From assembly GCA_016929515.1 (NCBI GenBank), contig JAFGIR010000082.1, positions 1 through 49,605 on the forward strand: a DNA stretch of 49,605 bases, in the 5' to 3' direction. Of this stretch, positions 1-49,605 are shown piece by piece. This DNA comes from Pirellulales bacterium. Lineage in GTDB: Bacteria; Planctomycetota; Planctomycetia; Pirellulales; Thermoguttaceae. Under the pieces are notes generated by a model that was not told the DNA's origin, searched no databases, and saw only the letters and a program-made list of their open reading frames with translations. Numbering within the stretch: position 1 is the first letter of the stretch; each line of letters starts with the position of its first letter. A program made the translations under genes and the position numbers.

Positions 1-808
1 CTTCGCGCAGGCCGTAGGAATCATAGACCGGGACGCCGAAGGCTTCGGCGATGAGTTGGCGGTCGGACGCGGCGAGAATCTCGGACGTCGTGCAGATGGA
101 CTTCAGCCCTCGGTCGCGAAGCGCCTTGAGATCGAGATTTTGCGGCTCGGCCATCAAAACCATGAGAACCAGGCTGTTGGGATAGCCGAAGATGCACTTG
201 GGCCGCCAGCGCATCCAGTAATCGAAGTAGGGCTTGACCAACTCCGGCTTCAGCTTGAATCCGTTGGTCAGCCCGTCGTTGATGAAGAAATCGCGAATGC
301 GTTTTATACGATCTTGCTTGCTGAGTTCGACGGGCGAACCCCAAAAATACATCTCGCGTTCACCCCGATTGACGCCGATCCAACGGTGGCCGCGGATGCG
401 CGCGGCGTTGATGTGCGCTTCGCGGTGCGAGTCGGTGTAGAACTGCAGGGCCTCGTTCGTCGAGCCGCTGGTGCGCACCAGGGTCAATCGGCGACGGTTT
501 CCACGCCAAAGCATCTGTTCTCGCCGGGCACGGACCGTTTCCTTGTCCAACAGAGGAAATCGCCGCAAATCGGCGAGCGAACGAACGTCGGCCGGCGAGA
601 AACCCGATTCGTCCATGACCGACCGCCAGTAGGAGGTGTGACGATAGGCCTTGCCGACGAGATCCTGCAATTTTTGGAGTTGCAGTTGTTCGAGTCGTTC
701 GCGCGGCCAGCGCTGGCGCTGCTCCAACTCCTTGACGATTGCAAAGGTCCTCCGGCCGAGCAGGCGTTCCTGCAGGCGAAAGAACGTTCTGGCCACGAGA
801 GGCAACAT
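1..808 (-). CDS. CapK/PaaK-like adenylate-forming enzyme (3' part missing)
   Basis: The minus-strand frame begins at an ATG at 808 (protein begins MLPLVARTFFRL) and stays open to the left edge, so the C-terminal part lies outside the window. About 269 residues are visible. The segment LTLVRTSGSTNEALQFY matches the ATP/phosphate-binding loop of phenylacetate-CoA ligase and CapK-type proteins, and VYDSYGLRE at the edge matches the conserved Y-G-x-x-E adenylate motif. CapK-like proteins are common in EPS loci and are thought to activate a carboxylate for transfer to sugar, though their substrates are mostly unknown. It is the last visible gene of the EPS operon, 14 bases after the deacetylase-like gene. 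The family call is firm; the role in sugar modification is inference. Confidence 0.85.
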   Translation of the reverse strand, partial: MLPLVARTFFRLQERLLGRRTFAIVKELEQRQRWPRERLEQLQLQKLQDLVGKAYRHTSYWRSVMDESGFSPADVRSLADLRRFPLLDKETVRARREQMLWRGNRRRLTLVRTSGSTNEALQFYTDSHREAHINAARIRGHRWIGVNRGEREMYFWGSPVELSKQDRIKRIRDFFINDGLTNGFKLKPELVKPYFDYWMRWRPKCIFGYPNSLVLMVLMAEPQNLDLKALRDRGLKSICTTSEILAASDRQLIAEAFGVPVYDSYGLRE

Positions 809-822
809 GAAAATACTCGGTT

Positions 823-1824
823 TTAGGTCCAGTAAAGGTTGTTCCAGGCTTGCACCGCCTTGCGGACGATCGCTCGCGGATGCTTAACCAGGCAAGGTGG
901 CCGATGGCAGGGTTCGTAGGAACCGTCGGCGACCGCTTCGGCCAACTCGGCAAACGTCCGCGTGGGGAACTCCCGGGCGGTTGCCAGCCACTCACAGAAT
1001 CGATCGAGCCGGCGCGTGACGATACGGTTGAGTCTTCCGCCGTCGTACTGGATCGTGCGCACCTTGAAGAGGCTAAAGCTGTGCAGGATCAACACGGCGT
1101 CGGCCCCCGCGCCGCAAATCAGCCGAACGGCGTCGCGGCATTCCTTGAAACTGATGCCCATCAAATCCAACGGTTTGGCCGGACGGAGTCCGGGCCAGCG
1201 TGGCTGACGCAAGCCGGAGAGGGCCAACTCCAGCACCCGGCCGTACCACTTCGAGCCGTTGTAGGGTTCGCCGGGTCCAAAGCGGCATTGGCCGCCGGCG
1301 TACGGAAACGTGTAGCTGCTGTCGATCGGAATGCCCGACGCTTCGAGTTGCTTCAAGGTTTCTTCCGAGGCGCCCATGTTGCCCGCCCGAAAAGCCGCGG
1401 GCCGCCGTCCGGTCCAGCGTTGGATGCGGTCGGCTCCTTCGTGGAGCAAGGCAAGCTGTTCGGCGGGGCTCAGGTCGGCCATTTGATCGGTTTTCGAGAA
1501 CGGCTGGCCGCGTTGCTTCAGGCCGTAGTGTCTGTGGTTCGGATGGATGTGCAGTTGCACGTCTTGCCCATGGTTGAGCAGGTACTCGCAGATTCGTTCG
1601 GTTTCTCCGGGGTAGCCCTGTTCGCGAATGAACGCCTCGACGAAGAACGTGGCGGCCAGGGCGTGTCGTTCGAGAATTTCGACAATCAACGGAAGGCCCA
1701 GGCTCCGGTCGCCGAATTCACCCCAGACGGCCCGCGACGGCGGAACCGGCTTGAGGCTCGGGTCGCGCCAGGCGCCGCCCATGCTGCACTCGACGTCGAA
1801 CGTGATGAAGACGCCTCGGTTCAC
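823..1824 (-). CDS. Polysaccharide deacetylase-like protein (NodB fold, WalW-like)
   Basis: The protein has 333 residues. I start it at the GTG at 1824, whose last two bases are shared with the TGA of the preceding ATP-grasp gene (4-base overlap). A longer open frame upstream lies inside that gene and is unlikely. Near the N-terminus is FDVECSMGG (residues 9-17), which supplies the catalytic Asp of the NodB fold, followed by TFFVEAF (59-65), LHIHPNH (91-97, metal-binding His pair) and FRAGNMG (145-151). This order fits polysaccharide deacetylases of the WalW type. No signal peptide is evident. It is likely to act on a carbohydrate made by this operon. It is the second deacetylase in the locus and is clearly different from the one at 11931-12809. 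Confidence 0.85.
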   Translation of the reverse strand: MNRGVFITFDVECSMGGAWRDPSLKPVPPSRAVWGEFGDRSLGLPLIVEILERHALAATFFVEAFIREQGYPGETERICEYLLNHGQDVQLHIHPNHRHYGLKQRGQPFSKTDQMADLSPAEQLALLHEGADRIQRWTGRRPAAFRAGNMGASEETLKQLEASGIPIDSSYTFPYAGGQCRFGPGEPYNGSKWYGRVLELALSGLRQPRWPGLRPAKPLDLMGISFKECRDAVRLICGAGADAVLILHSFSLFKVRTIQYDGGRLNRIVTRRLDRFCEWLATAREFPTRTFAELAEAVADGSYEPCHRPPCLVKHPRAIVRKAVQAWNNLYWT

Positions 1825-3095
1825 CGTTGGTTTTCCTGAGTCTGGGGATCGCCGATAATGTCGAAGGTCTCGGATCGGAGCCGCCGGAGCATTTGCCGGA
1901 AGTCGACCAAAAACGGCTTCATATCGGCCAACATGAAGGAATCGTCCTTGGTCCAAGGGCCGAAATTCCAAAGAAACCTCGTCACGGCGCTCAGTTTGTT
2001 CAGTCGCGATTGGCCGGGCGGCAACTGGTCGCCGCGGATCATGCCGAACATCCAGTTGGCGTCGCCGCCGAGTATCCGCGTGCGGAGCCCCAGCCGGTAG
2101 TCGGGACGCTTCATCTTGTCCGGCTCGAAATAGCTTTGCCACGCGAGAAACGGAGCATGGAATCCGGCCATGATGACCGTGGGCAGACCACCGATGAAGC
2201 GAGGATTGATTTCCAGGAAGATGTACTTGTCGGTTTGGGGATCGTAGTGGAACTGGACGCCGGCGATGCCTTCCCAGCCGATTGCCTTGAGCAGCCGCAC
2301 CGCATCGTCGATGACCGGCTCGTGCCGGCAGGTGACCCGCTGCACGGTCACGCCACCGGCAAGCGGCATGTGGTGTTCACCGATATACTCCCCTGCCATG
2401 AAGGCCTCGCCTTGGTGTATGAGCACCTGGACGTGATCCTCGGCGCCCGGGTGATACTCCTGGACGAGGACGTTATCCGCGAAGCGTCGCACTTCTTGAT
2501 AAAGCTTGTCGAGTTGTGCTTGGTCGTCGACATAGGCCGCTTTCCAGGAGGGTTGGCCGTTGGCTTGCGGATCGTTTTGGCGGCTGGTTCGCATCACCAG
2601 CGGGAATTGGAGCTTGTCGGCGTCCCCCTCCATCAATCGTTCGAGCGTCATGCCGTTGGCGACGGGCACGCCAAGCTCGACGCAGAGAGCGTGCATGTAG
2701 TCCTTGTCGGTCGCCTTGGCGAAGGTCTCGGCCGTCGGCGAGAAGACGTGGATGTCCGGCTCGAACTGGTCGCGACTCTCGATCAACTTGGCGTGATAGC
2801 TCTCGGAGATCGGCATGACCGAACCGACCTCCAATTGTCGAGCCAAGTTGAGGACCTGTTCGGCGGGCGGGGCCGCGCCGGGGCTCCGGTCGAGAAACCA
2901 CGAGCCCGAGCAGTAGCGACTGTGAGCCGCCTGTCCCTTGGGGGTATTGCACACGGCGAAGACCGTCAGCCCATGCTTTGCCAGGCTGCGCAACATCCAC
3001 AACCCAACCTGCGTATCGCCGCAGAGCGCCAAGATGCGGTGGGACCGGGGGCAACCGTTCGGCACCGATCGTTTCGGGGGACGTATCACTTGCAT
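1821..3095 (-). CDS. ATP-grasp domain protein (carboxylate-amine/thiol ligase type)
   Basis: The 424-residue protein begins with an ATG at 3095, ten bases inside the end of the preceding glycosyltransferase gene. The N-terminal 120 residues look like a Rossmann-type pre-ATP-grasp domain (ILALCGDTQVGLWMLRSL). Residues about 125-330 form the ATP-grasp region, with QEYHPG (212-217) and FLEINPRF (293-300), the latter giving the Glu-x-Asn that binds magnesium and ATP. Family members join a carboxylate to an amine or thiol using ATP. In an EPS operon a plausible role is attaching an amino acid or similar group to a sugar or lipid-linked precursor, but no substrate can be read from the sequence. It is followed with a 4-base overlap by the deacetylase-like gene. 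Confidence 0.85.
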   Translation of the reverse strand: MQVIRPPKRSVPNGCPRSHRILALCGDTQVGLWMLRSLAKHGLTVFAVCNTPKGQAAHSRYCSGSWFLDRSPGAAPPAEQVLNLARQLEVGSVMPISESYHAKLIESRDQFEPDIHVFSPTAETFAKATDKDYMHALCVELGVPVANGMTLERLMEGDADKLQFPLVMRTSRQNDPQANGQPSWKAAYVDDQAQLDKLYQEVRRFADNVLVQEYHPGAEDHVQVLIHQGEAFMAGEYIGEHHMPLAGGVTVQRVTCRHEPVIDDAVRLLKAIGWEGIAGVQFHYDPQTDKYIFLEINPRFIGGLPTVIMAGFHAPFLAWQSYFEPDKMKRPDYRLGLRTRILGGDANWMFGMIRGDQLPPGQSRLNKLSAVTRFLWNFGPWTKDDSFMLADMKPFLVDFRQMLRRLRSETFDIIGDPQTQENQR

Positions 3096-4345
3096 GTCAG
3101 GTTCCTCGCCGGCGGAGGCTTGTGACCGATGCGATGGGGCCGTTTCGTTGTGGCATCGTCAGTGTGTTGATTCATCGCGAGCGCGGGCTTCATGGTCCCG
3201 CGCAACGCGGCGCAAACGTCGGTGGCCACGGCGTCCCAGGAGCGCACGGCTGGGCAGTTGCGGACGTCTTCGGGCAACGACGGCTGGTCGAGCAGTTCGT
3301 CGATCGCCCTGGCAAGCGGCTCAACCTGTCGCGGCGGCACGATCCGCCCGGCGCACTGGCTGTCGACCAGCGCCGCGGCGTGGCCGACGTCCGAGGCAAT
3401 GACGGGCGTGCCCGAGGCGAGGCTCTCCAATACGACGTTCGGGCAGCCTTCGCGCCACGAAGCCAGAATGCTCGCGTCCGCCGCGCTGAAATAGAGCGGC
3501 AGGCGGCTGTACGGCTGTCGCCCCAACACCAGCAGGCGATTTTCGACGTCGAGCGAGCGCGCCAGTTCGCGCAACGCCTTTACGTTGCGGCCCCCGCGAC
3601 CGTCTTCGCCGACCAACACCAGTCGCGCGCCGCTGGTCGTGCGGGCGAGCGCTTGAATTGTCTCGCGATGTCCCTTGCGCGGCCCAAGATGGGCGACCGT
3701 CAACAGCAACGGCCCTTCCTCGGGCAAACCGAGCTGCCGGCGTGCATCGAGTTTGTCGTGCAGGTGGAAATGATCGAGATCGACGCCGTTCGGAATGACG
3801 TGGATGCGCTCGGCGGAAACGCCCAACTCGCGAGCGATTTGTGCCATCTTCGAGTCGACGCTGATCACCACGGCCGCGCCGCGAAGCGCCTCGGCACACT
3901 GCCTTCGTTGCGAGGTAATCTCCAGGCACGGGTAAATCTTGCCGCGAAGCGTGACGGCGTAGGGCAGACCGAGCCGCCTGGCAAGGAGTGATACGCCGAC
4001 GCCGTCGGGCCAGACGAAGTGAGCGTCGAGCACGTGCGGCTTCCACTCGACGCACAGCTTATCGAGCCAAGATCGCAGACTTCGAGCGTAGAAACGTCCG
4101 TCAAGCGATTTGAACAAGCTTGGAACGCAGAGATACCTCGGCCGATAGACGGTCAACGCTTGCCATGTGTCAATCGTTGGGCCCGGAAAACCACGCAGCC
4201 GCCCGATCACGGGAAAATCGGGAACGGGCGAGACCACGCGAAGCTCGGCATGGCGTGCCACGGCGGTCAGGCGCTGGGACACGAAAACGCCCCAGGTCGT
4301 GTTCAGGTGATTCGGAAAACAGTAGGAGAAGGAGAGGATTTTCAT
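3086..4345 (-). CDS. Glycosyltransferase family 4 protein
   Basis: The 419-residue protein has the two-Rossmann (GT-B) layout of retaining GT4 enzymes. FVSQRLTAVARH lies in the N-terminal acceptor domain. The C-terminal donor domain has the switch VIPNGVDLDHF (about 183-193), TVAHLGPRKGH (216-226) and the E-x7-E motif EGCPNVVLE (299-307). It would add a sugar from a nucleotide-activated donor to the lipid-linked EPS repeat unit at the cytoplasmic face. The start ATG at 4345 overlaps the stop of the upstream glycosyltransferase by four bases, and the 3' end overlaps the ATP-grasp gene by ten. The last 30 residues (from about 390) are polar with His/Arg/Lys and look like a non-catalytic tail. 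The sugar specificity cannot be told. Confidence 0.9.
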   Translation of the reverse strand: MKILSFSYCFPNHLNTTWGVFVSQRLTAVARHAELRVVSPVPDFPVIGRLRGFPGPTIDTWQALTVYRPRYLCVPSLFKSLDGRFYARSLRSWLDKLCVEWKPHVLDAHFVWPDGVGVSLLARRLGLPYAVTLRGKIYPCLEITSQRRQCAEALRGAAVVISVDSKMAQIARELGVSAERIHVIPNGVDLDHFHLHDKLDARRQLGLPEEGPLLLTVAHLGPRKGHRETIQALARTTSGARLVLVGEDGRGGRNVKALRELARSLDVENRLLVLGRQPYSRLPLYFSAADASILASWREGCPNVVLESLASGTPVIASDVGHAAALVDSQCAGRIVPPRQVEPLARAIDELLDQPSLPEDVRNCPAVRSWDAVATDVCAALRGTMKPALAMNQHTDDATTKRPHRIGHKPPPARNLTCK

Positions 4346-5445
4346 GTTTGTTGGCCCCGGGAGGATAAGCGGCTATAGAGTTGGTCATAGCCGTTGAGCA
4401 TCGTATCGAGACTATAGTGTTCGCAGGCACGTTTTCTGGCGGCCCGACCGTGCGCCGTTCGCAATGTCGAATTGAGGATCAGCTTGCCGATCGCGGCCGT
4501 GAGTTCGGCTTGATTGCCCGGCGAGACGATCGTTCCGGAGTGGCCGTCGTCGAGAAGTTCATCGACGCATCCAACGCGCGTGGAGACGCACGCGAGCCCA
4601 CAGGCCATGGCTTCGTTCAGAGCGTTGGGGTGCTGCTCGCTGTCGCTGGAGAGCACGAAAAGGTCGAGATTGTGCAGAAAACCGGGCACGTCTTCCACCC
4701 GGCCGCAAAGCGTCAGACGCTCGGCGAGTCCGTTCGACGCCGCCAGGGCGAGCAGGTTGTCTTGTTGTTCCCCTTCGCCGGCAATCCGCACTTCCAGATC
4801 GACGTTGCGGCGGACAAGATCGGCACACGCATCGAGCAGGAGCGCGTGGTTTTTGACCGATCGGAGATTGCCCACGGTTCCGACGACAAACGGGCCGCCG
4901 GCTCTGGGTGTCTCGGCCGGCCGGAAGCGGTCGGTGTCGACGCCGTTCGAGATGATTTCAACCTTGCGGCTGGGCCAACCCCATTTCTCGACCATCAGTT
5001 GCTTCGACTGATGGCTGACCGCAACCAGGCCGGTGGCCATCCGAGCAAGCATCCAGGAGGCCCAGCGCCGGCGGAGCGGCATGTAACCCGCCTTCCCCAG
5101 ACCGTGAAAACTGAGAACAAAGGGGACGATCGGCCGGCACAGCAGTCGGGCTACCGATGCGTCCGGCCAGGCTCCCCAATTCCGCGCGTGAACGACCGTG
5201 GGCCGAACGCGCCGAAGAACGCCACGCAGGCGTAGCGGAAGTTGAGGTTCGTTTGGCCGGGCGTGCATGCAGTGGATGTCGGTCGACGGAGGCAGGCGAT
5301 CGCCCAGTTCCGATTCGCCTTTCAGACAAACGATGGAATGTCGCATGTGTCCGCTGTTCAGGCCGGAAATGACCTTGGCCATGGTCAGCTCCATGCCGCC
5401 AGGTCCCAAGCCGGGAACGATATGTAGTACGTGTACTTGGTTCAT
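4342..5445 (-). CDS. Glycosyltransferase family 4 protein (N-terminal GGxE type)
   Basis: The 367-residue protein starts MNQVHVLHIVPGLGPGGMEL; the GGME segment is the usual N-terminal signature of GT4 enzymes of the TIGR03088/PEP-CTERM-associated kind. The donor domain carries ISNGVDTDRF, VGTVGNLRSVKNH and the E-x7-E motif EQHPNALNE followed by AMACGLACVSTRVG. It resembles the XrtA-associated glycosyltransferases found beside exosortases, so a role in building the EPS repeat unit is likely. The start ATG at 5445 overlaps the stop of the O-antigen ligase-like gene by four bases and its own stop overlaps the next gene by four, which points to coupled translation. Confidence 0.9.
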   Translation of the reverse strand: MNQVHVLHIVPGLGPGGMELTMAKVISGLNSGHMRHSIVCLKGESELGDRLPPSTDIHCMHARPNEPQLPLRLRGVLRRVRPTVVHARNWGAWPDASVARLLCRPIVPFVLSFHGLGKAGYMPLRRRWASWMLARMATGLVAVSHQSKQLMVEKWGWPSRKVEIISNGVDTDRFRPAETPRAGGPFVVGTVGNLRSVKNHALLLDACADLVRRNVDLEVRIAGEGEQQDNLLALAASNGLAERLTLCGRVEDVPGFLHNLDLFVLSSDSEQHPNALNEAMACGLACVSTRVGCVDELLDDGHSGTIVSPGNQAELTAAIGKLILNSTLRTAHGRAARKRACEHYSLDTMLNGYDQLYSRLSSRGQQT

Positions 5446-6800
5446 GCGGGCAGTGCGTCGTCCATTTCGTCAGGGAAATCCCAGCACATTGCATCCATTT
5501 CAGTCACCGGCAATTCAACCTTGAGGTTCACCAACGCTCGATCCAGGCATACGGGGATCATTAAGAACCACCAGAGAAACTCGACGTAGGTCAGCGACAT
5601 AGTCGGGCAGCAACCAAACAAAGTAGCCAGACTCACGGTCGACCCGAAGGCGAGCATCTGAAAATCCGGTTGATTGTGGAGAGGCAGATCCAAGGCTCTC
5701 TTGCGGAGTCCCCACAATACGCGGAACCCGTTGCAAATCAGCAGTAAAAAGAGCAAGAAACCGTGGGCGCCCAGTTCCGTGAGACACCGCATGTAGGCGT
5801 TGTGCGCGTCTTTGCCTTGATACTCGGGAATATACCGGCCGATGTTCTGATAAAAGTTGCCGGGGCCCACGCCCAAGGGGTGGTCCTGGAACATTTTCGT
5901 GCCCGCGATCACCAACTCGATACGGCTGGCTGCCGAGCTGTCCCGTTCTTCTTCCGAGCGAGTGATGGTCGTCATTCTATTCAGGAACTGAGGATCGGAC
6001 AGATATAGTGTTCCGGCGCCGGCCACAAGCAGTCCCACCAGGATTTTTGCTCGATATTGTTTGGGGGCCAGCAGAAGGGCCATCAAAGCGCCGGCAAGCA
6101 GGCCGACAAACGCCCCGCGGCTTCGCGCGAGAATAATGGCGTTGGTCGTGAAGACACCGGCCGCCAGGCAGACAAGTTTGCCAAACCAGCCGGTTCTCAT
6201 GAACTGCATTCCAATCAGTGGCAGCATGGTCGCCATGTAGGCCGCGAAGTAGTTGGCATCGCTGAAGTCGGGTCCGCCAATGCCTTCCAGCCGGCCCTTG
6301 GCGAATGCCCGGCGCGGCGTTTCGTAGGCGTCGACACCCAGCCACAGCGCCCCAAGGACCAACGCCCAAATCACCAGGTTGAGGTCTTTCAGGGTGGTTG
6401 CGACATGGGTCAATAGCAAGACGAAGATTACCACCTTCGTCATCTTGATTGTCGGATGGTCGGTAATCGTGTATCGCCCGACGGTCGTGTCGCCCAGGAA
6501 AAAGGAGAGCCAAATGATTCCCAGGAACAGCAGAAGGAGTGTCTCTTGGCTTTGTAGAACGCCTCGGCCAAATTTTTGGCACAGCTTCGAGTAGTTCAGC
6601 CAGAGCCCAAGGGCGATGGCGCCCGCGAGCGAGAGCGAAACGCGCAATCCCATTCCCGTCAGAGGCGCAATCCACCACTTGCGTCCGAAGCCGACCGAGT
6701 AGTCCATGACGTAGCCGCACACCGCCCAAATCGGCGAGGCCAGCCCCGCGGCGAGGACGACACTGAGTACGACGGCGGCTAGAACGGCTCTCAGCGGCAT
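5442..6800 (-). CDS. O-antigen ligase / Wzy-like polymerase
   Basis: This is an integral membrane protein of about 452 residues with roughly ten to twelve hydrophobic segments. A large loop in the C-terminal half contains GVGPGNFYQN and KDAHNAYMR, the G-x-G-x-x-N-F and His-Asn motifs of the Wzy_C/O-antigen ligase domain. It should polymerise, or transfer to an acceptor, the flipped repeat units on the periplasmic side. I chose the ATG at 6800 because GGAGA lies seven bases upstream; an in-frame TTG at 6875 would add 25 residues of Arg/Pro-rich sequence without a good ribosome site. It follows the flippase gene, the usual Wzx/Wzy pairing. The 3' end overlaps the next gene by four bases. Confidence 0.88.
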   Translation of the reverse strand: MPLRAVLAAVVLSVVLAAGLASPIWAVCGYVMDYSVGFGRKWWIAPLTGMGLRVSLSLAGAIALGLWLNYSKLCQKFGRGVLQSQETLLLLFLGIIWLSFFLGDTTVGRYTITDHPTIKMTKVVIFVLLLTHVATTLKDLNLVIWALVLGALWLGVDAYETPRRAFAKGRLEGIGGPDFSDANYFAAYMATMLPLIGMQFMRTGWFGKLVCLAAGVFTTNAIILARSRGAFVGLLAGALMALLLAPKQYRAKILVGLLVAGAGTLYLSDPQFLNRMTTITRSEEERDSSAASRIELVIAGTKMFQDHPLGVGPGNFYQNIGRYIPEYQGKDAHNAYMRCLTELGAHGFLLFLLLICNGFRVLWGLRKRALDLPLHNQPDFQMLAFGSTVSLATLFGCCPTMSLTYVEFLWWFLMIPVCLDRALVNLKVELPVTEMDAMCWDFPDEMDDALPA

Positions 6801-6890
6801 GGCTGGTCTCCGACACGCGTGTCTGTTGCCTGTGAGCAAAGGCACGAGCAAGACGTTCGGGGTGCCTGCGGGCAAGGGATCGCGGCGATA

Positions 6891-8438
6891 CTATTCATCC
6901 GTCGTCACCGTTGGAGTTTGCAGACCGACCCGCTTGAATACCACATCTCGGATTCGTTGCTGGTCCTGATGCTCCAGAAGCAGAAACCAGACCAAAGGCG
7001 CGTAGATCACCATGACGGAAATCACCTTTGCGAAGAATACCGTCCAACTCTGGTGCGGCACGAGCGCCTGCACGAACTCGCACACCGCGAAGAAGGCCGC
7101 GGTCACGGCGATCCATCGCAGCACGGTGAAGCGGACGAATTCCCAGATTTCGAGATGAATCCATCGCAAGGCGATGACTCCGGCAACGATCGAAAAAACG
7201 ACACGGGGATAGAATGTACCCCAGGCGACTCCGTCGATGCCCATCTTGAAAGTAAGCACGAACAGGAGCGTGAGACCCAGGTTGATAATCCCTTGAAGCA
7301 GAGTCACCATCGCTCCGAGTCTGACGCGATGCATGCCGCGGTAAATATGCTCGGTGATCGACGCGGGGAGAGCCGGAAACTGCGACATCGCCAGAATCAA
7401 CAACACGGGATAGCTCACGGCGTATGTTGGTCCCATCCACAAGATGAGGAACTCCTTGCCGAAGACAATCAGCCCCACCAGCAAGGGAATGGCAAACGCC
7501 ATCACGAGAGTGCTCCCGCGTCGGAAGCTGATCCGAAGATCGCGGAGATTCTCCCGCGCGCAATCCTGAATCATCTGTGGTCCGAAGATCGACGTGACCT
7601 TGCCGATGAAATCCCGTGAGCGGATGACAAGCAATCCGGCAATCGCATAATAGGTGACCTGCTTGGGACCCAAGACGATGATAATGACCACCGTATCCGT
7701 GGTATAGAGAAGGCGCAACGCAACCCGATTGATGAAAGCCCAAATACTGAAGCCGAGGAGTTGTCGCAATTGCCAACGCGAAGCCCGACGGAAATTGAGT
7801 TCCAGTTGGGGAAAAATCCGTTTCGACAGAAGATAGCCACACGCGACGCCGAGCGTGCTGGACACGACCTGGACCGCAGCCAATTCAACAAGTCCGCGCC
7901 CCGTGATCAGTACCACGATCGTGCCGGTCGTGGAGATCGTCAGAACCGCGAGGTCGATGGCCGTGCAGATGTCGAAACGTTCATGGGCGGTGAGAATCTG
8001 ACGGAATGCCGCGCTGAGAAAAGCGAGCCACAGGTTGGCCGCCACCAGGAGGAGTACGATTTGAGATTGTGATCGAAGGTCGATCGGGATGGTCGGAAAA
8101 ACGACTCCCAGGATCAAGGCAAGCCCGCCGCTGAAGATAAGCAAGACAACACCCAGGACGGCGAACACCGCGAGGGCCGTGTTCAGTACGCCATTGACAT
8201 TGGGGATATCGTTCTTGGCGAGATAGACGTTCACGTAGCGGCCGAGCCCGGCGTTCGTGCCGGCCTCGACGAGTCCGAGATAGCCCGTCAGCGACATGAG
8301 AAGCGACCAGACGCCGTAGCGCACGTCGCCGAGGCTGTGGACCACGAACGGCGACATGAAGAACATCACTAGCAAATTGAGGCCATAGCCGCCCCAATTG
8401 GCTGCGAGGTTTCTGGCGTAGACGTGGGCCTTGCTCAA
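6891..8438 (-). CDS. Polysaccharide flippase (Wzx/MOP superfamily)
   Basis: The 515-residue membrane protein has about 12-14 hydrophobic segments and the layout of Wzx/RfbX flippases. The N-terminus holds a conserved loop (residues about 35-60, LGDVRYGVWSLLMSLTGYLG), and EAGTNAGLGRYV follows. It should move undecaprenyl-linked repeat units across the inner membrane. The likely start is the TTG at 8438. It forms a TTGA overlap with the stop of the acyltransferase gene and has AAAGG about ten bases upstream; no better in-frame ATG lies before the first membrane segment. A gap of about 90 bases separates it from the O-antigen ligase-like gene. Function call is firm, start somewhat uncertain. Confidence 0.88.
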   Translation of the reverse strand: MSKAHVYARNLAANWGGYGLNLLVMFFMSPFVVHSLGDVRYGVWSLLMSLTGYLGLVEAGTNAGLGRYVNVYLAKNDIPNVNGVLNTALAVFAVLGVVLLIFSGGLALILGVVFPTIPIDLRSQSQIVLLLVAANLWLAFLSAAFRQILTAHERFDICTAIDLAVLTISTTGTIVVLITGRGLVELAAVQVVSSTLGVACGYLLSKRIFPQLELNFRRASRWQLRQLLGFSIWAFINRVALRLLYTTDTVVIIIVLGPKQVTYYAIAGLLVIRSRDFIGKVTSIFGPQMIQDCARENLRDLRISFRRGSTLVMAFAIPLLVGLIVFGKEFLILWMGPTYAVSYPVLLILAMSQFPALPASITEHIYRGMHRVRLGAMVTLLQGIINLGLTLLFVLTFKMGIDGVAWGTFYPRVVFSIVAGVIALRWIHLEIWEFVRFTVLRWIAVTAAFFAVCEFVQALVPHQSWTVFFAKVISVMVIYAPLVWFLLLEHQDQQRIRDVVFKRVGLQTPTVTTDE

Positions 8439-9442
8439 GACGTCACGACCTTTCGACCGAGTTGATCGGCGTTCTCTTCAGGCAACGTTCCAGGAATACC
8501 CTTGGCTGAATCGTGATGCAGCCGACGCCGAATTCCGCGAGCCACTCGGCTTAGCAGCCAAGAGACGAAAATAATCCATGCAAGCGAAATGGCGAGATCA
8601 AACATCTTCTGCCCCGTGGGTCTTACGTAGAGATACGAGTGGACGACGTAGATCTCCATAAGACAGCCAGATAGCAGGAAACGAGAGAGAGGAAGCTTGT
8701 GAGGTAGTCTCGCATCCTTGATGCACAGGACCGTGAAGGCAGCCATTGCGACGATCAGCAAGAAGTTCAATTGCTTGAACCCGGCCGACACGTTCAACAC
8801 AACCATGAGGCCGGCGAAACAGGCCGCCAGCGAGCCGCTGAGCCAGGCCGACAATGATATGTGGAATCGGCGGACAACGACCCCAAAGATGAAACTCCAC
8901 GCCGTCAGCCAAAGCGCGTGGCCCATCGTCACGTGGCGGTTCAGAATGGCGGCGGCCACCAGCGCAAGGAAACCGACCACACCAAGGGCCGAACGTGAAC
9001 GCCCGATCCAACGCAGGACCGGATACACGCCATAGAAGATCAGCAGCAGCGTAAAAAACCACAGCCCGGCGCCAAACGGGCTGGCATCGGGTATTCCAAA
9101 CCAGTTCAGAAATCCTGACAGTCCCAGGACGCTCACCGGTGTCTGCCACGTCCAGATGCCTGGCGTACCTCGAAAACAGAACAGCCCCAGCAGAAAGGCG
9201 TTTGCCACCAGAAGACTCGGGCCGAGTCGGAACAGTTTGTTTTGCCAATAGGCGGCCAGCGGAAGACGCTCGTCGTATTTAGCCGACGTGAAGAAGCCGG
9301 ACGAAAATCCAAAAACAAAGAGACCGATCGTCACGAGTATCCAAGTCGACTCATACCCAAGCTGGAAATGCCCCACCACAACCATGATGATGGAAGCCGT
9401 CTTGGCAAGCGCGAAATTGTCGCTGGTGTTTTGGTCGACCAT
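8435..9442 (-). CDS. Membrane acyltransferase (acyltransferase 3 family)
   Basis: The 335-residue protein has about ten membrane segments. Near the N-terminus the sequence NFALAKTASIIMVVVGHF has the spacing of the acyltransferase-3 family motif, with the conserved His at about residue 25; the usual upstream Arg appears to be Lys here. These proteins put acetyl, succinyl or similar groups on extracellular sugars. Start at the ATG at 9442, with AGAGG seven or eight bases upstream; longer reading frames upstream run into the preceding glycosyltransferase gene. It sits between a glycosyltransferase and the flippase, so it probably decorates the repeat unit. The stop overlaps the flippase start by four bases. 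Confidence 0.85.
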   Translation of the reverse strand: MVDQNTSDNFALAKTASIIMVVVGHFQLGYESTWILVTIGLFVFGFSSGFFTSAKYDERLPLAAYWQNKLFRLGPSLLVANAFLLGLFCFRGTPGIWTWQTPVSVLGLSGFLNWFGIPDASPFGAGLWFFTLLLIFYGVYPVLRWIGRSRSALGVVGFLALVAAAILNRHVTMGHALWLTAWSFIFGVVVRRFHISLSAWLSGSLAACFAGLMVVLNVSAGFKQLNFLLIVAMAAFTVLCIKDARLPHKLPLSRFLLSGCLMEIYVVHSYLYVRPTGQKMFDLAISLAWIIFVSWLLSRVARGIRRRLHHDSAKGIPGTLPEENADQLGRKVVTS

Positions 9443-9452
9443 GTCAGCGCCT

Positions 9453-10616
9453 CTATTCGTCCCCGGGCCGCGTGCCAACGTCGTGCGACAGCCGCGAACA
9501 AATGGCCCCCACCTTCTCCGGCCAGGTTTCGGCCGCCATGGCTTCGGCGCGACTTGTTCGAGCATCGCGGCCGGCGGCAAGCGTGTTGTCGATCGCGGTC
9601 GTAAAATCATCCGGCGTCTCGGCAACGTGGATCGTGGGTTCGTAGAGCCGCACTTCCGGCAGCGGTGTCGACACGACCGGCAGGCCGGCGGCCAGGTACT
9701 CGCGGAGCTTGATCGGGTTGACCGCGAGGGTCAGCTCGTTGATCTTGAACGGGATCAGCCCCACGTCGAATTGCTTGCAGTAGGCCGGCAGGTCGTCGTA
9801 GGGTTTTCGCCCCAGGAAATGCATGTTCGACACCGTCTCGTATGGCGAAAGATCCACCGTCGAATCGCCCAGCAGCACGATGTGCCAGTCGGGCCGGCGC
9901 CGGGCGACCTCGGCCAGAAGGTCCAGGTCGACCCAGTCGCGGATCAAACCAAAGAACCCTAGTCGAGGGTGGGGGATTTGGGCGACGTCCGACGGCGCCG
10001 GCAAGTGGTTCGCGACGGCCTTCGAGAAGTGCTTGTAGTCGACCCCATGCGGCACGAGAATCGTGTTTCGATTCAGCGGCAACTTCGCTTTCTGGAGCGC
10101 CGTGGACGTGGTCACCACGAGGTCCGAACGACGACAGAGTTCCTCTTCGTCGCGGAGGACCTGTTCGCGATCGTAGCCCGTGAACGAGGCATGATCGTCG
10201 ACGCAGTAGTACAGCACCTTCTCTTCGCCGAAACGGCCCAGCAGATAGGCGACGTCGGGCGTGAACGACCAGACCTGGACCGGGCCACGCCGAGTCTTCT
10301 TCAGCGCTCGTCGAATTTGAAACACGAGAAGCGCGCGATTGAGCCGCCGGGCCCACGCCGAACTCGGTAGCGGGACGACCAGCGGCGTGAGCAAGTAGAG
10401 GTTCTTTCGTGGATTCTTCAAGCCGGCGAAGACCTGCCGGAGCTTGCGAGCCATGTAGGCGAAGTCGGAGGATGTCGCGCTGGGGGCTCGCGAGGCGTGG
10501 TAATTGACCCAAAGCACGACGTTCCGCTCGGCCAGGATATGCATGACATGATGCTTGCTGGTCGGCGGGGCGTCGTAGCCGCTGGCAAAACAGAGAATAG
10601 TGTGGTCTTCGATCAT
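9453..10616 (-). CDS. Glycosyltransferase, TuaH-like
   Basis: The 387-residue protein begins at the ATG at 10616 (MIEDHTILCFAS), one base after the stop of the upstream glycosyltransferase gene. Conserved stretches are VWSFTPDVAYL, YYCVDDHASF, LVVTTSTALQ, VPHGVDYKHF, LGFFGLIRDWVDLDLL and LREYLAAGLPVVSTPLPEV. Together they fit the TuaH-like branch of GT-B enzymes, in which the VDD and HGVD segments flank the sugar-nucleotide site. It should add one sugar in the cytoplasm. In-frame sequence upstream of 10616 is antisense or out-of-frame to a clear gene, so I did not extend it. No membrane segment is present. Confidence 0.88.
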   Translation of the reverse strand: MIEDHTILCFASGYDAPPTSKHHVMHILAERNVVLWVNYHASRAPSATSSDFAYMARKLRQVFAGLKNPRKNLYLLTPLVVPLPSSAWARRLNRALLVFQIRRALKKTRRGPVQVWSFTPDVAYLLGRFGEEKVLYYCVDDHASFTGYDREQVLRDEEELCRRSDLVVTTSTALQKAKLPLNRNTILVPHGVDYKHFSKAVANHLPAPSDVAQIPHPRLGFFGLIRDWVDLDLLAEVARRRPDWHIVLLGDSTVDLSPYETVSNMHFLGRKPYDDLPAYCKQFDVGLIPFKINELTLAVNPIKLREYLAAGLPVVSTPLPEVRLYEPTIHVAETPDDFTTAIDNTLAAGRDARTSRAEAMAAETWPEKVGAICSRLSHDVGTRPGDE

Positions 10617-10617
10617 G

Positions 10618-11952
10618 CTATACCGGCTTACCCAACGGTTGCGGCGCGTCCGCTTCGGTTTGTTGGAGGCAACCAGAGAACCCCGGCAACGCGACCAGAG
10701 GTTCGAGTTGGTTTTTCCAGAGAAACTGTTGTTCGACAAACGCCCGGGCAGCGAGGCCAAGGCGATTCCGGTGGTCGGGGTAGGAGATAAGATTGACCAT
10801 CGCCTCGACCCACTCGTCGGGTGTTGCCGCTTGAGTGACGTGGACACCGGGCGTTGCGCCGATGCCCTCCAACGCCTGGGGCGTGACGACCACCGGTTTG
10901 CCCATCGCCATCGCTTCGAGCACTTTATTTTGAAGTCCTCGGGCAATCCGCAAAGGAACCAATGCGATCGCTGCGTCGCTCAGGTAGGGTCGAACGTCGG
11001 GGACTTCGCCGACCAACTCGACGCCGGGCAATGTGGCAAGACGCCGGGCGGCAGTGCCCGGGTTGCTTCCCACCAAACGGAACACCATATGCGGACAACG
11101 CTGGCGAACCCGCGGCCAGATCTCTTGGCAGAACCAGGTGACTCCGTCGAGATTCGCTTCGTAATCCAACGCGCCGACAAACACACAATGGTCCGCGGCC
11201 GAGCCGGCCGAGGTCTCCTGGGGGGCGAAATACTCCAGATCCACCCCGTTTTGAATGACATAGACGTGTTCGGCCGGACAAAACGAGCGATAGAGCCTGG
11301 CTTCCTGTGGGCTGACAAGAGTTATCGCGGCCGCCCGATTTGACAACGACGCCTCGAGACGACGCAATCGTTTTCCTTCGAGCCGAAAGACCTTTTGCCG
11401 CGGGCCGCGCGAATGCTCGGCATAATCGAACCATTTTTGGCTGTCTACGTCGACCAGATCGATGACGGTGGGCACACCGGCCAAAGCGGGAGCGTCAAGG
11501 TACTGGGCAACGCTTGAACAGAAGGCAAACACCGCGTCGAACCGCGTGTTGGCCGACCAATCGCGAACGATGTGTTTCAGTCTGCGGGAACCAAACAGTC
11601 CTTCCGTGGCCGTTCGCCCGAGAGCCATGGAGCGGGCAGCCCCCAACCATCGAAGGCGCCGGTCCAGCCGCACGTCAGCCACCCGGCGACAGTAGCGTCG
11701 CAACACGCTCATCGTCTCGTCGGGCACGGCATGGTCCGAGAGAAACGCTAAGCACACGTCGGCCCGAGCGGCGAGAAACTTTAGCAGGTGGAAAGACCGA
11801 ATGCGGTCTCCACGGTCGGGAGGATAGGGAACACGGTGCGCAATGAACAAGACTTGCGGTCGGGCCGGTCCAACCTGGTCCCTTTCCGCCGTCTCGACCG
11901 CGTCCGAAGGCGGTGAATTCGCGCCGGATCTCAGTTTGACAGCGTGGTGCAC
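10618..11952 (-). CDS. TIGR03087-type PEP-CTERM/exosortase-associated glycosyltransferase
   Basis: The 444-residue protein has VLFIAHRVPYPPDRGDRIRS near the N-terminus, the hallmark of the TIGR03087 (stp1) family that occurs with exosortase EPS loci. Further GT-B motifs are VIQNGVDLEYF, FVGALDYEANLDGV, FRLVGSNPG and KVLEAMAMGKPVVVTP. The start is probably the GTG at 11952, with GGGGAG about 12 bases upstream; it lies 22 bases inside the end of the deacetylase gene. The first 30 residues are variable. It should transfer a sugar to the growing repeat unit. Its presence supports reading this operon as a true exosortase-type EPS cluster. Confidence 0.88.
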   Translation of the reverse strand: MHHAVKLRSGANSPPSDAVETAERDQVGPARPQVLFIAHRVPYPPDRGDRIRSFHLLKFLAARADVCLAFLSDHAVPDETMSVLRRYCRRVADVRLDRRLRWLGAARSMALGRTATEGLFGSRRLKHIVRDWSANTRFDAVFAFCSSVAQYLDAPALAGVPTVIDLVDVDSQKWFDYAEHSRGPRQKVFRLEGKRLRRLEASLSNRAAAITLVSPQEARLYRSFCPAEHVYVIQNGVDLEYFAPQETSAGSAADHCVFVGALDYEANLDGVTWFCQEIWPRVRQRCPHMVFRLVGSNPGTAARRLATLPGVELVGEVPDVRPYLSDAAIALVPLRIARGLQNKVLEAMAMGKPVVVTPQALEGIGATPGVHVTQAATPDEWVEAMVNLISYPDHRNRLGLAARAFVEQQFLWKNQLEPLVALPGFSGCLQQTEADAPQPLGKPV

Positions 11953-12809
11953 GAGTGACCGTTGCTCCCCTGAAAGCTGTTGACGGCATCCGAGATCGTG
12001 CCGAAGCGGAATCGTTTAAGCAAAATGTCCAATTTTCTTTCCGTGGACGCGAGGTTCACGTAATGGCGACTCTTGGAGCACCACGAGAGCTCGGTGATCG
12101 GAGGTTGGAGCGGATCGATTTCCCAAGGATGTACATAGAACATGAAGGGTCGCCGGTCGCGACGATTGATTCTCGACAACATACGGAGAGTCATGGACAA
12201 TGGATAAAGGCGGAAATAGCCGCCGCCCGAGACCGGAACGTTCATTCCCGCCCAGCGGACTACCGATGGGGGAAACTCCCAGAGCGAGCCAGTGCGGGTT
12301 GTGATTTGATGAATCGACGGTTGGGCGTTCGGTATCCCATAGCGATCGTGATACACGGGAAAGACGCTTGAATCGAGACGGAAACCTTCTTCGCGGAGGA
12401 TGTCCAGCGACCAGAGCGATTCTTTTGTGATGGAGAAGCTCGCGGCTCGATAGGCAACGGTTTGAACTCCGGAAGCGTCCTCGATGGCTGCCCGCGACGC
12501 TCGCAAATCGGCACGAAAGGAGTCTGGTGATTGCGTATACACCAGGCGATGCCAGTGACCGTGCGATCCGAGTTCATGTCCCGAGGCATGGATATCCTGC
12601 ACCAGTCGGGGAAATCGGTTGGCGACCCAGCCAAGGATGAAAAACGTGGCCTTGACATTGTGGCTTGCCAGCAATTCAAGAATGCGGTGTGTATTGGCGA
12701 CCACACGGCATTCACGAGACCCCCAGTCGTCGCGGCTGACGTGTCTTTCGGCCGCGGACACCTGAAAGTAGTCTTCGACGTCGACGGTAAAGGCGTTAAG
12801 AAAGTCCAT
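11931..12809 (-). CDS. Polysaccharide deacetylase, exosortase-locus type (DUF3473)
   Basis: The 292-residue protein opens MDFLNAFTVDVEDYFQVSA; the DVEDYFQ segment is characteristic of the PEP-CTERM-associated deacetylases (TIGR03006). The NodB core supplies Asp10 and Asp13, the metal-binding GSHGHWH (81-87, H-x3-H) and YRAASFSI. The C-terminal half carries the DUF3473 signature, including FMFYVHPWEID. It probably removes acetyl groups from N-acetylated sugar in the EPS or its precursor. ATG at 12809 is preferred; a GTG immediately before it at 12812 is possible. No strong ribosome site is seen. It lies 116 bases after the sugar transferase gene. Confidence 0.9.
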   Translation of the reverse strand: MDFLNAFTVDVEDYFQVSAAERHVSRDDWGSRECRVVANTHRILELLASHNVKATFFILGWVANRFPRLVQDIHASGHELGSHGHWHRLVYTQSPDSFRADLRASRAAIEDASGVQTVAYRAASFSITKESLWSLDILREEGFRLDSSVFPVYHDRYGIPNAQPSIHQITTRTGSLWEFPPSVVRWAGMNVPVSGGGYFRLYPLSMTLRMLSRINRRDRRPFMFYVHPWEIDPLQPPITELSWCSKSRHYVNLASTERKLDILLKRFRFGTISDAVNSFQGSNGHSCTTLSN

Positions 12810-12812
12810 CAC

Positions 12813-12928
12813 TTATACTGAGTGTGTTGCTCCAACGGCGATCGGCTCGCGCTGCTGCCGTGCGATTCTGGCGCGCCGTGAGAGACTTGTGTCTTCACCG
12901 GCGTCCCGGGGTATATTATCAATTGGCT
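12813..12928 (-). other. Gap within the EPS operon
   Basis: These 116 bases separate the sugar transferase gene from the deacetylase gene and form the widest break in the front half of the operon. I see no intrinsic terminator or convincing promoter, only an AT-rich patch (TATATTAT, plus-strand 12911-12918). It could hold a weak internal promoter. Confidence 0.35.
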
Positions 12929-13780
12929 TCAGCGGCGTGTTTTCGCGGTGCGTCTCGAATGTCCGTTTAGCTTCCCAGCTTTCTGGTGGGGCGGCGGAAC
13001 GATGATGCCCCCTGGAGTATGGATAATGGAATCAGCTGGGAGAGAGTGGTCGTCGGAGACTATCGCTGGACGTCGGAGGACGCACGCGTGCATCGCCGAG
13101 TCGCCGGGCACACCGACAATTCGCAATGCAGAGCACAACAGCAACCTTAGATCGAGAAAGGGTCCTGCCTGATCGATGTATTCGAGATCAAGCGTCAGTT
13201 TCCGGCGGACGCTCTGCAGGTCGGTATCTGGCGGCAAATGAACTTGTGCAAGTCCCGTGATGCCCGGTCGAACGGCCAGCCGGTTCAAGTAATCGGGTAT
13301 CTCCTGCGACAACACCTCGACGAACTCAGGTCGCTCGGGCCGCGGTCCGATCAGCGACATGTCTCCGCGGAGAACGTTGAACAACTGGGGCAGCTCGTCA
13401 AGATGCAGTTTTCGCAGCACCGCTCCGATGTGCGTGATTCGCGGGTCATTCGGCTTGGTCCATACAACCCCTGTCTTCTTTTCCGCGTTGTCGATCATGG
13501 TCCGGATCTTGTAGATCCGGAATGGACGGCCTTCCTTGCCCACGCGGCTTTGACTGTGAATCGCGGGGCCTCGCGAGGTCAGGCGAACGATGAGCCCCAG
13601 CAGAAAAATCAAAGGCAGCCCCGGCACCAGCAGTACTACCGCGAAGAGGCGATCGGCGACGCTGCGAAAGCCGAAGTACCGTCGAGACCTTCGGGTCAAA
13701 ATCGGTTCGACATCCCAGTTGGGGTGTCCGTCCATCAATTGAGGATCATCGTTGGCGGTTACACTTTGAAGAATGGACAC
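12929..13780 (-). CDS. Priming sugar-phosphate transferase (PglC/WcaJ C-terminal type)
   Basis: The 283-residue protein starts at a GTG (13780) with AAGGAG seven bases upstream. It has one membrane segment (about 45-67) and the catalytic domain of bacterial sugar transferases: KIRTM (91-95), the Asp-Glu pair in LDEL (127-130), NVLRGDMSLIGPRPE (135-149) and RPGITGLAQV (171-180). It lacks the extra four membrane segments of full-length WcaJ. It should start repeat-unit synthesis by moving a sugar-1-phosphate onto undecaprenyl phosphate. About 60 residues after the core form a poorly conserved His/Pro/Lys tail. It follows EpsI by 46 bases. Confidence 0.92.
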   Translation of the reverse strand: MSILQSVTANDDPQLMDGHPNWDVEPILTRRSRRYFGFRSVADRLFAVVLLVPGLPLIFLLGLIVRLTSRGPAIHSQSRVGKEGRPFRIYKIRTMIDNAEKKTGVVWTKPNDPRITHIGAVLRKLHLDELPQLFNVLRGDMSLIGPRPERPEFVEVLSQEIPDYLNRLAVRPGITGLAQVHLPPDTDLQSVRRKLTLDLEYIDQAGPFLDLRLLLCSALRIVGVPGDSAMHACVLRRPAIVSDDHSLPADSIIHTPGGIIVPPPHQKAGKLNGHSRRTAKTRR

Positions 13781-13826
13781 GGTACTGCTCCTTGTCAGGC
13801 GACTGCCATGAATAATAGTGCTTAAA

Positions 13827-14516
13827 TCAATGATTGGAGGGCGCAGTTAAACACGGTTTCAATGCGGGTAGAAAGTCTTTCAGAAATTCGCGACACGGAT
13901 CATGGGTTTTCCATGCAGTCGGCGACGGCAGGCCGCCGGCCAACTGGATCTTGTAAAGGTAAGGGTGCGAAGTGAACTGGAAACGAGGCCCCTGCGATGC
14001 GAACCAGGAATCGCCGGGACTCCAGGCGTAATACACGCGAAGTATAGCTGCTTCGAGACTGCGCGATCGGAACGTGACGGCCCAGAATTCCGCGTTCGAA
14101 CCGTCGGCCATCGGGACCGTCACCCGCTGTGGTTCGTCGAGTCTCTCATAGTCTTTTGACGCAAAGCATATGTCGGGTGTGTGAACGGAGATGGGCCCCG
14201 GGGGACCGAGAAGAACGCCCACGCGGACCGCTTCGCCTGTCTTCTCGTTTTTGTACACCCGGATGACCGAGCCCGTGCATTCCAACACTTTCCTGACGGT
14301 GTCGGTCAGCTCGCCGGAGGATTGAAGCCGCCAATCGCCGAACTCCGTGGGGCATGTTTCGAGATGCTTTCCAATGGCCAGCAAGTCGGGCGACACCCCC
14401 CATCGATTACTCATTCGGCCGTGGATGATGCCAGAAAGCAGCGTGACCCCGATCGCCAGCGCGAAACCCGCCATCGGCAATAACCATTTTGTTCGAGGGG
14501 CGTTACGGTTGCTCAT
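13827..14516 (-). CDS. EpsI family exosortase-associated protein
   Basis: The 229-residue protein (from the ATG at 14516) has one membrane segment (about 12-32) and an extracytoplasmic domain typical of EpsI/DUF3485. HTPDICF and the final KTHDPCREFLKDF are characteristic, and two conserved Cys lie in them. In many genomes EpsI is fused to, or encoded next to, exosortase, and is thought to help handle the EPS or the sorted protein. Here the two are separated by the kinase, the OrfA-like gene and the TPR gene. An in-frame TTG at 14534 would add six residues and overlap the TPR stop. No strong ribosome site is seen for either start. Confidence 0.88.
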   Translation of the reverse strand: MSNRNAPRTKWLLPMAGFALAIGVTLLSGIIHGRMSNRWGVSPDLLAIGKHLETCPTEFGDWRLQSSGELTDTVRKVLECTGSVIRVYKNEKTGEAVRVGVLLGPPGPISVHTPDICFASKDYERLDEPQRVTVPMADGSNAEFWAVTFRSRSLEAAILRVYYAWSPGDSWFASQGPRFQFTSHPYLYKIQLAGGLPSPTAWKTHDPCREFLKDFLPALKPCLTAPSNH

Positions 14517-14530
14517 GAGTCGTCTTTCAT

Positions 14531-17500
14531 TCAATGAAGCTCTTGCTCGAAGACTTCTTGCTCGAGTTGTGTCAGCAATTCCTGGTCCATTGGCGTGAGA
14601 ATTCGGCTGGCCAGATCGCCCTGGCGAGCCGCTTGGAGCGCGAGTCGAGCCTCATCCGTCTTGCCCAACCGGTGATAGGCGACGGCCAGATGGAAATGAT
14701 AGCGCGGGTCGGCGTGGGCGTCGGCCGCAGCCGTCCTCAGGTATTTCAAGCCGTCGCTCGGCTTTCCGTCGAGAACCAGGATCATTCCCTTGGTATCGAG
14801 AAGACCCGCTTTCGGCCCCGCGATTCCTATAGCCTGGTCGATGTGCTGCAATGCCTCCTTGCGTTTGCCGGGCATCTCGGAGAGAAGCGTTGCCAGATTG
14901 TTCAATGTCGAGAGATGGTCGGGCTTCAGTTTGAGAACCTGCCGGTAAATTTCGGCAGCCTCGTCGACTCGCGATTGCACGATTCGGACGCCCGCCACGC
15001 AGATGAGCAACTCGGCATTGTCCTCATGATTTGCAACGGCCTGGGACAGCAGCGGCTCGCAGATCTGGAACTCTTTTTCCGTTGGATGGCCGGAGGTGAG
15101 CAGGAAGGCCACGGTTTCGGCCGGCTGGACCGAACTGTCGGATTTCGCGGCCTCGACGCAGAGTCCTATGGCTTCTTCCAACCGGTCTTGACGTGCCAGC
15201 GAAACGGCCAACGGTCGGTAGATCTTCGCGTCGAGTTCGTGAAGACGTCGATACCAGCGCTCGGCGGCCTCGTATTGCTCCGTTGCCAGATAAAGATTGC
15301 CAACCGTCAGAAAGAGTTGCTGTTTTTGTTGTTGCTGATCCTTGGCCGTTTCGGCCTTCTTCAAGAGCGAGTCGGCCACCGGTTCGACCAACGTTTCGAT
15401 CTCGGACGTTTGATCCTGGGCATGCAGCCAGCGGGCACGCAAGCTCGCGGTGGCCCAACTGTCCGGCGCGAGATCGGCCAGTCTCTGAAGCCACGACTTG
15501 ATTTCGTCGAGTTTTCTTGCCCTTGCCGCTTGCTGTTGGACGACATGCTTGTCGGGGAGATCCCGAAGGAGCATGTCGATGAAGAGTATCAGATGGGATA
15601 CTTTCGGTTTGGGAACGCTGATCAGTGACACGTACTGTTGCCGTGCCAACTGCGGTTTGCCCTCGGCCGCGTAGAGTTGAGCCAGCAGAAGCTGGTCATT
15701 GTCCACGGTCTGCTCTGGATTGGCGAGAATTTTTTCGAGCAAGATTCGCGCTTTTCGAAGATTGTCTTTTCCTCCTCGACGAAGGAGAAGCGTTACCTGT
15801 AAACGCTGGTCCACGCTCGATGCGTTCTGATCGGAGTCTGGGCGATCGAGCAGTCGTTCGACCTCCTGCCATTCGCTTTCGCTCCCGCGCGCCGCCAGAA
15901 CGGCGGCAAGTGTTCGTCGAGCGTCGCCCGACTCCGGGGATATCTCGAGGGCGCGTCGCAACGCTTGCTCGGCTGCCGCCGTGTCGCTCTGCAGTAGAAA
16001 AGACGCGAGCCGCATCTGGGTCTCGGCGTCGTCGGGAGCAAGTCGCGCTGCCTCGCGATAGTTCGCCTCGGCTTTGTCGCGATCGCCGAGGAGGTTGTAA
16101 CCTTGGGCAAGCACCGTGGCCCGTTGAACGTCGGACAACTCCGTGTTCTTCACGAGCGTCTGAAGCGTTTCCCTCGCACGGTCCGTCTGCTTGCTCTGAA
16201 CGAGGAAAGTGAACAAGGCATTGTAGGCTCGTGAATCGGTCGGAGCCATTTCCACCGCGCGGCGGAACGCCGCGTCTGCCTCGTTGGTCTGGCCCCGGAG
16301 GGCGAGAATCTGACCAAGCCAGACCTGGGCCGTGGGGTCGTCGGGACGACGTGCGATCCCTTGCCGAGCGGCCTGAAGCGCTTGATCCAATTTCCCTTGC
16401 TTGGCGAATACCTGCATTTCCAACCACGACAGGGCCGGAGAAGCGGCGGCGCTGTCTCCCACCTTCGAAAGATAACGCTCGGCTTCAGCGTAACGTCGGG
16501 TGCGATACAGCAGAGAAACCAACTGCTGGCATAGAGAAACACGCTGATCCCCCAAACGGATTGCCTCTTGATAGGCACTGATCGCTTGCGGAAGATTGCC
16601 CTGACGCTGCGAAATCAACGCAGCGAGCACGTAGACTGGAGGCCAGGCAGGCCGTTGGCTCTGCAAATACGACTGGAGTTTGCAGGCCGCGATGAAGCGA
16701 GAATCATCGGTATCTTCTGCCTGCACTAGCAGCCGCCGGGCTCTGCAATAGCGCCAATAAGACCCATCGGGTCCTTCCAATTCACGGAGCTTTTTCTCCC
16801 AGCGTTCCGCGTCCTTAAGGTTGTGAAGTTCGAAGGCACGTTCGGCAAGCTGTTGAACCAAAGCGACATTCGTCGGGTCCGTTTCCAAAAGACGAGACAG
16901 TTGTGCTTGTGATGACTCGATGTGGCCCTCTTCAAGGCTTAGTTCGACCAACCGGCGACGCAACGCCGTGTGCACCTTCGGGGGGAGTGTTTCGAGACCC
17001 TTTTCGAGCACTTCTCGCGCTTGTTTGTACTGTTTCCGACTCGAAAGAACCTTGGAGTGGAGCAGAACAGGCAGAACCGGATTCTTCGACTTCGCAGTGA
17101 GTTGCGCAATCGCGCGATCCGCGTCCGCGGTGAACCCGAATCGTTCGTACATGGACACCAATTGCCCGAGCAAAGCTGCCGAATCTGAATGTTGATTTTC
17201 AAGCTGATGAAGCAATTCCTTGGCACGAAGAAGGGCTTCGGCTCGCTTCCCTTTTTCCTCGCTGCTGGCCACGAGGTAGTCTATCTCCAACAGGTTGATT
17301 CGCCACGCGGCCGGAAGCCTAGTCTGTTGTGCCCGGTCTTTGGCCTTGGCCAACGCCTTGTTGAAGGGTTCCCAGTCTCGCTTGCCGTCCGAGGAGGTGG
17401 TCTGGCGCTGATAATGGGCTCCCGCCAGCAACAACCAGGTCTCGGGCGTATCTTCGAGTTCCAGTGCCTGCTCGTAGCGTTGAGTGGCTATGTCAGGTCG

Positions 17501-18991
17501 ATGGGCGGCCATCCAGGCAGTGGCGGCCATCAAACGCGGCAGCGCGGCCTTCGGTCGCAGAACGGTGGCATGTTCGTAAGCCTGCGCGGCCTGGTCCCAC
17601 TGACCGACTTTGCCGCAGGCGTCGCCGAGCACGAGACTAGCGCGAAAGCTCTGATCCACCTCGGCATCGGAAGTTGTATCGGCAGCCGCCACTCGCCTGA
17701 GCAGCGGTATGGCCGAAGAATAGTCTTCCCGTCTCAGAAGCCACCTTGCTCGTAGCCAGTCGTTCAAGTGGTGCATCGACATTCGGAAGGTTTGCGGCAG
17801 CGACGGACTGAGTTGGGCGACCGCGCCATCGAGAACGTTCAGGGCCCGTTCTGCTTCGTCCAATCGTCTCTCCGCGATCAAGCCCTCGACCAAACGCACG
17901 TTCAACTGAATGCTCGACTCGTTGGCTTCTTTCAAACCACGCCGCCAAGCGTCGATTGCGGCTTTGACGTTGCCCTGCGCCGCGTAGAGGTCTCCTAATC
18001 CGAGGTAAGCTCGTTCATCGGAAGGATTGACTTCAATGGCTCGTTTATAGTACGTGGATGCTTGGTCGCCGGAGGGGTTTTTGCGCCGAGCATGGTCCGC
18101 AGTCAACAACAACGCGAGCAGATGGTTGGGGCCATGCTTCAGAGCAAGCTCCAGGTCTTGCTCGGCTCGCGGCAGGCCGTGCTTGGTTCGGTAGAGGTAG
18201 CTGGCAACGTAGGCTTGAGGGTTCCGAGGATTAGCCTTCACCATTTCGGTCATGACCTTGTCCGCCAATTGTCCCCGTTGGCGGTTCGTGAGGAGCTGCC
18301 CGGAATCCCTCAATGGCTGCGATCCGTCACGGTAAATGCCGGCCAGAATGGTCGATAATTCGACGTCGCCCGGATTGGACTCCAGGGCTTGTTTGAAAAC
18401 GTCGACGACCGAACTCTCGGTTTCTGGCGTGGTCGCGGAGGCCCCGGACCGAAATTGCCCGAAGACGGCCAGGGCCAACAATCGCTTGGCTTGCGAATCG
18501 TTGGCATCGCGTTTGAGAAGGAGTCGCGCCTCGGATTCGGCGGGAGCGAAACGCTGCAATTCGAGGAGTAGCTTGGCCAGGTGGCGCCGAAGCGGCGGTT
18601 GCTTGGCGGCCGGAGCCATTCCCAATGCGTGGTAGTACAGATCAATTGCTCTCGCCTTGGAACGCAAATCGTTCGCAGAGTGTTCGTAGACCTGGGCGAG
18701 GCGGATACGGGCATCGACGTCGTTTGGACGCAACTGGAGAAAACGATGAAGGTAGCCGGCCGCCTTTCGCCAGTCCTCTTCCTTCTCCAGCGTATCGGCT
18801 CGCTGCAAAAACATGTCTGCGGTTTGACGGATCTGGTAGGCGCGCCAAGCGTATGCCGCCAAAGCGAGAATTACCAACGCGATCAGCGTGCCAGCTAGGA
18901 AACGGACGTTGACCGTTCTCCTGGTCGCTTGCTTCCTGGAAGGCGGGACGCCTTCGGGTGGCAGCCGATTATCTGCTAACGAATCCATCAT
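14531..18991 (-). CDS. Very large TPR protein, PrsT-like, membrane anchored
   Basis: The protein has about 1,486 residues. A short basic N-terminus is followed by one membrane segment (about residues 30-50) and then almost continuous tetratricopeptide repeats to the C-terminus. Typical helices include GLGDLYAAQGNVKAAIDAW, WLGQILALRGQTNEADAAF and LATLLSEMPGKRKEALQHI. This matches the PrsT role in PEP-CTERM/EPS loci (TIGR02917). PrsT is usually a lipoprotein of about 900 residues, whereas this one has no lipobox and is far longer. It probably forms a periplasmic scaffold for polymer assembly or export. Adjacent ATGs at 18991 and 18988 are possible starts, with AAGGG about 11 bases upstream of the first. 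Confidence 0.88.
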   Translation of the reverse strand: MMDSLADNRLPPEGVPPSRKQATRRTVNVRFLAGTLIALVILALAAYAWRAYQIRQTADMFLQRADTLEKEEDWRKAAGYLHRFLQLRPNDVDARIRLAQVYEHSANDLRSKARAIDLYYHALGMAPAAKQPPLRRHLAKLLLELQRFAPAESEARLLLKRDANDSQAKRLLALAVFGQFRSGASATTPETESSVVDVFKQALESNPGDVELSTILAGIYRDGSQPLRDSGQLLTNRQRGQLADKVMTEMVKANPRNPQAYVASYLYRTKHGLPRAEQDLELALKHGPNHLLALLLTADHARRKNPSGDQASTYYKRAIEVNPSDERAYLGLGDLYAAQGNVKAAIDAWRRGLKEANESSIQLNVRLVEGLIAERRLDEAERALNVLDGAVAQLSPSLPQTFRMSMHHLNDWLRARWLLRREDYSSAIPLLRRVAAADTTSDAEVDQSFRASLVLGDACGKVGQWDQAAQAYEHATVLRPKAALPRLMAATAWMAAHRPDIATQRYEQALELEDTPETWLLLAGAHYQRQTTSSDGKRDWEPFNKALAKAKDRAQQTRLPAAWRINLLEIDYLVASSEEKGKRAEALLRAKELLHQLENQHSDSAALLGQLVSMYERFGFTADADRAIAQLTAKSKNPVLPVLLHSKVLSSRKQYKQAREVLEKGLETLPPKVHTALRRRLVELSLEEGHIESSQAQLSRLLETDPTNVALVQQLAERAFELHNLKDAERWEKKLRELEGPDGSYWRYCRARRLLVQAEDTDDSRFIAACKLQSYLQSQRPAWPPVYVLAALISQRQGNLPQAISAYQEAIRLGDQRVSLCQQLVSLLYRTRRYAEAERYLSKVGDSAAASPALSWLEMQVFAKQGKLDQALQAARQGIARRPDDPTAQVWLGQILALRGQTNEADAAFRRAVEMAPTDSRAYNALFTFLVQSKQTDRARETLQTLVKNTELSDVQRATVLAQGYNLLGDRDKAEANYREAARLAPDDAETQMRLASFLLQSDTAAAEQALRRALEISPESGDARRTLAAVLAARGSESEWQEVERLLDRPDSDQNASSVDQRLQVTLLLRRGGKDNLRKARILLEKILANPEQTVDNDQLLLAQLYAAEGKPQLARQQYVSLISVPKPKVSHLILFIDMLLRDLPDKHVVQQQAARARKLDEIKSWLQRLADLAPDSWATASLRARWLHAQDQTSEIETLVEPVADSLLKKAETAKDQQQQKQQLFLTVGNLYLATEQYEAAERWYRRLHELDAKIYRPLAVSLARQDRLEEAIGLCVEAAKSDSSVQPAETVAFLLTSGHPTEKEFQICEPLLSQAVANHEDNAELLICVAGVRIVQSRVDEAAEIYRQVLKLKPDHLSTLNNLATLLSEMPGKRKEALQHIDQAIGIAGPKAGLLDTKGMILVLDGKPSDGLKYLRTAAADAHADPRYHFHLAVAYHRLGKTDEARLALQAARQGDLASRILTPMDQELLTQLEQEVFEQELH

Positions 18992-19104
18992 CAAGTTAAG
19001 CCCTTATGCTGGCAGCCCGCTGTTGAGCCTGGAGCAAACTGTGCCGGAGAGCCGCCAAGTCACGACAAATTGTCTTTTGGTTAATCAAGACTATGCTTTG
19101 CTTG

Positions 19105-19515
19105 CTACGAATCCGACCTTTGTGAAGGCGAGCCAGGGTTGGTCTTTTCGCCCTTGTCGTCCCGAAACAGTATCGCCAGGATTTCCGTAAGTCTCTTTCG
19201 AGCTTCGTTGACTACTTCCAGGTCGCGAAGTGTTTCTTGCATTTGTTCGATCTTACAACGCAGTCGTTCATTCTCTTTAAGTAGTGCTTCTTGCGTCGTT
19301 GACCTTGGTTCATTCTCATCGGTCACGTCGAAATCGGATTCGACCAGCTTGCCTTCCTTTTGCTGACGTCGCCAAGCGGTCAGGTAGGACGAATAAAGCC
19401 CCTCCCGTCTGAGCAACGCGCTTACTTGACCACGTTGGGTGCATTTCTCGACCTCGCGCAGGATTCGTAGCTTGTAGGCATCGGTCAGGAAACGTCTGGC
19501 GGGGTTCTGAGACAC
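19105..19515 (-). CDS. Lone IS3 OrfA-like helix-turn-helix protein
   Basis: The 136-residue protein contains RRFLTDAYKLRILREVE and LRREGLYSSYLTAWRRQQ, the helix-turn-helix of IS3-family OrfA (transposase_8-like). A coiled coil follows (about 78-105). The usual orfB integrase is absent: 113 bases downstream comes the TPR gene. The C-terminus (NEARKRLTEILAILF plus a polar tail) also departs from standard OrfA. No inverted repeats were found around it. It is co-directional with the kinase upstream (41-base gap) and the TPR gene. It may be a transposon remnant or an OrfA-derived DNA-binding protein recruited to the operon. The start is a GTG at 19515 without a strong ribosome site. Confidence 0.75.
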   Translation of the reverse strand: MSQNPARRFLTDAYKLRILREVEKCTQRGQVSALLRREGLYSSYLTAWRRQQKEGKLVESDFDVTDENEPRSTTQEALLKENERLRCKIEQMQETLRDLEVVNEARKRLTEILAILFRDDKGEKTNPGSPSQRSDS

Positions 19516-19556
19516 GGTACTATTGCGAGCGATGAACCGGCTTGAGTTCTGTCTTA

Positions 19557-21782
19557 CTATCCTTCCAAATAGCCATAGCTTCCATAACGACGCGAGTAGA
19601 GCTTTCGGGGAATTCCGTTAAGGACGACTCCCACGGGGGAAGCTCCAGTTCCCGAAAGGCGATCATAGGTCTTTTTAACTTGGTCCACGCGGCTGACGTC
19701 GCGCATGGCGCATATGAGCGTAGCGTCCGCGTGTTTCGCCATCACCAGCGACTCACTTGCCGCCAAGACGGGCGGCGTGTCGATGAGAACGTAGCGATAC
19801 GATTTACGTGCTTCGTCCAGCAACTGCTTAAGCGCGCCGTTGCCGAGCAGCTTGTGGGGATTCCCCCGAGTCCTGCCGGCGGGAAGCAAGTGTACGTAAT
19901 CGCTCCAACTCGTGATAACCGACTCTTCCCAAGAAGACTCGTTTCCGAGTACCTCTCCCAGGCCCGGCTTCTGACGCACGCCAAACACGGTATGAATATC
20001 GGGGGAACGCATATCTCCGTCGATCAGAAGCGTTCGGGCGCCCGAAGCACGAGCGATGCTAACAGCCAACTGCACGGCCACGCTGGTTTTCCCCTCGTTG
20101 TTGGTCGCACTGGTTACCGCCAGAACCTTCATTTGCTTCAATGCTTCGGACAGGATCAGACAGGTTCGCAAGGAGTCGATGCTTTCCTCGAACACGCTGA
20201 AATCGCGGCCGCTAGACTGCGACGAGTTGCTGTGGGAAACGCGGGGCCCGCGGGGTAACGAAGCGACTTCCGCAACGATCGGCAAGTTCGCGAGGTTCCC
20301 AAGGCTGTCGGCGTTCACCACGCGTTGCACGAGGCGTTCTCCGAAGATGGCCACCCCAAACGGAAGACAAAAACAGAAAAGCGATGCGAGAGCGATTTTG
20401 TCGTAAGGAATCAATTCGATGGGTACCGCGGGCACCTCCGCTTGCCGCAACAGCGAGACCCGAGTCGGTGCTCGCTGTTCCGTGCGAAGCTTCATCGTAC
20501 GTTCCGTGATCAGATCATAGACTCCTTCGGCACGGACCAACTCGTCTCGCATGAATTCCAGTTCCAGTGTATCGCCGCTGTAGAGTTTGACGTCCTTGAG
20601 CTGACCTTCGTAGCGTTCGCGCAGCAGTTTTTCCATCACGCGAAAGTTCTCAAGACTGGATTTCATGGCCTGGATCTGATCCTTTTGGCGATTGGCCGCC
20701 GTGGCGAGCATGTCCTTCTTGAGTTCTTCGCGCAGTTGCGATTCGACCTTTGCAAGCGTTTCTTCGTCGTGACCGATTTCGGTATTCAATCGTTGGAAAG
20801 AGGGATCGTCCTTGCCCTTGGCGGACTTCTTTTCGATTTCGTGGAGCAGGGCCCGCTTGGCGACGAGCATATCCTTCAGCCGTTGGACCTCCGCATTTTC
20901 CTGGACACTCTGTTCGAGCATTCCCTCCGGTACCGGAATTGTCTCCGCGGAGGCGGCCTGTTCGGAAGCCGCGATTCGCGCTTCGAGGATGGCGCGCTCG
21001 ACTTCGGCATTGACGAGCCGATTCTGAAGGTCTGCCAGCGGATGGGGGGTCGTGGTGTCTGAATTGGCGCGAGCCCCGAATGGGTCCTTTCCGGTGGCTT
21101 GCTTGGTCAACTCGCGGACGCTCTCTCGCAGACGTGCGACTTCACTCGCCCGGTGCCCTCGTTCCTGCTCGAGCAAGTCAATGACCTTCTGAGTTCGTTT
21201 TGCGTCGTTTCGACCACGCAGTTCAAAGTAGGCGTCGGTTACGGCACGGACAATCAATTCCGCGTGCTTTGGATTGGGATCCTGAAAGGAAATTCGGAAA
21301 AACTCGGAGTGACCGACTGGCGTCACACTGATCTTGCTGGCCAACCATTCGACGGGAGAGGGCTCCTTCGCGATGTCCGGCATGCGTGCGATCTCCGGTT
21401 GACTGACAACCGGCCCTAGCACCAACGGACTTCGGATCAACTCGATCTGATTCGAGACGAAGACGTCCGGACGGTCACGGGACTCGAAGGCGATGTAGGG
21501 AGCCTGCTCGTCGATCTGGAGCCAGGCAGAAGCCTCGTAAACGGGTACGAAGAGCCAGTAGACAAGCGATGCGGCAATTGCGGCCAACAGCAACCCGGCC
21601 GGCGTGGCCACCTTCCACCACTGCCGCAACGCGTTTGCTACCGATGCGAGAGTGATGAAGGGAGAGTCGGACGAGGCGTTCGCTCGATGCAATGCGGCCC
21701 TCGAACGCATCCCGTACAACGTCGGCGAAGCCATGGGCACCAACTCCTTGGAACGACTGGAGTGGTCAATGATGTCAGGCAT
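19557..21782 (-). CDS. Wzc-like polysaccharide co-polymerase / tyrosine autokinase
   Basis: The 741-residue protein joins a Wzz chain-length domain to a BY-kinase. Two membrane segments (about 62-80 and 462-481) bracket a periplasmic region with long coiled coils (about 190-430). The cytoplasmic kinase has the Walker A motif TSATNNEGKT (557-566), Walker A' LLIDGDM (585-591) and Walker B VLIDTPP (665-671). A C-terminal Tyr cluster (Tyr729, 733, 736, 738) is the expected autophosphorylation site. It should control EPS chain length and export, probably with the Wza-like protein at 42031-43104. The start ATG at 21782 has AGGGGA seven bases upstream. It lies 75 bases after exosortase. Confidence 0.93.
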   Translation of the reverse strand: MPDIIDHSSRSKELVPMASPTLYGMRSRAALHRANASSDSPFITLASVANALRQWWKVATPAGLLLAAIAASLVYWLFVPVYEASAWLQIDEQAPYIAFESRDRPDVFVSNQIELIRSPLVLGPVVSQPEIARMPDIAKEPSPVEWLASKISVTPVGHSEFFRISFQDPNPKHAELIVRAVTDAYFELRGRNDAKRTQKVIDLLEQERGHRASEVARLRESVRELTKQATGKDPFGARANSDTTTPHPLADLQNRLVNAEVERAILEARIAASEQAASAETIPVPEGMLEQSVQENAEVQRLKDMLVAKRALLHEIEKKSAKGKDDPSFQRLNTEIGHDEETLAKVESQLREELKKDMLATAANRQKDQIQAMKSSLENFRVMEKLLRERYEGQLKDVKLYSGDTLELEFMRDELVRAEGVYDLITERTMKLRTEQRAPTRVSLLRQAEVPAVPIELIPYDKIALASLFCFCLPFGVAIFGERLVQRVVNADSLGNLANLPIVAEVASLPRGPRVSHSNSSQSSGRDFSVFEESIDSLRTCLILSEALKQMKVLAVTSATNNEGKTSVAVQLAVSIARASGARTLLIDGDMRSPDIHTVFGVRQKPGLGEVLGNESSWEESVITSWSDYVHLLPAGRTRGNPHKLLGNGALKQLLDEARKSYRYVLIDTPPVLAASESLVMAKHADATLICAMRDVSRVDQVKKTYDRLSGTGASPVGVVLNGIPRKLYSRRYGSYGYLEG

Positions 21783-21857
21783 GGAGATTTCCCCTTTCTA
21801 CTCCGTTTTGATACATTTTCCGCATGTCCGTTTGACTATTTCCGTTGGTGTCCGTGA

Positions 21858-22850
21858 TCAAACATGCTCTTGTTGAACCACGGTACCGATGTCCACCTGC
21901 TCGATTTCTCGCGTCGCCTTGCCCAGGTACCAGAGTACCATCGCGAACAAACCGGCTGCGAAAGGAATCATTACCCAACCGGCAAAGTCGTGAGTAAATC
22001 TGTGGGCAGCTTCTCCCGAAACATGCAAGCCAAGCAAGGTCGTGACCACAATGCGAGCAGAGTTAGCGATAAGTGCAATCGGAATCGCACTGGCAAGCAA
22101 GAAAAGCTTCTCCCACCACGTGCGTCGAACGAGGATTACATAAGCAAACGCCAAGGCAAAAATCGCGACGAAGATCCGCAGGCCGGAACAGGCCTGCTCC
22201 ACTTCGAAGTGAAGGTCGTCGATAAGAATCGTGTTTCCCTCGGCAAGCGCCGGCTGGCCAAAACACTGCAAGGTCCAGCAACTCAACTGCGTGGCGACAC
22301 GTTGCAGAGGAAGACTGACCCAACGTTCCATCCGCCACGGCAACGGCACCATGAACCAAAGAAAAGCGACCGAGGGCAGGCTCCAAAGGAAAACGCGGTA
22401 GCCCGCGAGAAGCCAAACGATTCCCCCGATCAAGAGCATCATCGACCATCCATCAACGGCATCCACGTACCATCGAGCACCGAGAATGCGCACGCCAACG
22501 CTTAGCGCGATGACGATCAGTCCAGGCCACGCGAAGCCGGTCGCCGATCCCGGAAAACGGTCGCGACGAGCCCAGAGAAAGAAAACGGCAAGCGGGATCA
22601 CGAAGAAACCGTGCGAGTAATCCGGCTCTCGGTCCCACGTGTGGACCAGTCGCAGAAGCGTGGGCCAATAGGACCAGGCCACCGCGCCCGTCAGAATGGC
22701 GGCCGCCGCGATCCACCTCAACAGCCGAGCCGTTTCCGACGGCAATGGCTCTGAAGAACACTCGCAATTCGCACGTTCTTGCTTCGGAACGTCTGAACTG
22801 CGTGTCTCTGTGTGTTTTCTGGAGCGATTCTGCTTGCTCGATTCAGCCAT
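21858..22850 (-). CDS. Exosortase
   Basis: The 330-residue membrane protein has about eight hydrophobic segments after a polar 40-residue N-terminus. The catalytic triad of exosortases is present: Cys221 in VEQACSGLR, Arg266 in NSARI and His287 in THDFAGW. PDYSHGF (76-82) and MVPLPWRME are also family-typical. Exosortase is the proposed transpeptidase that cuts PEP-CTERM proteins at their C-terminal signal and passes them to the surface; a candidate target lies at 25174-26235. It is the first gene of the EPS operon on this strand. The subtype may be the planctomycete XrtU, but I cannot confirm that without profile scores. Confidence 0.92.
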   Translation of the reverse strand: MAESSKQNRSRKHTETRSSDVPKQERANCECSSEPLPSETARLLRWIAAAAILTGAVAWSYWPTLLRLVHTWDREPDYSHGFFVIPLAVFFLWARRDRFPGSATGFAWPGLIVIALSVGVRILGARWYVDAVDGWSMMLLIGGIVWLLAGYRVFLWSLPSVAFLWFMVPLPWRMERWVSLPLQRVATQLSCWTLQCFGQPALAEGNTILIDDLHFEVEQACSGLRIFVAIFALAFAYVILVRRTWWEKLFLLASAIPIALIANSARIVVTTLLGLHVSGEAAHRFTHDFAGWVMIPFAAGLFAMVLWYLGKATREIEQVDIGTVVQQEHV

Positions 22851-23135
22851 TTACACTTCGCTCTCGGGATGTCATGTGAGTTAATTGGTTCGGAACACGC
22901 TCTTACGCCGTCGATTTGGCTGGCGGATCGGTGACCATGGGTTCAAGGGAAGCATCTTGTATGAAACAGGTTGTTGTCGCGAGGTTGGTTGCACGGGGAG
23001 CGCCTGAGGATGCATGTCGTGTAGAGGTGTGTCCCGACAAAAAAAGCCCGCAATCGTGGCGGAGGAGAGTCCGCAACGACCAGGGGCGCTGTGTGTCAGT
23101 TGGCCCGGGGTGTCGTCTGTGTGAAGTGAAACCTG
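22851..23135 (-). other. Leader region upstream of the exosortase/EPS operon
   Basis: This 285-base stretch must contain the promoter of the minus-strand EPS operon unless transcription comes from the small gene upstream. I found no clear sigma-70 pair and no sigma-54 motif. It holds the terminator-like hairpin at 23039-23063. The remaining sequence shows no gene. Confidence 0.4.
23039..23063 (-). terminator. Possible intrinsic terminator after the 73-residue gene
   Basis: On the minus strand a short GC-rich hairpin (TCCGC, seven-base loop, GCGGG) is followed after one base by seven T residues. It lies about 75 bases after the stop of the small gene at 23136-23357 and before exosortase. The stem is only five pairs with one G-T pair, so the call is moderate. 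Confidence 0.45.
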
Positions 23136-23357
23136 CTATTCCGGCTCGAATACGATGGAGAGTCGTTTCACTCTGCCGAGCCTCCCATCTTTGACGGGGA
23201 TTTCAATACCGATGGTGCCACTATAGGATGATCGAGCGGCCTCGGCCGCCATTTCTTCAAGGGAGCGCTGGGCATAGGCAACGCGTCGGCGGTTAGGGAC
23301 CGCGCGGTTATCGGAATGAGTGCGGGGTGCCGCGACGGTGGCTTGATCGACTGTCAT
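23136..23357 (-). CDS. Small hypothetical protein (73 residues)
   Basis: The ATG at 23357 has GGAG nine bases upstream. The protein shows an N-terminal polar stretch, a helix-like segment RSLEEMAAEAARSSY and a C-terminal strand-rich part (GTIGIEIPVKDGRLG, then RLSIVFEPE). No membrane segment, signal peptide or known motif is seen. The amphipathic pattern, the ribosome site and the hairpin beyond its stop suggest a real gene. It lies just upstream of the exosortase operon on the same strand. Its function is unknown; it might be a small regulator or adaptor, but that is a guess. Confidence 0.55.
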   Translation of the reverse strand: MTVDQATVAAPRTHSDNRAVPNRRRVAYAQRSLEEMAAEAARSSYSGTIGIEIPVKDGRLGRVKRLSIVFEPE

Positions 23358-23516
23358 ATCTCTGGCTCCGAATCATGTGATGAAGACCAATTAAGCGTTC
23401 CGCAAAACTCAAGTTAGTATTGGCTCTCCAAATCGTGTGTAAAACGACTTAAGAAGGGGTATTCCATAATCCGATCGATTTTTCGTTCGTGGGGCGGCGC
23501 GGACTCCGTCCCCGTG

Positions 23517-23552
23517 GGTTGCACGGGTGCTTGAGCACCGCGATTTGCAACC
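23517..23552. repeat. Two-tier hairpin
   Basis: GGTTGCA pairs with TGCAACC at the outside, and GGTGC-TTGA-GCACC pairs inside, separated by small unequal internal loops. It lies in the gene-free stretch and is not followed by a T tract on either strand, so it is not an ordinary terminator. It could be a structured RNA element or a remnant of a mobile repeat. Confidence 0.5.
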
Positions 23553-24145
23553 TGCGCGAGGACGACCTCCGTGTGATTGGCATACGTACCAAAGTCGCTC
23601 TTGGGCCGGGACCTGATATTGCGGGCCCACCCCAAGACGAGTGTCAAACGAAGGAATCGCCGTGCATCTGCCTGGCAACTGTCACGGACCTCATCAGCCG
23701 GCCAACGCCTACGGTCAAGCCCCACGCGGCACTGACTTCCGCACAATTTTGGGTTCTTTTGAAAGAGGCGGGACATCCCAACTTGTTAGACACAGAAGAA
23801 CGCGTTTGATAGAGACGGTTCTCTGTGTTCAGAAGTTTGGCTCGCGAATTGTTGCTTACGTGCCTTTCACCCAATCCCCCCGCCATCGTCCCGAGAACCC
23901 ACCAGAACGCTCACAGGTATTAAGTGTGTAACGGACTAGCGTATTGGTGGGATCGTTGGTTGTCAAGTATTTAGTGCTGCGAATCATCGGGAATTGCCAA
24001 AAACAGTCCGATTCGGGGGAGTGAGTTGGGCTCGCGGTTCGGAGTCGGACGAACGGTTGGGGGCAGATCCGAAAGACGGGGAGAGACAGGGGGGGGCTTC
24101 GGTCGGCGATCGCGAATTTTTGGCGACGTTTCAAGGGGCGGTGTG

Positions 24146-24173
24146 TTGACATGTCACCCGTCGGGTGTAGGAT
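24146..24173 (+). promoter_or_regulatory. Sigma-70-type promoter for the ECF-like sigma factor gene
   Basis: A perfect TTGACA (24146-24151) is followed after 16 bases by TAGGAT (24168-24173). Transcription would start near 24180 and leave a leader of about 110 bases before the sigma-factor gene. The spacer contains a 13-base palindrome. Confidence 0.6.
24155..24167. promoter_or_regulatory. Palindrome in the promoter spacer, possible operator
   Basis: CACCCG-T-CGGGTG is a perfect inverted repeat about a single central base and fills most of the spacer between the -35 and -10 boxes. A dimeric repressor bound here would block RNA polymerase. No candidate regulator can be assigned. Confidence 0.5.
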
Positions 24174-24289
24174 GATGGAAGGGATTTTGCGGCGGTCGTG
24201 GTATGCGCACCGTTGCCGTTCCCGGTTTTCGGTTGGGTGAGTTCGGAAGGCACAAATCGTGACGTGGTCCGTGGGGTGAAGTGTCGCTC

Positions 24290-24961
24290 ATGAAGGACGT
24301 TGGAAACCGAGCGCAGAAAAGTGCTTTGCCCGCGAAATCCGCGTCAGGCGGGAGGCGTGGAAACGGCAAACAGTCGAAGGGGCGTCCGTTCGACCGGGAA
24401 GGGGCTTTGGCCGACAAGGTTCTGGTCGATCGGTGTCTGGCCGGCGAGGTGGCGGCTTGGGAGGAGTTGTACCTTCAGTGCCACGACTCGCTTCTGGCGA
24501 CGATCGACGCGATCTTGGGCGAAGGCAAGAGCGATCGGAATCTGGTCGATGAGATTGCGGCGCGAGTGTGGTACGCGCTGGTGGCGAATGACGGCCAGCG
24601 TCTTTCCGCCTACAGTCCCGATCGGGGTGCTCGGCTGATTACCTTCATGCGGACGGTGGCGCGAGACGAGCTTGGTCGCCATTTCCGCGCGGAACGCCGT
24701 CGCCGGCGTCGCGAGATACTGGCCGCTTGGGGAAAGCCCCGCTATCGATCGGCCGTCGCCTCACCGCCTGTACTGCTTGGCGAGTTCATGGCGACCCTAA
24801 CTCCCCAAGAGAGGGACTTCTGTGCGGACCATCTGCTGGGGGCCTCCGCGACGGATAGTCCGTCGGGGGGAAGGATGCTCTCGGCTGTCAACATTCGCCA
24901 GATTACGCATCAGGTCTATCGGAAGTTCGTGCGATTCATGGGCAGCGACTCGCAATCGTAG
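24290..24961 (+). CDS. ECF-like RNA polymerase sigma factor
   Basis: The protein has 223 residues from the ATG at 24290; a GTG at 24281 would add three. A polar, Lys/Gly-rich N-terminus precedes a sigma region-2-like segment (ADKVLVDRCLAGEVAAWEEL; ITFMRTVARDELGRHFRAER with a run of Arg) and a region-4-like C-terminus (LTPQERDFCADHLL; VNIRQITHQVYRKFV). The canonical region-4 helix is weak, so it is a divergent member. It would direct RNA polymerase to a special promoter set. The PEP-CTERM protein gene starts 212 bases downstream on the same strand, which makes that gene a likely target or operon partner. No anti-sigma gene is adjacent. Confidence 0.78.
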   Translation: MKDVGNRAQKSALPAKSASGGRRGNGKQSKGRPFDREGALADKVLVDRCLAGEVAAWEELYLQCHDSLLATIDAILGEGKSDRNLVDEIAARVWYALVANDGQRLSAYSPDRGARLITFMRTVARDELGRHFRAERRRRRREILAAWGKPRYRSAVASPPVLLGEFMATLTPQERDFCADHLLGASATDSPSGGRMLSAVNIRQITHQVYRKFVRFMGSDSQS

Positions 24962-25173
24962 GCGAGCAAACTACTTAGGGCGATTTTTCTTCGCCTCGGG
25001 CGTGCCGGCCACTATATCTCTTCGGCGCATCTCGCCTTTTCGAGAAGATTTTCCGATTTTCGCCCTAACAAACGCCACCTCGGCGGCTTATAGGCTACGA
25101 ACGCAGCTCACTGCGGGTTGGCCCGCGGGGCAGACCTCCGAGGAATATTCACATCTTGAGAAAGGGGAATGTG

Positions 25174-26235
25174 ATGAAGAAGGGATTGTTAACCGTATTT
25201 GGCGTGGCATTGATGGTTGCGGTTCTCGTGCCTGGACCCACAACGGCATCGGTCATCGAACTGAACAACTACACGCTGGATTTCGTGTCGGCGGCCATCC
25301 AACAAGCGGGCAACGGCATCAACGACGCTAGTGATGCGGCTGCCGCTGGTATCGTCCGCCTGCCGGGTGTCGACGAGTGGAACTTCAACGACAAAAGCTT
25401 CGTTGGATTTGTGGACAGCGATGGCAGCGGGAATATTTCAGCCGGCGATCTATTTTACGATTTCGGCGTGGCGAATGTGACCGGTTTCGATACTGTTGGT
25501 GGATCGGTACTGAAACCCGACACCTATGGTAATTCCCTTGGGGGGGCCGGCCAAACGGCTAGCACCCATGAGCTGACGATTGCCTTCCGTGCAACGGGAG
25601 TTCAGGTGTCGAATGCCTTCTTCGTGATCCAATCACTTGACCAGCTGGATGCGTATGTCGACGCGGGTGTTGGCTTCACGCCTTCGGATATTTCGGCTGC
25701 GGGTTCCTATGTCGATGGCTTGCTGGTCGAAGATGCCCGCGACCTTATTTCTGGTTCTGGCAACAACACGGTTCCGAGCGAGCCGGCCGGTGAACTGGCA
25801 ATGAGGTTCACGATGCAGGACTATTTGACGGGTGAAGACAATGACTTCGAGGAGGACTTCCTTGCTGACGACGGTTCTCCCTTGTCGGTAGACGTCAACG
25901 TGGTCGAAGCCACCACGCCCGACCCGGTTCCGAATTGGCAATTGGTCATCGGCGTGACGGACACGACGAATGTCCTTACGAACAGTGGCGCTTTGACGGT
26001 CGCTCAGCAACTCGGAGGGGTTTTCGGCTTCAACCCTGGCATACAGGTTGATCCAATCAACAACCCGGCGATGTTCGTGGGTGGCTCTTATGGCGGCGTG
26101 GCTTTCGACTTCGGGTTCGTCTTCGACTCCGAGGGTTCGTTGAACAAGGAAATCGTTCCGGAACCGTGGACCGCGCTGATTTGGGGTGGCCTTGGCCTCT
26201 TCGGTTTGGCACTGGCTCGTTATCGCAGGAAGTAG
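25174..26235 (+). CDS. PEP-CTERM sorting-signal protein with EF-hand-like loop
   Basis: The 353-residue protein begins at the ATG at 25174 with AAGGGGA six bases upstream. Residues 1-25 form a signal peptide (MKKGLLTVFGVALMVAV, likely cut after TTA). DSDGSGNISAGD (81-92) has the Asp/Asp/Ser/Asp spacing of an EF-hand or dockerin calcium loop. A second acidic patch, EDNDFEEDF, lies near residue 225. The C-terminus has the tripartite sorting signal: VPEP (328-331), a hydrophobic segment and ARYRRK at the very end. The exosortase at 21858-22850 should process it. The middle resembles no enzyme I know; it may be a structural surface or matrix protein. Confidence 0.9.
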   Translation: MKKGLLTVFGVALMVAVLVPGPTTASVIELNNYTLDFVSAAIQQAGNGINDASDAAAAGIVRLPGVDEWNFNDKSFVGFVDSDGSGNISAGDLFYDFGVANVTGFDTVGGSVLKPDTYGNSLGGAGQTASTHELTIAFRATGVQVSNAFFVIQSLDQLDAYVDAGVGFTPSDISAAGSYVDGLLVEDARDLISGSGNNTVPSEPAGELAMRFTMQDYLTGEDNDFEEDFLADDGSPLSVDVNVVEATTPDPVPNWQLVIGVTDTTNVLTNSGALTVAQQLGGVFGFNPGIQVDPINNPAMFVGGSYGGVAFDFGFVFDSEGSLNKEIVPEPWTALIWGGLGLFGLALARYRRK

Positions 26236-26272
26236 TGGTAGGCCGTTCGGATTCGGTTATTCGTGATACTAA

Positions 26273-26320
26273 AAGGCTCAGCGGCGGGTGAAGATGCCCG
26301 CGGCTGAGCCTTCTTTTTTT
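26273..26320 (+). terminator. Strong intrinsic terminator after the PEP-CTERM gene
   Basis: AAGGCTCAGC-G-GCGGG pairs with CCCGC-GGCTGAGCCTT (one mismatch) around an eight-base loop, followed by TTCTTTTTTT. It lies 37 bases after the stop. The minus-strand gene that ends at 26351 converges on it, and on that strand the hairpin is followed by TTTT, so it may act in both directions. Confidence 0.9.
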
Positions 26321-26350
26321 CATCGTTTCCGGGGATTGTCGGGATGCTGT

Positions 26351-28090
26351 CTAGACGCCCGAACAACTCGATGTGTCGCAAGCTCCCACCTGACCGATGC
26401 CGTAGCGTCCAGGTGCGAAGATGTTGTGGGGGTCCAGGGCCTGTTTGATCTTGTTGGCCATGGCGGCAAACGTCGGTGAATGCTGCATGATCCGGTCCAT
26501 GTAGGCCACGGTGGTCCGATACTGTTGATATCCCGCGGCTGCGGTGGTCTCGCACATTTCGTTGTACAACGTCATCGCTCTTGCAGTCTCCTCGGCGTCT
26601 TCGCGGTCGAAGAAGATCGACATCAGAGCGATAATCGATCGAGGGTTCGCAAGCATCAGAGCAGTCGAGAAGTCGAATCGATGCTTCTCGAACAGCGGCT
26701 TCACGAGATCGAGCAATTCGTTCATTTCCTTGCCAGTTGAGGGAACGACTATTCCCGCCCACATCAAGCCGCACCGGTCGCGAGCTGGATCGATATTGGT
26801 TCGGGGACGCTCCATTTTGGTTTTGAAATAGCAGTGCCCGACGAAGTAGTCGCTTGGTACTCCCTGAAGGAGAGAATGGATGTGGGGAAAAGCCTCCAGG
26901 TACTCGTAGGGTTTTCCAATCAAGCGGACGGTCAGACGGTTGACCAAGCCGGCGAATCTCGAACTCGACCGGGCCTTTTTTAGGAAACTGACCAGACGTT
27001 TTAGCAGCGAGATTTTCTGATCCGTTACAAACATGAGCTTCCCGTAGGGCGAGAGCTCTTTCTTGATTAGCGCGCGATGGGCGCGAAGTTGGGCGGGGCT
27101 TCCGTAGATCCCTCCGCCGAAGCTCCACGGTGCGATATTGTACCGCTTGCGAAGTTGTGCCTTGGTTTCCTGGGAGAGACAGCTTTCGCCGTTCAGGAGA
27201 TGATGCGGATATTTCCCTACGAGGGCCAGACCAATGAAATCGTTGATGATGTGTACCTTGCTCTGAATCGCGCCCTGAAGAGACAGACGCCGGATCTTGT
27301 CTATCATGATCGGCATGTCTTCTTCTCGTCGAAGCTCGAAAACGTAGGAATTGAAGGCCTGTGGTTTCGGCATCAGCCAGATTCCCATCTTGGTCACAAT
27401 GCCATAATTGGATTGGCTGAAGAGTCCTTCAAAGTAAGGCCCGACACCCCATTTGAAAACATTGCAGGTCTTGGACTTGGAAAAGTGGGCGGCGCCGGTG
27501 CGAACCAGGCTTCCATCGGGCAGGACAACTTCCATGCCACAGACTTTCTCAAAGTGATCTCCGTAAGGGGTCTCGCCGATACCGCGTTCCAAAGCGTTCC
27601 CGACCACGCTGCCGTCGGAGGGGCCGTCGGTGCAGTCGGACCACAGCTGGATGTTGTTCTCTTTCAGGTAGTCATCCAACTGACGTTGCGTCACGCCTGG
27701 TTCGACGACTGCGTATGCCAACTCCTCGTTGACCTCAATAATCCGATTCATCCGTTCCATCATCACGACAATGGCACCGTCATGAACGGCGGTCGTCGTT
27801 CCGTATCCCCAGTTTTTTCCCCGGCCAAATGGCCATAGCGGCAGTCGGTATTTCGTGGCGATCTCGACGATCTTCTGGATTTCCTCGGTGCTGCCGGGAA
27901 AAACAACCGCCGAACATTTGCGTTCCCAAGGGATGATCGTAGCGGAGTAGCGTTCCATATCTGCGTCATCAGTAGACACATGATCCTCGCCGACCGCTTC
28001 GGCGAGTTCGGCGACCGCGAGGTGAAAGTCGCTGTTCGTCTGATCCTGAGACTTCTCGGGTCCTTCAGTGACTACATTCAGCATTGTCAT
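26351..28090 (-). CDS. VAO/PCMH-family FAD-dependent oxidoreductase (4-alkylphenol oxidase-like)
   Basis: The 579-residue protein starts at the ATG at 28090, with AGGAGG six bases upstream. The N-terminal half is a PCMH-type FAD domain, with GRGKNWGYG (89-97) and VVEPGVTQRQL (128-138). TPYGDH (174-179) and the Tyr-Arg pair in GYQQYR (520-525) match active-site residues of vanillyl-alcohol oxidase and p-cresol methylhydroxylase, and DPHNIFAPGRYGI (553-565) is the family's C-terminal signature. These enzymes oxidise the side chain of para-substituted phenols. The last residues, CDTSSCSGV, add two cysteines not typical of the family. It is the last gene of the minus-strand biosynthetic block, 165 bases after the reductase. 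The substrate is unknown. Confidence 0.85.
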   Translation of the reverse strand: MTMLNVVTEGPEKSQDQTNSDFHLAVAELAEAVGEDHVSTDDADMERYSATIIPWERKCSAVVFPGSTEEIQKIVEIATKYRLPLWPFGRGKNWGYGTTTAVHDGAIVVMMERMNRIIEVNEELAYAVVEPGVTQRQLDDYLKENNIQLWSDCTDGPSDGSVVGNALERGIGETPYGDHFEKVCGMEVVLPDGSLVRTGAAHFSKSKTCNVFKWGVGPYFEGLFSQSNYGIVTKMGIWLMPKPQAFNSYVFELRREEDMPIMIDKIRRLSLQGAIQSKVHIINDFIGLALVGKYPHHLLNGESCLSQETKAQLRKRYNIAPWSFGGGIYGSPAQLRAHRALIKKELSPYGKLMFVTDQKISLLKRLVSFLKKARSSSRFAGLVNRLTVRLIGKPYEYLEAFPHIHSLLQGVPSDYFVGHCYFKTKMERPRTNIDPARDRCGLMWAGIVVPSTGKEMNELLDLVKPLFEKHRFDFSTALMLANPRSIIALMSIFFDREDAEETARAMTLYNEMCETTAAAGYQQYRTTVAYMDRIMQHSPTFAAMANKIKQALDPHNIFAPGRYGIGQVGACDTSSCSGV

Positions 28091-28255
28091 GGCAATCCTC
28101 CTATCTGGAAAACTCGTTCGCCCAATGGGTTGGGGCGATTGTGGGATATCGAGAGCCCGAGCCAATCCGTTCTGGAAAGGTGGGCCGTTTTACAGGGGCT
28201 CAAAATTTGTGGATTATTCCCCATGTAACTGACGGTCCGAACACGGATATATAGC

Positions 28256-29446
28256 TTATTGTCTGTCAACGGCAACAGCTTCCCCGACACGACTGGGTGA
28301 CGATTGAACGGCGCCGTTGCGATGCGTTTCTTGTGTTTTTCGATAAAACCCGAGTATTCGATCGAGGTAGCGATCGACGGGTGGCAAGGTCAAAGCGTGG
28401 GTTGCATAGAATGCTTGTGTGTTGGTGGTGTCGAACGTCTGTCGTTCACCTAGATACGCCAGGAAGAAAGGCAGGCTTTTCAGCGCCCGTTGGGCATCTC
28501 CGTGACTGAGTCGCGTGGCCCATGGCAGCAGTCGACGCAACAGCGTGTCCGAAATTGGTCGAAGGCGGGGGAGCTGTTCCCCATGAGTGGTCGCGAACGC
28601 TCGAAGGCGCTTCGATAGATCGGTTAGTTGGATGGCCTGCTCTGGGCCGGAGCAGAGGTGGAAGATCTTGCCGACCGCATCCGCGTGGCGACTAGCAATG
28701 TAAATTGCCTGGGCTACGTAATCAACAGGGACAATGTCGAGCGTCGCGTCGCCCGTGTCCACGACAAAGCCTCGTGTCCTTTTTCCGGTGAGAAACTCAC
28801 AGAGGTAGTAGAAGACCTGGAAATGGCTGATCCTGCCGGTCCGCGAGTTGCCCACAACCATGCTGGGACGGTGGATGGTCAGGGGTAGTCCCTCATCAAG
28901 TTGCTTGAGCAAAAACTCCTCCGCCTCTGCCTTGGCGGCTTCGTACGTGTTGTGGAATCCGCGTGATTCGGTCAATGGTCTTTCCGGAATCAATCCGGGC
29001 ATTCGTCCCGCAACACCAATGGTGCTGATCACATCGAGCTTGCGGAATATACCTCGTTGTTGAGAGGTTCTTGCCAGTTCCACAACATGCCTGACAGGAT
29101 CGATAGTGTTGGTTCGCGCCTCATCCATGGACTGATTGAGTTTGACGTTTCCCGCGCAGTGGACAACATGCGTGAGTTTGCTGCCGAGTTGATCGAAGGT
29201 ATTGCGATCCAGGCCAAGTCGTGGTTGAGATACGTCTCCACAAAATGCAATCACTCGGTCTTTCAGAGAGCGGTCGTTCGGAGTCAGCTCCCAATATTCG
29301 TAGAGTCGATCCAACCGCGTCTGGAGATGTGCCGGTGAATCGGCTCGGATGAGAAGACTGACCTGGCAATCCCCGGACTGTAAGAAAAGTGGGACCAACT
29401 CGGTGCCGATGACGCCCGTCGCCCCGGTGATGAGGACATGATTCAT
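28256..29446 (-). CDS. NAD(P)-dependent thioester/acyl-CoA reductase-like protein
   Basis: The 396-residue protein is an extended short-chain dehydrogenase of the male-sterility/thioester-reductase type. GATGVIG (8-14) binds the nucleotide, HCAGNV (96-101) and STIGVAGR follow, and Tyr168-x3-Lys172 in NTYEAAKAEAE is catalytic. IHRPSMVVGNSRTG and LDIVPVDYVA are typical of fatty acyl-CoA reductases and of carboxylic acid reductase R domains. It should reduce an acyl thioester to an aldehyde or alcohol. The start ATG at 29446 overlaps the stop of the acyl-AMP ligase by four bases, so the two genes may together act as a split carboxylic acid reductase. No carrier protein gene is seen nearby. Confidence 0.82.
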   Translation of the reverse strand: MNHVLITGATGVIGTELVPLFLQSGDCQVSLLIRADSPAHLQTRLDRLYEYWELTPNDRSLKDRVIAFCGDVSQPRLGLDRNTFDQLGSKLTHVVHCAGNVKLNQSMDEARTNTIDPVRHVVELARTSQQRGIFRKLDVISTIGVAGRMPGLIPERPLTESRGFHNTYEAAKAEAEEFLLKQLDEGLPLTIHRPSMVVGNSRTGRISHFQVFYYLCEFLTGKRTRGFVVDTGDATLDIVPVDYVAQAIYIASRHADAVGKIFHLCSGPEQAIQLTDLSKRLRAFATTHGEQLPRLRPISDTLLRRLLPWATRLSHGDAQRALKSLPFFLAYLGERQTFDTTNTQAFYATHALTLPPVDRYLDRILGFYRKTQETHRNGAVQSSPSRVGEAVAVDRQ

Positions 29447-31284
29447 GTCGGGAGCTTCTCCAAAGGACGTGACGTCGACGTGTCCAGGCAAGGTTCGTTG
29501 GGCTGAGCGTACATGCGTTCAATCAATTCAGCATGTAATTCGCTGACCCGGTCTCGCCGGATCTTGAGCGTCGGAGTGAGTTCGCCGCTTGCCACGCTCA
29601 ACGGACGCGGCAGGATCGCGAAATCGGCAATTCGTTCGTGCCGGGCGAGGTTTCTGCCATAGAATTCAATCTCGCGGCGAATCAGGGATTCGACCGTTTC
29701 AAGATCGCCGGAAGAATCGGAAGCCGGATCGAGATGGAGTTCGGGCTTGCCAAGTTTCTCGCACAATGCCGTCTGGCAGACCGCGACTAGGCCGACCAGA
29801 TACTTCCGTCCGTTGCCAAGGACAACCATTTGATCAATGTAGGGACTTCGGCAGTACGTAGCCGCGATGGGGGTTGGTGAAATGCGACGTCCAGTGGAGG
29901 TCTTGAGAATGTCGACCGTCCGTCCCGATAGGTAGAGAAAGCCGTCGGGGTCGACGTGGCCGATGTCGCCTGTTTGCCAAAAACCGTCTTCGGTCAAACG
30001 ACTGTCCGCGTCTTTGCCGTGGTAGTAATGTTTCAGGACACCTGGGCCGCGCATTTGGATTTCGCCATCGGCCGTGATTCGGATTTCATTTTGGGGAAAC
30101 GGCTTGCCTACTGAGCCGAATCGATAACACGTTGGCCGATTCGCCGCCATGGGGACCGTATTCTCGCTTATTCCATAGGCCTCAAGCACGAGGAGTCCGA
30201 TTCCATGAAGGAACTCAAGCAACCATTGCGGGGTGGGCGAGGAACCCGTGACCATGAACTTCATGTTGCCTCCCATCACGTCGCGTACCTTTCGGAGCGC
30301 CAGTCGATCAAGGATGCCATGACGGATTCGAAGTCCCAAGGGGATTTTTTTTTGCTCGCGTTCACATTCCGCCCGTGCCATTCCACACCGCAACGCGGCT
30401 CCAAAGGTGGCCTTGATCCACCAGGGGCTGCTGGAAACCGTCTGCATGATGTTTTCATGCAGCTTTTCATAGAAACGAGGTACCGCAACAAAAACCGAGG
30501 GTCGAACTTCGCACACGCACTCCATGATTTCTCTGGGATTTTGCACGAAATAGGTTTTCGCCCCACAATCAATGGCCACGAGATTCATCATTCGCTGGAA
30601 GAGGTGAGCCATCGGCAGCCAACAGAGCATCGAGTCGCTTCGCGTAATCTCGGGAAAGAAATGGCCGATTGCCCGACACGCGATCATGATTTGGTGATGC
30701 GAGTATTCGATTGCCTTGGGTCGACCAGTCGTGCCTGACGTGTACAGCAGGATTGCCGAATCATCGGCCGCGACATTGGGCAAACAAGAATCGTCCCGCT
30801 TCTCGAAACCGGAGGTCATCTCGTCCCAACGCCGCCACCTCTCGCCCGGCCGAGTTGCGGTTGGATCCAGGTGTACAACAAACTTCAACTCACCCAAGAT
30901 GTCCGTCGGGATCTTCTCGGCGTTTTCCGTCGTGTCGACAACCAGGCAACTTGTCTCGGAATGTTTCAGCAGATAGGCCACGTCGTTCGGTGTGGCATGT
31001 GGATCGATGCCGACGATGACGGCTCCGGCAAGAAGGCCCGCCATTTCAGCAGTCTGCCACTGCGGGCAAGTGTGAGACAAGATTGCAAGCCGATCGCCCT
31101 TGCCGAGTCCCATGTGTCGAAGCGCGGCCGATACGTTCCGCACCTCGTCCCAGAATTCCGACCAAGTTTGGCCTATCCATTCCCGAGAAGGCGAGCGATG
31201 GAAGCGGGCAGCGACCTGTGAGTCTTCCTCCAGCCGATCGTGCAGCAGCGAGGTGATCGTCATTGAGTCACTATTGCGGTTCAT
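29443..31284 (-). CDS. AMP-dependent acyl-CoA synthetase/ligase
   Basis: The 613-residue protein is an ANL-family ligase closest to long-chain acyl-CoA synthetases. YTSGTTGRPK (181-190) is the phosphate-binding loop. Later come EAYGISENT (adenylate motif), GFWQTGDIGHVDPDGFLY and, at the C-terminal domain, ELTPTLKIRRDRV with the catalytic Lys. I start it at the ATG at 31284, which has GAGGAAG about ten bases upstream and overlaps the PP-loop gene by 14 bases; an ATG at 31263 has no ribosome site. It should activate a carboxylic acid as acyl-AMP and then acyl-CoA. The overlap with the reductase suggests that its product is reduced next. Confidence 0.88.
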   Translation of the reverse strand: MNRNSDSMTITSLLHDRLEEDSQVAARFHRSPSREWIGQTWSEFWDEVRNVSAALRHMGLGKGDRLAILSHTCPQWQTAEMAGLLAGAVIVGIDPHATPNDVAYLLKHSETSCLVVDTTENAEKIPTDILGELKFVVHLDPTATRPGERWRRWDEMTSGFEKRDDSCLPNVAADDSAILLYTSGTTGRPKAIEYSHHQIMIACRAIGHFFPEITRSDSMLCWLPMAHLFQRMMNLVAIDCGAKTYFVQNPREIMECVCEVRPSVFVAVPRFYEKLHENIMQTVSSSPWWIKATFGAALRCGMARAECEREQKKIPLGLRIRHGILDRLALRKVRDVMGGNMKFMVTGSSPTPQWLLEFLHGIGLLVLEAYGISENTVPMAANRPTCYRFGSVGKPFPQNEIRITADGEIQMRGPGVLKHYYHGKDADSRLTEDGFWQTGDIGHVDPDGFLYLSGRTVDILKTSTGRRISPTPIAATYCRSPYIDQMVVLGNGRKYLVGLVAVCQTALCEKLGKPELHLDPASDSSGDLETVESLIRREIEFYGRNLARHERIADFAILPRPLSVASGELTPTLKIRRDRVSELHAELIERMYAQPNEPCLDTSTSRPLEKLPT

Positions 31285-32419
31285 CAGCGCACACTTCCTC
31301 AAGGTCTCTTATTTCCGCATCGTTCATTTCTTCAAGCTGACAACGGTCTTCAGACGGGCAAACGTTGTTTATGTCTGGTTCGCCCCTGGTAATGCGCAGA
31401 TCGCTCGGGTTCAAATCGAGCCATTTCAATGCCTTCTTTACGTGCTTGCCGAGAAGAATCTGCTTGCGAATCATGAAGTCGACGAGTGGGCCCAGGAGCC
31501 GCCAGTAGCGCCGGCTCGCCTTTTTTTCCCGGATAAGTGCGGCGAATTCGGGCGCATATGAGTTGTAGCCGAGGTTTTTGAGATCCGAGTACATCAACAA
31601 CCAGTTGACCGGGCAGTTGCTTAGAATTGGACTTGCGTGTCGTGTGTTACGGACGAGCCCCAGTTCAACAACGGTCTTCATCACCTCCGTCTGGTTATAG
31701 CGCCATGCGTGAAAGGGCGCCAGATACCGAGGAAAACGCGTGTCGGCCGGGTAGTTGGCCGGATTCCAGAACAGTTGAAGGTCTGCCTTGCTGAATTGTC
31801 CGCTGCCGCGGATTTCCTGAGGTATCCAGTCGGTTTCGGTGATCATTGCCTTGGGGAATTCGTAGACCATCCGATCCGGGTCCGGCTGGCCCGGAGAATA
31901 GCCCGCCAGGATCAATGGTATGTTCTTTTCCACGGCCAGTTTCAAGGCATAGCCCTCGGTTAGCGGCGCACACACATAGCAGACGGTCCGCACCGCCCCG
32001 CGCGCATTCTGATTCTGGAGCAGAAACCGAAACAGTCTTCGGTAGAGCTGTTTTGGGGGTGTATAGGTGATATGAGGAACTTCCAAGCGAGCGACAGTCT
32101 GATGGATGTTCTTCCATGCAATATCCGGCACATGGATATTGACCGTAAAAGCCAACGCGTTCAATCCGTAGTCGTGCTTAATCTTGTGAAGCAGATAGCA
32201 ACTGTCCTTCCCTCCACTCAGCATGACAATGCAGTCGTACTCGCCTTCGCCCCGACACGAATCGAGCGCCAATTCGAGGTCGCGCTGTCGCTCGACGCGT
32301 TGTTGTTCTTCCGATTCCAGGTCGACAGTCCGGCGTTGACGACAGTACGCACACACGCCTTGAGCGTCGATATTTGCCCCTGGAACCGCATCCGGCAGAA
32401 GACAGTTTTTACATTTCAT
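31271..32419 (-). CDS. PP-loop ATP pyrophosphatase, N-acetyl sugar amidotransferase-like
   Basis: The 382-residue protein has the PP-loop SGGKDS (68-73), used by amidotransferases and thiolases to adenylate a carbonyl oxygen. It starts MKCKNCLLPD, with Cys pairs at 3/6 and 23/26, as in WbpG/PseA-type proteins that amidate sugar acids using ammonia. A further pair lies at Cys147/Cys150 (CYVC). The combination could also fit a sulfur-inserting alpha-hydrolase, so amidation against thiolation stays open. The ATG at 32419 has AGGAAGG eight bases upstream. It overlaps a 29-codon frame upstream and the ligase gene downstream. In WbpG systems a glutaminase and cyclase subunit lie nearby; none is seen here. 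Confidence 0.8.
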   Translation of the reverse strand: MKCKNCLLPDAVPGANIDAQGVCAYCRQRRTVDLESEEQQRVERQRDLELALDSCRGEGEYDCIVMLSGGKDSCYLLHKIKHDYGLNALAFTVNIHVPDIAWKNIHQTVARLEVPHITYTPPKQLYRRLFRFLLQNQNARGAVRTVCYVCAPLTEGYALKLAVEKNIPLILAGYSPGQPDPDRMVYEFPKAMITETDWIPQEIRGSGQFSKADLQLFWNPANYPADTRFPRYLAPFHAWRYNQTEVMKTVVELGLVRNTRHASPILSNCPVNWLLMYSDLKNLGYNSYAPEFAALIREKKASRRYWRLLGPLVDFMIRKQILLGKHVKKALKWLDLNPSDLRITRGEPDINNVCPSEDRCQLEEMNDAEIRDLEEVCADEPQ

Positions 32420-32498
32420 TCGCTCCACCTTCCTGCTCGGTTGGCGCTTCTTGATGGCTGTGCCGCAAGTCGTTAAGCCAAAACCTCCCTGTGTTCAT
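32409..32498 (-). CDS. Possible 29-residue peptide gene upstream of the PP-loop enzyme
   Basis: An ATG at 32498 has AGAGG six bases upstream, as good as any ribosome site nearby. The frame runs 29 codons to a TAA at 32409, eleven bases inside the PP-loop gene. The peptide begins MNTGRFWLNDLRHSH and ends EGGANEM. It has no signal peptide or membrane segment. It lies between the HlyD gene and the biosynthetic genes, so it could be a leader peptide for translational coupling, a small subunit or, less likely, a modified peptide precursor. Chance occurrence is possible. Confidence 0.4.
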   Translation of the reverse strand: MNTGRFWLNDLRHSHQEAPTEQEGGANEM

Positions 32499-32604
32499 GG
32501 TTTTCCTCTTGTCTTATTCCGAGGTCGTGTCGGTGTCTCGGGTCAATGGGTTTCCCCGCAGTGTGAGTCTCGTCTTGAAATGTCGATGGTTCCGCACTTT
32601 TCTC

Positions 32605-33738
32605 CTAACGTTGCTCGTGGTTCTCACTTTGGAAGACGCTTTCATGTACCTGAGGCTCTGACGGACCAATCCGCGTGGTGTTGTCGATTGTCGTGGGTTC
32701 CGCGGTGGTAGGCGTGGCTTGTCGTGGGTCAACGACGACATCCACGCGCAGGCCAAGCAACAGTGAGTGTTCGTCTTCTAGTTCGATCCAGATTTCTCGT
32801 GTCTTTGTGTCCTGACGCTCGGTGGGCCGGTTGCTCCAGAGTTCCTTGTGGCCCATGCGCGGACTGAGGCGGATGACGCGGCCTTTAAGTCCGTCGCCGG
32901 GCAGGCCGTCGGCGGTAATCGTCGCGTTCATGCCGAGTTTGAGACGCGGGGCGTCGAGTTCATCGACGTAGGCTCTCACGTAGTAATGACTCGTGTCGGC
33001 CATAATGATGGCCGGTTCCGCCGACGCGGGGCTCGTCAATTCGCCCTCGCGGCAGTCGACCTTGAGAATCTGACCTCGGCAAGGGGCTCGCAAGACGGTC
33101 TGATCTTGTCGGACCTTGGCGAGTTCAAGTCGGGCGCTAGCGGCTTGGATTCGGGCGTTTTCGATTTCCACCTCGTCGGGGCGGGCGGAAGCATCGAGCC
33201 GTATCATCCGCGCCTTGGCCGCGGCAACTTCGGCGGTCAAGGTATCGAGCAGGGTTTTCTTGTCGTCGGCCTCCTGCTGCGAGACGGCTCGGGCCTCGCG
33301 CAGATTGTTGATCCGTTCCCAGGAGACCCGGGCCCTTTCCCACTCGGCCCGCTTGGCTTCGTACATTGCTCGGGCCTCGCTCCGCTGCTGCGGATGGGCG
33401 CCGTTGAGCAGGCGTTCGCGTTGAGCCTTGGCCATTTCGAGTTCCGCCGCCGCCAGGGCGACGTCACAACGATATTGCCGATCGTCGAGCGTGAGAAGGA
33501 CTTCGCCCGCTTCGACCGCCTGTCCCTCCTCGACATACACATTGGTGATTTGGCCGGTCATCTGAGGTCGCAGTTCAATCTCGGGCGTGCTCCCTTCGAT
33601 CCGTCCGTCGGCGTAGATCATGTGTTGCCGCGGCTCGCAGGCCGAAGGCTTAAACGAAGTCTGCGACTGGGTGGCGATCATCAGTCCCAAAGCCACAACG
33701 ACGGTGGTCCCTACGGCGATCATGGTGACTTTCGTCAT
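32605..33738 (-). CDS. HlyD/DevB-type membrane fusion protein
   Basis: The 377-residue protein has one N-terminal membrane segment (about 5-22), then a biotinyl-lipoyl-like half (GQITNVYVEEGQAVEAGEVL), a long coiled-coil hairpin (about 95-210) and the second lipoyl half (TVLRAPCRGQILKVD). This is the adaptor that links an inner-membrane ABC transporter to a TolC channel. The start at 33738 lies six bases after the stop of the ABC ATPase. The last 35 residues are Thr/Pro-rich and probably disordered. Together with the next two genes it forms a DevBCA-like exporter; the TolC partner is likely the gene at 38317-39777. Confidence 0.9.
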   Translation of the reverse strand: MTKVTMIAVGTTVVVALGLMIATQSQTSFKPSACEPRQHMIYADGRIEGSTPEIELRPQMTGQITNVYVEEGQAVEAGEVLLTLDDRQYRCDVALAAAELEMAKAQRERLLNGAHPQQRSEARAMYEAKRAEWERARVSWERINNLREARAVSQQEADDKKTLLDTLTAEVAAAKARMIRLDASARPDEVEIENARIQAASARLELAKVRQDQTVLRAPCRGQILKVDCREGELTSPASAEPAIIMADTSHYYVRAYVDELDAPRLKLGMNATITADGLPGDGLKGRVIRLSPRMGHKELWSNRPTERQDTKTREIWIELEDEHSLLLGLRVDVVVDPRQATPTTAEPTTIDNTTRIGPSEPQVHESVFQSENHEQR

Positions 33739-33744
33739 GGTTCT

Positions 33745-34497
33745 TTACCGTTCACTTTCCAAAAGCGCGGTCGACGTTGATCCGGCGGTCTCTGCAATAC
33801 GTCCGTTTTCCAAGTGAAATACCTTGTCGGCAAAAGGAAAGATGCGTTGATCGTGCGTGACGATGATGGCGGTTCTTCCTTCCTCGGTCGTGAGCCGACG
33901 AAGCAGCTTCATTACCTCTTGACCGTTGGTCGCGTCGAGCGACGCGGTCGGTTCGTCGGCGAGAACGAGGTCTGGATCGGCGCTCAGTGCCCGAGCCAAG
34001 GCTACGCGCTGACACTCTCCAGAACTGAGATTGTGTGAATGGGTGTGTGCTCGGTGAGACAGGCCCACGGCATCCAACAGGTCGGCCGCGCGGCTCGCGG
34101 CCTTGTGATGAGGCATGCCTTGGAGAGTCAGCGGCACGCAGACATTTTCGAGGCTCGTTAGTCCGCGTATCAGGTGAAACCGTTGAAAGACGAAACCGAT
34201 CCGGTTTCGCCGAATGGCGGTGCGTGCCTGCTCATCGAGTGTCGAAATGTCCTGGTCGAGAATTTGGACGCGTCCCTGGTCGGGAGAGAGAATACAGCCG
34301 AGAATCGACAGAAGCGTGGTCTTGCCGCTGCCCGAGGGCCCGGCCAAAAAAACACACTGCTCTCGCCGGATTACGAGATCGACCCCTTCGAGGACGGGCG
34401 TAACCGTCGCGCCCGAACGATACGACTTGTGGATACCTTCAGTGCTGACCGCGATCGGCTTGGTGATTGTTTCATCGAGTTGGCTTCCGATCATCAT
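33745..34497 (-). CDS. ABC transporter ATP-binding protein (MacB/DevA/LolD type)
   Basis: The 250-residue ATPase has Walker A GPSGSGKTT (53-61), the Q-loop FVFQRF (Gln105), the signature LSSGECQR (157-164), Walker B DLVLADEP (176-183) and the H-loop VTHD (213-216). It belongs to the group that works with FtsX/MacB-type permeases. Two ATGs at 34497 and 34494 are possible; the first overlaps the permease stop by four bases. It powers the exporter formed with the neighbouring permease and HlyD protein. The substrate is not evident, but the co-directional acyl-ligase, reductase and FeeM-like genes suggest a small lipid-like molecule. Confidence 0.92.
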   Translation of the reverse strand: MMIGSQLDETITKPIAVSTEGIHKSYRSGATVTPVLEGVDLVIRREQCVFLAGPSGSGKTTLLSILGCILSPDQGRVQILDQDISTLDEQARTAIRRNRIGFVFQRFHLIRGLTSLENVCVPLTLQGMPHHKAASRAADLLDAVGLSHRAHTHSHNLSSGECQRVALARALSADPDLVLADEPTASLDATNGQEVMKLLRRLTTEEGRTAIIVTHDQRIFPFADKVFHLENGRIAETAGSTSTALLESER

Positions 34498-35618
34498 GAC
34501 TCGAGTACCATCAGCGGGTCAACGTTTCTGATCCTCAAATAGGGGAGGAGCGATGCGACGAGGCAGATCACCAGTACGAGCAGGCAACTGCCCAAGGAGA
34601 GCCACACCGGTACGACGATCGGTGCTCTCGGCGTGCTGTAGAAGTATACGATTCCCCAGACGGCCAGGAGGCCGAGAATCGATCCGACCAAGGCCATCGC
34701 GAGGGCCTGAATCAGGAGGATGGAGCAGACCTGGCGTTCGGTGGCGCCGATGGCCTTGAGCGTGCCGAATTCGGCCAGCCGATCGAGGACCATGGCGTAA
34801 AGCGTCTGTGCGACGATCACCATTCCCACGAGAAGTCCCAGCAACGTGGCCGCGCCGAAGCTGATTCCCAGGCCGGTTCGTGTCATCCAATAATTGATCG
34901 AAATCCAGCCGTACTCCTCACGCGGAAAAACATCGAGTTCCGGGACACGACGTTGGATCGCTTCGCAGACGCGGTTGACGTTGGCGTTGGGTTCGAGTTG
35001 AACCAGGAAATAAGAACAGACGTCCGGGCTTTTGTTCAGATAGCTGGCAGCCCGGTCGTACGTGGTGAAAATATATGGCGTGACCAGGAATCCCATGATG
35101 CCGTGACTCATGGCGACGATTTTGGCCCGACGGCCGCCGATTTCTCGGGTAGTACCTACCTTGGGAAACTCGAGTTTTTGGACTTCACATTCATCCATGA
35201 TGACAGCATTTTGCCGAGCGAGCGCGAGCGGATTGCCTTGAGTAACGTTCCACGCACTGCCCAGCAAGCTGGCTTGATCGGCACCGACAACCGCCACCTG
35301 TTCAAATCCTCCGCTGGGAAGCGACATGTCGGCGAAGCCGATGAGATAGGGTTCTGCCCGTTTAACGCCGGGCACCGCGCGGATGCGGTTGACCCACCGC
35401 TGGGGAATGTCGCGAGGGAAGTCGACGTTGTGCATCTTTCGGTGACCAACCCAGATATCGGCCTGACCATGTTCCACCAGCAGGCTGGCCTTGCGAATCA
35501 GGCCAAGAAAGAAACCTCCCTGCACATTCACCAGAACGATCGAAAAGACCACACCAACCAGAGCGGTGAGCAGTTTTCCCCGATCGGCGATCAGCGTTTT
35601 CAGTGCAATGGACCACAT
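34494..35618 (-). CDS. FtsX/DevC-type ABC transporter permease
   Basis: The 374-residue protein has one membrane segment near the N-terminus (about 17-40), a periplasmic domain of about 200 residues and three membrane segments in the C-terminal third (GAATLLGLLVGMVIVAQTL; ILLIQALAMALVGSILGLL; SLGSCLLVLVICLVASLLP). That is the MacB/DevC layout. VLDRLAEFGTLKAIGAT is the conserved coupling-helix motif of the family. It pairs with the ATPase gene that overlaps its stop. No strong ribosome site is seen before the ATG at 35618. It lies 162 bases after the first FeeM-like gene. Confidence 0.9.
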   Translation of the reverse strand: MWSIALKTLIADRGKLLTALVGVVFSIVLVNVQGGFFLGLIRKASLLVEHGQADIWVGHRKMHNVDFPRDIPQRWVNRIRAVPGVKRAEPYLIGFADMSLPSGGFEQVAVVGADQASLLGSAWNVTQGNPLALARQNAVIMDECEVQKLEFPKVGTTREIGGRRAKIVAMSHGIMGFLVTPYIFTTYDRAASYLNKSPDVCSYFLVQLEPNANVNRVCEAIQRRVPELDVFPREEYGWISINYWMTRTGLGISFGAATLLGLLVGMVIVAQTLYAMVLDRLAEFGTLKAIGATERQVCSILLIQALAMALVGSILGLLAVWGIVYFYSTPRAPIVVPVWLSLGSCLLVLVICLVASLLPYLRIRNVDPLMVLES

Positions 35619-35780
35619 GGACAGTCGACCACGTTCCGAGGTTGATCAGGCATTGTTTTGGCCCAGTTCACGATGTCCTCTGGGCTCGGTCGATAGGTGG
35701 TGCTTTCCGATCGGCGTTGGGGTTTGAGCGTAATCGGCCACGTCTGAATCGTACGTTACGCTCCGAGGCGTTGATCATGA

Positions 35781-36542
35781 TCAGGCGGCGTCTCGTCCCA
35801 ACGCGCGGTGTCTTTCGGCCTTGCCTGCCAGGAAATCCCCTTCAGGCGATATTCCCCTCAGGCGGCAAAAATGGAGATGGTCCGCCTGGGGGATTTTGGG
35901 AGCCTTGAAACGAGATTCCGGTTGCTCCCCTGTTTCATATTGCTGCAGCAGCTTCGGATTGACCCGCGATCGCAATTTGTGCAGATCGATGCGGCAACAG
36001 ACAGATGGGTTGCCACGAACCGCCTTGTTGGGACGTAATGGGCCCAGCGATTCTGCCCCGAGGCAATACTGGTAGAATTTCTGATGGCTCGGATGAATGG
36101 CCATCAAGAGATCGTCGTAGCCTGCCCAGCGCGTGTAGTGAAACATAAAGCGAGTGATCGCGAAGAAGACGGCTCGCGGATGGAACTCGTGCGTTGGCCA
36201 GACCGCAAGACACGTGATCTCAGCCACCTTTCTGCCGTCGGACCGCAACGATTGCACTTCAAACGGATAGGTCGCCTCCAACTGCATTCCTGATGCATTG
36301 TCGCCGACCACCGTGAGCGTTCCGAGGACCTCATCGAGTTCGCTTGTCGCTATGATGGTTCGGCTTACGGGCAGGCCAAAAACGGGCTGATAGACAATAC
36401 GCCCAGGATGGGGTGGGATGTAGTTTTTCGCTAAGTAGCAGCGGTACACCAATTCGAACGCGCCGGTCCATTCGCACCGGTTGCTGGCGATACGCACGTC
36501 AAGCGCAAGACTAGGAACAGGAAACCGAATGAGTTTCTTCAT
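35781..36542 (-). CDS. FeeM-like N-acyl amino acid synthase (GNAT fold), copy 1
   Basis: The 253-residue protein resembles the exosortase-associated acyltransferases related to FeeM, the N-acyl-tyrosine synthase that uses acyl-ACP. Conserved parts are ELVYRCYLAKNYI, LTVVGDNASGMQLEATYP, KVAEITCLAVWP and DLLMAIHPSHQKFYQYCLG. The C-terminal 50 residues are variable and polar. It should transfer an acyl group to the amine of an amino acid. No acyl carrier protein is nearby, so the acyl donor would come from fatty acid synthesis. It lies between the second copy and the exporter genes. Weak ribosome site; start at the ATG at 36542. Confidence 0.78.
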   Translation of the reverse strand: MKKLIRFPVPSLALDVRIASNRCEWTGAFELVYRCYLAKNYIPPHPGRIVYQPVFGLPVSRTIIATSELDEVLGTLTVVGDNASGMQLEATYPFEVQSLRSDGRKVAEITCLAVWPTHEFHPRAVFFAITRFMFHYTRWAGYDDLLMAIHPSHQKFYQYCLGAESLGPLRPNKAVRGNPSVCCRIDLHKLRSRVNPKLLQQYETGEQPESRFKAPKIPQADHLHFCRLRGISPEGDFLAGKAERHRALGRDAA

Positions 36543-36662
36543 GCTCGGAGTGGAGTTAATGGTTCTAGCCCTTTTGAAACTTCAGTGCGGGTATCGCATG
36601 CAAAACGGAATGGGGCAATCTGACAGTATTAAGTGGCAATAAGGGCTGATACTATGTTCCTT

Positions 36663-36680
36663 GGCGCGGACTTCCGCGCC
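36663..36680. repeat. Perfect inverted repeat, 8-base arms
   Basis: GGCGCGGA-CT-TCCGCGCC is perfectly self-complementary apart from two central bases. It is about 120 bases upstream of the copy 1 FeeM-like start. No T tract follows on either strand, so it is more likely a protein site or repeat than a terminator. Confidence 0.6.
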
Positions 36681-36794
36681 GCAACGTCGCCTGGAGGAGA
36701 ACGCGCGGCGGACAATGCTGACAAGTGGACAGCCCCAGGGCGAGTCCAAGCTGGAAAAATGGGTTGTCCGGCAGGCGGGAGAATACCGCAATCG

Positions 36795-36810
36795 CCTTGG
36801 ACGTCCAAGG
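36795..36810. repeat. Perfect 16-base palindrome
   Basis: CCTTGGACGTCCAAGG reads the same on both strands. It lies about 250 bases upstream of the copy 1 FeeM-like gene and about 180 bases beyond the stop of copy 2. It would suit a dimeric regulator. Confidence 0.6.
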
Positions 36811-36992
36811 CCAATTGCCGGCGGCCGCAAGGGGGCTCTAAAGTGTTGTTGGTAAAGTAGTTACATGTCACTGGCGACGGCATGTTGACTGGCCTGGTAA
36901 GGCCTGCGCGGCAAGAAACACGGGAGGGCAGTGAGAGGTGTTGATGCCGCGACGTCCGCCCCTGGTTGTCGAACTTGGCCGAGACTCGGTCG

Positions 36993-37775
36993 TCAGGCAA
37001 CCGCTGCGCCAGCCATTTCAGTCCGGCTGTCGTCGGCTTGGTCGTCCATGCCTCCCAGCGGCATCGGCTCGAACGCGGAATCGAGCATGTTCCGGAAATA
37101 GTCGCATTGCGATTGTGGAATTGGTTGTGGCTTGAGTTGCGCGTGGGGAATCGGCTGACCGAAAAACGTGTCCCAGCTTCTTGGCCGTTCGCGATCGACC
37201 CTTGCGAAATTCAACGACAGGGCGACTGCGGGATGGTTTCGGGCCGAAGGATAGGCCCTTTCATCGCCGATCGGTTCGAACGCCATGTAACGCTTGTAGA
37301 ACCTCGCGTGTCGCGGGTGGACGGCGGCGACGAATTCATGCACACCGCGATACCGTGCGTGTTGCGCCGCCAGGCGACACAGCCTGACGAATATGGGGAA
37401 GAACCGTTTCGGATCGTTGCGACGGTCGGCCAGACACGAGAGTTCGCCCATCCAAAGGCCGCGCGCCCGGCGCTCCATGATCTCCTGTTTATAAACGGAA
37501 TCCATGGGCAACCCCAACTCCCCATCGAGCACCAGCGTTACCGTGGAGATAACTTCGTCGTCGCAGATGGCCACGAACACTTCGGTGGTCGGAAGCAGAT
37601 GATACGGGGTCACCCGCATCTCGTGCCAGTTCGGTTCCGTCAAACCGGCGCGCAGGTAGGAATAGTGAACGAGTCGAAATGCCGCGGCTCGCTGTTCGCG
37701 CGTAGCCGCAATTCGATACTGAACATCCGCGATCGTTTTTTGGGACGAACTCGCGCCTAGTCGAATAGTAGACAT
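36993..37775 (-). CDS. FeeM-like N-acyl amino acid synthase (GNAT fold), copy 2
   Basis: The 260-residue protein shares the FeeM-like pattern with copy 1 but is clearly divergent: AAFRLVHYSYLRAGL, VISTVTLVLDGELGLPMDSVY, GELSCLADRR and FVAAVHPRHARFYKRYMAFEPIG. The GELSCLA and HPRHARFY segments are the most family-typical. It should make an N-acyl amino acid or a related amide. The ATG at 37775 has GAAGG about five bases upstream. A candidate promoter lies at 38114-38141, which would give a leader of more than 300 bases. Two non-identical copies suggest two products or two acyl or amino acid specificities. Confidence 0.8.
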   Translation of the reverse strand: MSTIRLGASSSQKTIADVQYRIAATREQRAAAFRLVHYSYLRAGLTEPNWHEMRVTPYHLLPTTEVFVAICDDEVISTVTLVLDGELGLPMDSVYKQEIMERRARGLWMGELSCLADRRNDPKRFFPIFVRLCRLAAQHARYRGVHEFVAAVHPRHARFYKRYMAFEPIGDERAYPSARNHPAVALSLNFARVDRERPRSWDTFFGQPIPHAQLKPQPIPQSQCDYFRNMLDSAFEPMPLGGMDDQADDSRTEMAGAAVA

Positions 37776-38076
37776 TGTACCTTCACCCGTTTCACGGTGT
37801 CGAATCAATGTTGTGGATGACGTTGTACGATCTTGCGGCAGGCACAGGGTAAATTACAGCCGCGCGTCGAACACCTGTACGGGGTCGGAGGCACCGAAGC
37901 GGAGTGCCAAACGCCCACGCGATTCAAGGGTGAACCACTAGACCGAGGATGTGGACGTGCGACTCCATCTGAAGCTTGCACTCCGAAAAGATGAGATTCG
38001 AAAAACGCCTTGCACCACTGGTTTCTTGGTCCTTAGCGGCCATAACCAGCGAAGATGTCGGCGCAATATGACGAGC

Positions 38077-38102
38077 GACAAGACTCTTAGACAAGACTCA
38101 TA
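38077..38102. repeat. 13-base tandem repeat (two units)
   Basis: GACAAGACTCTTA is followed directly by GACAAGACTCATA, differing at one base. It begins about five bases downstream of the expected start point of the promoter at 38114-38141 and so would be in the early transcript of the copy 2 FeeM-like gene. It could be a regulator-binding site. Confidence 0.5.
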
Positions 38103-38113
38103 GCAACAATAAT

Positions 38114-38141
38114 AGCCTAGGTCGCGTGACAGACATGTCAA
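38114..38141 (-). promoter_or_regulatory. Sigma-70-type promoter for the FeeM-like/exporter block
   Basis: On the minus strand TTGACA (38141-38136) is followed after 16 bases by TAGGCT (38119-38114). The -35 box is perfect and the -10 box matches three of six, the same arrangement as at 24146-24173. It would transcribe the copy 2 FeeM-like gene with a leader of about 330 bases. Confidence 0.45.
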
Positions 38142-38316
38142 ACTTGGGCCTTGAAGAAAAGTGGCCGAGATGCCTTGAGAAATGGAAGGATAAGAGGGGC
38201 AGGACCGGTTGTGGCGATTATCGTCGCAAAGCTCCGACGCGAAATCGTGGAAGTCGACCGTGAAATGAGCGGCAGAGTGGCCGGCGTGGCCATTGCGACC
38301 GGGCGAGTCGCGATTA

Positions 38317-39777
38317 TCATTTCAATTCGCCGGTGGCGTGCTTCAGACGAAGTACGGCCAGTGCGGAATCGTAGACCGCATTGGAATGGTTTCGGTAGGT
38401 TTGCGTCCGTAGCGACTCGGCGTCAAGGACTTCGGTGTTGATGGCGGCCCCCGCCGCATAACGCGTTCGGGCTACCCGAAGGTTCTCGTCGGCCCGGGCG
38501 ATTGCTTGTGAGGTCACTTCCATTCGTCGGCGAGTCTCGTGGATATCCAGCCATGCGCGACGGACCTGCAAGGCGATTTTCGATTCCAGATCCCGCTTGA
38601 ATCTCACCAGACTTTCCGCGCGTTGCTGGAGGGCGGTCCGCTCATGACGGTTTCTGCCGCCGTCGAACAAATTCCAACTGGCGACGACACCGACAGCGGC
38701 GATACCATCGGGTGAGCGATAGCGGTTTTGCTCGAAGGCATACTCGCCGTGAACGCTGACTTGCGGGCGATTTCTGGCCGACAGGCTGGTGGCCTGATAT
38801 TGCAGGGACTGCGCCTGGGTCGTAAGGCCCGCGAGTTCCGGGCGATTTTGAAGCGCGCGGGCCGTCAGGCTCTCGACGTCTCCCTGCACGCTTTCCAGCG
38901 GCAATTCGGCAATACGAACCGGAAATTCCAAGGGCCGCCCCAATTGGCGGTTGTAGGCAGCGCGACTGGCGTCCAACCGATTGGCGGCCTGGATGGCAGC
39001 CTGCTGGGCGTCCGAAAGTGCCACTTGCGCGGCAAGCAAATCGTTTCGAGGAACCTGCGAATGCTTGAAGAGCATTTCGACTTCATGTTCGTGGGCCTTG
39101 AGAGAACGGACGGTGCTTCGGACGACTTCCAGATCATGTTGTGCCCGAAGCACCGCCACATAGTCTTCTGCAACGTGCATCCGAAGGTCGTTCACGAGTT
39201 CGGTAAATTCGAATCCGGCCGAAGCGACTTTCGCCTCGGCGGCGTCGATGCCGTACCGGATGCGACCGCTCGTGTATAGCGGCACATCCACCGCGGTACG
39301 AAATGCCCCACCCTCCTTCTGTTCGTATCGGGCGAAGTTGCTCGGCACCGGAATCGGTCCGAAATCGAACTGAAATGCTGGCTCGGCACTCCGAACCATA
39401 TACGATCCCTCGAGGTCCATGGTTGGCCAGCGTTGCGAGCGAGCCAGTTGGAGCGACTGCTCCGTCGAGGAGATGTTCCAGCGAGTTGCCTCGAGTCGTT
39501 GATTCGCGGCCAAAGCGAGGTTCCAAGCCTGATCGAGCGTTTCCAGTGGAACTGTCGTGGCATTGGAGGTGGTCGTCTGAGTTCCCCTCGCCGTCGGCGA
39601 ACTTTGAATCGCGGGGCTCGGAGCGGAGGGGCCGCTCACCACATAGCGAGTTGCCGCTGGTTGCTCGGACTGGAAACGCGGTTGGCCAACCACGGGTAAT
39701 CTCTGCGGTGAAGCAGCCGGTGGTTGGCTCGCCAGAGCGAGGAAGACGGCGGCACAGATAGTCGGATAAGTTGCCAC
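38317..39777 (-). CDS. TolC-family outer membrane efflux protein
   Basis: The 486-residue protein starts at a GTG (39777) with AAAGGGA about 11 bases upstream. A signal peptide is followed by about 60 Pro/Ser/Thr-rich residues and then two OEP repeats of long helices. The typical entries are LDQAWNLALAANQRLEATRW and LTARALQNRPELAGLTTQAQ; strand pairs follow, such as ASWNLFDGGRNRHERTAL. It should form the outer-membrane channel for the HlyD/ABC/FtsX exporter at 32605-35618, which lacks its own. It is the first gene of the co-directional block, 541 bases before copy 2 of the FeeM-like gene. Confidence 0.9.
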   Translation of the reverse strand: MATYPTICAAVFLALASQPPAASPQRLPVVGQPRFQSEQPAATRYVVSGPSAPSPAIQSSPTARGTQTTTSNATTVPLETLDQAWNLALAANQRLEATRWNISSTEQSLQLARSQRWPTMDLEGSYMVRSAEPAFQFDFGPIPVPSNFARYEQKEGGAFRTAVDVPLYTSGRIRYGIDAAEAKVASAGFEFTELVNDLRMHVAEDYVAVLRAQHDLEVVRSTVRSLKAHEHEVEMLFKHSQVPRNDLLAAQVALSDAQQAAIQAANRLDASRAAYNRQLGRPLEFPVRIAELPLESVQGDVESLTARALQNRPELAGLTTQAQSLQYQATSLSARNRPQVSVHGEYAFEQNRYRSPDGIAAVGVVASWNLFDGGRNRHERTALQQRAESLVRFKRDLESKIALQVRRAWLDIHETRRRMEVTSQAIARADENLRVARTRYAAGAAINTEVLDAESLRTQTYRNHSNAVYDSALAVLRLKHATGELK

Positions 39778-39793
39778 CGGTTTTCCATCCCTT

Positions 39794-40105
39794 TCAGAGC
39801 AAAGTTACGGAATCAGGTCCTATTGATACTTGCATTGTCATTGAACGGTTGTTCATGACCGAATGGTTTGCAGCCGGGCTCCCGTTGGTCGCCCTCCGTT
39901 GATTCAATGTGCAAGAGGCGATAGGACGTGATACTGTTTGGTTTCGATGACGAGAAATCGAATTGCCGGAGTTCACGATCTGGAGGAGCATCAGCGAGAC
40001 GACAGCTGCAAACACAAGGGGTGGTATGCTACCGGCAGGAACAGTCCGCGACAAGATCAACCGACGACGGTCTTCGTGGCTTAGCGACATAACCCCGTTG
40101 GACAT
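39794..40105 (-). CDS. Possible small single-span membrane protein
   Basis: A frame from the ATG at 40105 encodes 103 residues (MSNGVMSLSHEDRRRL) with one clear membrane segment (PLVFAAVVSLMLLQIV) and a Ser/Asn/Arg-rich C-terminal half. It ends 16 bases before the tolC start and would be co-transcribed with it. No ribosome site is seen and no family is recognised, so it may be a chance frame. The alternative is that the whole stretch is tolC leader. Confidence 0.3.
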   Translation of the reverse strand: MSNGVMSLSHEDRRRLILSRTVPAGSIPPLVFAAVVSLMLLQIVNSGNSISRHRNQTVSRPIASCTLNQRRATNGSPAANHSVMNNRSMTMQVSIGPDSVTLL

Positions 40106-40278
40106 AGCCGGCTGAAGGCGGAATTGAGCAGGGATTCCGAAACACGCGACGATCGCATTTCGGGATCTCCCGGTGTGGTCCATGCCCCCCTGGCGGTGTA
40201 TGTCGACGGTCAGCTACAACATGCTCGCCACTTTGCAATCCGTTCGCCGAAGTTTTCCCATATATTACGTCTCGGCTA

Positions 40279-40307
40279 TTGTTTCACGACAATTGAGGTA
40301 CTATTAT
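40279..40307 (+). promoter_or_regulatory. Candidate promoter for the NusG-like gene
   Basis: TTGTTT (40279-40284), a 17-base spacer and TATTAT (40302-40307) lie about 130 bases before the GTG start of the NusG-like gene. The -10 box matches five of six consensus bases; the -35 box only three. Confidence 0.4.
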
Positions 40308-40434
40308 TTCGAAGCGTCGCCGGCTCATGTGTGGACATAAGCGCTACCGATTGCGAGTTTTCCCTTGGCAATTCCAGGAATTCAGCGATCGATAGCGCGC
40401 TGCGGGCACCGCAACCAACCATCGAGGTCAGTCC

Positions 40435-40992
40435 GTGCCGATTCTCCCTGCCGAAACAAGCATCTTTCCAAAGGATTTGCTCGACGAGAGTCTCGTTGGG
40501 CTGTCCGATCGATGTTGGTGGGTGATTTGGACCAAGGCACGACAGGAGAAAGCCATTGCCAGGCAACTGGTGCAGTTGGAGATTTCGTTCTACCTGCCTT
40601 TGGTTTTCCACGAGAACTTGATTCGCAACCGACGAGTCCGATCGCACGTTCCGCTGTTCGATGGATATGTCTTTCTGTTTGCCTCGGAGGAAGAACGCCA
40701 ACGCGTGTTGAACACCAATCGAGTCTCTCGCGTTCTGGCGGTGGACAACCAAGAGCAGTTGTTCAACGATCTTCGACAAGTGAGCCGGCTCATCAAGTCG
40801 AATGCCCCCTTGACCATTGAGCGGCGTCTGATGCCCGGTCGTCGAGTTCGTGTAAAGACAGGGGCGATGCTCGGGCTGGAAGGGACGATCATCTCACGAC
40901 GCGGCAATAGTCGATTGCTCGTGGCCGTTAATTTCTTGCAACAGAGCGTGTCCGTCGCAGTCGATGATTTCACGGTCGAGCCGATCGACTGA
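40435..40992 (+). CDS. NusG/RfaH-like transcription antiterminator
   Basis: The 185-residue protein begins at a GTG (40435) with GAGG seven bases upstream. The N-terminal NGN domain has WWVIWTKARQEKAIARQL and FYLPLVF, then RSHVPLFDGYVFLFA. The C-terminal KOW domain follows (MPGRRVRVKTGAMLGLEG, from about residue 132). Such specialised NusG paralogues (RfaH, UpxY) bind elongating polymerase to carry it through long EPS operons, usually after recognising a leader element. No ops-like element could be identified. It is the only plus-strand gene in this part of the locus and faces the lipoprotein gene tail to tail. Confidence 0.88.
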   Translation: MPILPAETSIFPKDLLDESLVGLSDRCWWVIWTKARQEKAIARQLVQLEISFYLPLVFHENLIRNRRVRSHVPLFDGYVFLFASEEERQRVLNTNRVSRVLAVDNQEQLFNDLRQVSRLIKSNAPLTIERRLMPGRRVRVKTGAMLGLEGTIISRRGNSRLLVAVNFLQQSVSVAVDDFTVEPID

Positions 40993-41162
40993 TTTCAAGA
41001 TGACTGACACGCTGCATGGGAAAGACCGTTGCAGGTTGTCGTCCTGAGTGTCGCGAAGACTCTCGTCCGTGCAAGATGAACGGGAAGCGTCTGCCTTGTG
41101 AGTGCTCTGCTCGGATGACGGGGCTGGCAGCGAAGCCCTTTCCAAAACATGTCGCGAGAACG

Positions 41163-41969
41163 CTACCTGATTCCGAAGCGGGAGTGGCCTGGCTCGTTCA
41201 GCGCCAACAGGGACACGATGAGTTCTCGTGGAGTGGGAATTCTGGAACGGCCACTCCACGGCGATCTTGTGGGCTTCGACGCCGGTGATTCCGTGCCATC
41301 GACTTTCGAGTAACTCGAAATCACTCGTTTTGGCTCAGGTATCACGTACGCATGGCAGACCTGATTCAACCGAGCATCGGTCCGCATTGCCGTGTTCAGG
41401 TGGGCATCCGAGTCCTTATTCAGGGAGGGGTAGCTTCCCAGTTCCGGAGGCTGCGGAGCGGCCGGCAGTACGTTGACCGCGGATTCTGGAGCCTTGGCTT
41501 CATCGACCGGTGGCTTCTGATCGGCGGGCGTCGGCAAGACAGGCTCGGGCACGTCCAGGGGCTCGGCTTTCGGAGGTTCCACGTCGTCCGGTTCTGTCGC
41601 GTTTGGCACGAGCGGAAGGGCATCGAGAGGAATTGGCTCCGAGTCGGGCAGGGTCATGTTGTCCGGATCGGGAGTGGCGTCGCCGAGAATTCTCAGCTCG
41701 GTTCCGGAGTTGCCCACGTGCATCGGGCAAGGGCAAGCGGTCCACGGCTGAGGCCAGGCGTACCAGCACGTTCCCTCGAAACCGAAGAACGTTGTGTCGG
41801 CAACACACGGCAATTCCGGTTGCTTGGCGGCGTCGCACCGCGCGAAGCAACGGGGCAAGGGCCAACAAGGGCAATCAGGACGCTGGGCCGTTACCCAGCA
41901 ACAGCCGCTGCATAGGAGCAGTGCAAGACCAATCAGCGGGAGGAGTTTGGTCGTCGGGCTATGAGTCAT
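41163..41969 (-). CDS. Cys/Trp-rich lipoprotein of unknown function
   Basis: The 268-residue protein from the ATG at 41969 begins with a signal sequence ending LLLCSGCC, which can act as a lipobox. A Cys-rich domain with FFGFEGTCWYAWPQPWTACPC follows (about 60-85), a pattern I associate with planctomycete hypothetical proteins. The middle (about 100-185) is Pro/Asp/Glu-rich and repetitive, a likely flexible linker. The C-terminus is polar. It lies 61 bases downstream of the Wza-like gene on the same strand and is probably co-transcribed with it. It might be an export accessory, but no enzyme motif is seen. Confidence 0.7.
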   Translation of the reverse strand: MTHSPTTKLLPLIGLALLLCSGCCWVTAQRPDCPCWPLPRCFARCDAAKQPELPCVADTTFFGFEGTCWYAWPQPWTACPCPMHVGNSGTELRILGDATPDPDNMTLPDSEPIPLDALPLVPNATEPDDVEPPKAEPLDVPEPVLPTPADQKPPVDEAKAPESAVNVLPAAPQPPELGSYPSLNKDSDAHLNTAMRTDARLNQVCHAYVIPEPKRVISSYSKVDGTESPASKPTRSPWSGRSRIPTPRELIVSLLALNEPGHSRFGIR

Positions 41970-42030
41970 TGCTATGGTTATCCCCACCTTGAGAACATGA
42001 ACTGCATTTGACCGTTGGTTGTGGAAACGG

Positions 42031-43104
42031 CTAGAACGTCGACTGGCGGTTTCCCCCACCTCTCAGCACGGGGCCGGAGAACCTGGTTGCCGTGCCGGCA
42101 CCAAGCAGACTGAATCCCATGACCCGTTCAAGCGGAGCGATGATCTTGGCCAGGCTCGTATCGAGAGCAACCAGCTTGTCTTCCGCGATGAACACGCGAT
42201 CGCCCGGCAAAACTTGGTAGTTCGTGCTGGTCGACGCCTGGGCCGTAACGCCGTCCCAGCTGACAGGCAATATCTGCACGTTGCCGGGATCGCGCGTGGG
42301 TCGGGCAATCCAGATGCGCTTGGACGACACGGTCTCCAGGCCATTGATTTGTGAAATGGCGTCCAGTACGGTCTCGTTTCCCGTTACCGGAAAACGAAAG
42401 ACACCATCGCCCATCCCGGCACCCTGGGTTACCACGTAGTAAACCTTGCTGTTGTAGGCGAATACATTCACCGAGACTTCGGGCGCTTCGAGGAACTGAG
42501 ACAAATGGGCTTCGATCGCCAGCTTTGCCTGGGCGATGGTAAGCCCGACAACCGGAACACTTCCGTAGCTGCCCAATGTGACGGTTCCATCAGGGCCGAC
42601 CAGGTGTTCGCCGGCGATTTGCTGCTTGGCCGACATCTCCGCCAAGGTTACCAGAACCGACGGTTCAGCCAACGACTGCCGCAGGTGTTGCTCAATGGCA
42701 ATTTTGGCCTCATCGATCGTGAGCCCGGAAACTCGAACTGATCCGTAACGATGCCCCAGCTTCACCAAACCGCCGGGTTCAATGAGGAAGACCCCGGAAA
42801 TCGGCGAATCGGGTAGCGTTCCAAGCACTTCGACGCCAATCAAGTCAAAGGTTCTTAGGCGATAGGGAGGCTTCGGTACGATATTCACGGCGTCGATAGT
42901 CAGGATGTCGGGTGGCTCAATCGTGTAGACCGGTAATACGACTTTCGACAGTTCGCGCGGCATCGCACTCTCCGCCATCGGCTGCGAAGTCATTACGACT
43001 GGGCAGTCTGCCTGCTGCACCGTGTGACAACCGGCAGTTGCCAATGCGATAGCGAGCATCCAAAAACATCGTCCACTTGTCGGGCCTAGACAGATTTTGA
43101 ACAT
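42031..43104 (-). CDS. Wza-like polysaccharide export lipoprotein
   Basis: The 357-residue protein has a lipobox, LATAGC, at 21-26. A PES domain follows (VYTIEPPDILTID, 59-71). Two similar copies of a PES/SLBB-like unit lie at about 108-152 (RYGSVRVSGLTIDEAKIAIEQHL) and 168-213 (SYGSVPVVGLTIAQAKLAIEAHL). A further SLBB-like part has VTQGAGMGDGVFRFPVTGNE and YQVLPGDRVFI. It should form the outer-membrane EPS channel that works with the tyrosine kinase at 19557-21782. It is not in the main operon but over 20 kb away. A weak promoter-like pair (GTGATG, 17 bases, GATAAT) lies upstream around 43170-43198. Confidence 0.9.
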   Translation of the reverse strand: MFKICLGPTSGRCFWMLAIALATAGCHTVQQADCPVVMTSQPMAESAMPRELSKVVLPVYTIEPPDILTIDAVNIVPKPPYRLRTFDLIGVEVLGTLPDSPISGVFLIEPGGLVKLGHRYGSVRVSGLTIDEAKIAIEQHLRQSLAEPSVLVTLAEMSAKQQIAGEHLVGPDGTVTLGSYGSVPVVGLTIAQAKLAIEAHLSQFLEAPEVSVNVFAYNSKVYYVVTQGAGMGDGVFRFPVTGNETVLDAISQINGLETVSSKRIWIARPTRDPGNVQILPVSWDGVTAQASTSTNYQVLPGDRVFIAEDKLVALDTSLAKIIAPLERVMGFSLLGAGTATRFSGPVLRGGGNRQSTF

Positions 43105-43482
43105 GACGATCGGACCTGAAATAGTGTGACTTGGACTATGTGACGATTTCTACATGCCGTTCAGCCGTGATTATCGGATCAATCATCACAAGCATCACAT
43201 TCAGATCGATTAGACCAACGCGATATGGGCATCATTTAGGCCGTCGAGGTCAGGTTGTATCGAATATGCCGATTGTATCGCCAGTGGTGCCACATGTGGG
43301 GGGCACCTTTACGGGGGAACGTCGGTCGACGTCCCGCGAGGCAATCCGACCTCGTTAAGACGTTCTTCGGCGTCCTCTCGCGGGGCTGAGGCAACAAGAA
43401 AGGAGGGGACCTACCGCAAGTTCGTTCGAGAATCGACGTCCGTCAGGTCACTCGTTAACGGGGGGCGAGGACGTTGTTCTCG
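43105..43482. other. Leader region of the Wza-like gene
   Basis: About 380 bases without a gene. Near 43170-43198 lies a weak promoter-like pair for the minus strand, overlapped by two copies of CATCACA (43184-43190 and 43193-43199). Further up are a hairpin GGTGCC...GGCACC (43286-43307) and an inverted repeat ACGTCG-GT-CGACGT (43319-43332). Confidence 0.45.
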
Positions 43483-45294
43483 CTACGGGTCGAGACCGGG
43501 CAAGACGATCGTCGGTTCGTCAGACGGTGCAGGCTCTTCCTCGCCTGGGGCGGTGTCTTGGGTTGGTTCGCTGTCCGGTTGCTCAGCCGAGGAACTGTCG
43601 GCATGGACCTCGCGAGCCCCGCCGGGTTTCATCTGTTCGGGCAAAGCCGCTTCGGAGAGCTGCGGCTGGTTCTTGTAGGGGTTGTACAAGGGATCGCCGA
43701 TCAGAAGCACGGTCCATGAAAGGAATGGACAGGTTCGAGAGTAGACCTCGGCCAGTGAGTACTTGCCTGTTAAAAGCAGAGAGAAAAAGTCGTCGGGCAA
43801 GGGAAATGCCGCCAGATAGGCTTCGCGGCTCGAGCCAAGGGTGGCGACTGCGCCGTCGGACAACATTGCCTGACACCAGGGGTTTCTACCTTGCACTCGG
43901 TCGTCGTCGTTGAGTTGTAACCAGCTCGCCTCGGACATCGCCAGGTGATAGCCTACCGCGCCGGGCGACCACCGGAACGCATCGACGTAGTCGTTGGGCG
44001 AATGCCAGCCGCAATAGAGGGCTGCGTCGGGACAACGGTCCCGTTGGAAGAGAGCCGGTTGGTCATCCAACACGACGTTCAGCGAGGTGTGCCTCTTCAG
44101 TCGCGCGGCCAGATCCCGCAACGATTGATCATACCGAGCGAACGAGTCGTTCGATGGTTCTTTGGGATCGTACGCAAGTGCCCGAGCGTCGAGATACACA
44201 TTACCCTGAAGCGAGGTCTTCTCGGCGGCGATGGTGTCGTCGATCATGCGACGGACAATTTCGGGCGACGGAGCGGACAACCGAGAAACCAGCATCGTGG
44301 TTCGACGTCGAGTTGGCATCACGTCGAACTTGTAGTGCCAGGGATTCGGAAGCCAACTCAAGATAGGTGGATCAGGCCAGAGAATCAGCGACAATTCGCT
44401 GTCGAAACTGGCTGCCGTGAAATTCTGTTTCAACAGGTAGAGTTGCTGATCGATCCAGCGAATGGAACCGAATAATCCGCCCATGGCTTGGGTCAGATCG
44501 ATCATTTGATCGTCCCGAGCGATTGTGTCGCGCAGCAGGCTGAGAGACTTCATACCCTGCTGGAGCCCCTCGATACGTCCAGTAACATAGGCAAGTCGCG
44601 TCATTTCCTCGGGTGAGTTTCTCGTCGACTGCGAACGGTTCTTGGCCAATCGAATCAGTCCCTGGTTTCCACTGAGGGTTACGAGCACCCGTTCCATGAA
44701 CTGAGTTGCTCTTTTGCGATCGTCGCCTGGTTTCGTATTTCGCAACCAGGCGTCGGCCGGTTTCATCGCGTTTTTGAAGTGGGTATAGAGATCCTGGAAC
44801 GAGATGTCACCGGCGAGCACGGGGGCAGGCACTGCCGCGCCCGGCTGTTTGCCGACGGAATGCAGCATGCGAAACAGCGTTGCTATTTGGTCGACCAGGT
44901 TCGCGCGTACCTCGCGAAGATGCGCGACCCGCTCGGTGATTTCGAGCGAACTGCCGCCGAGAGGGGTGATTTCCAAGGGGACGTCCCACACCGTCACGAA
45001 ACAACGAGTTCTTGTGTAAAACTCCTGCCTCTTGAGCCACTTCAGAATCGATGGTCGAAAGGTGTGTTCCCACTGATAGCGACTAATACGCTGAGTTGGC
45101 CTGCCTTCGAGCAAGAGGATGTGGGACTCAGGAATACCGCGGGCCTTGGCGTAGTATTCGGCCAGGCTGCGCGACTCCTCGCTCTTGGCCATCGCGATAA
45201 TGACCACCTGATCCGGCGTCAAGTCGGCTTTGGCGGTCCTCACGGATCCTGAAGCGAGACAGAGAATGGCGACTGAGAAGACGAGTTGTTTCAT
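43483..45294 (-). CDS. TIGR03790-family secreted protein
   Basis: The 603-residue protein starts at the ATG at 45294, with AAGGGGGG six bases upstream. A signal peptide (MKQLVFSVAILCLASGSV, cut near TAKA) precedes LTPDQVVIIAMAKSEESRSLAEYYAKARGIP... and the start of this segment is characteristic of TIGR03790 proteins, common in planctomycetes and some proteobacteria. Later parts include CFVTVWDVPLEI, AALYCGWHSPNDYVDAFRW and GDPLYNPY. No catalytic motif is known. The last 60 residues are Pro/Glu/Ser/Asp-rich, a likely flexible tail. A periplasmic or surface location is likely; the role is unknown. Confidence 0.8.
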   Translation of the reverse strand: MKQLVFSVAILCLASGSVRTAKADLTPDQVVIIAMAKSEESRSLAEYYAKARGIPESHILLLEGRPTQRISRYQWEHTFRPSILKWLKRQEFYTRTRCFVTVWDVPLEITPLGGSSLEITERVAHLREVRANLVDQIATLFRMLHSVGKQPGAAVPAPVLAGDISFQDLYTHFKNAMKPADAWLRNTKPGDDRKRATQFMERVLVTLSGNQGLIRLAKNRSQSTRNSPEEMTRLAYVTGRIEGLQQGMKSLSLLRDTIARDDQMIDLTQAMGGLFGSIRWIDQQLYLLKQNFTAASFDSELSLILWPDPPILSWLPNPWHYKFDVMPTRRRTTMLVSRLSAPSPEIVRRMIDDTIAAEKTSLQGNVYLDARALAYDPKEPSNDSFARYDQSLRDLAARLKRHTSLNVVLDDQPALFQRDRCPDAALYCGWHSPNDYVDAFRWSPGAVGYHLAMSEASWLQLNDDDRVQGRNPWCQAMLSDGAVATLGSSREAYLAAFPLPDDFFSLLLTGKYSLAEVYSRTCPFLSWTVLLIGDPLYNPYKNQPQLSEAALPEQMKPGGAREVHADSSSAEQPDSEPTQDTAPGEEEPAPSDEPTIVLPGLDP

Positions 45295-45655
45295 GAATAA
45301 CCCCCCCTTCGTTAAGGTTCGCCGCGCCACGACTTCACGTTGCCTGGCACGTCCCCAGAAACGTGCCGTCACTCGGTTGTGAAACCGTCATTACCGAAAA
45401 CGCGGGCAAATTGGCGCGGACGCCGGCGCCGGTCCTTGTTGGGCGAATCCGCGGGCAAGATGCTCGCGCCACCCAAAAGAGACATGCCAGGCACATGCCT
45501 CTAGTGTAATCAAGAACGGCCTCGAGATACAGTCTCTTGGCACGGACAGCGATCATGGTCTCTTCGGCGCTTTGATCGGTCCATTCCCCCCAAATAGACC
45601 TTCTCGCTGCCGATTCTTCATTTTCTCAGGCGTGTCGAGCCATGCAACACGGATT
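45295..45655. other. Gene-free stretch with repeats
   Basis: About 360 bases between the TIGR03790 and ASKHA genes. It has an inverted repeat (45346-45367), two copies of GCGGGCAA (near 45410 and 45452) and two of ACATGCC (45482-45488 and 45493-45499). The open frames here seem to be chance frames across these repeats. It may be an interspersed repeat found elsewhere in the genome. Confidence 0.45.
45346..45367. repeat. Inverted repeat GGCACGT/ACGTGCC
   Basis: GGCACGT and ACGTGCC flank an eight-base loop. It lies about 52 bases upstream of the TIGR03790 gene start, so it would be in that gene's leader or promoter region. Similar sequences occur nearby (ACATGCC repeats). Confidence 0.5.
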
Positions 45656-47512
45656 TCAACTCGTTGGCTCTGACGGGAAGATCATTGAATCGGCAAAGAC
45701 ATCCTGGAAATCGGGGTCGCACGAGAGATCGACGTGTTTGGTTTGCCGGGCCAATTGTTCGGCTTGGGCTCGGGCAGTCTGCGAGAGCGCCGCCAGCCGC
45801 GCTCCGGCTAGCGACGTGTTGCCCTGATAACGAATGCGATTTCGCGGAATGGCCGCCGGTAGAAGGCCGATTCGTTGTGCGTTGCTTCGGCGAATGAAAT
45901 TGCCGAATCCACCGCCAATCAGTACCCTGCCCAATTGCTCGGGTTCCAGTCCGGCTTGCTTCAGAAGAATTGCCACTCCGGCGCGGATTGCGCCGCTGGC
46001 CAGTTGCAGCTCGCGGAAGTCGCGTCGAGTAACGAGAATTGGTTTTCCGTTGGCGGTTTCCGATGGCTCGGCGAGCAACAGCGCGGGGCCGTCCTTCTCG
46101 ATGACGACCCGGCGTCGAAGATCATCGGGTACATTTGCTGGAATAGCCGCCTTCGGGGGCAAACGCCCTTCGGCGGTCAACACCCCATAGTGCAACAATT
46201 CGGCGGTCAAATCGACCAATGCCGAGCCGCACAATCCGACCGGCGCGACGTTGTCCACTACGTGTAGGTGCAGACGCTCGTCAAAGAACACCTTCTCGAT
46301 TGCGCCGGTCGCGGCTCGCATGCCCTGCGAAATCCGAGCACCCTCGAACGCCGGGCCGGCAGCCGTCGAGGCCGCCGTGAGACGGCCGTTGGCCAACAGA
46401 ACGATTTCGCCGTTGGTGCCGATATCGATGAACAACGTTGGATCACCGTTTTCGACCAGCCCGGTGGCGAGCATTCCGGAGACGGTGTCGCCCCCGACGA
46501 ATCCGCCGATGACGGGCATGACATAGACAAGGCCACGTGGATGAATGTTCAATCCAAGGTGGGCGGCCGACACGACGACTTGCCGGGCTGCCGTCGGCAC
46601 GAACGGAATTTCGCCCAGGCTGCTTGTGTCGATCCGGCAGAACAACTGCTGCATCGTCGTATTGCCCGAGATGGTTATCTTGTAGATCCGATCGCGACGG
46701 ATACCCGTTTCGTCGGCCAATTCGCCGATCATTCCGTCAATCGCCTCGATAGTTGCTTGATGTAGCTCGTAGAGTCCCTCGGAGTGTTCCCTCGCGTAGA
46801 GTATCCGCGAGAGCACGTCGTCTCCGAACTTGGTTTGCGGATTGGCTCGCGAAACGACAGCCCGCTGTTCGCCTGACGGAACGTGCAACAACATGGCGCC
46901 CAGCGTGGTTGTTCCCAAATCAACGGCGACGGCAGCGCATTCGTCTTCGGTATTACCGGGCTCAAAATCGATTAGCTTGCCGTGGCTGGTCACGATGGTG
47001 CCACGAAAGTTGTTTTCGCGGAGTCGACTAGGCAACAATCGGAGCATCTCGACGTCTGATTCCAGCGGTCCGGCGACCGTTTCGAGAGACAGCATGTCGG
47101 GCAGGCTATTGCAGCGCGCGGGCGGGGCGAGTTCGACATAGCGTTTCGACAACGCGGGATCGGCCACGACCGGCGCGCCATCGACCGAATCGACGAGGAT
47201 TTTGTGTCGCGAGGGAAGCAGCGACGTCTCGGGCACTTCGATGACCGCTGTTTCCTCGATCACGGCCTGGCACGCCAGACGCCAACCCTGGCGGATTTCC
47301 TCGGCTGAAAACGACTGTTGATCGACTAGGGTCGGCTCGCAGGCGCCGCGCTTCATCCGAACGCGGCATTTCCCACACGATCCTTCGCCACCGCACGGTT
47401 GGTCGAGCGTGATGCCCGCGCTGGCCACGGCCTCGATCAGCCGCGTGCCCTGCAATACGTGGATGGTTTTTCCCAGAGGTTCGAGAGTGACGGCGACCTC
47501 GTTTTCCTGCAT
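45656..47512 (-). CDS. Ferredoxin/ASKHA-domain protein (RamA-like corrinoid activator family)
   Basis: The 618-residue protein starts at the ATG at 47512 with GAGG eight bases upstream. Residues about 5-95 form a [2Fe-2S] ferredoxin with Cys40, 46, 49 and 81 (CGGEGSCGKC and LAC). The rest is the DUF4445/ASKHA part, with AVDLGTTTLGAML (phosphate loop), ISGNTTMQQLF, FIDIGTNGEIVL and IGGGFGNFI. Family members such as RamA reduce the cobalt of corrinoid proteins using ATP. No methyltransferase or corrinoid protein gene lies in the window, so its partner is elsewhere. It lies 98 bases after the beta-helix gene and has its own promoter candidate. Confidence 0.88.
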   Translation of the reverse strand: MQENEVAVTLEPLGKTIHVLQGTRLIEAVASAGITLDQPCGGEGSCGKCRVRMKRGACEPTLVDQQSFSAEEIRQGWRLACQAVIEETAVIEVPETSLLPSRHKILVDSVDGAPVVADPALSKRYVELAPPARCNSLPDMLSLETVAGPLESDVEMLRLLPSRLRENNFRGTIVTSHGKLIDFEPGNTEDECAAVAVDLGTTTLGAMLLHVPSGEQRAVVSRANPQTKFGDDVLSRILYAREHSEGLYELHQATIEAIDGMIGELADETGIRRDRIYKITISGNTTMQQLFCRIDTSSLGEIPFVPTAARQVVVSAAHLGLNIHPRGLVYVMPVIGGFVGGDTVSGMLATGLVENGDPTLFIDIGTNGEIVLLANGRLTAASTAAGPAFEGARISQGMRAATGAIEKVFFDERLHLHVVDNVAPVGLCGSALVDLTAELLHYGVLTAEGRLPPKAAIPANVPDDLRRRVVIEKDGPALLLAEPSETANGKPILVTRRDFRELQLASGAIRAGVAILLKQAGLEPEQLGRVLIGGGFGNFIRRSNAQRIGLLPAAIPRNRIRYQGNTSLAGARLAALSQTARAQAEQLARQTKHVDLSCDPDFQDVFADSMIFPSEPTS

Positions 47513-47559
47513 GGTATGTTCCTCGAATTACCTAGGGGATCGCGTGCCGGTTTTCTGGA

Positions 47560-47587
47560 AGCCTATCAGAAGTCGAGTTCCTGTCAA
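47560..47587 (-). promoter_or_regulatory. Sigma-70-type promoter for the ASKHA gene
   Basis: On the minus strand TTGACA (47587-47582) is followed after 16 bases by TAGGCT (47565-47560). The start point would be near 47553, giving a leader of about 40 bases. The -10 box matches three of six; the arrangement equals that at 38114-38141. Confidence 0.45.
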
Positions 47588-47610
47588 GAATTGATCCGGG
47601 CAGCCTGATG

Positions 47611-49605
47611 TCAACTCGGCCCTTTCCATAAGGCCGTTCCGGAGCGTTCGAGCCATTGCCCTTTTTGCGCCGCGAAACGTAATTCGCCATTTTGGTAAAC
47701 GAGGTCCCATGCGCCCGAGGCGAGCGACCGCCGGTAGTGGGCCAACCCGGTTTCGAGTTGCTTGTTCGTGTAATCGACGAGGCTGGCATAGTCGAGCTTG
47801 GAAGTGTTTGGGGTCGATGCTCCGCCATGGTCCAGCCCCTTGTCCAAACGTGTTGGGCTTGCTCCTTCGCGGCGAACCAGTTCGGTCTCAACGGCTTCGA
47901 TGCCCCGTTGGATCGATTGTCGGACCAGTTCGGCCACGGCGGGGACCATCTCGGGCTCCACGGCCTGGAACGCCCAGCCGAGAAAATGCGTAATGATCGT
48001 GCTGGGTAACGACGCGAGCACACCGCCGATTTGATGTCGTTCGGGGTTTTCGTCGGTCGAGACGGTCAACGGCGGCAGTCCGCTGCCGGCCGGCAGCCGT
48101 CCCAGCACGAAGCAGCCAAATCCCAAACGAACCCCCGCTTCGAGTATCGCGTTGGAGCCGATAAAGGAGCATTCGATTTGGATGGGTGCGTCGGCCGTGC
48201 CGCGAAGAATAGCTCCGCCGCCGATCATCGGAATGGCCGGCACGAGGACCGGCCGACCATCAAGGAGCACTTGCGTCGGCAACGCCTCGACGTGGGCCAT
48301 GTCGCCCGCGAGGTGCATCGACATGAAATTCGTCCGAATCCGCGCCGAGCGGCAACGGGCACCCAGGATCGCGCCGAAGTCGGTTTCGACGTCGCGAAGC
48401 CAGGTGAGCGGCGAGACCGTGGCTCGCGCGGCCAGCGTCGATCGTTCGACCGAAGCCGCTTCGGCCGTGCTGTTGGCGCCGATCCGGGAATCGACAATGC
48501 GGCACGAACGGACCGTGCTGCCGGCGCCAATGTGGGAATCGCGAATCACACTTCTCTGGATGACGGCACCGGCTTCGATGTGGCAGTTGTCCAGGATTGC
48601 TCGCCAGATTCTGGCATCGGCCTCGACGATCGCGCTCGGCCCGATGCGGCAGCCCGGCGCGATCGTCGCGCCGGCGGCAATTTGGGCACCGGGTGCCACT
48701 TGCGAGTCCGCATCACCCTGCCCTGCCCCGAGTGACAATTCCGGTTCGACGCCAGACACGGCCAACGGAAGTGGCTCAACCGAAATGCTGTACTCGACGG
48801 GCCGGGGACGCTTGAGAGAATCCTTCGCATTGCACGGCCACTTGAAGATGTCTGTTTCGCGCCATTGATGTTCCAGAGCATCTGGGGCCAGAGGCAAGAT
48901 TGTGTCCAGTCGTGGATGGAGCCATCGGTGGTTCCGCTCGTGCCACTCGCGCGGCTGTCCATCCTCGAATTGCCACAAACGGCTGTCCATATGGGCTCGC
49001 AGCAAGGCGTGGGTCGTCGCAATCCAACACGGCCAACCGCCACGTGGCTGCCCTGCCAGAGGCAGACTCAGGTCGACGCCATATTCGGCTGCCATCGCCC
49101 GGGTCATGGCAACGGCCGTTTGCAGTGCCTCGTCGACGATCGTATCGGCCACGGGTTTTTCGGCCTCGGGCAATGTCGCATGGAGCCGCGCGATCATGGC
49201 GATGACCGCGCCGGGGGCATACGTAAAAACCCATGCGCCATGTCGCTGTTTTGGTCCCAGACCGACGGACAACTCGCCCGGCATGACGAGTCCCCGGGTC
49301 AATTCGCCGCCGACGCCCGCGATTGCAAACGGCATCAAGTAGGTCATCAGTCGATCGTTGACCGTGGCTTCGTCGTCCGCGTGAGGCTCGGCCGACTGGC
49401 CGACCACCTTGGTCCACGGCGCGACCCAGCAGCAAGGACCCAACTCGATTTGCTCGTGACTCAACAGCGGGTCGGACCATAGTCCGCCGCGAGGGCCCAA
49501 CCCTTCGAGTACCCGGTTGGGCTGCGGCAGCAGTTTGCCCGAGTTGGTCGAGTTGATCGTGTTGGTTCCATAGCGGCTCACATGAGGCAGGTCGATTGTG
49601 CCGAC
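47611..49605 (-). CDS. Left-handed beta-helix (hexapeptide-repeat) protein, 5' part missing
   Basis: The minus-strand frame ends at 47611 and remains open to the right edge, giving at least 664 residues; the reading continues past a GTG at 49581 with protein-like sequence (VGTIDLPHVSRYGTN), so the true start is probably outside. The first half has no known motif (WCAPWTK-like and GELTRGLVMPGELSVGLG segments were seen but not recognised). From about residue 290 to 480 hexapeptide-type repeats follow: QVAPGAQIAAGATIAPG, SVIRDSHIGAGSTV and CRIVDSRIGANS, then IGSNAILEAGVRLGFG. These repeats occur in acyltransferases and nucleotidyltransferases acting on sugars. A sugar-nucleotide or transferase role is possible but not shown. 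Confidence 0.75.
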   Translation of the reverse strand, partial: VGTIDLPHVSRYGTNTINSTNSGKLLPQPNRVLEGLGPRGGLWSDPLLSHEQIELGPCCWVAPWTKVVGQSAEPHADDEATVNDRLMTYLMPFAIAGVGGELTRGLVMPGELSVGLGPKQRHGAWVFTYAPGAVIAMIARLHATLPEAEKPVADTIVDEALQTAVAMTRAMAAEYGVDLSLPLAGQPRGGWPCWIATTHALLRAHMDSRLWQFEDGQPREWHERNHRWLHPRLDTILPLAPDALEHQWRETDIFKWPCNAKDSLKRPRPVEYSISVEPLPLAVSGVEPELSLGAGQGDADSQVAPGAQIAAGATIAPGCRIGPSAIVEADARIWRAILDNCHIEAGAVIQRSVIRDSHIGAGSTVRSCRIVDSRIGANSTAEAASVERSTLAARATVSPLTWLRDVETDFGAILGARCRSARIRTNFMSMHLAGDMAHVEALPTQVLLDGRPVLVPAIPMIGGGAILRGTADAPIQIECSFIGSNAILEAGVRLGFGCFVLGRLPAGSGLPPLTVSTDENPERHQIGGVLASLPSTIITHFLGWAFQAVEPEMVPAVAELVRQSIQRGIEAVETELVRREGASPTRLDKGLDHGGASTPNTSKLDYASLVDYTNKQLETGLAHYRRSLASGAWDLVYQNGELRFAAQKGQWLERSGTALWKGPS

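Follow-up and report, generated by a model that had tools for sequence, protein, structure and literature searches.

A synthase-exporter locus with an exchangeable tailoring cassette and a PEP-CTERM gene in a Pirellulales bacterium, a probable variant N-acyl-tyrosine pathway

A locus on contig JAFGIR010000082.1 of a Pirellulales bacterium consists of three parts: a synthase-exporter frame, a tailoring cassette and a gene for a PEP-CTERM protein. We analysed it within a window of 49,605 nucleotides, the whole stretch of DNA under study, and against about 90 further loci. The locus is best read as encoding a variant of the N-acyl-tyrosine pathway together with a DevBCA-like exporter: its probable product is an N-acylated and tailored aromatic amino acid, most likely derived from N-acyl-tyrosine, which is exported as part of a PEP-CTERM/EPS surface system. 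Glycosyltransferase genes surround the locus, and EPS genes are present. A preliminary description had proposed a pathway for a small molecule, equipped with a dedicated exporter, beside an exosortase/EPS locus; this is supported, as the check it suggested, whether related genomes keep the gene order, gave a positive answer. Its N-acylated product with reduction and oxidation steps is likewise upheld as a gene-based prediction.

The ten genes of that description lie on the minus strand where it had placed them, and nine are directly backed by Pfam or NCBIfam. The frame begins with a TolC-family outer-membrane channel (38317-39777; PF02321, TolC/OEP, 180 bits). Two FeeM-type N-acyl amino acid synthases follow (synthase 1, 36993-37808, with a match to the FeeM structure 2g0b at E 1e-5; synthase 2, 35781-36542), both exceeding the curated PF21926 cut-off (166 and 126 bits versus 27). 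The exporter comprises an FtsX/DevC-like permease (34494-35618; PF02687, 74 bits), a DevA/LolD-like ABC ATPase (33745-34497; PF00005, 110 bits) and a HlyD/DevB-like periplasmic adaptor (32605-33738; PF16576 and PF13437). DevBCA-TolC is a glycolipid exporter, and DevB, DevC and DevA are top or near-top profile matches for the three exporter proteins of the window, although these stay below the cut-offs (TIGR02971, 117 of 129 bits; TIGR02982, 220 of 296; TIGR01185 devC, 112 of 290).

The order TolC, FeeM, FtsX, ABC, HlyD recurs in Pirellulales, in several of which the frame ends at a block of exosortase, kinase and TPR genes. In the window this block consists of an exosortase (21858-22850, minus strand; PF09721, 206 bits), an EPS chain-length/tyrosine autokinase (19557-21782, minus strand), assigned by synteny and a TIGR01007 score above cut-off, and a PrsT-like TPR protein (14531-18994, minus strand), assigned by synteny and a TIGR02917 score of 250 bits, below its 312. 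The autokinase gene is the same neighbour in the relatives SJ197, G098 and G115, and TolC likewise immediately precedes FeeM in G007, SJ197 and G115. Among close FtsX homologs, 11 of 13 have FeeM as their direct upstream neighbour, versus none of 17 distant ones. Two FeeM genes were found in the genome of the window, both in this locus, and the pair recurs in the relative G100. Because such arrangements recur in independent genomes, the gene order is far beyond chance.

A possible eleventh gene, for a peptide, had also been suggested. It is unsupported: three relatives with an equivalent TolC-FeeM gap carry no matching ORF or DNA, and the most likely candidate, a 60-codon ORF at 38138-38320, is not conserved across these gaps. 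The largest intergenic gap had been given as 541 bases, which is correct provided that FeeM synthase 1 starts at its ATG, 11 codons inside the TTG start. No Rfam element was found in 23000-41500, and scans for sigma-70 promoters and terminators were at chance level or uninformative. Sigma-54 sites have been reported upstream of proteobacterial PEP-CTERM genes (PMC1569441); before the cassette they occurred in 4 of 74 cases versus 6.2% in control windows, which is no signal.

The cassette comprises a PP-loop enzyme of N-acetyl sugar amidotransferase type (31271-32428, with SGGKDS and four zinc cysteines), an AMP-forming acyl ligase (29443-31302; PF00501, 215 bits) and an NAD(P)H thioester reductase (28256-29491; NAD_binding_4, PF07993, 164 bits), all on the minus strand. 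Of 77 loci, drawn from several phyla, 65 show these three genes on one strand and in the same order; the first two genes are fused in Stieleria sedimenti and Rhodopirellula SM50, and the proteins diverge in a correlated manner (r 0.77-0.91). The cassette is widespread beyond planctomycetes, mostly without the exporter. FeeM-family genes occur in 46 of 52 cassette genomes, and in several loci, for instance L034, L035 and L059, FeeM immediately precedes the PP-loop gene.

No Pfam family matched the PP-loop protein, and its TIGR03573 score (118 bits) does not reach the curated cut-off of 203. Of 78 cassette members, 75 retain the zinc tetracysteine and 77 the SGGxDS motif. The structure model (pLDDT 89.5) finds its best fold in the N-acetyl sugar amidotransferase 8wex (E 6e-14), with TtuA next best. 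The reductase retains TGxxGxxG and YxxxK in relatives, and its best PDB match is the MxaA reductase domain 4u7w. Unlike in a carboxylic acid reductase, adenylation, carrier and reductase functions are not joined in one chain: ligase and reductase of the window are separate, with no carrier domain found in them, and no carrier protein was recognised among the scanned window ORFs.

Often downstream of the cassette, and in the window at 26351-28165 on the minus strand, lies a VAO-type 4-phenol oxidase (FAD_binding_4; PF01565, 111 bits). Its best PDB matches are 4-phenol oxidases (8s7s, 327 bits; PCMH, 289 bits). Through alignment with a 4-phenol oxidase, Y121, Y549 and R550 were paired with the phenolate triad Y91/Y471/R472 of RjEUGO (RjEUGO numbering; PMC11148156). 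All three are invariant in 15 of 15 oxidases and kept in four more oxidases of G151, which speaks for a phenol as substrate. The region of the covalent FAD attachment residue fell outside the alignments with solved structures. In G151, a FeeM gene and a VAO oxidase gene, separated by about 3 bp, make up a unit of their own that has no cassette. Of 49 cassette genomes, only about 19-20 gave a strong VAO homolog, which makes the oxidase an optional member.

What ties the product to tyrosine is the slot that the cassette occupies. In G098 and G115, FeeM-FtsX-ABC-HlyD, preceded in G115 by TolC, is followed by ThiF, nitroreductase and methyltransferase genes, and then by an antisense PEP-CTERM gene, exosortase, kinase and TPR genes in the same order as in the window. 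The same slot in the window and in SJ197 holds PP-loop, ligase and reductase. ThiF and nitroreductase are demonstrated enzymes of N-acyl-tyrosine cyclisation and desaturation in M. tuberculosis (PMC10404671) and the conserved set of stieleriacine clusters (PMC12479983). Their presence in this slot in relatives links the product to N-acyl-tyrosine/oxazolone chemistry. No ThiF was found among the scanned window ORFs or by tblastn with a relative's ThiF. Nor did Pfam searches of the scanned ORFs or tblastn detect a nitroreductase in the window, where the VAO-type oxidase is found instead. The preliminary description had treated pathway and exporter genes as one set; both stand, but rather than a single fixed cluster they form two separable modules, synthase plus exporter on one side and PP-loop, ligase and reductase, often with the oxidase, on the other.

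From the observed gene content, order, modularity, fusion and conserved residues, we infer every reaction and substrate as follows. FeeM would couple an acyl chain to an amino acid. The carboxylate activated by the ligase would most likely belong to this N-acyl amino acid, and the reductase would convert it into an aldehyde. As long-chain acyl-CoA ligases are equally good resemblances, the ligase may instead activate a free fatty acid. Relatives of the PP-loop enzyme activate an amide oxygen with ATP and then replace it by nitrogen; the window enzyme may share its intermediate with ligase and reductase, the acyl amide being the probable target. The oxidase would oxidise the para-hydroxybenzyl carbon, HlyD, ABC, FtsX and TolC would export the product, and the PEP-CTERM protein encoded alongside, after exosortase processing, may cooperate with that product at the surface. 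That amidine and aldehyde close to an imidazole-type lipid is a guess, and a doubtful one. Quite unlikely, in our view, is the bolder idea that the cassette product represents an undescribed class of exported N-acyl-tyrosine-derived nitrogen heterocycle (an amidine/imidazole lipid) that, at the surface, targets or partners the adjacent PEP-CTERM protein, as its ligand or even as the acceptor onto which the exosortase transfers it.

The separability of the modules also suits an unlikely alternative, namely two independent pathways sharing one locus, in which FeeM and the exporter deliver plain N-acyl amino acids while ligase and reductase supply aldehydes made from fatty acids for amination by the PP-loop enzyme, which yields a second, distinct lipid. 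Exporter and FeeM indeed occur without the cassette in most Pirellulales, the cassette without the exporter in most proteobacteria, both modules lie on different contigs in G100, and the ligase is long-chain-ligase-like. However, the cassette replaces ThiF and nitroreductase, which act on the FeeM product, FeeM-family genes were found in most cassette genomes and sit right before the PP-loop gene in several loci, and a fatty aldehyde offers the oxidase no phenol.

We find it distinctly improbable that the cassette instead acts on the exopolysaccharide, altering one of its sugars or sugar lipids in the manner of true N-acetyl sugar amidotransferases and with FeeM as a bystander. These enzymes (NASAT/WbuX) are the closest fold and profile of the PP-loop protein, and glycosyltransferases lie around the locus, yet the protein scores below the WbuX cut-off, is clearly separate from NASAT-like paralogs of the same order (24-37% identity) and is fused to the ligase in some species; moreover, it is hard to see what ligase, reductase and phenol oxidase would do on a nucleotide sugar. 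A HisH-like glutaminase partner is expected near an N-acetyl sugar amidotransferase, and none of HisH/HisF type was recognised among the scanned window ORFs. Least probable is that the PP-loop enzyme is a TtuA/TtcA-like sulfur transferase making a thioamide or thiazoline from an N-acyl amide. Besides the TtuA fold, this would fit C150-x2-C153 and C272 of the planctomycete clade, which resemble the three cysteines that bind a cluster in such enzymes. Most cassette members, however, have S, Y and Y at these positions (62, 62 and 60 of 78), so that the chemistry shared by the cassette cannot depend on a cluster site; this residue variation rules out an iron-sulfur mechanism for the PP-loop family as a whole.

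The variant N-acyl-tyrosine pathway has several known neighbours. The N-acyl amino acid class itself is already known, and its synthases have been known beside exosortase systems since 2011, their role unexplained. Such an arrangement was reportedly described by Craig, Cherry and Brady in 2011, and the synthase genes of the window also lie beside an exosortase system. Clusters for stieleriacines/N-acyl dehydrotyrosines (Stieleria, BGC0002080; PMC7293339, PMC12479983) share the planctomycete synthase beside EPS and PEP-CTERM genes, the putative transporters and the N-acyl-tyrosine class, but among the scanned window ORFs there is neither a ThiF nor a nitroreductase, and their place is taken by the PP-loop enzyme, the AMP ligase, the thioester reductase and the VAO oxidase. 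In the acyl-oxazolone (tyrazolone) pathways tyzABC/trzAS (PMC10404671, PMC12856293), tailoring of the synthase product likewise relies on activation by an ATP-consuming enzyme and on a flavin oxidase; the window uses other families for both steps and adds a reduction step and a dedicated exporter. The exosortase A small-molecule set (TIGR03098 ligase, TIGR03099 decarboxylase, TIGR03694 acyltransferase) also pairs an acyl ligase with a FeeM-like acyltransferase near an exosortase, but the window ligase scores 114 bits against the TIGR03098 cut-off of 592, and no pyridoxal-dependent decarboxylase was found among the scanned window ORFs. Neither window FeeM protein matches TIGR03694 (E up to 0.001), members of which occur near the cassette in proteobacteria. 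With the N-acetyl sugar amidotransferases WbpG/WbuX and LpNASAT 8wex (PMC10607449) the PP-loop protein shares the PP-loop, zinc tetracysteine and fold, but it forms its own clade with conserved GQPxPxRM and YLAPFHAW and is tied to ligase and reductase. Among the open-access papers searched, which did not include Craig 2011, none described the cassette, and none dealt with an exosortase together with a thioester reductase, or with PEP-CTERM together with an N-acetyl sugar amidotransferase.

The third part of the locus, the PEP-CTERM gene (25156-26235, plus strand), is convergent with the oxidase gene; its assignment comes from the C-terminal sequence VPEPWTALIWGGLGLFGLALARYRRK and a weak PEP-CTERM profile match. 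A PEP-CTERM gene lies within 2.5 kb downstream of the cassette in 30 of 61 loci versus upstream in 6 of 71; for 16 of 17 oxidase genes, one lies no more than 1.4 kb away. The gene thus belongs to the cassette unit. About 20 PEP-CTERM neighbours, mainly proteobacterial, are mutually related. We rejected a single conserved partner family, of which the window protein is not detectably a member; its apparent E of 6e-24 was the product of an iteration that had included that protein.

The window exosortase exceeds the TIGR02602 cut-off (146 bits) but scores 169 against the XrtA model, below its 208. As 114 of 148 planctomycete relatives have an exosortase, its presence is uninformative inside planctomycetes. 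Outside them, 32 of 39 cassette genomes have one versus 38 of 100 Burkholderiales, a suggestive association with kinship ignored. Against the proposed reading, the exosortase of proteobacteria usually lies tens of kb from the cassette or on another contig. In its favour, Methylomonas LW13, in which mutation of a FeeM-type synthase abolished a polysaccharide band (PMC11072679), also has the cassette (locus L056), although a FeeM-type match lies about 50 kb from it.

In conclusion, three cassette genes travel together through many unrelated bacteria, with a PEP-CTERM gene directly adjoining in about half of the loci. A constant synthase-exporter frame, exchangeable tailoring sets, and a PEP-CTERM gene and exosortase at the end make up a concrete, testable unit for small molecules in exosortase systems. 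As the cassette is present in culturable Stieleria, Rhodopirellula baltica, Nitrosomonas and Methylomonas, both its chemistry and its link to surface proteins are open to laboratory testing.

All ten genes that the preliminary description had placed between positions 26351 and 39777 of the window were recovered by sequence reading and profile searches, on the minus strand and with the coordinates and families it had given. They encode TolC, two FeeM-type N-acyl amino acid synthases (36993..37808 and 35781..36542), an FtsX permease, an ABC ATPase, HlyD, a PP-loop enzyme, an AMP ligase, a thioester reductase and a VAO-type 4-phenol oxidase (26351-28165). Downstream on the same strand lie an exosortase (21858..22850), an EPS tyrosine autokinase, a PrsT-like TPR protein and EPS genes. 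Between the oxidase and exosortase genes sits a plus-strand PEP-CTERM gene (25156..26235), whose product ends in VPEPW-hydrophobic-RYRRK. The window is one complete contig of a 4.6-Mb draft genome (503 contigs), in which two FeeM genes, both in the window, and two exosortase genes were found. The locus is flanked by a NusG-like gene (40435-40992) and a Wza gene (42031-43104). TolC, NusG, Wza and FtsX are also grouped in the relative G029 (L146), which suggests that the exporter module's position within the EPS locus is fixed. A TIGR03790-family protein (43483-45372; 214 bits, above cut-off) and a RACo-type corrinoid activator (45656-47512) are encoded upstream of the EPS export gene.

Among 148 relatives searched, FeeM lies directly upstream of, and on the same strand as, 11 of 13 FtsX homologs with at least 60% identity, the remaining two being preceded by a Wza gene; none of 17 more distant homologs has FeeM directly upstream. 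FeeM is itself immediately preceded by TolC in three genomes (G007, SJ197 and G115). Because both adjacencies recur in relatives, TolC-FeeM-FtsX-ABC-HlyD forms a conserved unit, best read as making and exporting an N-acyl amino acid product. Its exporter resembles the DevBCA glycolipid exporter, yet scores below the cut-offs of that family.

The strongest evidence that the window's tailoring enzymes act on the FeeM product is the exchange of two enzyme sets in one slot. In two genomes from another family of the same order (G098 and G115), the same synthase-exporter genes and the same exosortase-kinase-TPR end enclose ThiF, nitroreductase and methyltransferase instead of the PP-loop enzyme, ligase, reductase and oxidase, and both carry an antisense PEP-CTERM gene at the equivalent place. 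ThiF also follows HlyD in G039 and G029. In M. tuberculosis, ThiF and nitroreductase cyclise and desaturate N-acyl-tyrosine (PMC10404671). In G100, the PP-loop, ligase, reductase and oxidase genes are followed by a methyltransferase resembling that of the ThiF loci. The two sets are not mutually exclusive, as both occur in Methylomonas methanica, where one locus (L048:1-11145) combines the PP-loop/ligase/reductase genes with ThiF, nitroreductase and a divergent FtsX/ABC/HlyD exporter. The PP-loop enzyme also lies near a ThiF protein in four loci (L067, L080, L091 and L093) from the Pirellulales MAG G007, Nostoc flagelliforme and Pseudomonas, whose fetched DNA lacks the ligase and reductase. 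The G007 pair adjoins a 1006-residue CoA-activase-like protein (BcrAD_BadFG + DUF2229) and a DUF6713 protein (L022:2814-8368).

A search for the PP-loop family across 84,980 species genomes yielded 77 loci, distributed over Planctomycetota, Alpha-, Beta- and Gammaproteobacteria, Desulfobacterota, Omnitrophota, Kiritimatiellae and one cyanobacterium. PP-loop enzyme, ligase and reductase follow in this order on a single strand in 65 of them; contig ends cut 6 of the other 12. A 4-base ligase/reductase overlap is common, and a single 961-codon open frame encodes both the PP-loop enzyme and the ligase in Stieleria sedimenti and Rhodopirellula SM50. The three proteins diverge in a correlated way (r 0.77 to 0.91, kinship included; permutation maximum 0.18). 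Four planctomycete loci (L023, L024, L027 and L028) join this cassette to the synthase-exporter genes as in the window. The genes in G093 (L021, on the contig of L028) are packed or overlapping, an arrangement that supports their probable co-transcription. No published description of the cassette was found in the open-access papers searched.

The predicted model of the PP-loop enzyme (31271-32428) is good (pLDDT 89.5), and its top structure match is the N-acetyl sugar amidotransferase 8wex (E 6e-14, TM 0.57), followed by TtuA sulfur transferases. Relatives of 8wex convert an N-acetyl amide to an amidine (PMC10607449), and N-acyl amino acids likewise carry an amide. The ligase and reductase would convert the carboxylate to an aldehyde, and ring closure between this aldehyde and an amidine could then give an imidazole, a possible though speculative route to the product. 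No ammonia-supplying partner was recognised among the window ORFs scanned. Residues 150, 153 and 272 of the PP-loop family covary, with C/C/C shared by planctomycetes and a single Kiloniellales MAG, C/W/F found where the enzyme pairs with ThiF, and S/Y/Y in most other members.

The oxidase likely acts on a substrate with a para-hydroxyphenyl group, which would fit N-acyl-tyrosine, since its nearest solved structures are 4-phenol oxidases, the three phenolate-binding residues defined in that family (PMC11148156) are unchanged in 15 of 15 homologs, and FeeM/oxidase pairs occur in the planctomycete G151. There, one pair is adjacent (2-3 base gap) and a second divergent (~0.4 kb apart), both without the cassette. 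G151 (L026, Planctomycetota MAG.432) has 23 FeeM-family matches and the Kiritimatiellae genome G188 has 15, most others having one to five.

With the window counted, 30 of the 61 loci that have enough sequence carry a PEP-CTERM gene no more than 2.5 kb downstream of the cassette; upstream, 6 of 71 do, 3 of them beside an upstream oxidase. Where the oxidase is adjacent, 16 of 17 loci, again including the window, have the PEP-CTERM gene within 1.4 kb of that oxidase. No false PEP-CTERM matches arose from shuffled tails in 1145 proteins. Disruption of a FeeM-type synthase in Methylomonas LW13 abolished a polysaccharide band (PMC11072679). LW13 also has the cassette (L056); the FeeM-type match nearest to it lies ~50 kb away and may or may not be the disrupted gene.

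Judged from sequence, the product chemistry and a direct link to exosortase action are putative. The biosynthesis-and-export locus itself is real and conserved, and belongs to a general kind already known: N-acyl amino acids beside PEP-CTERM/exosortase.
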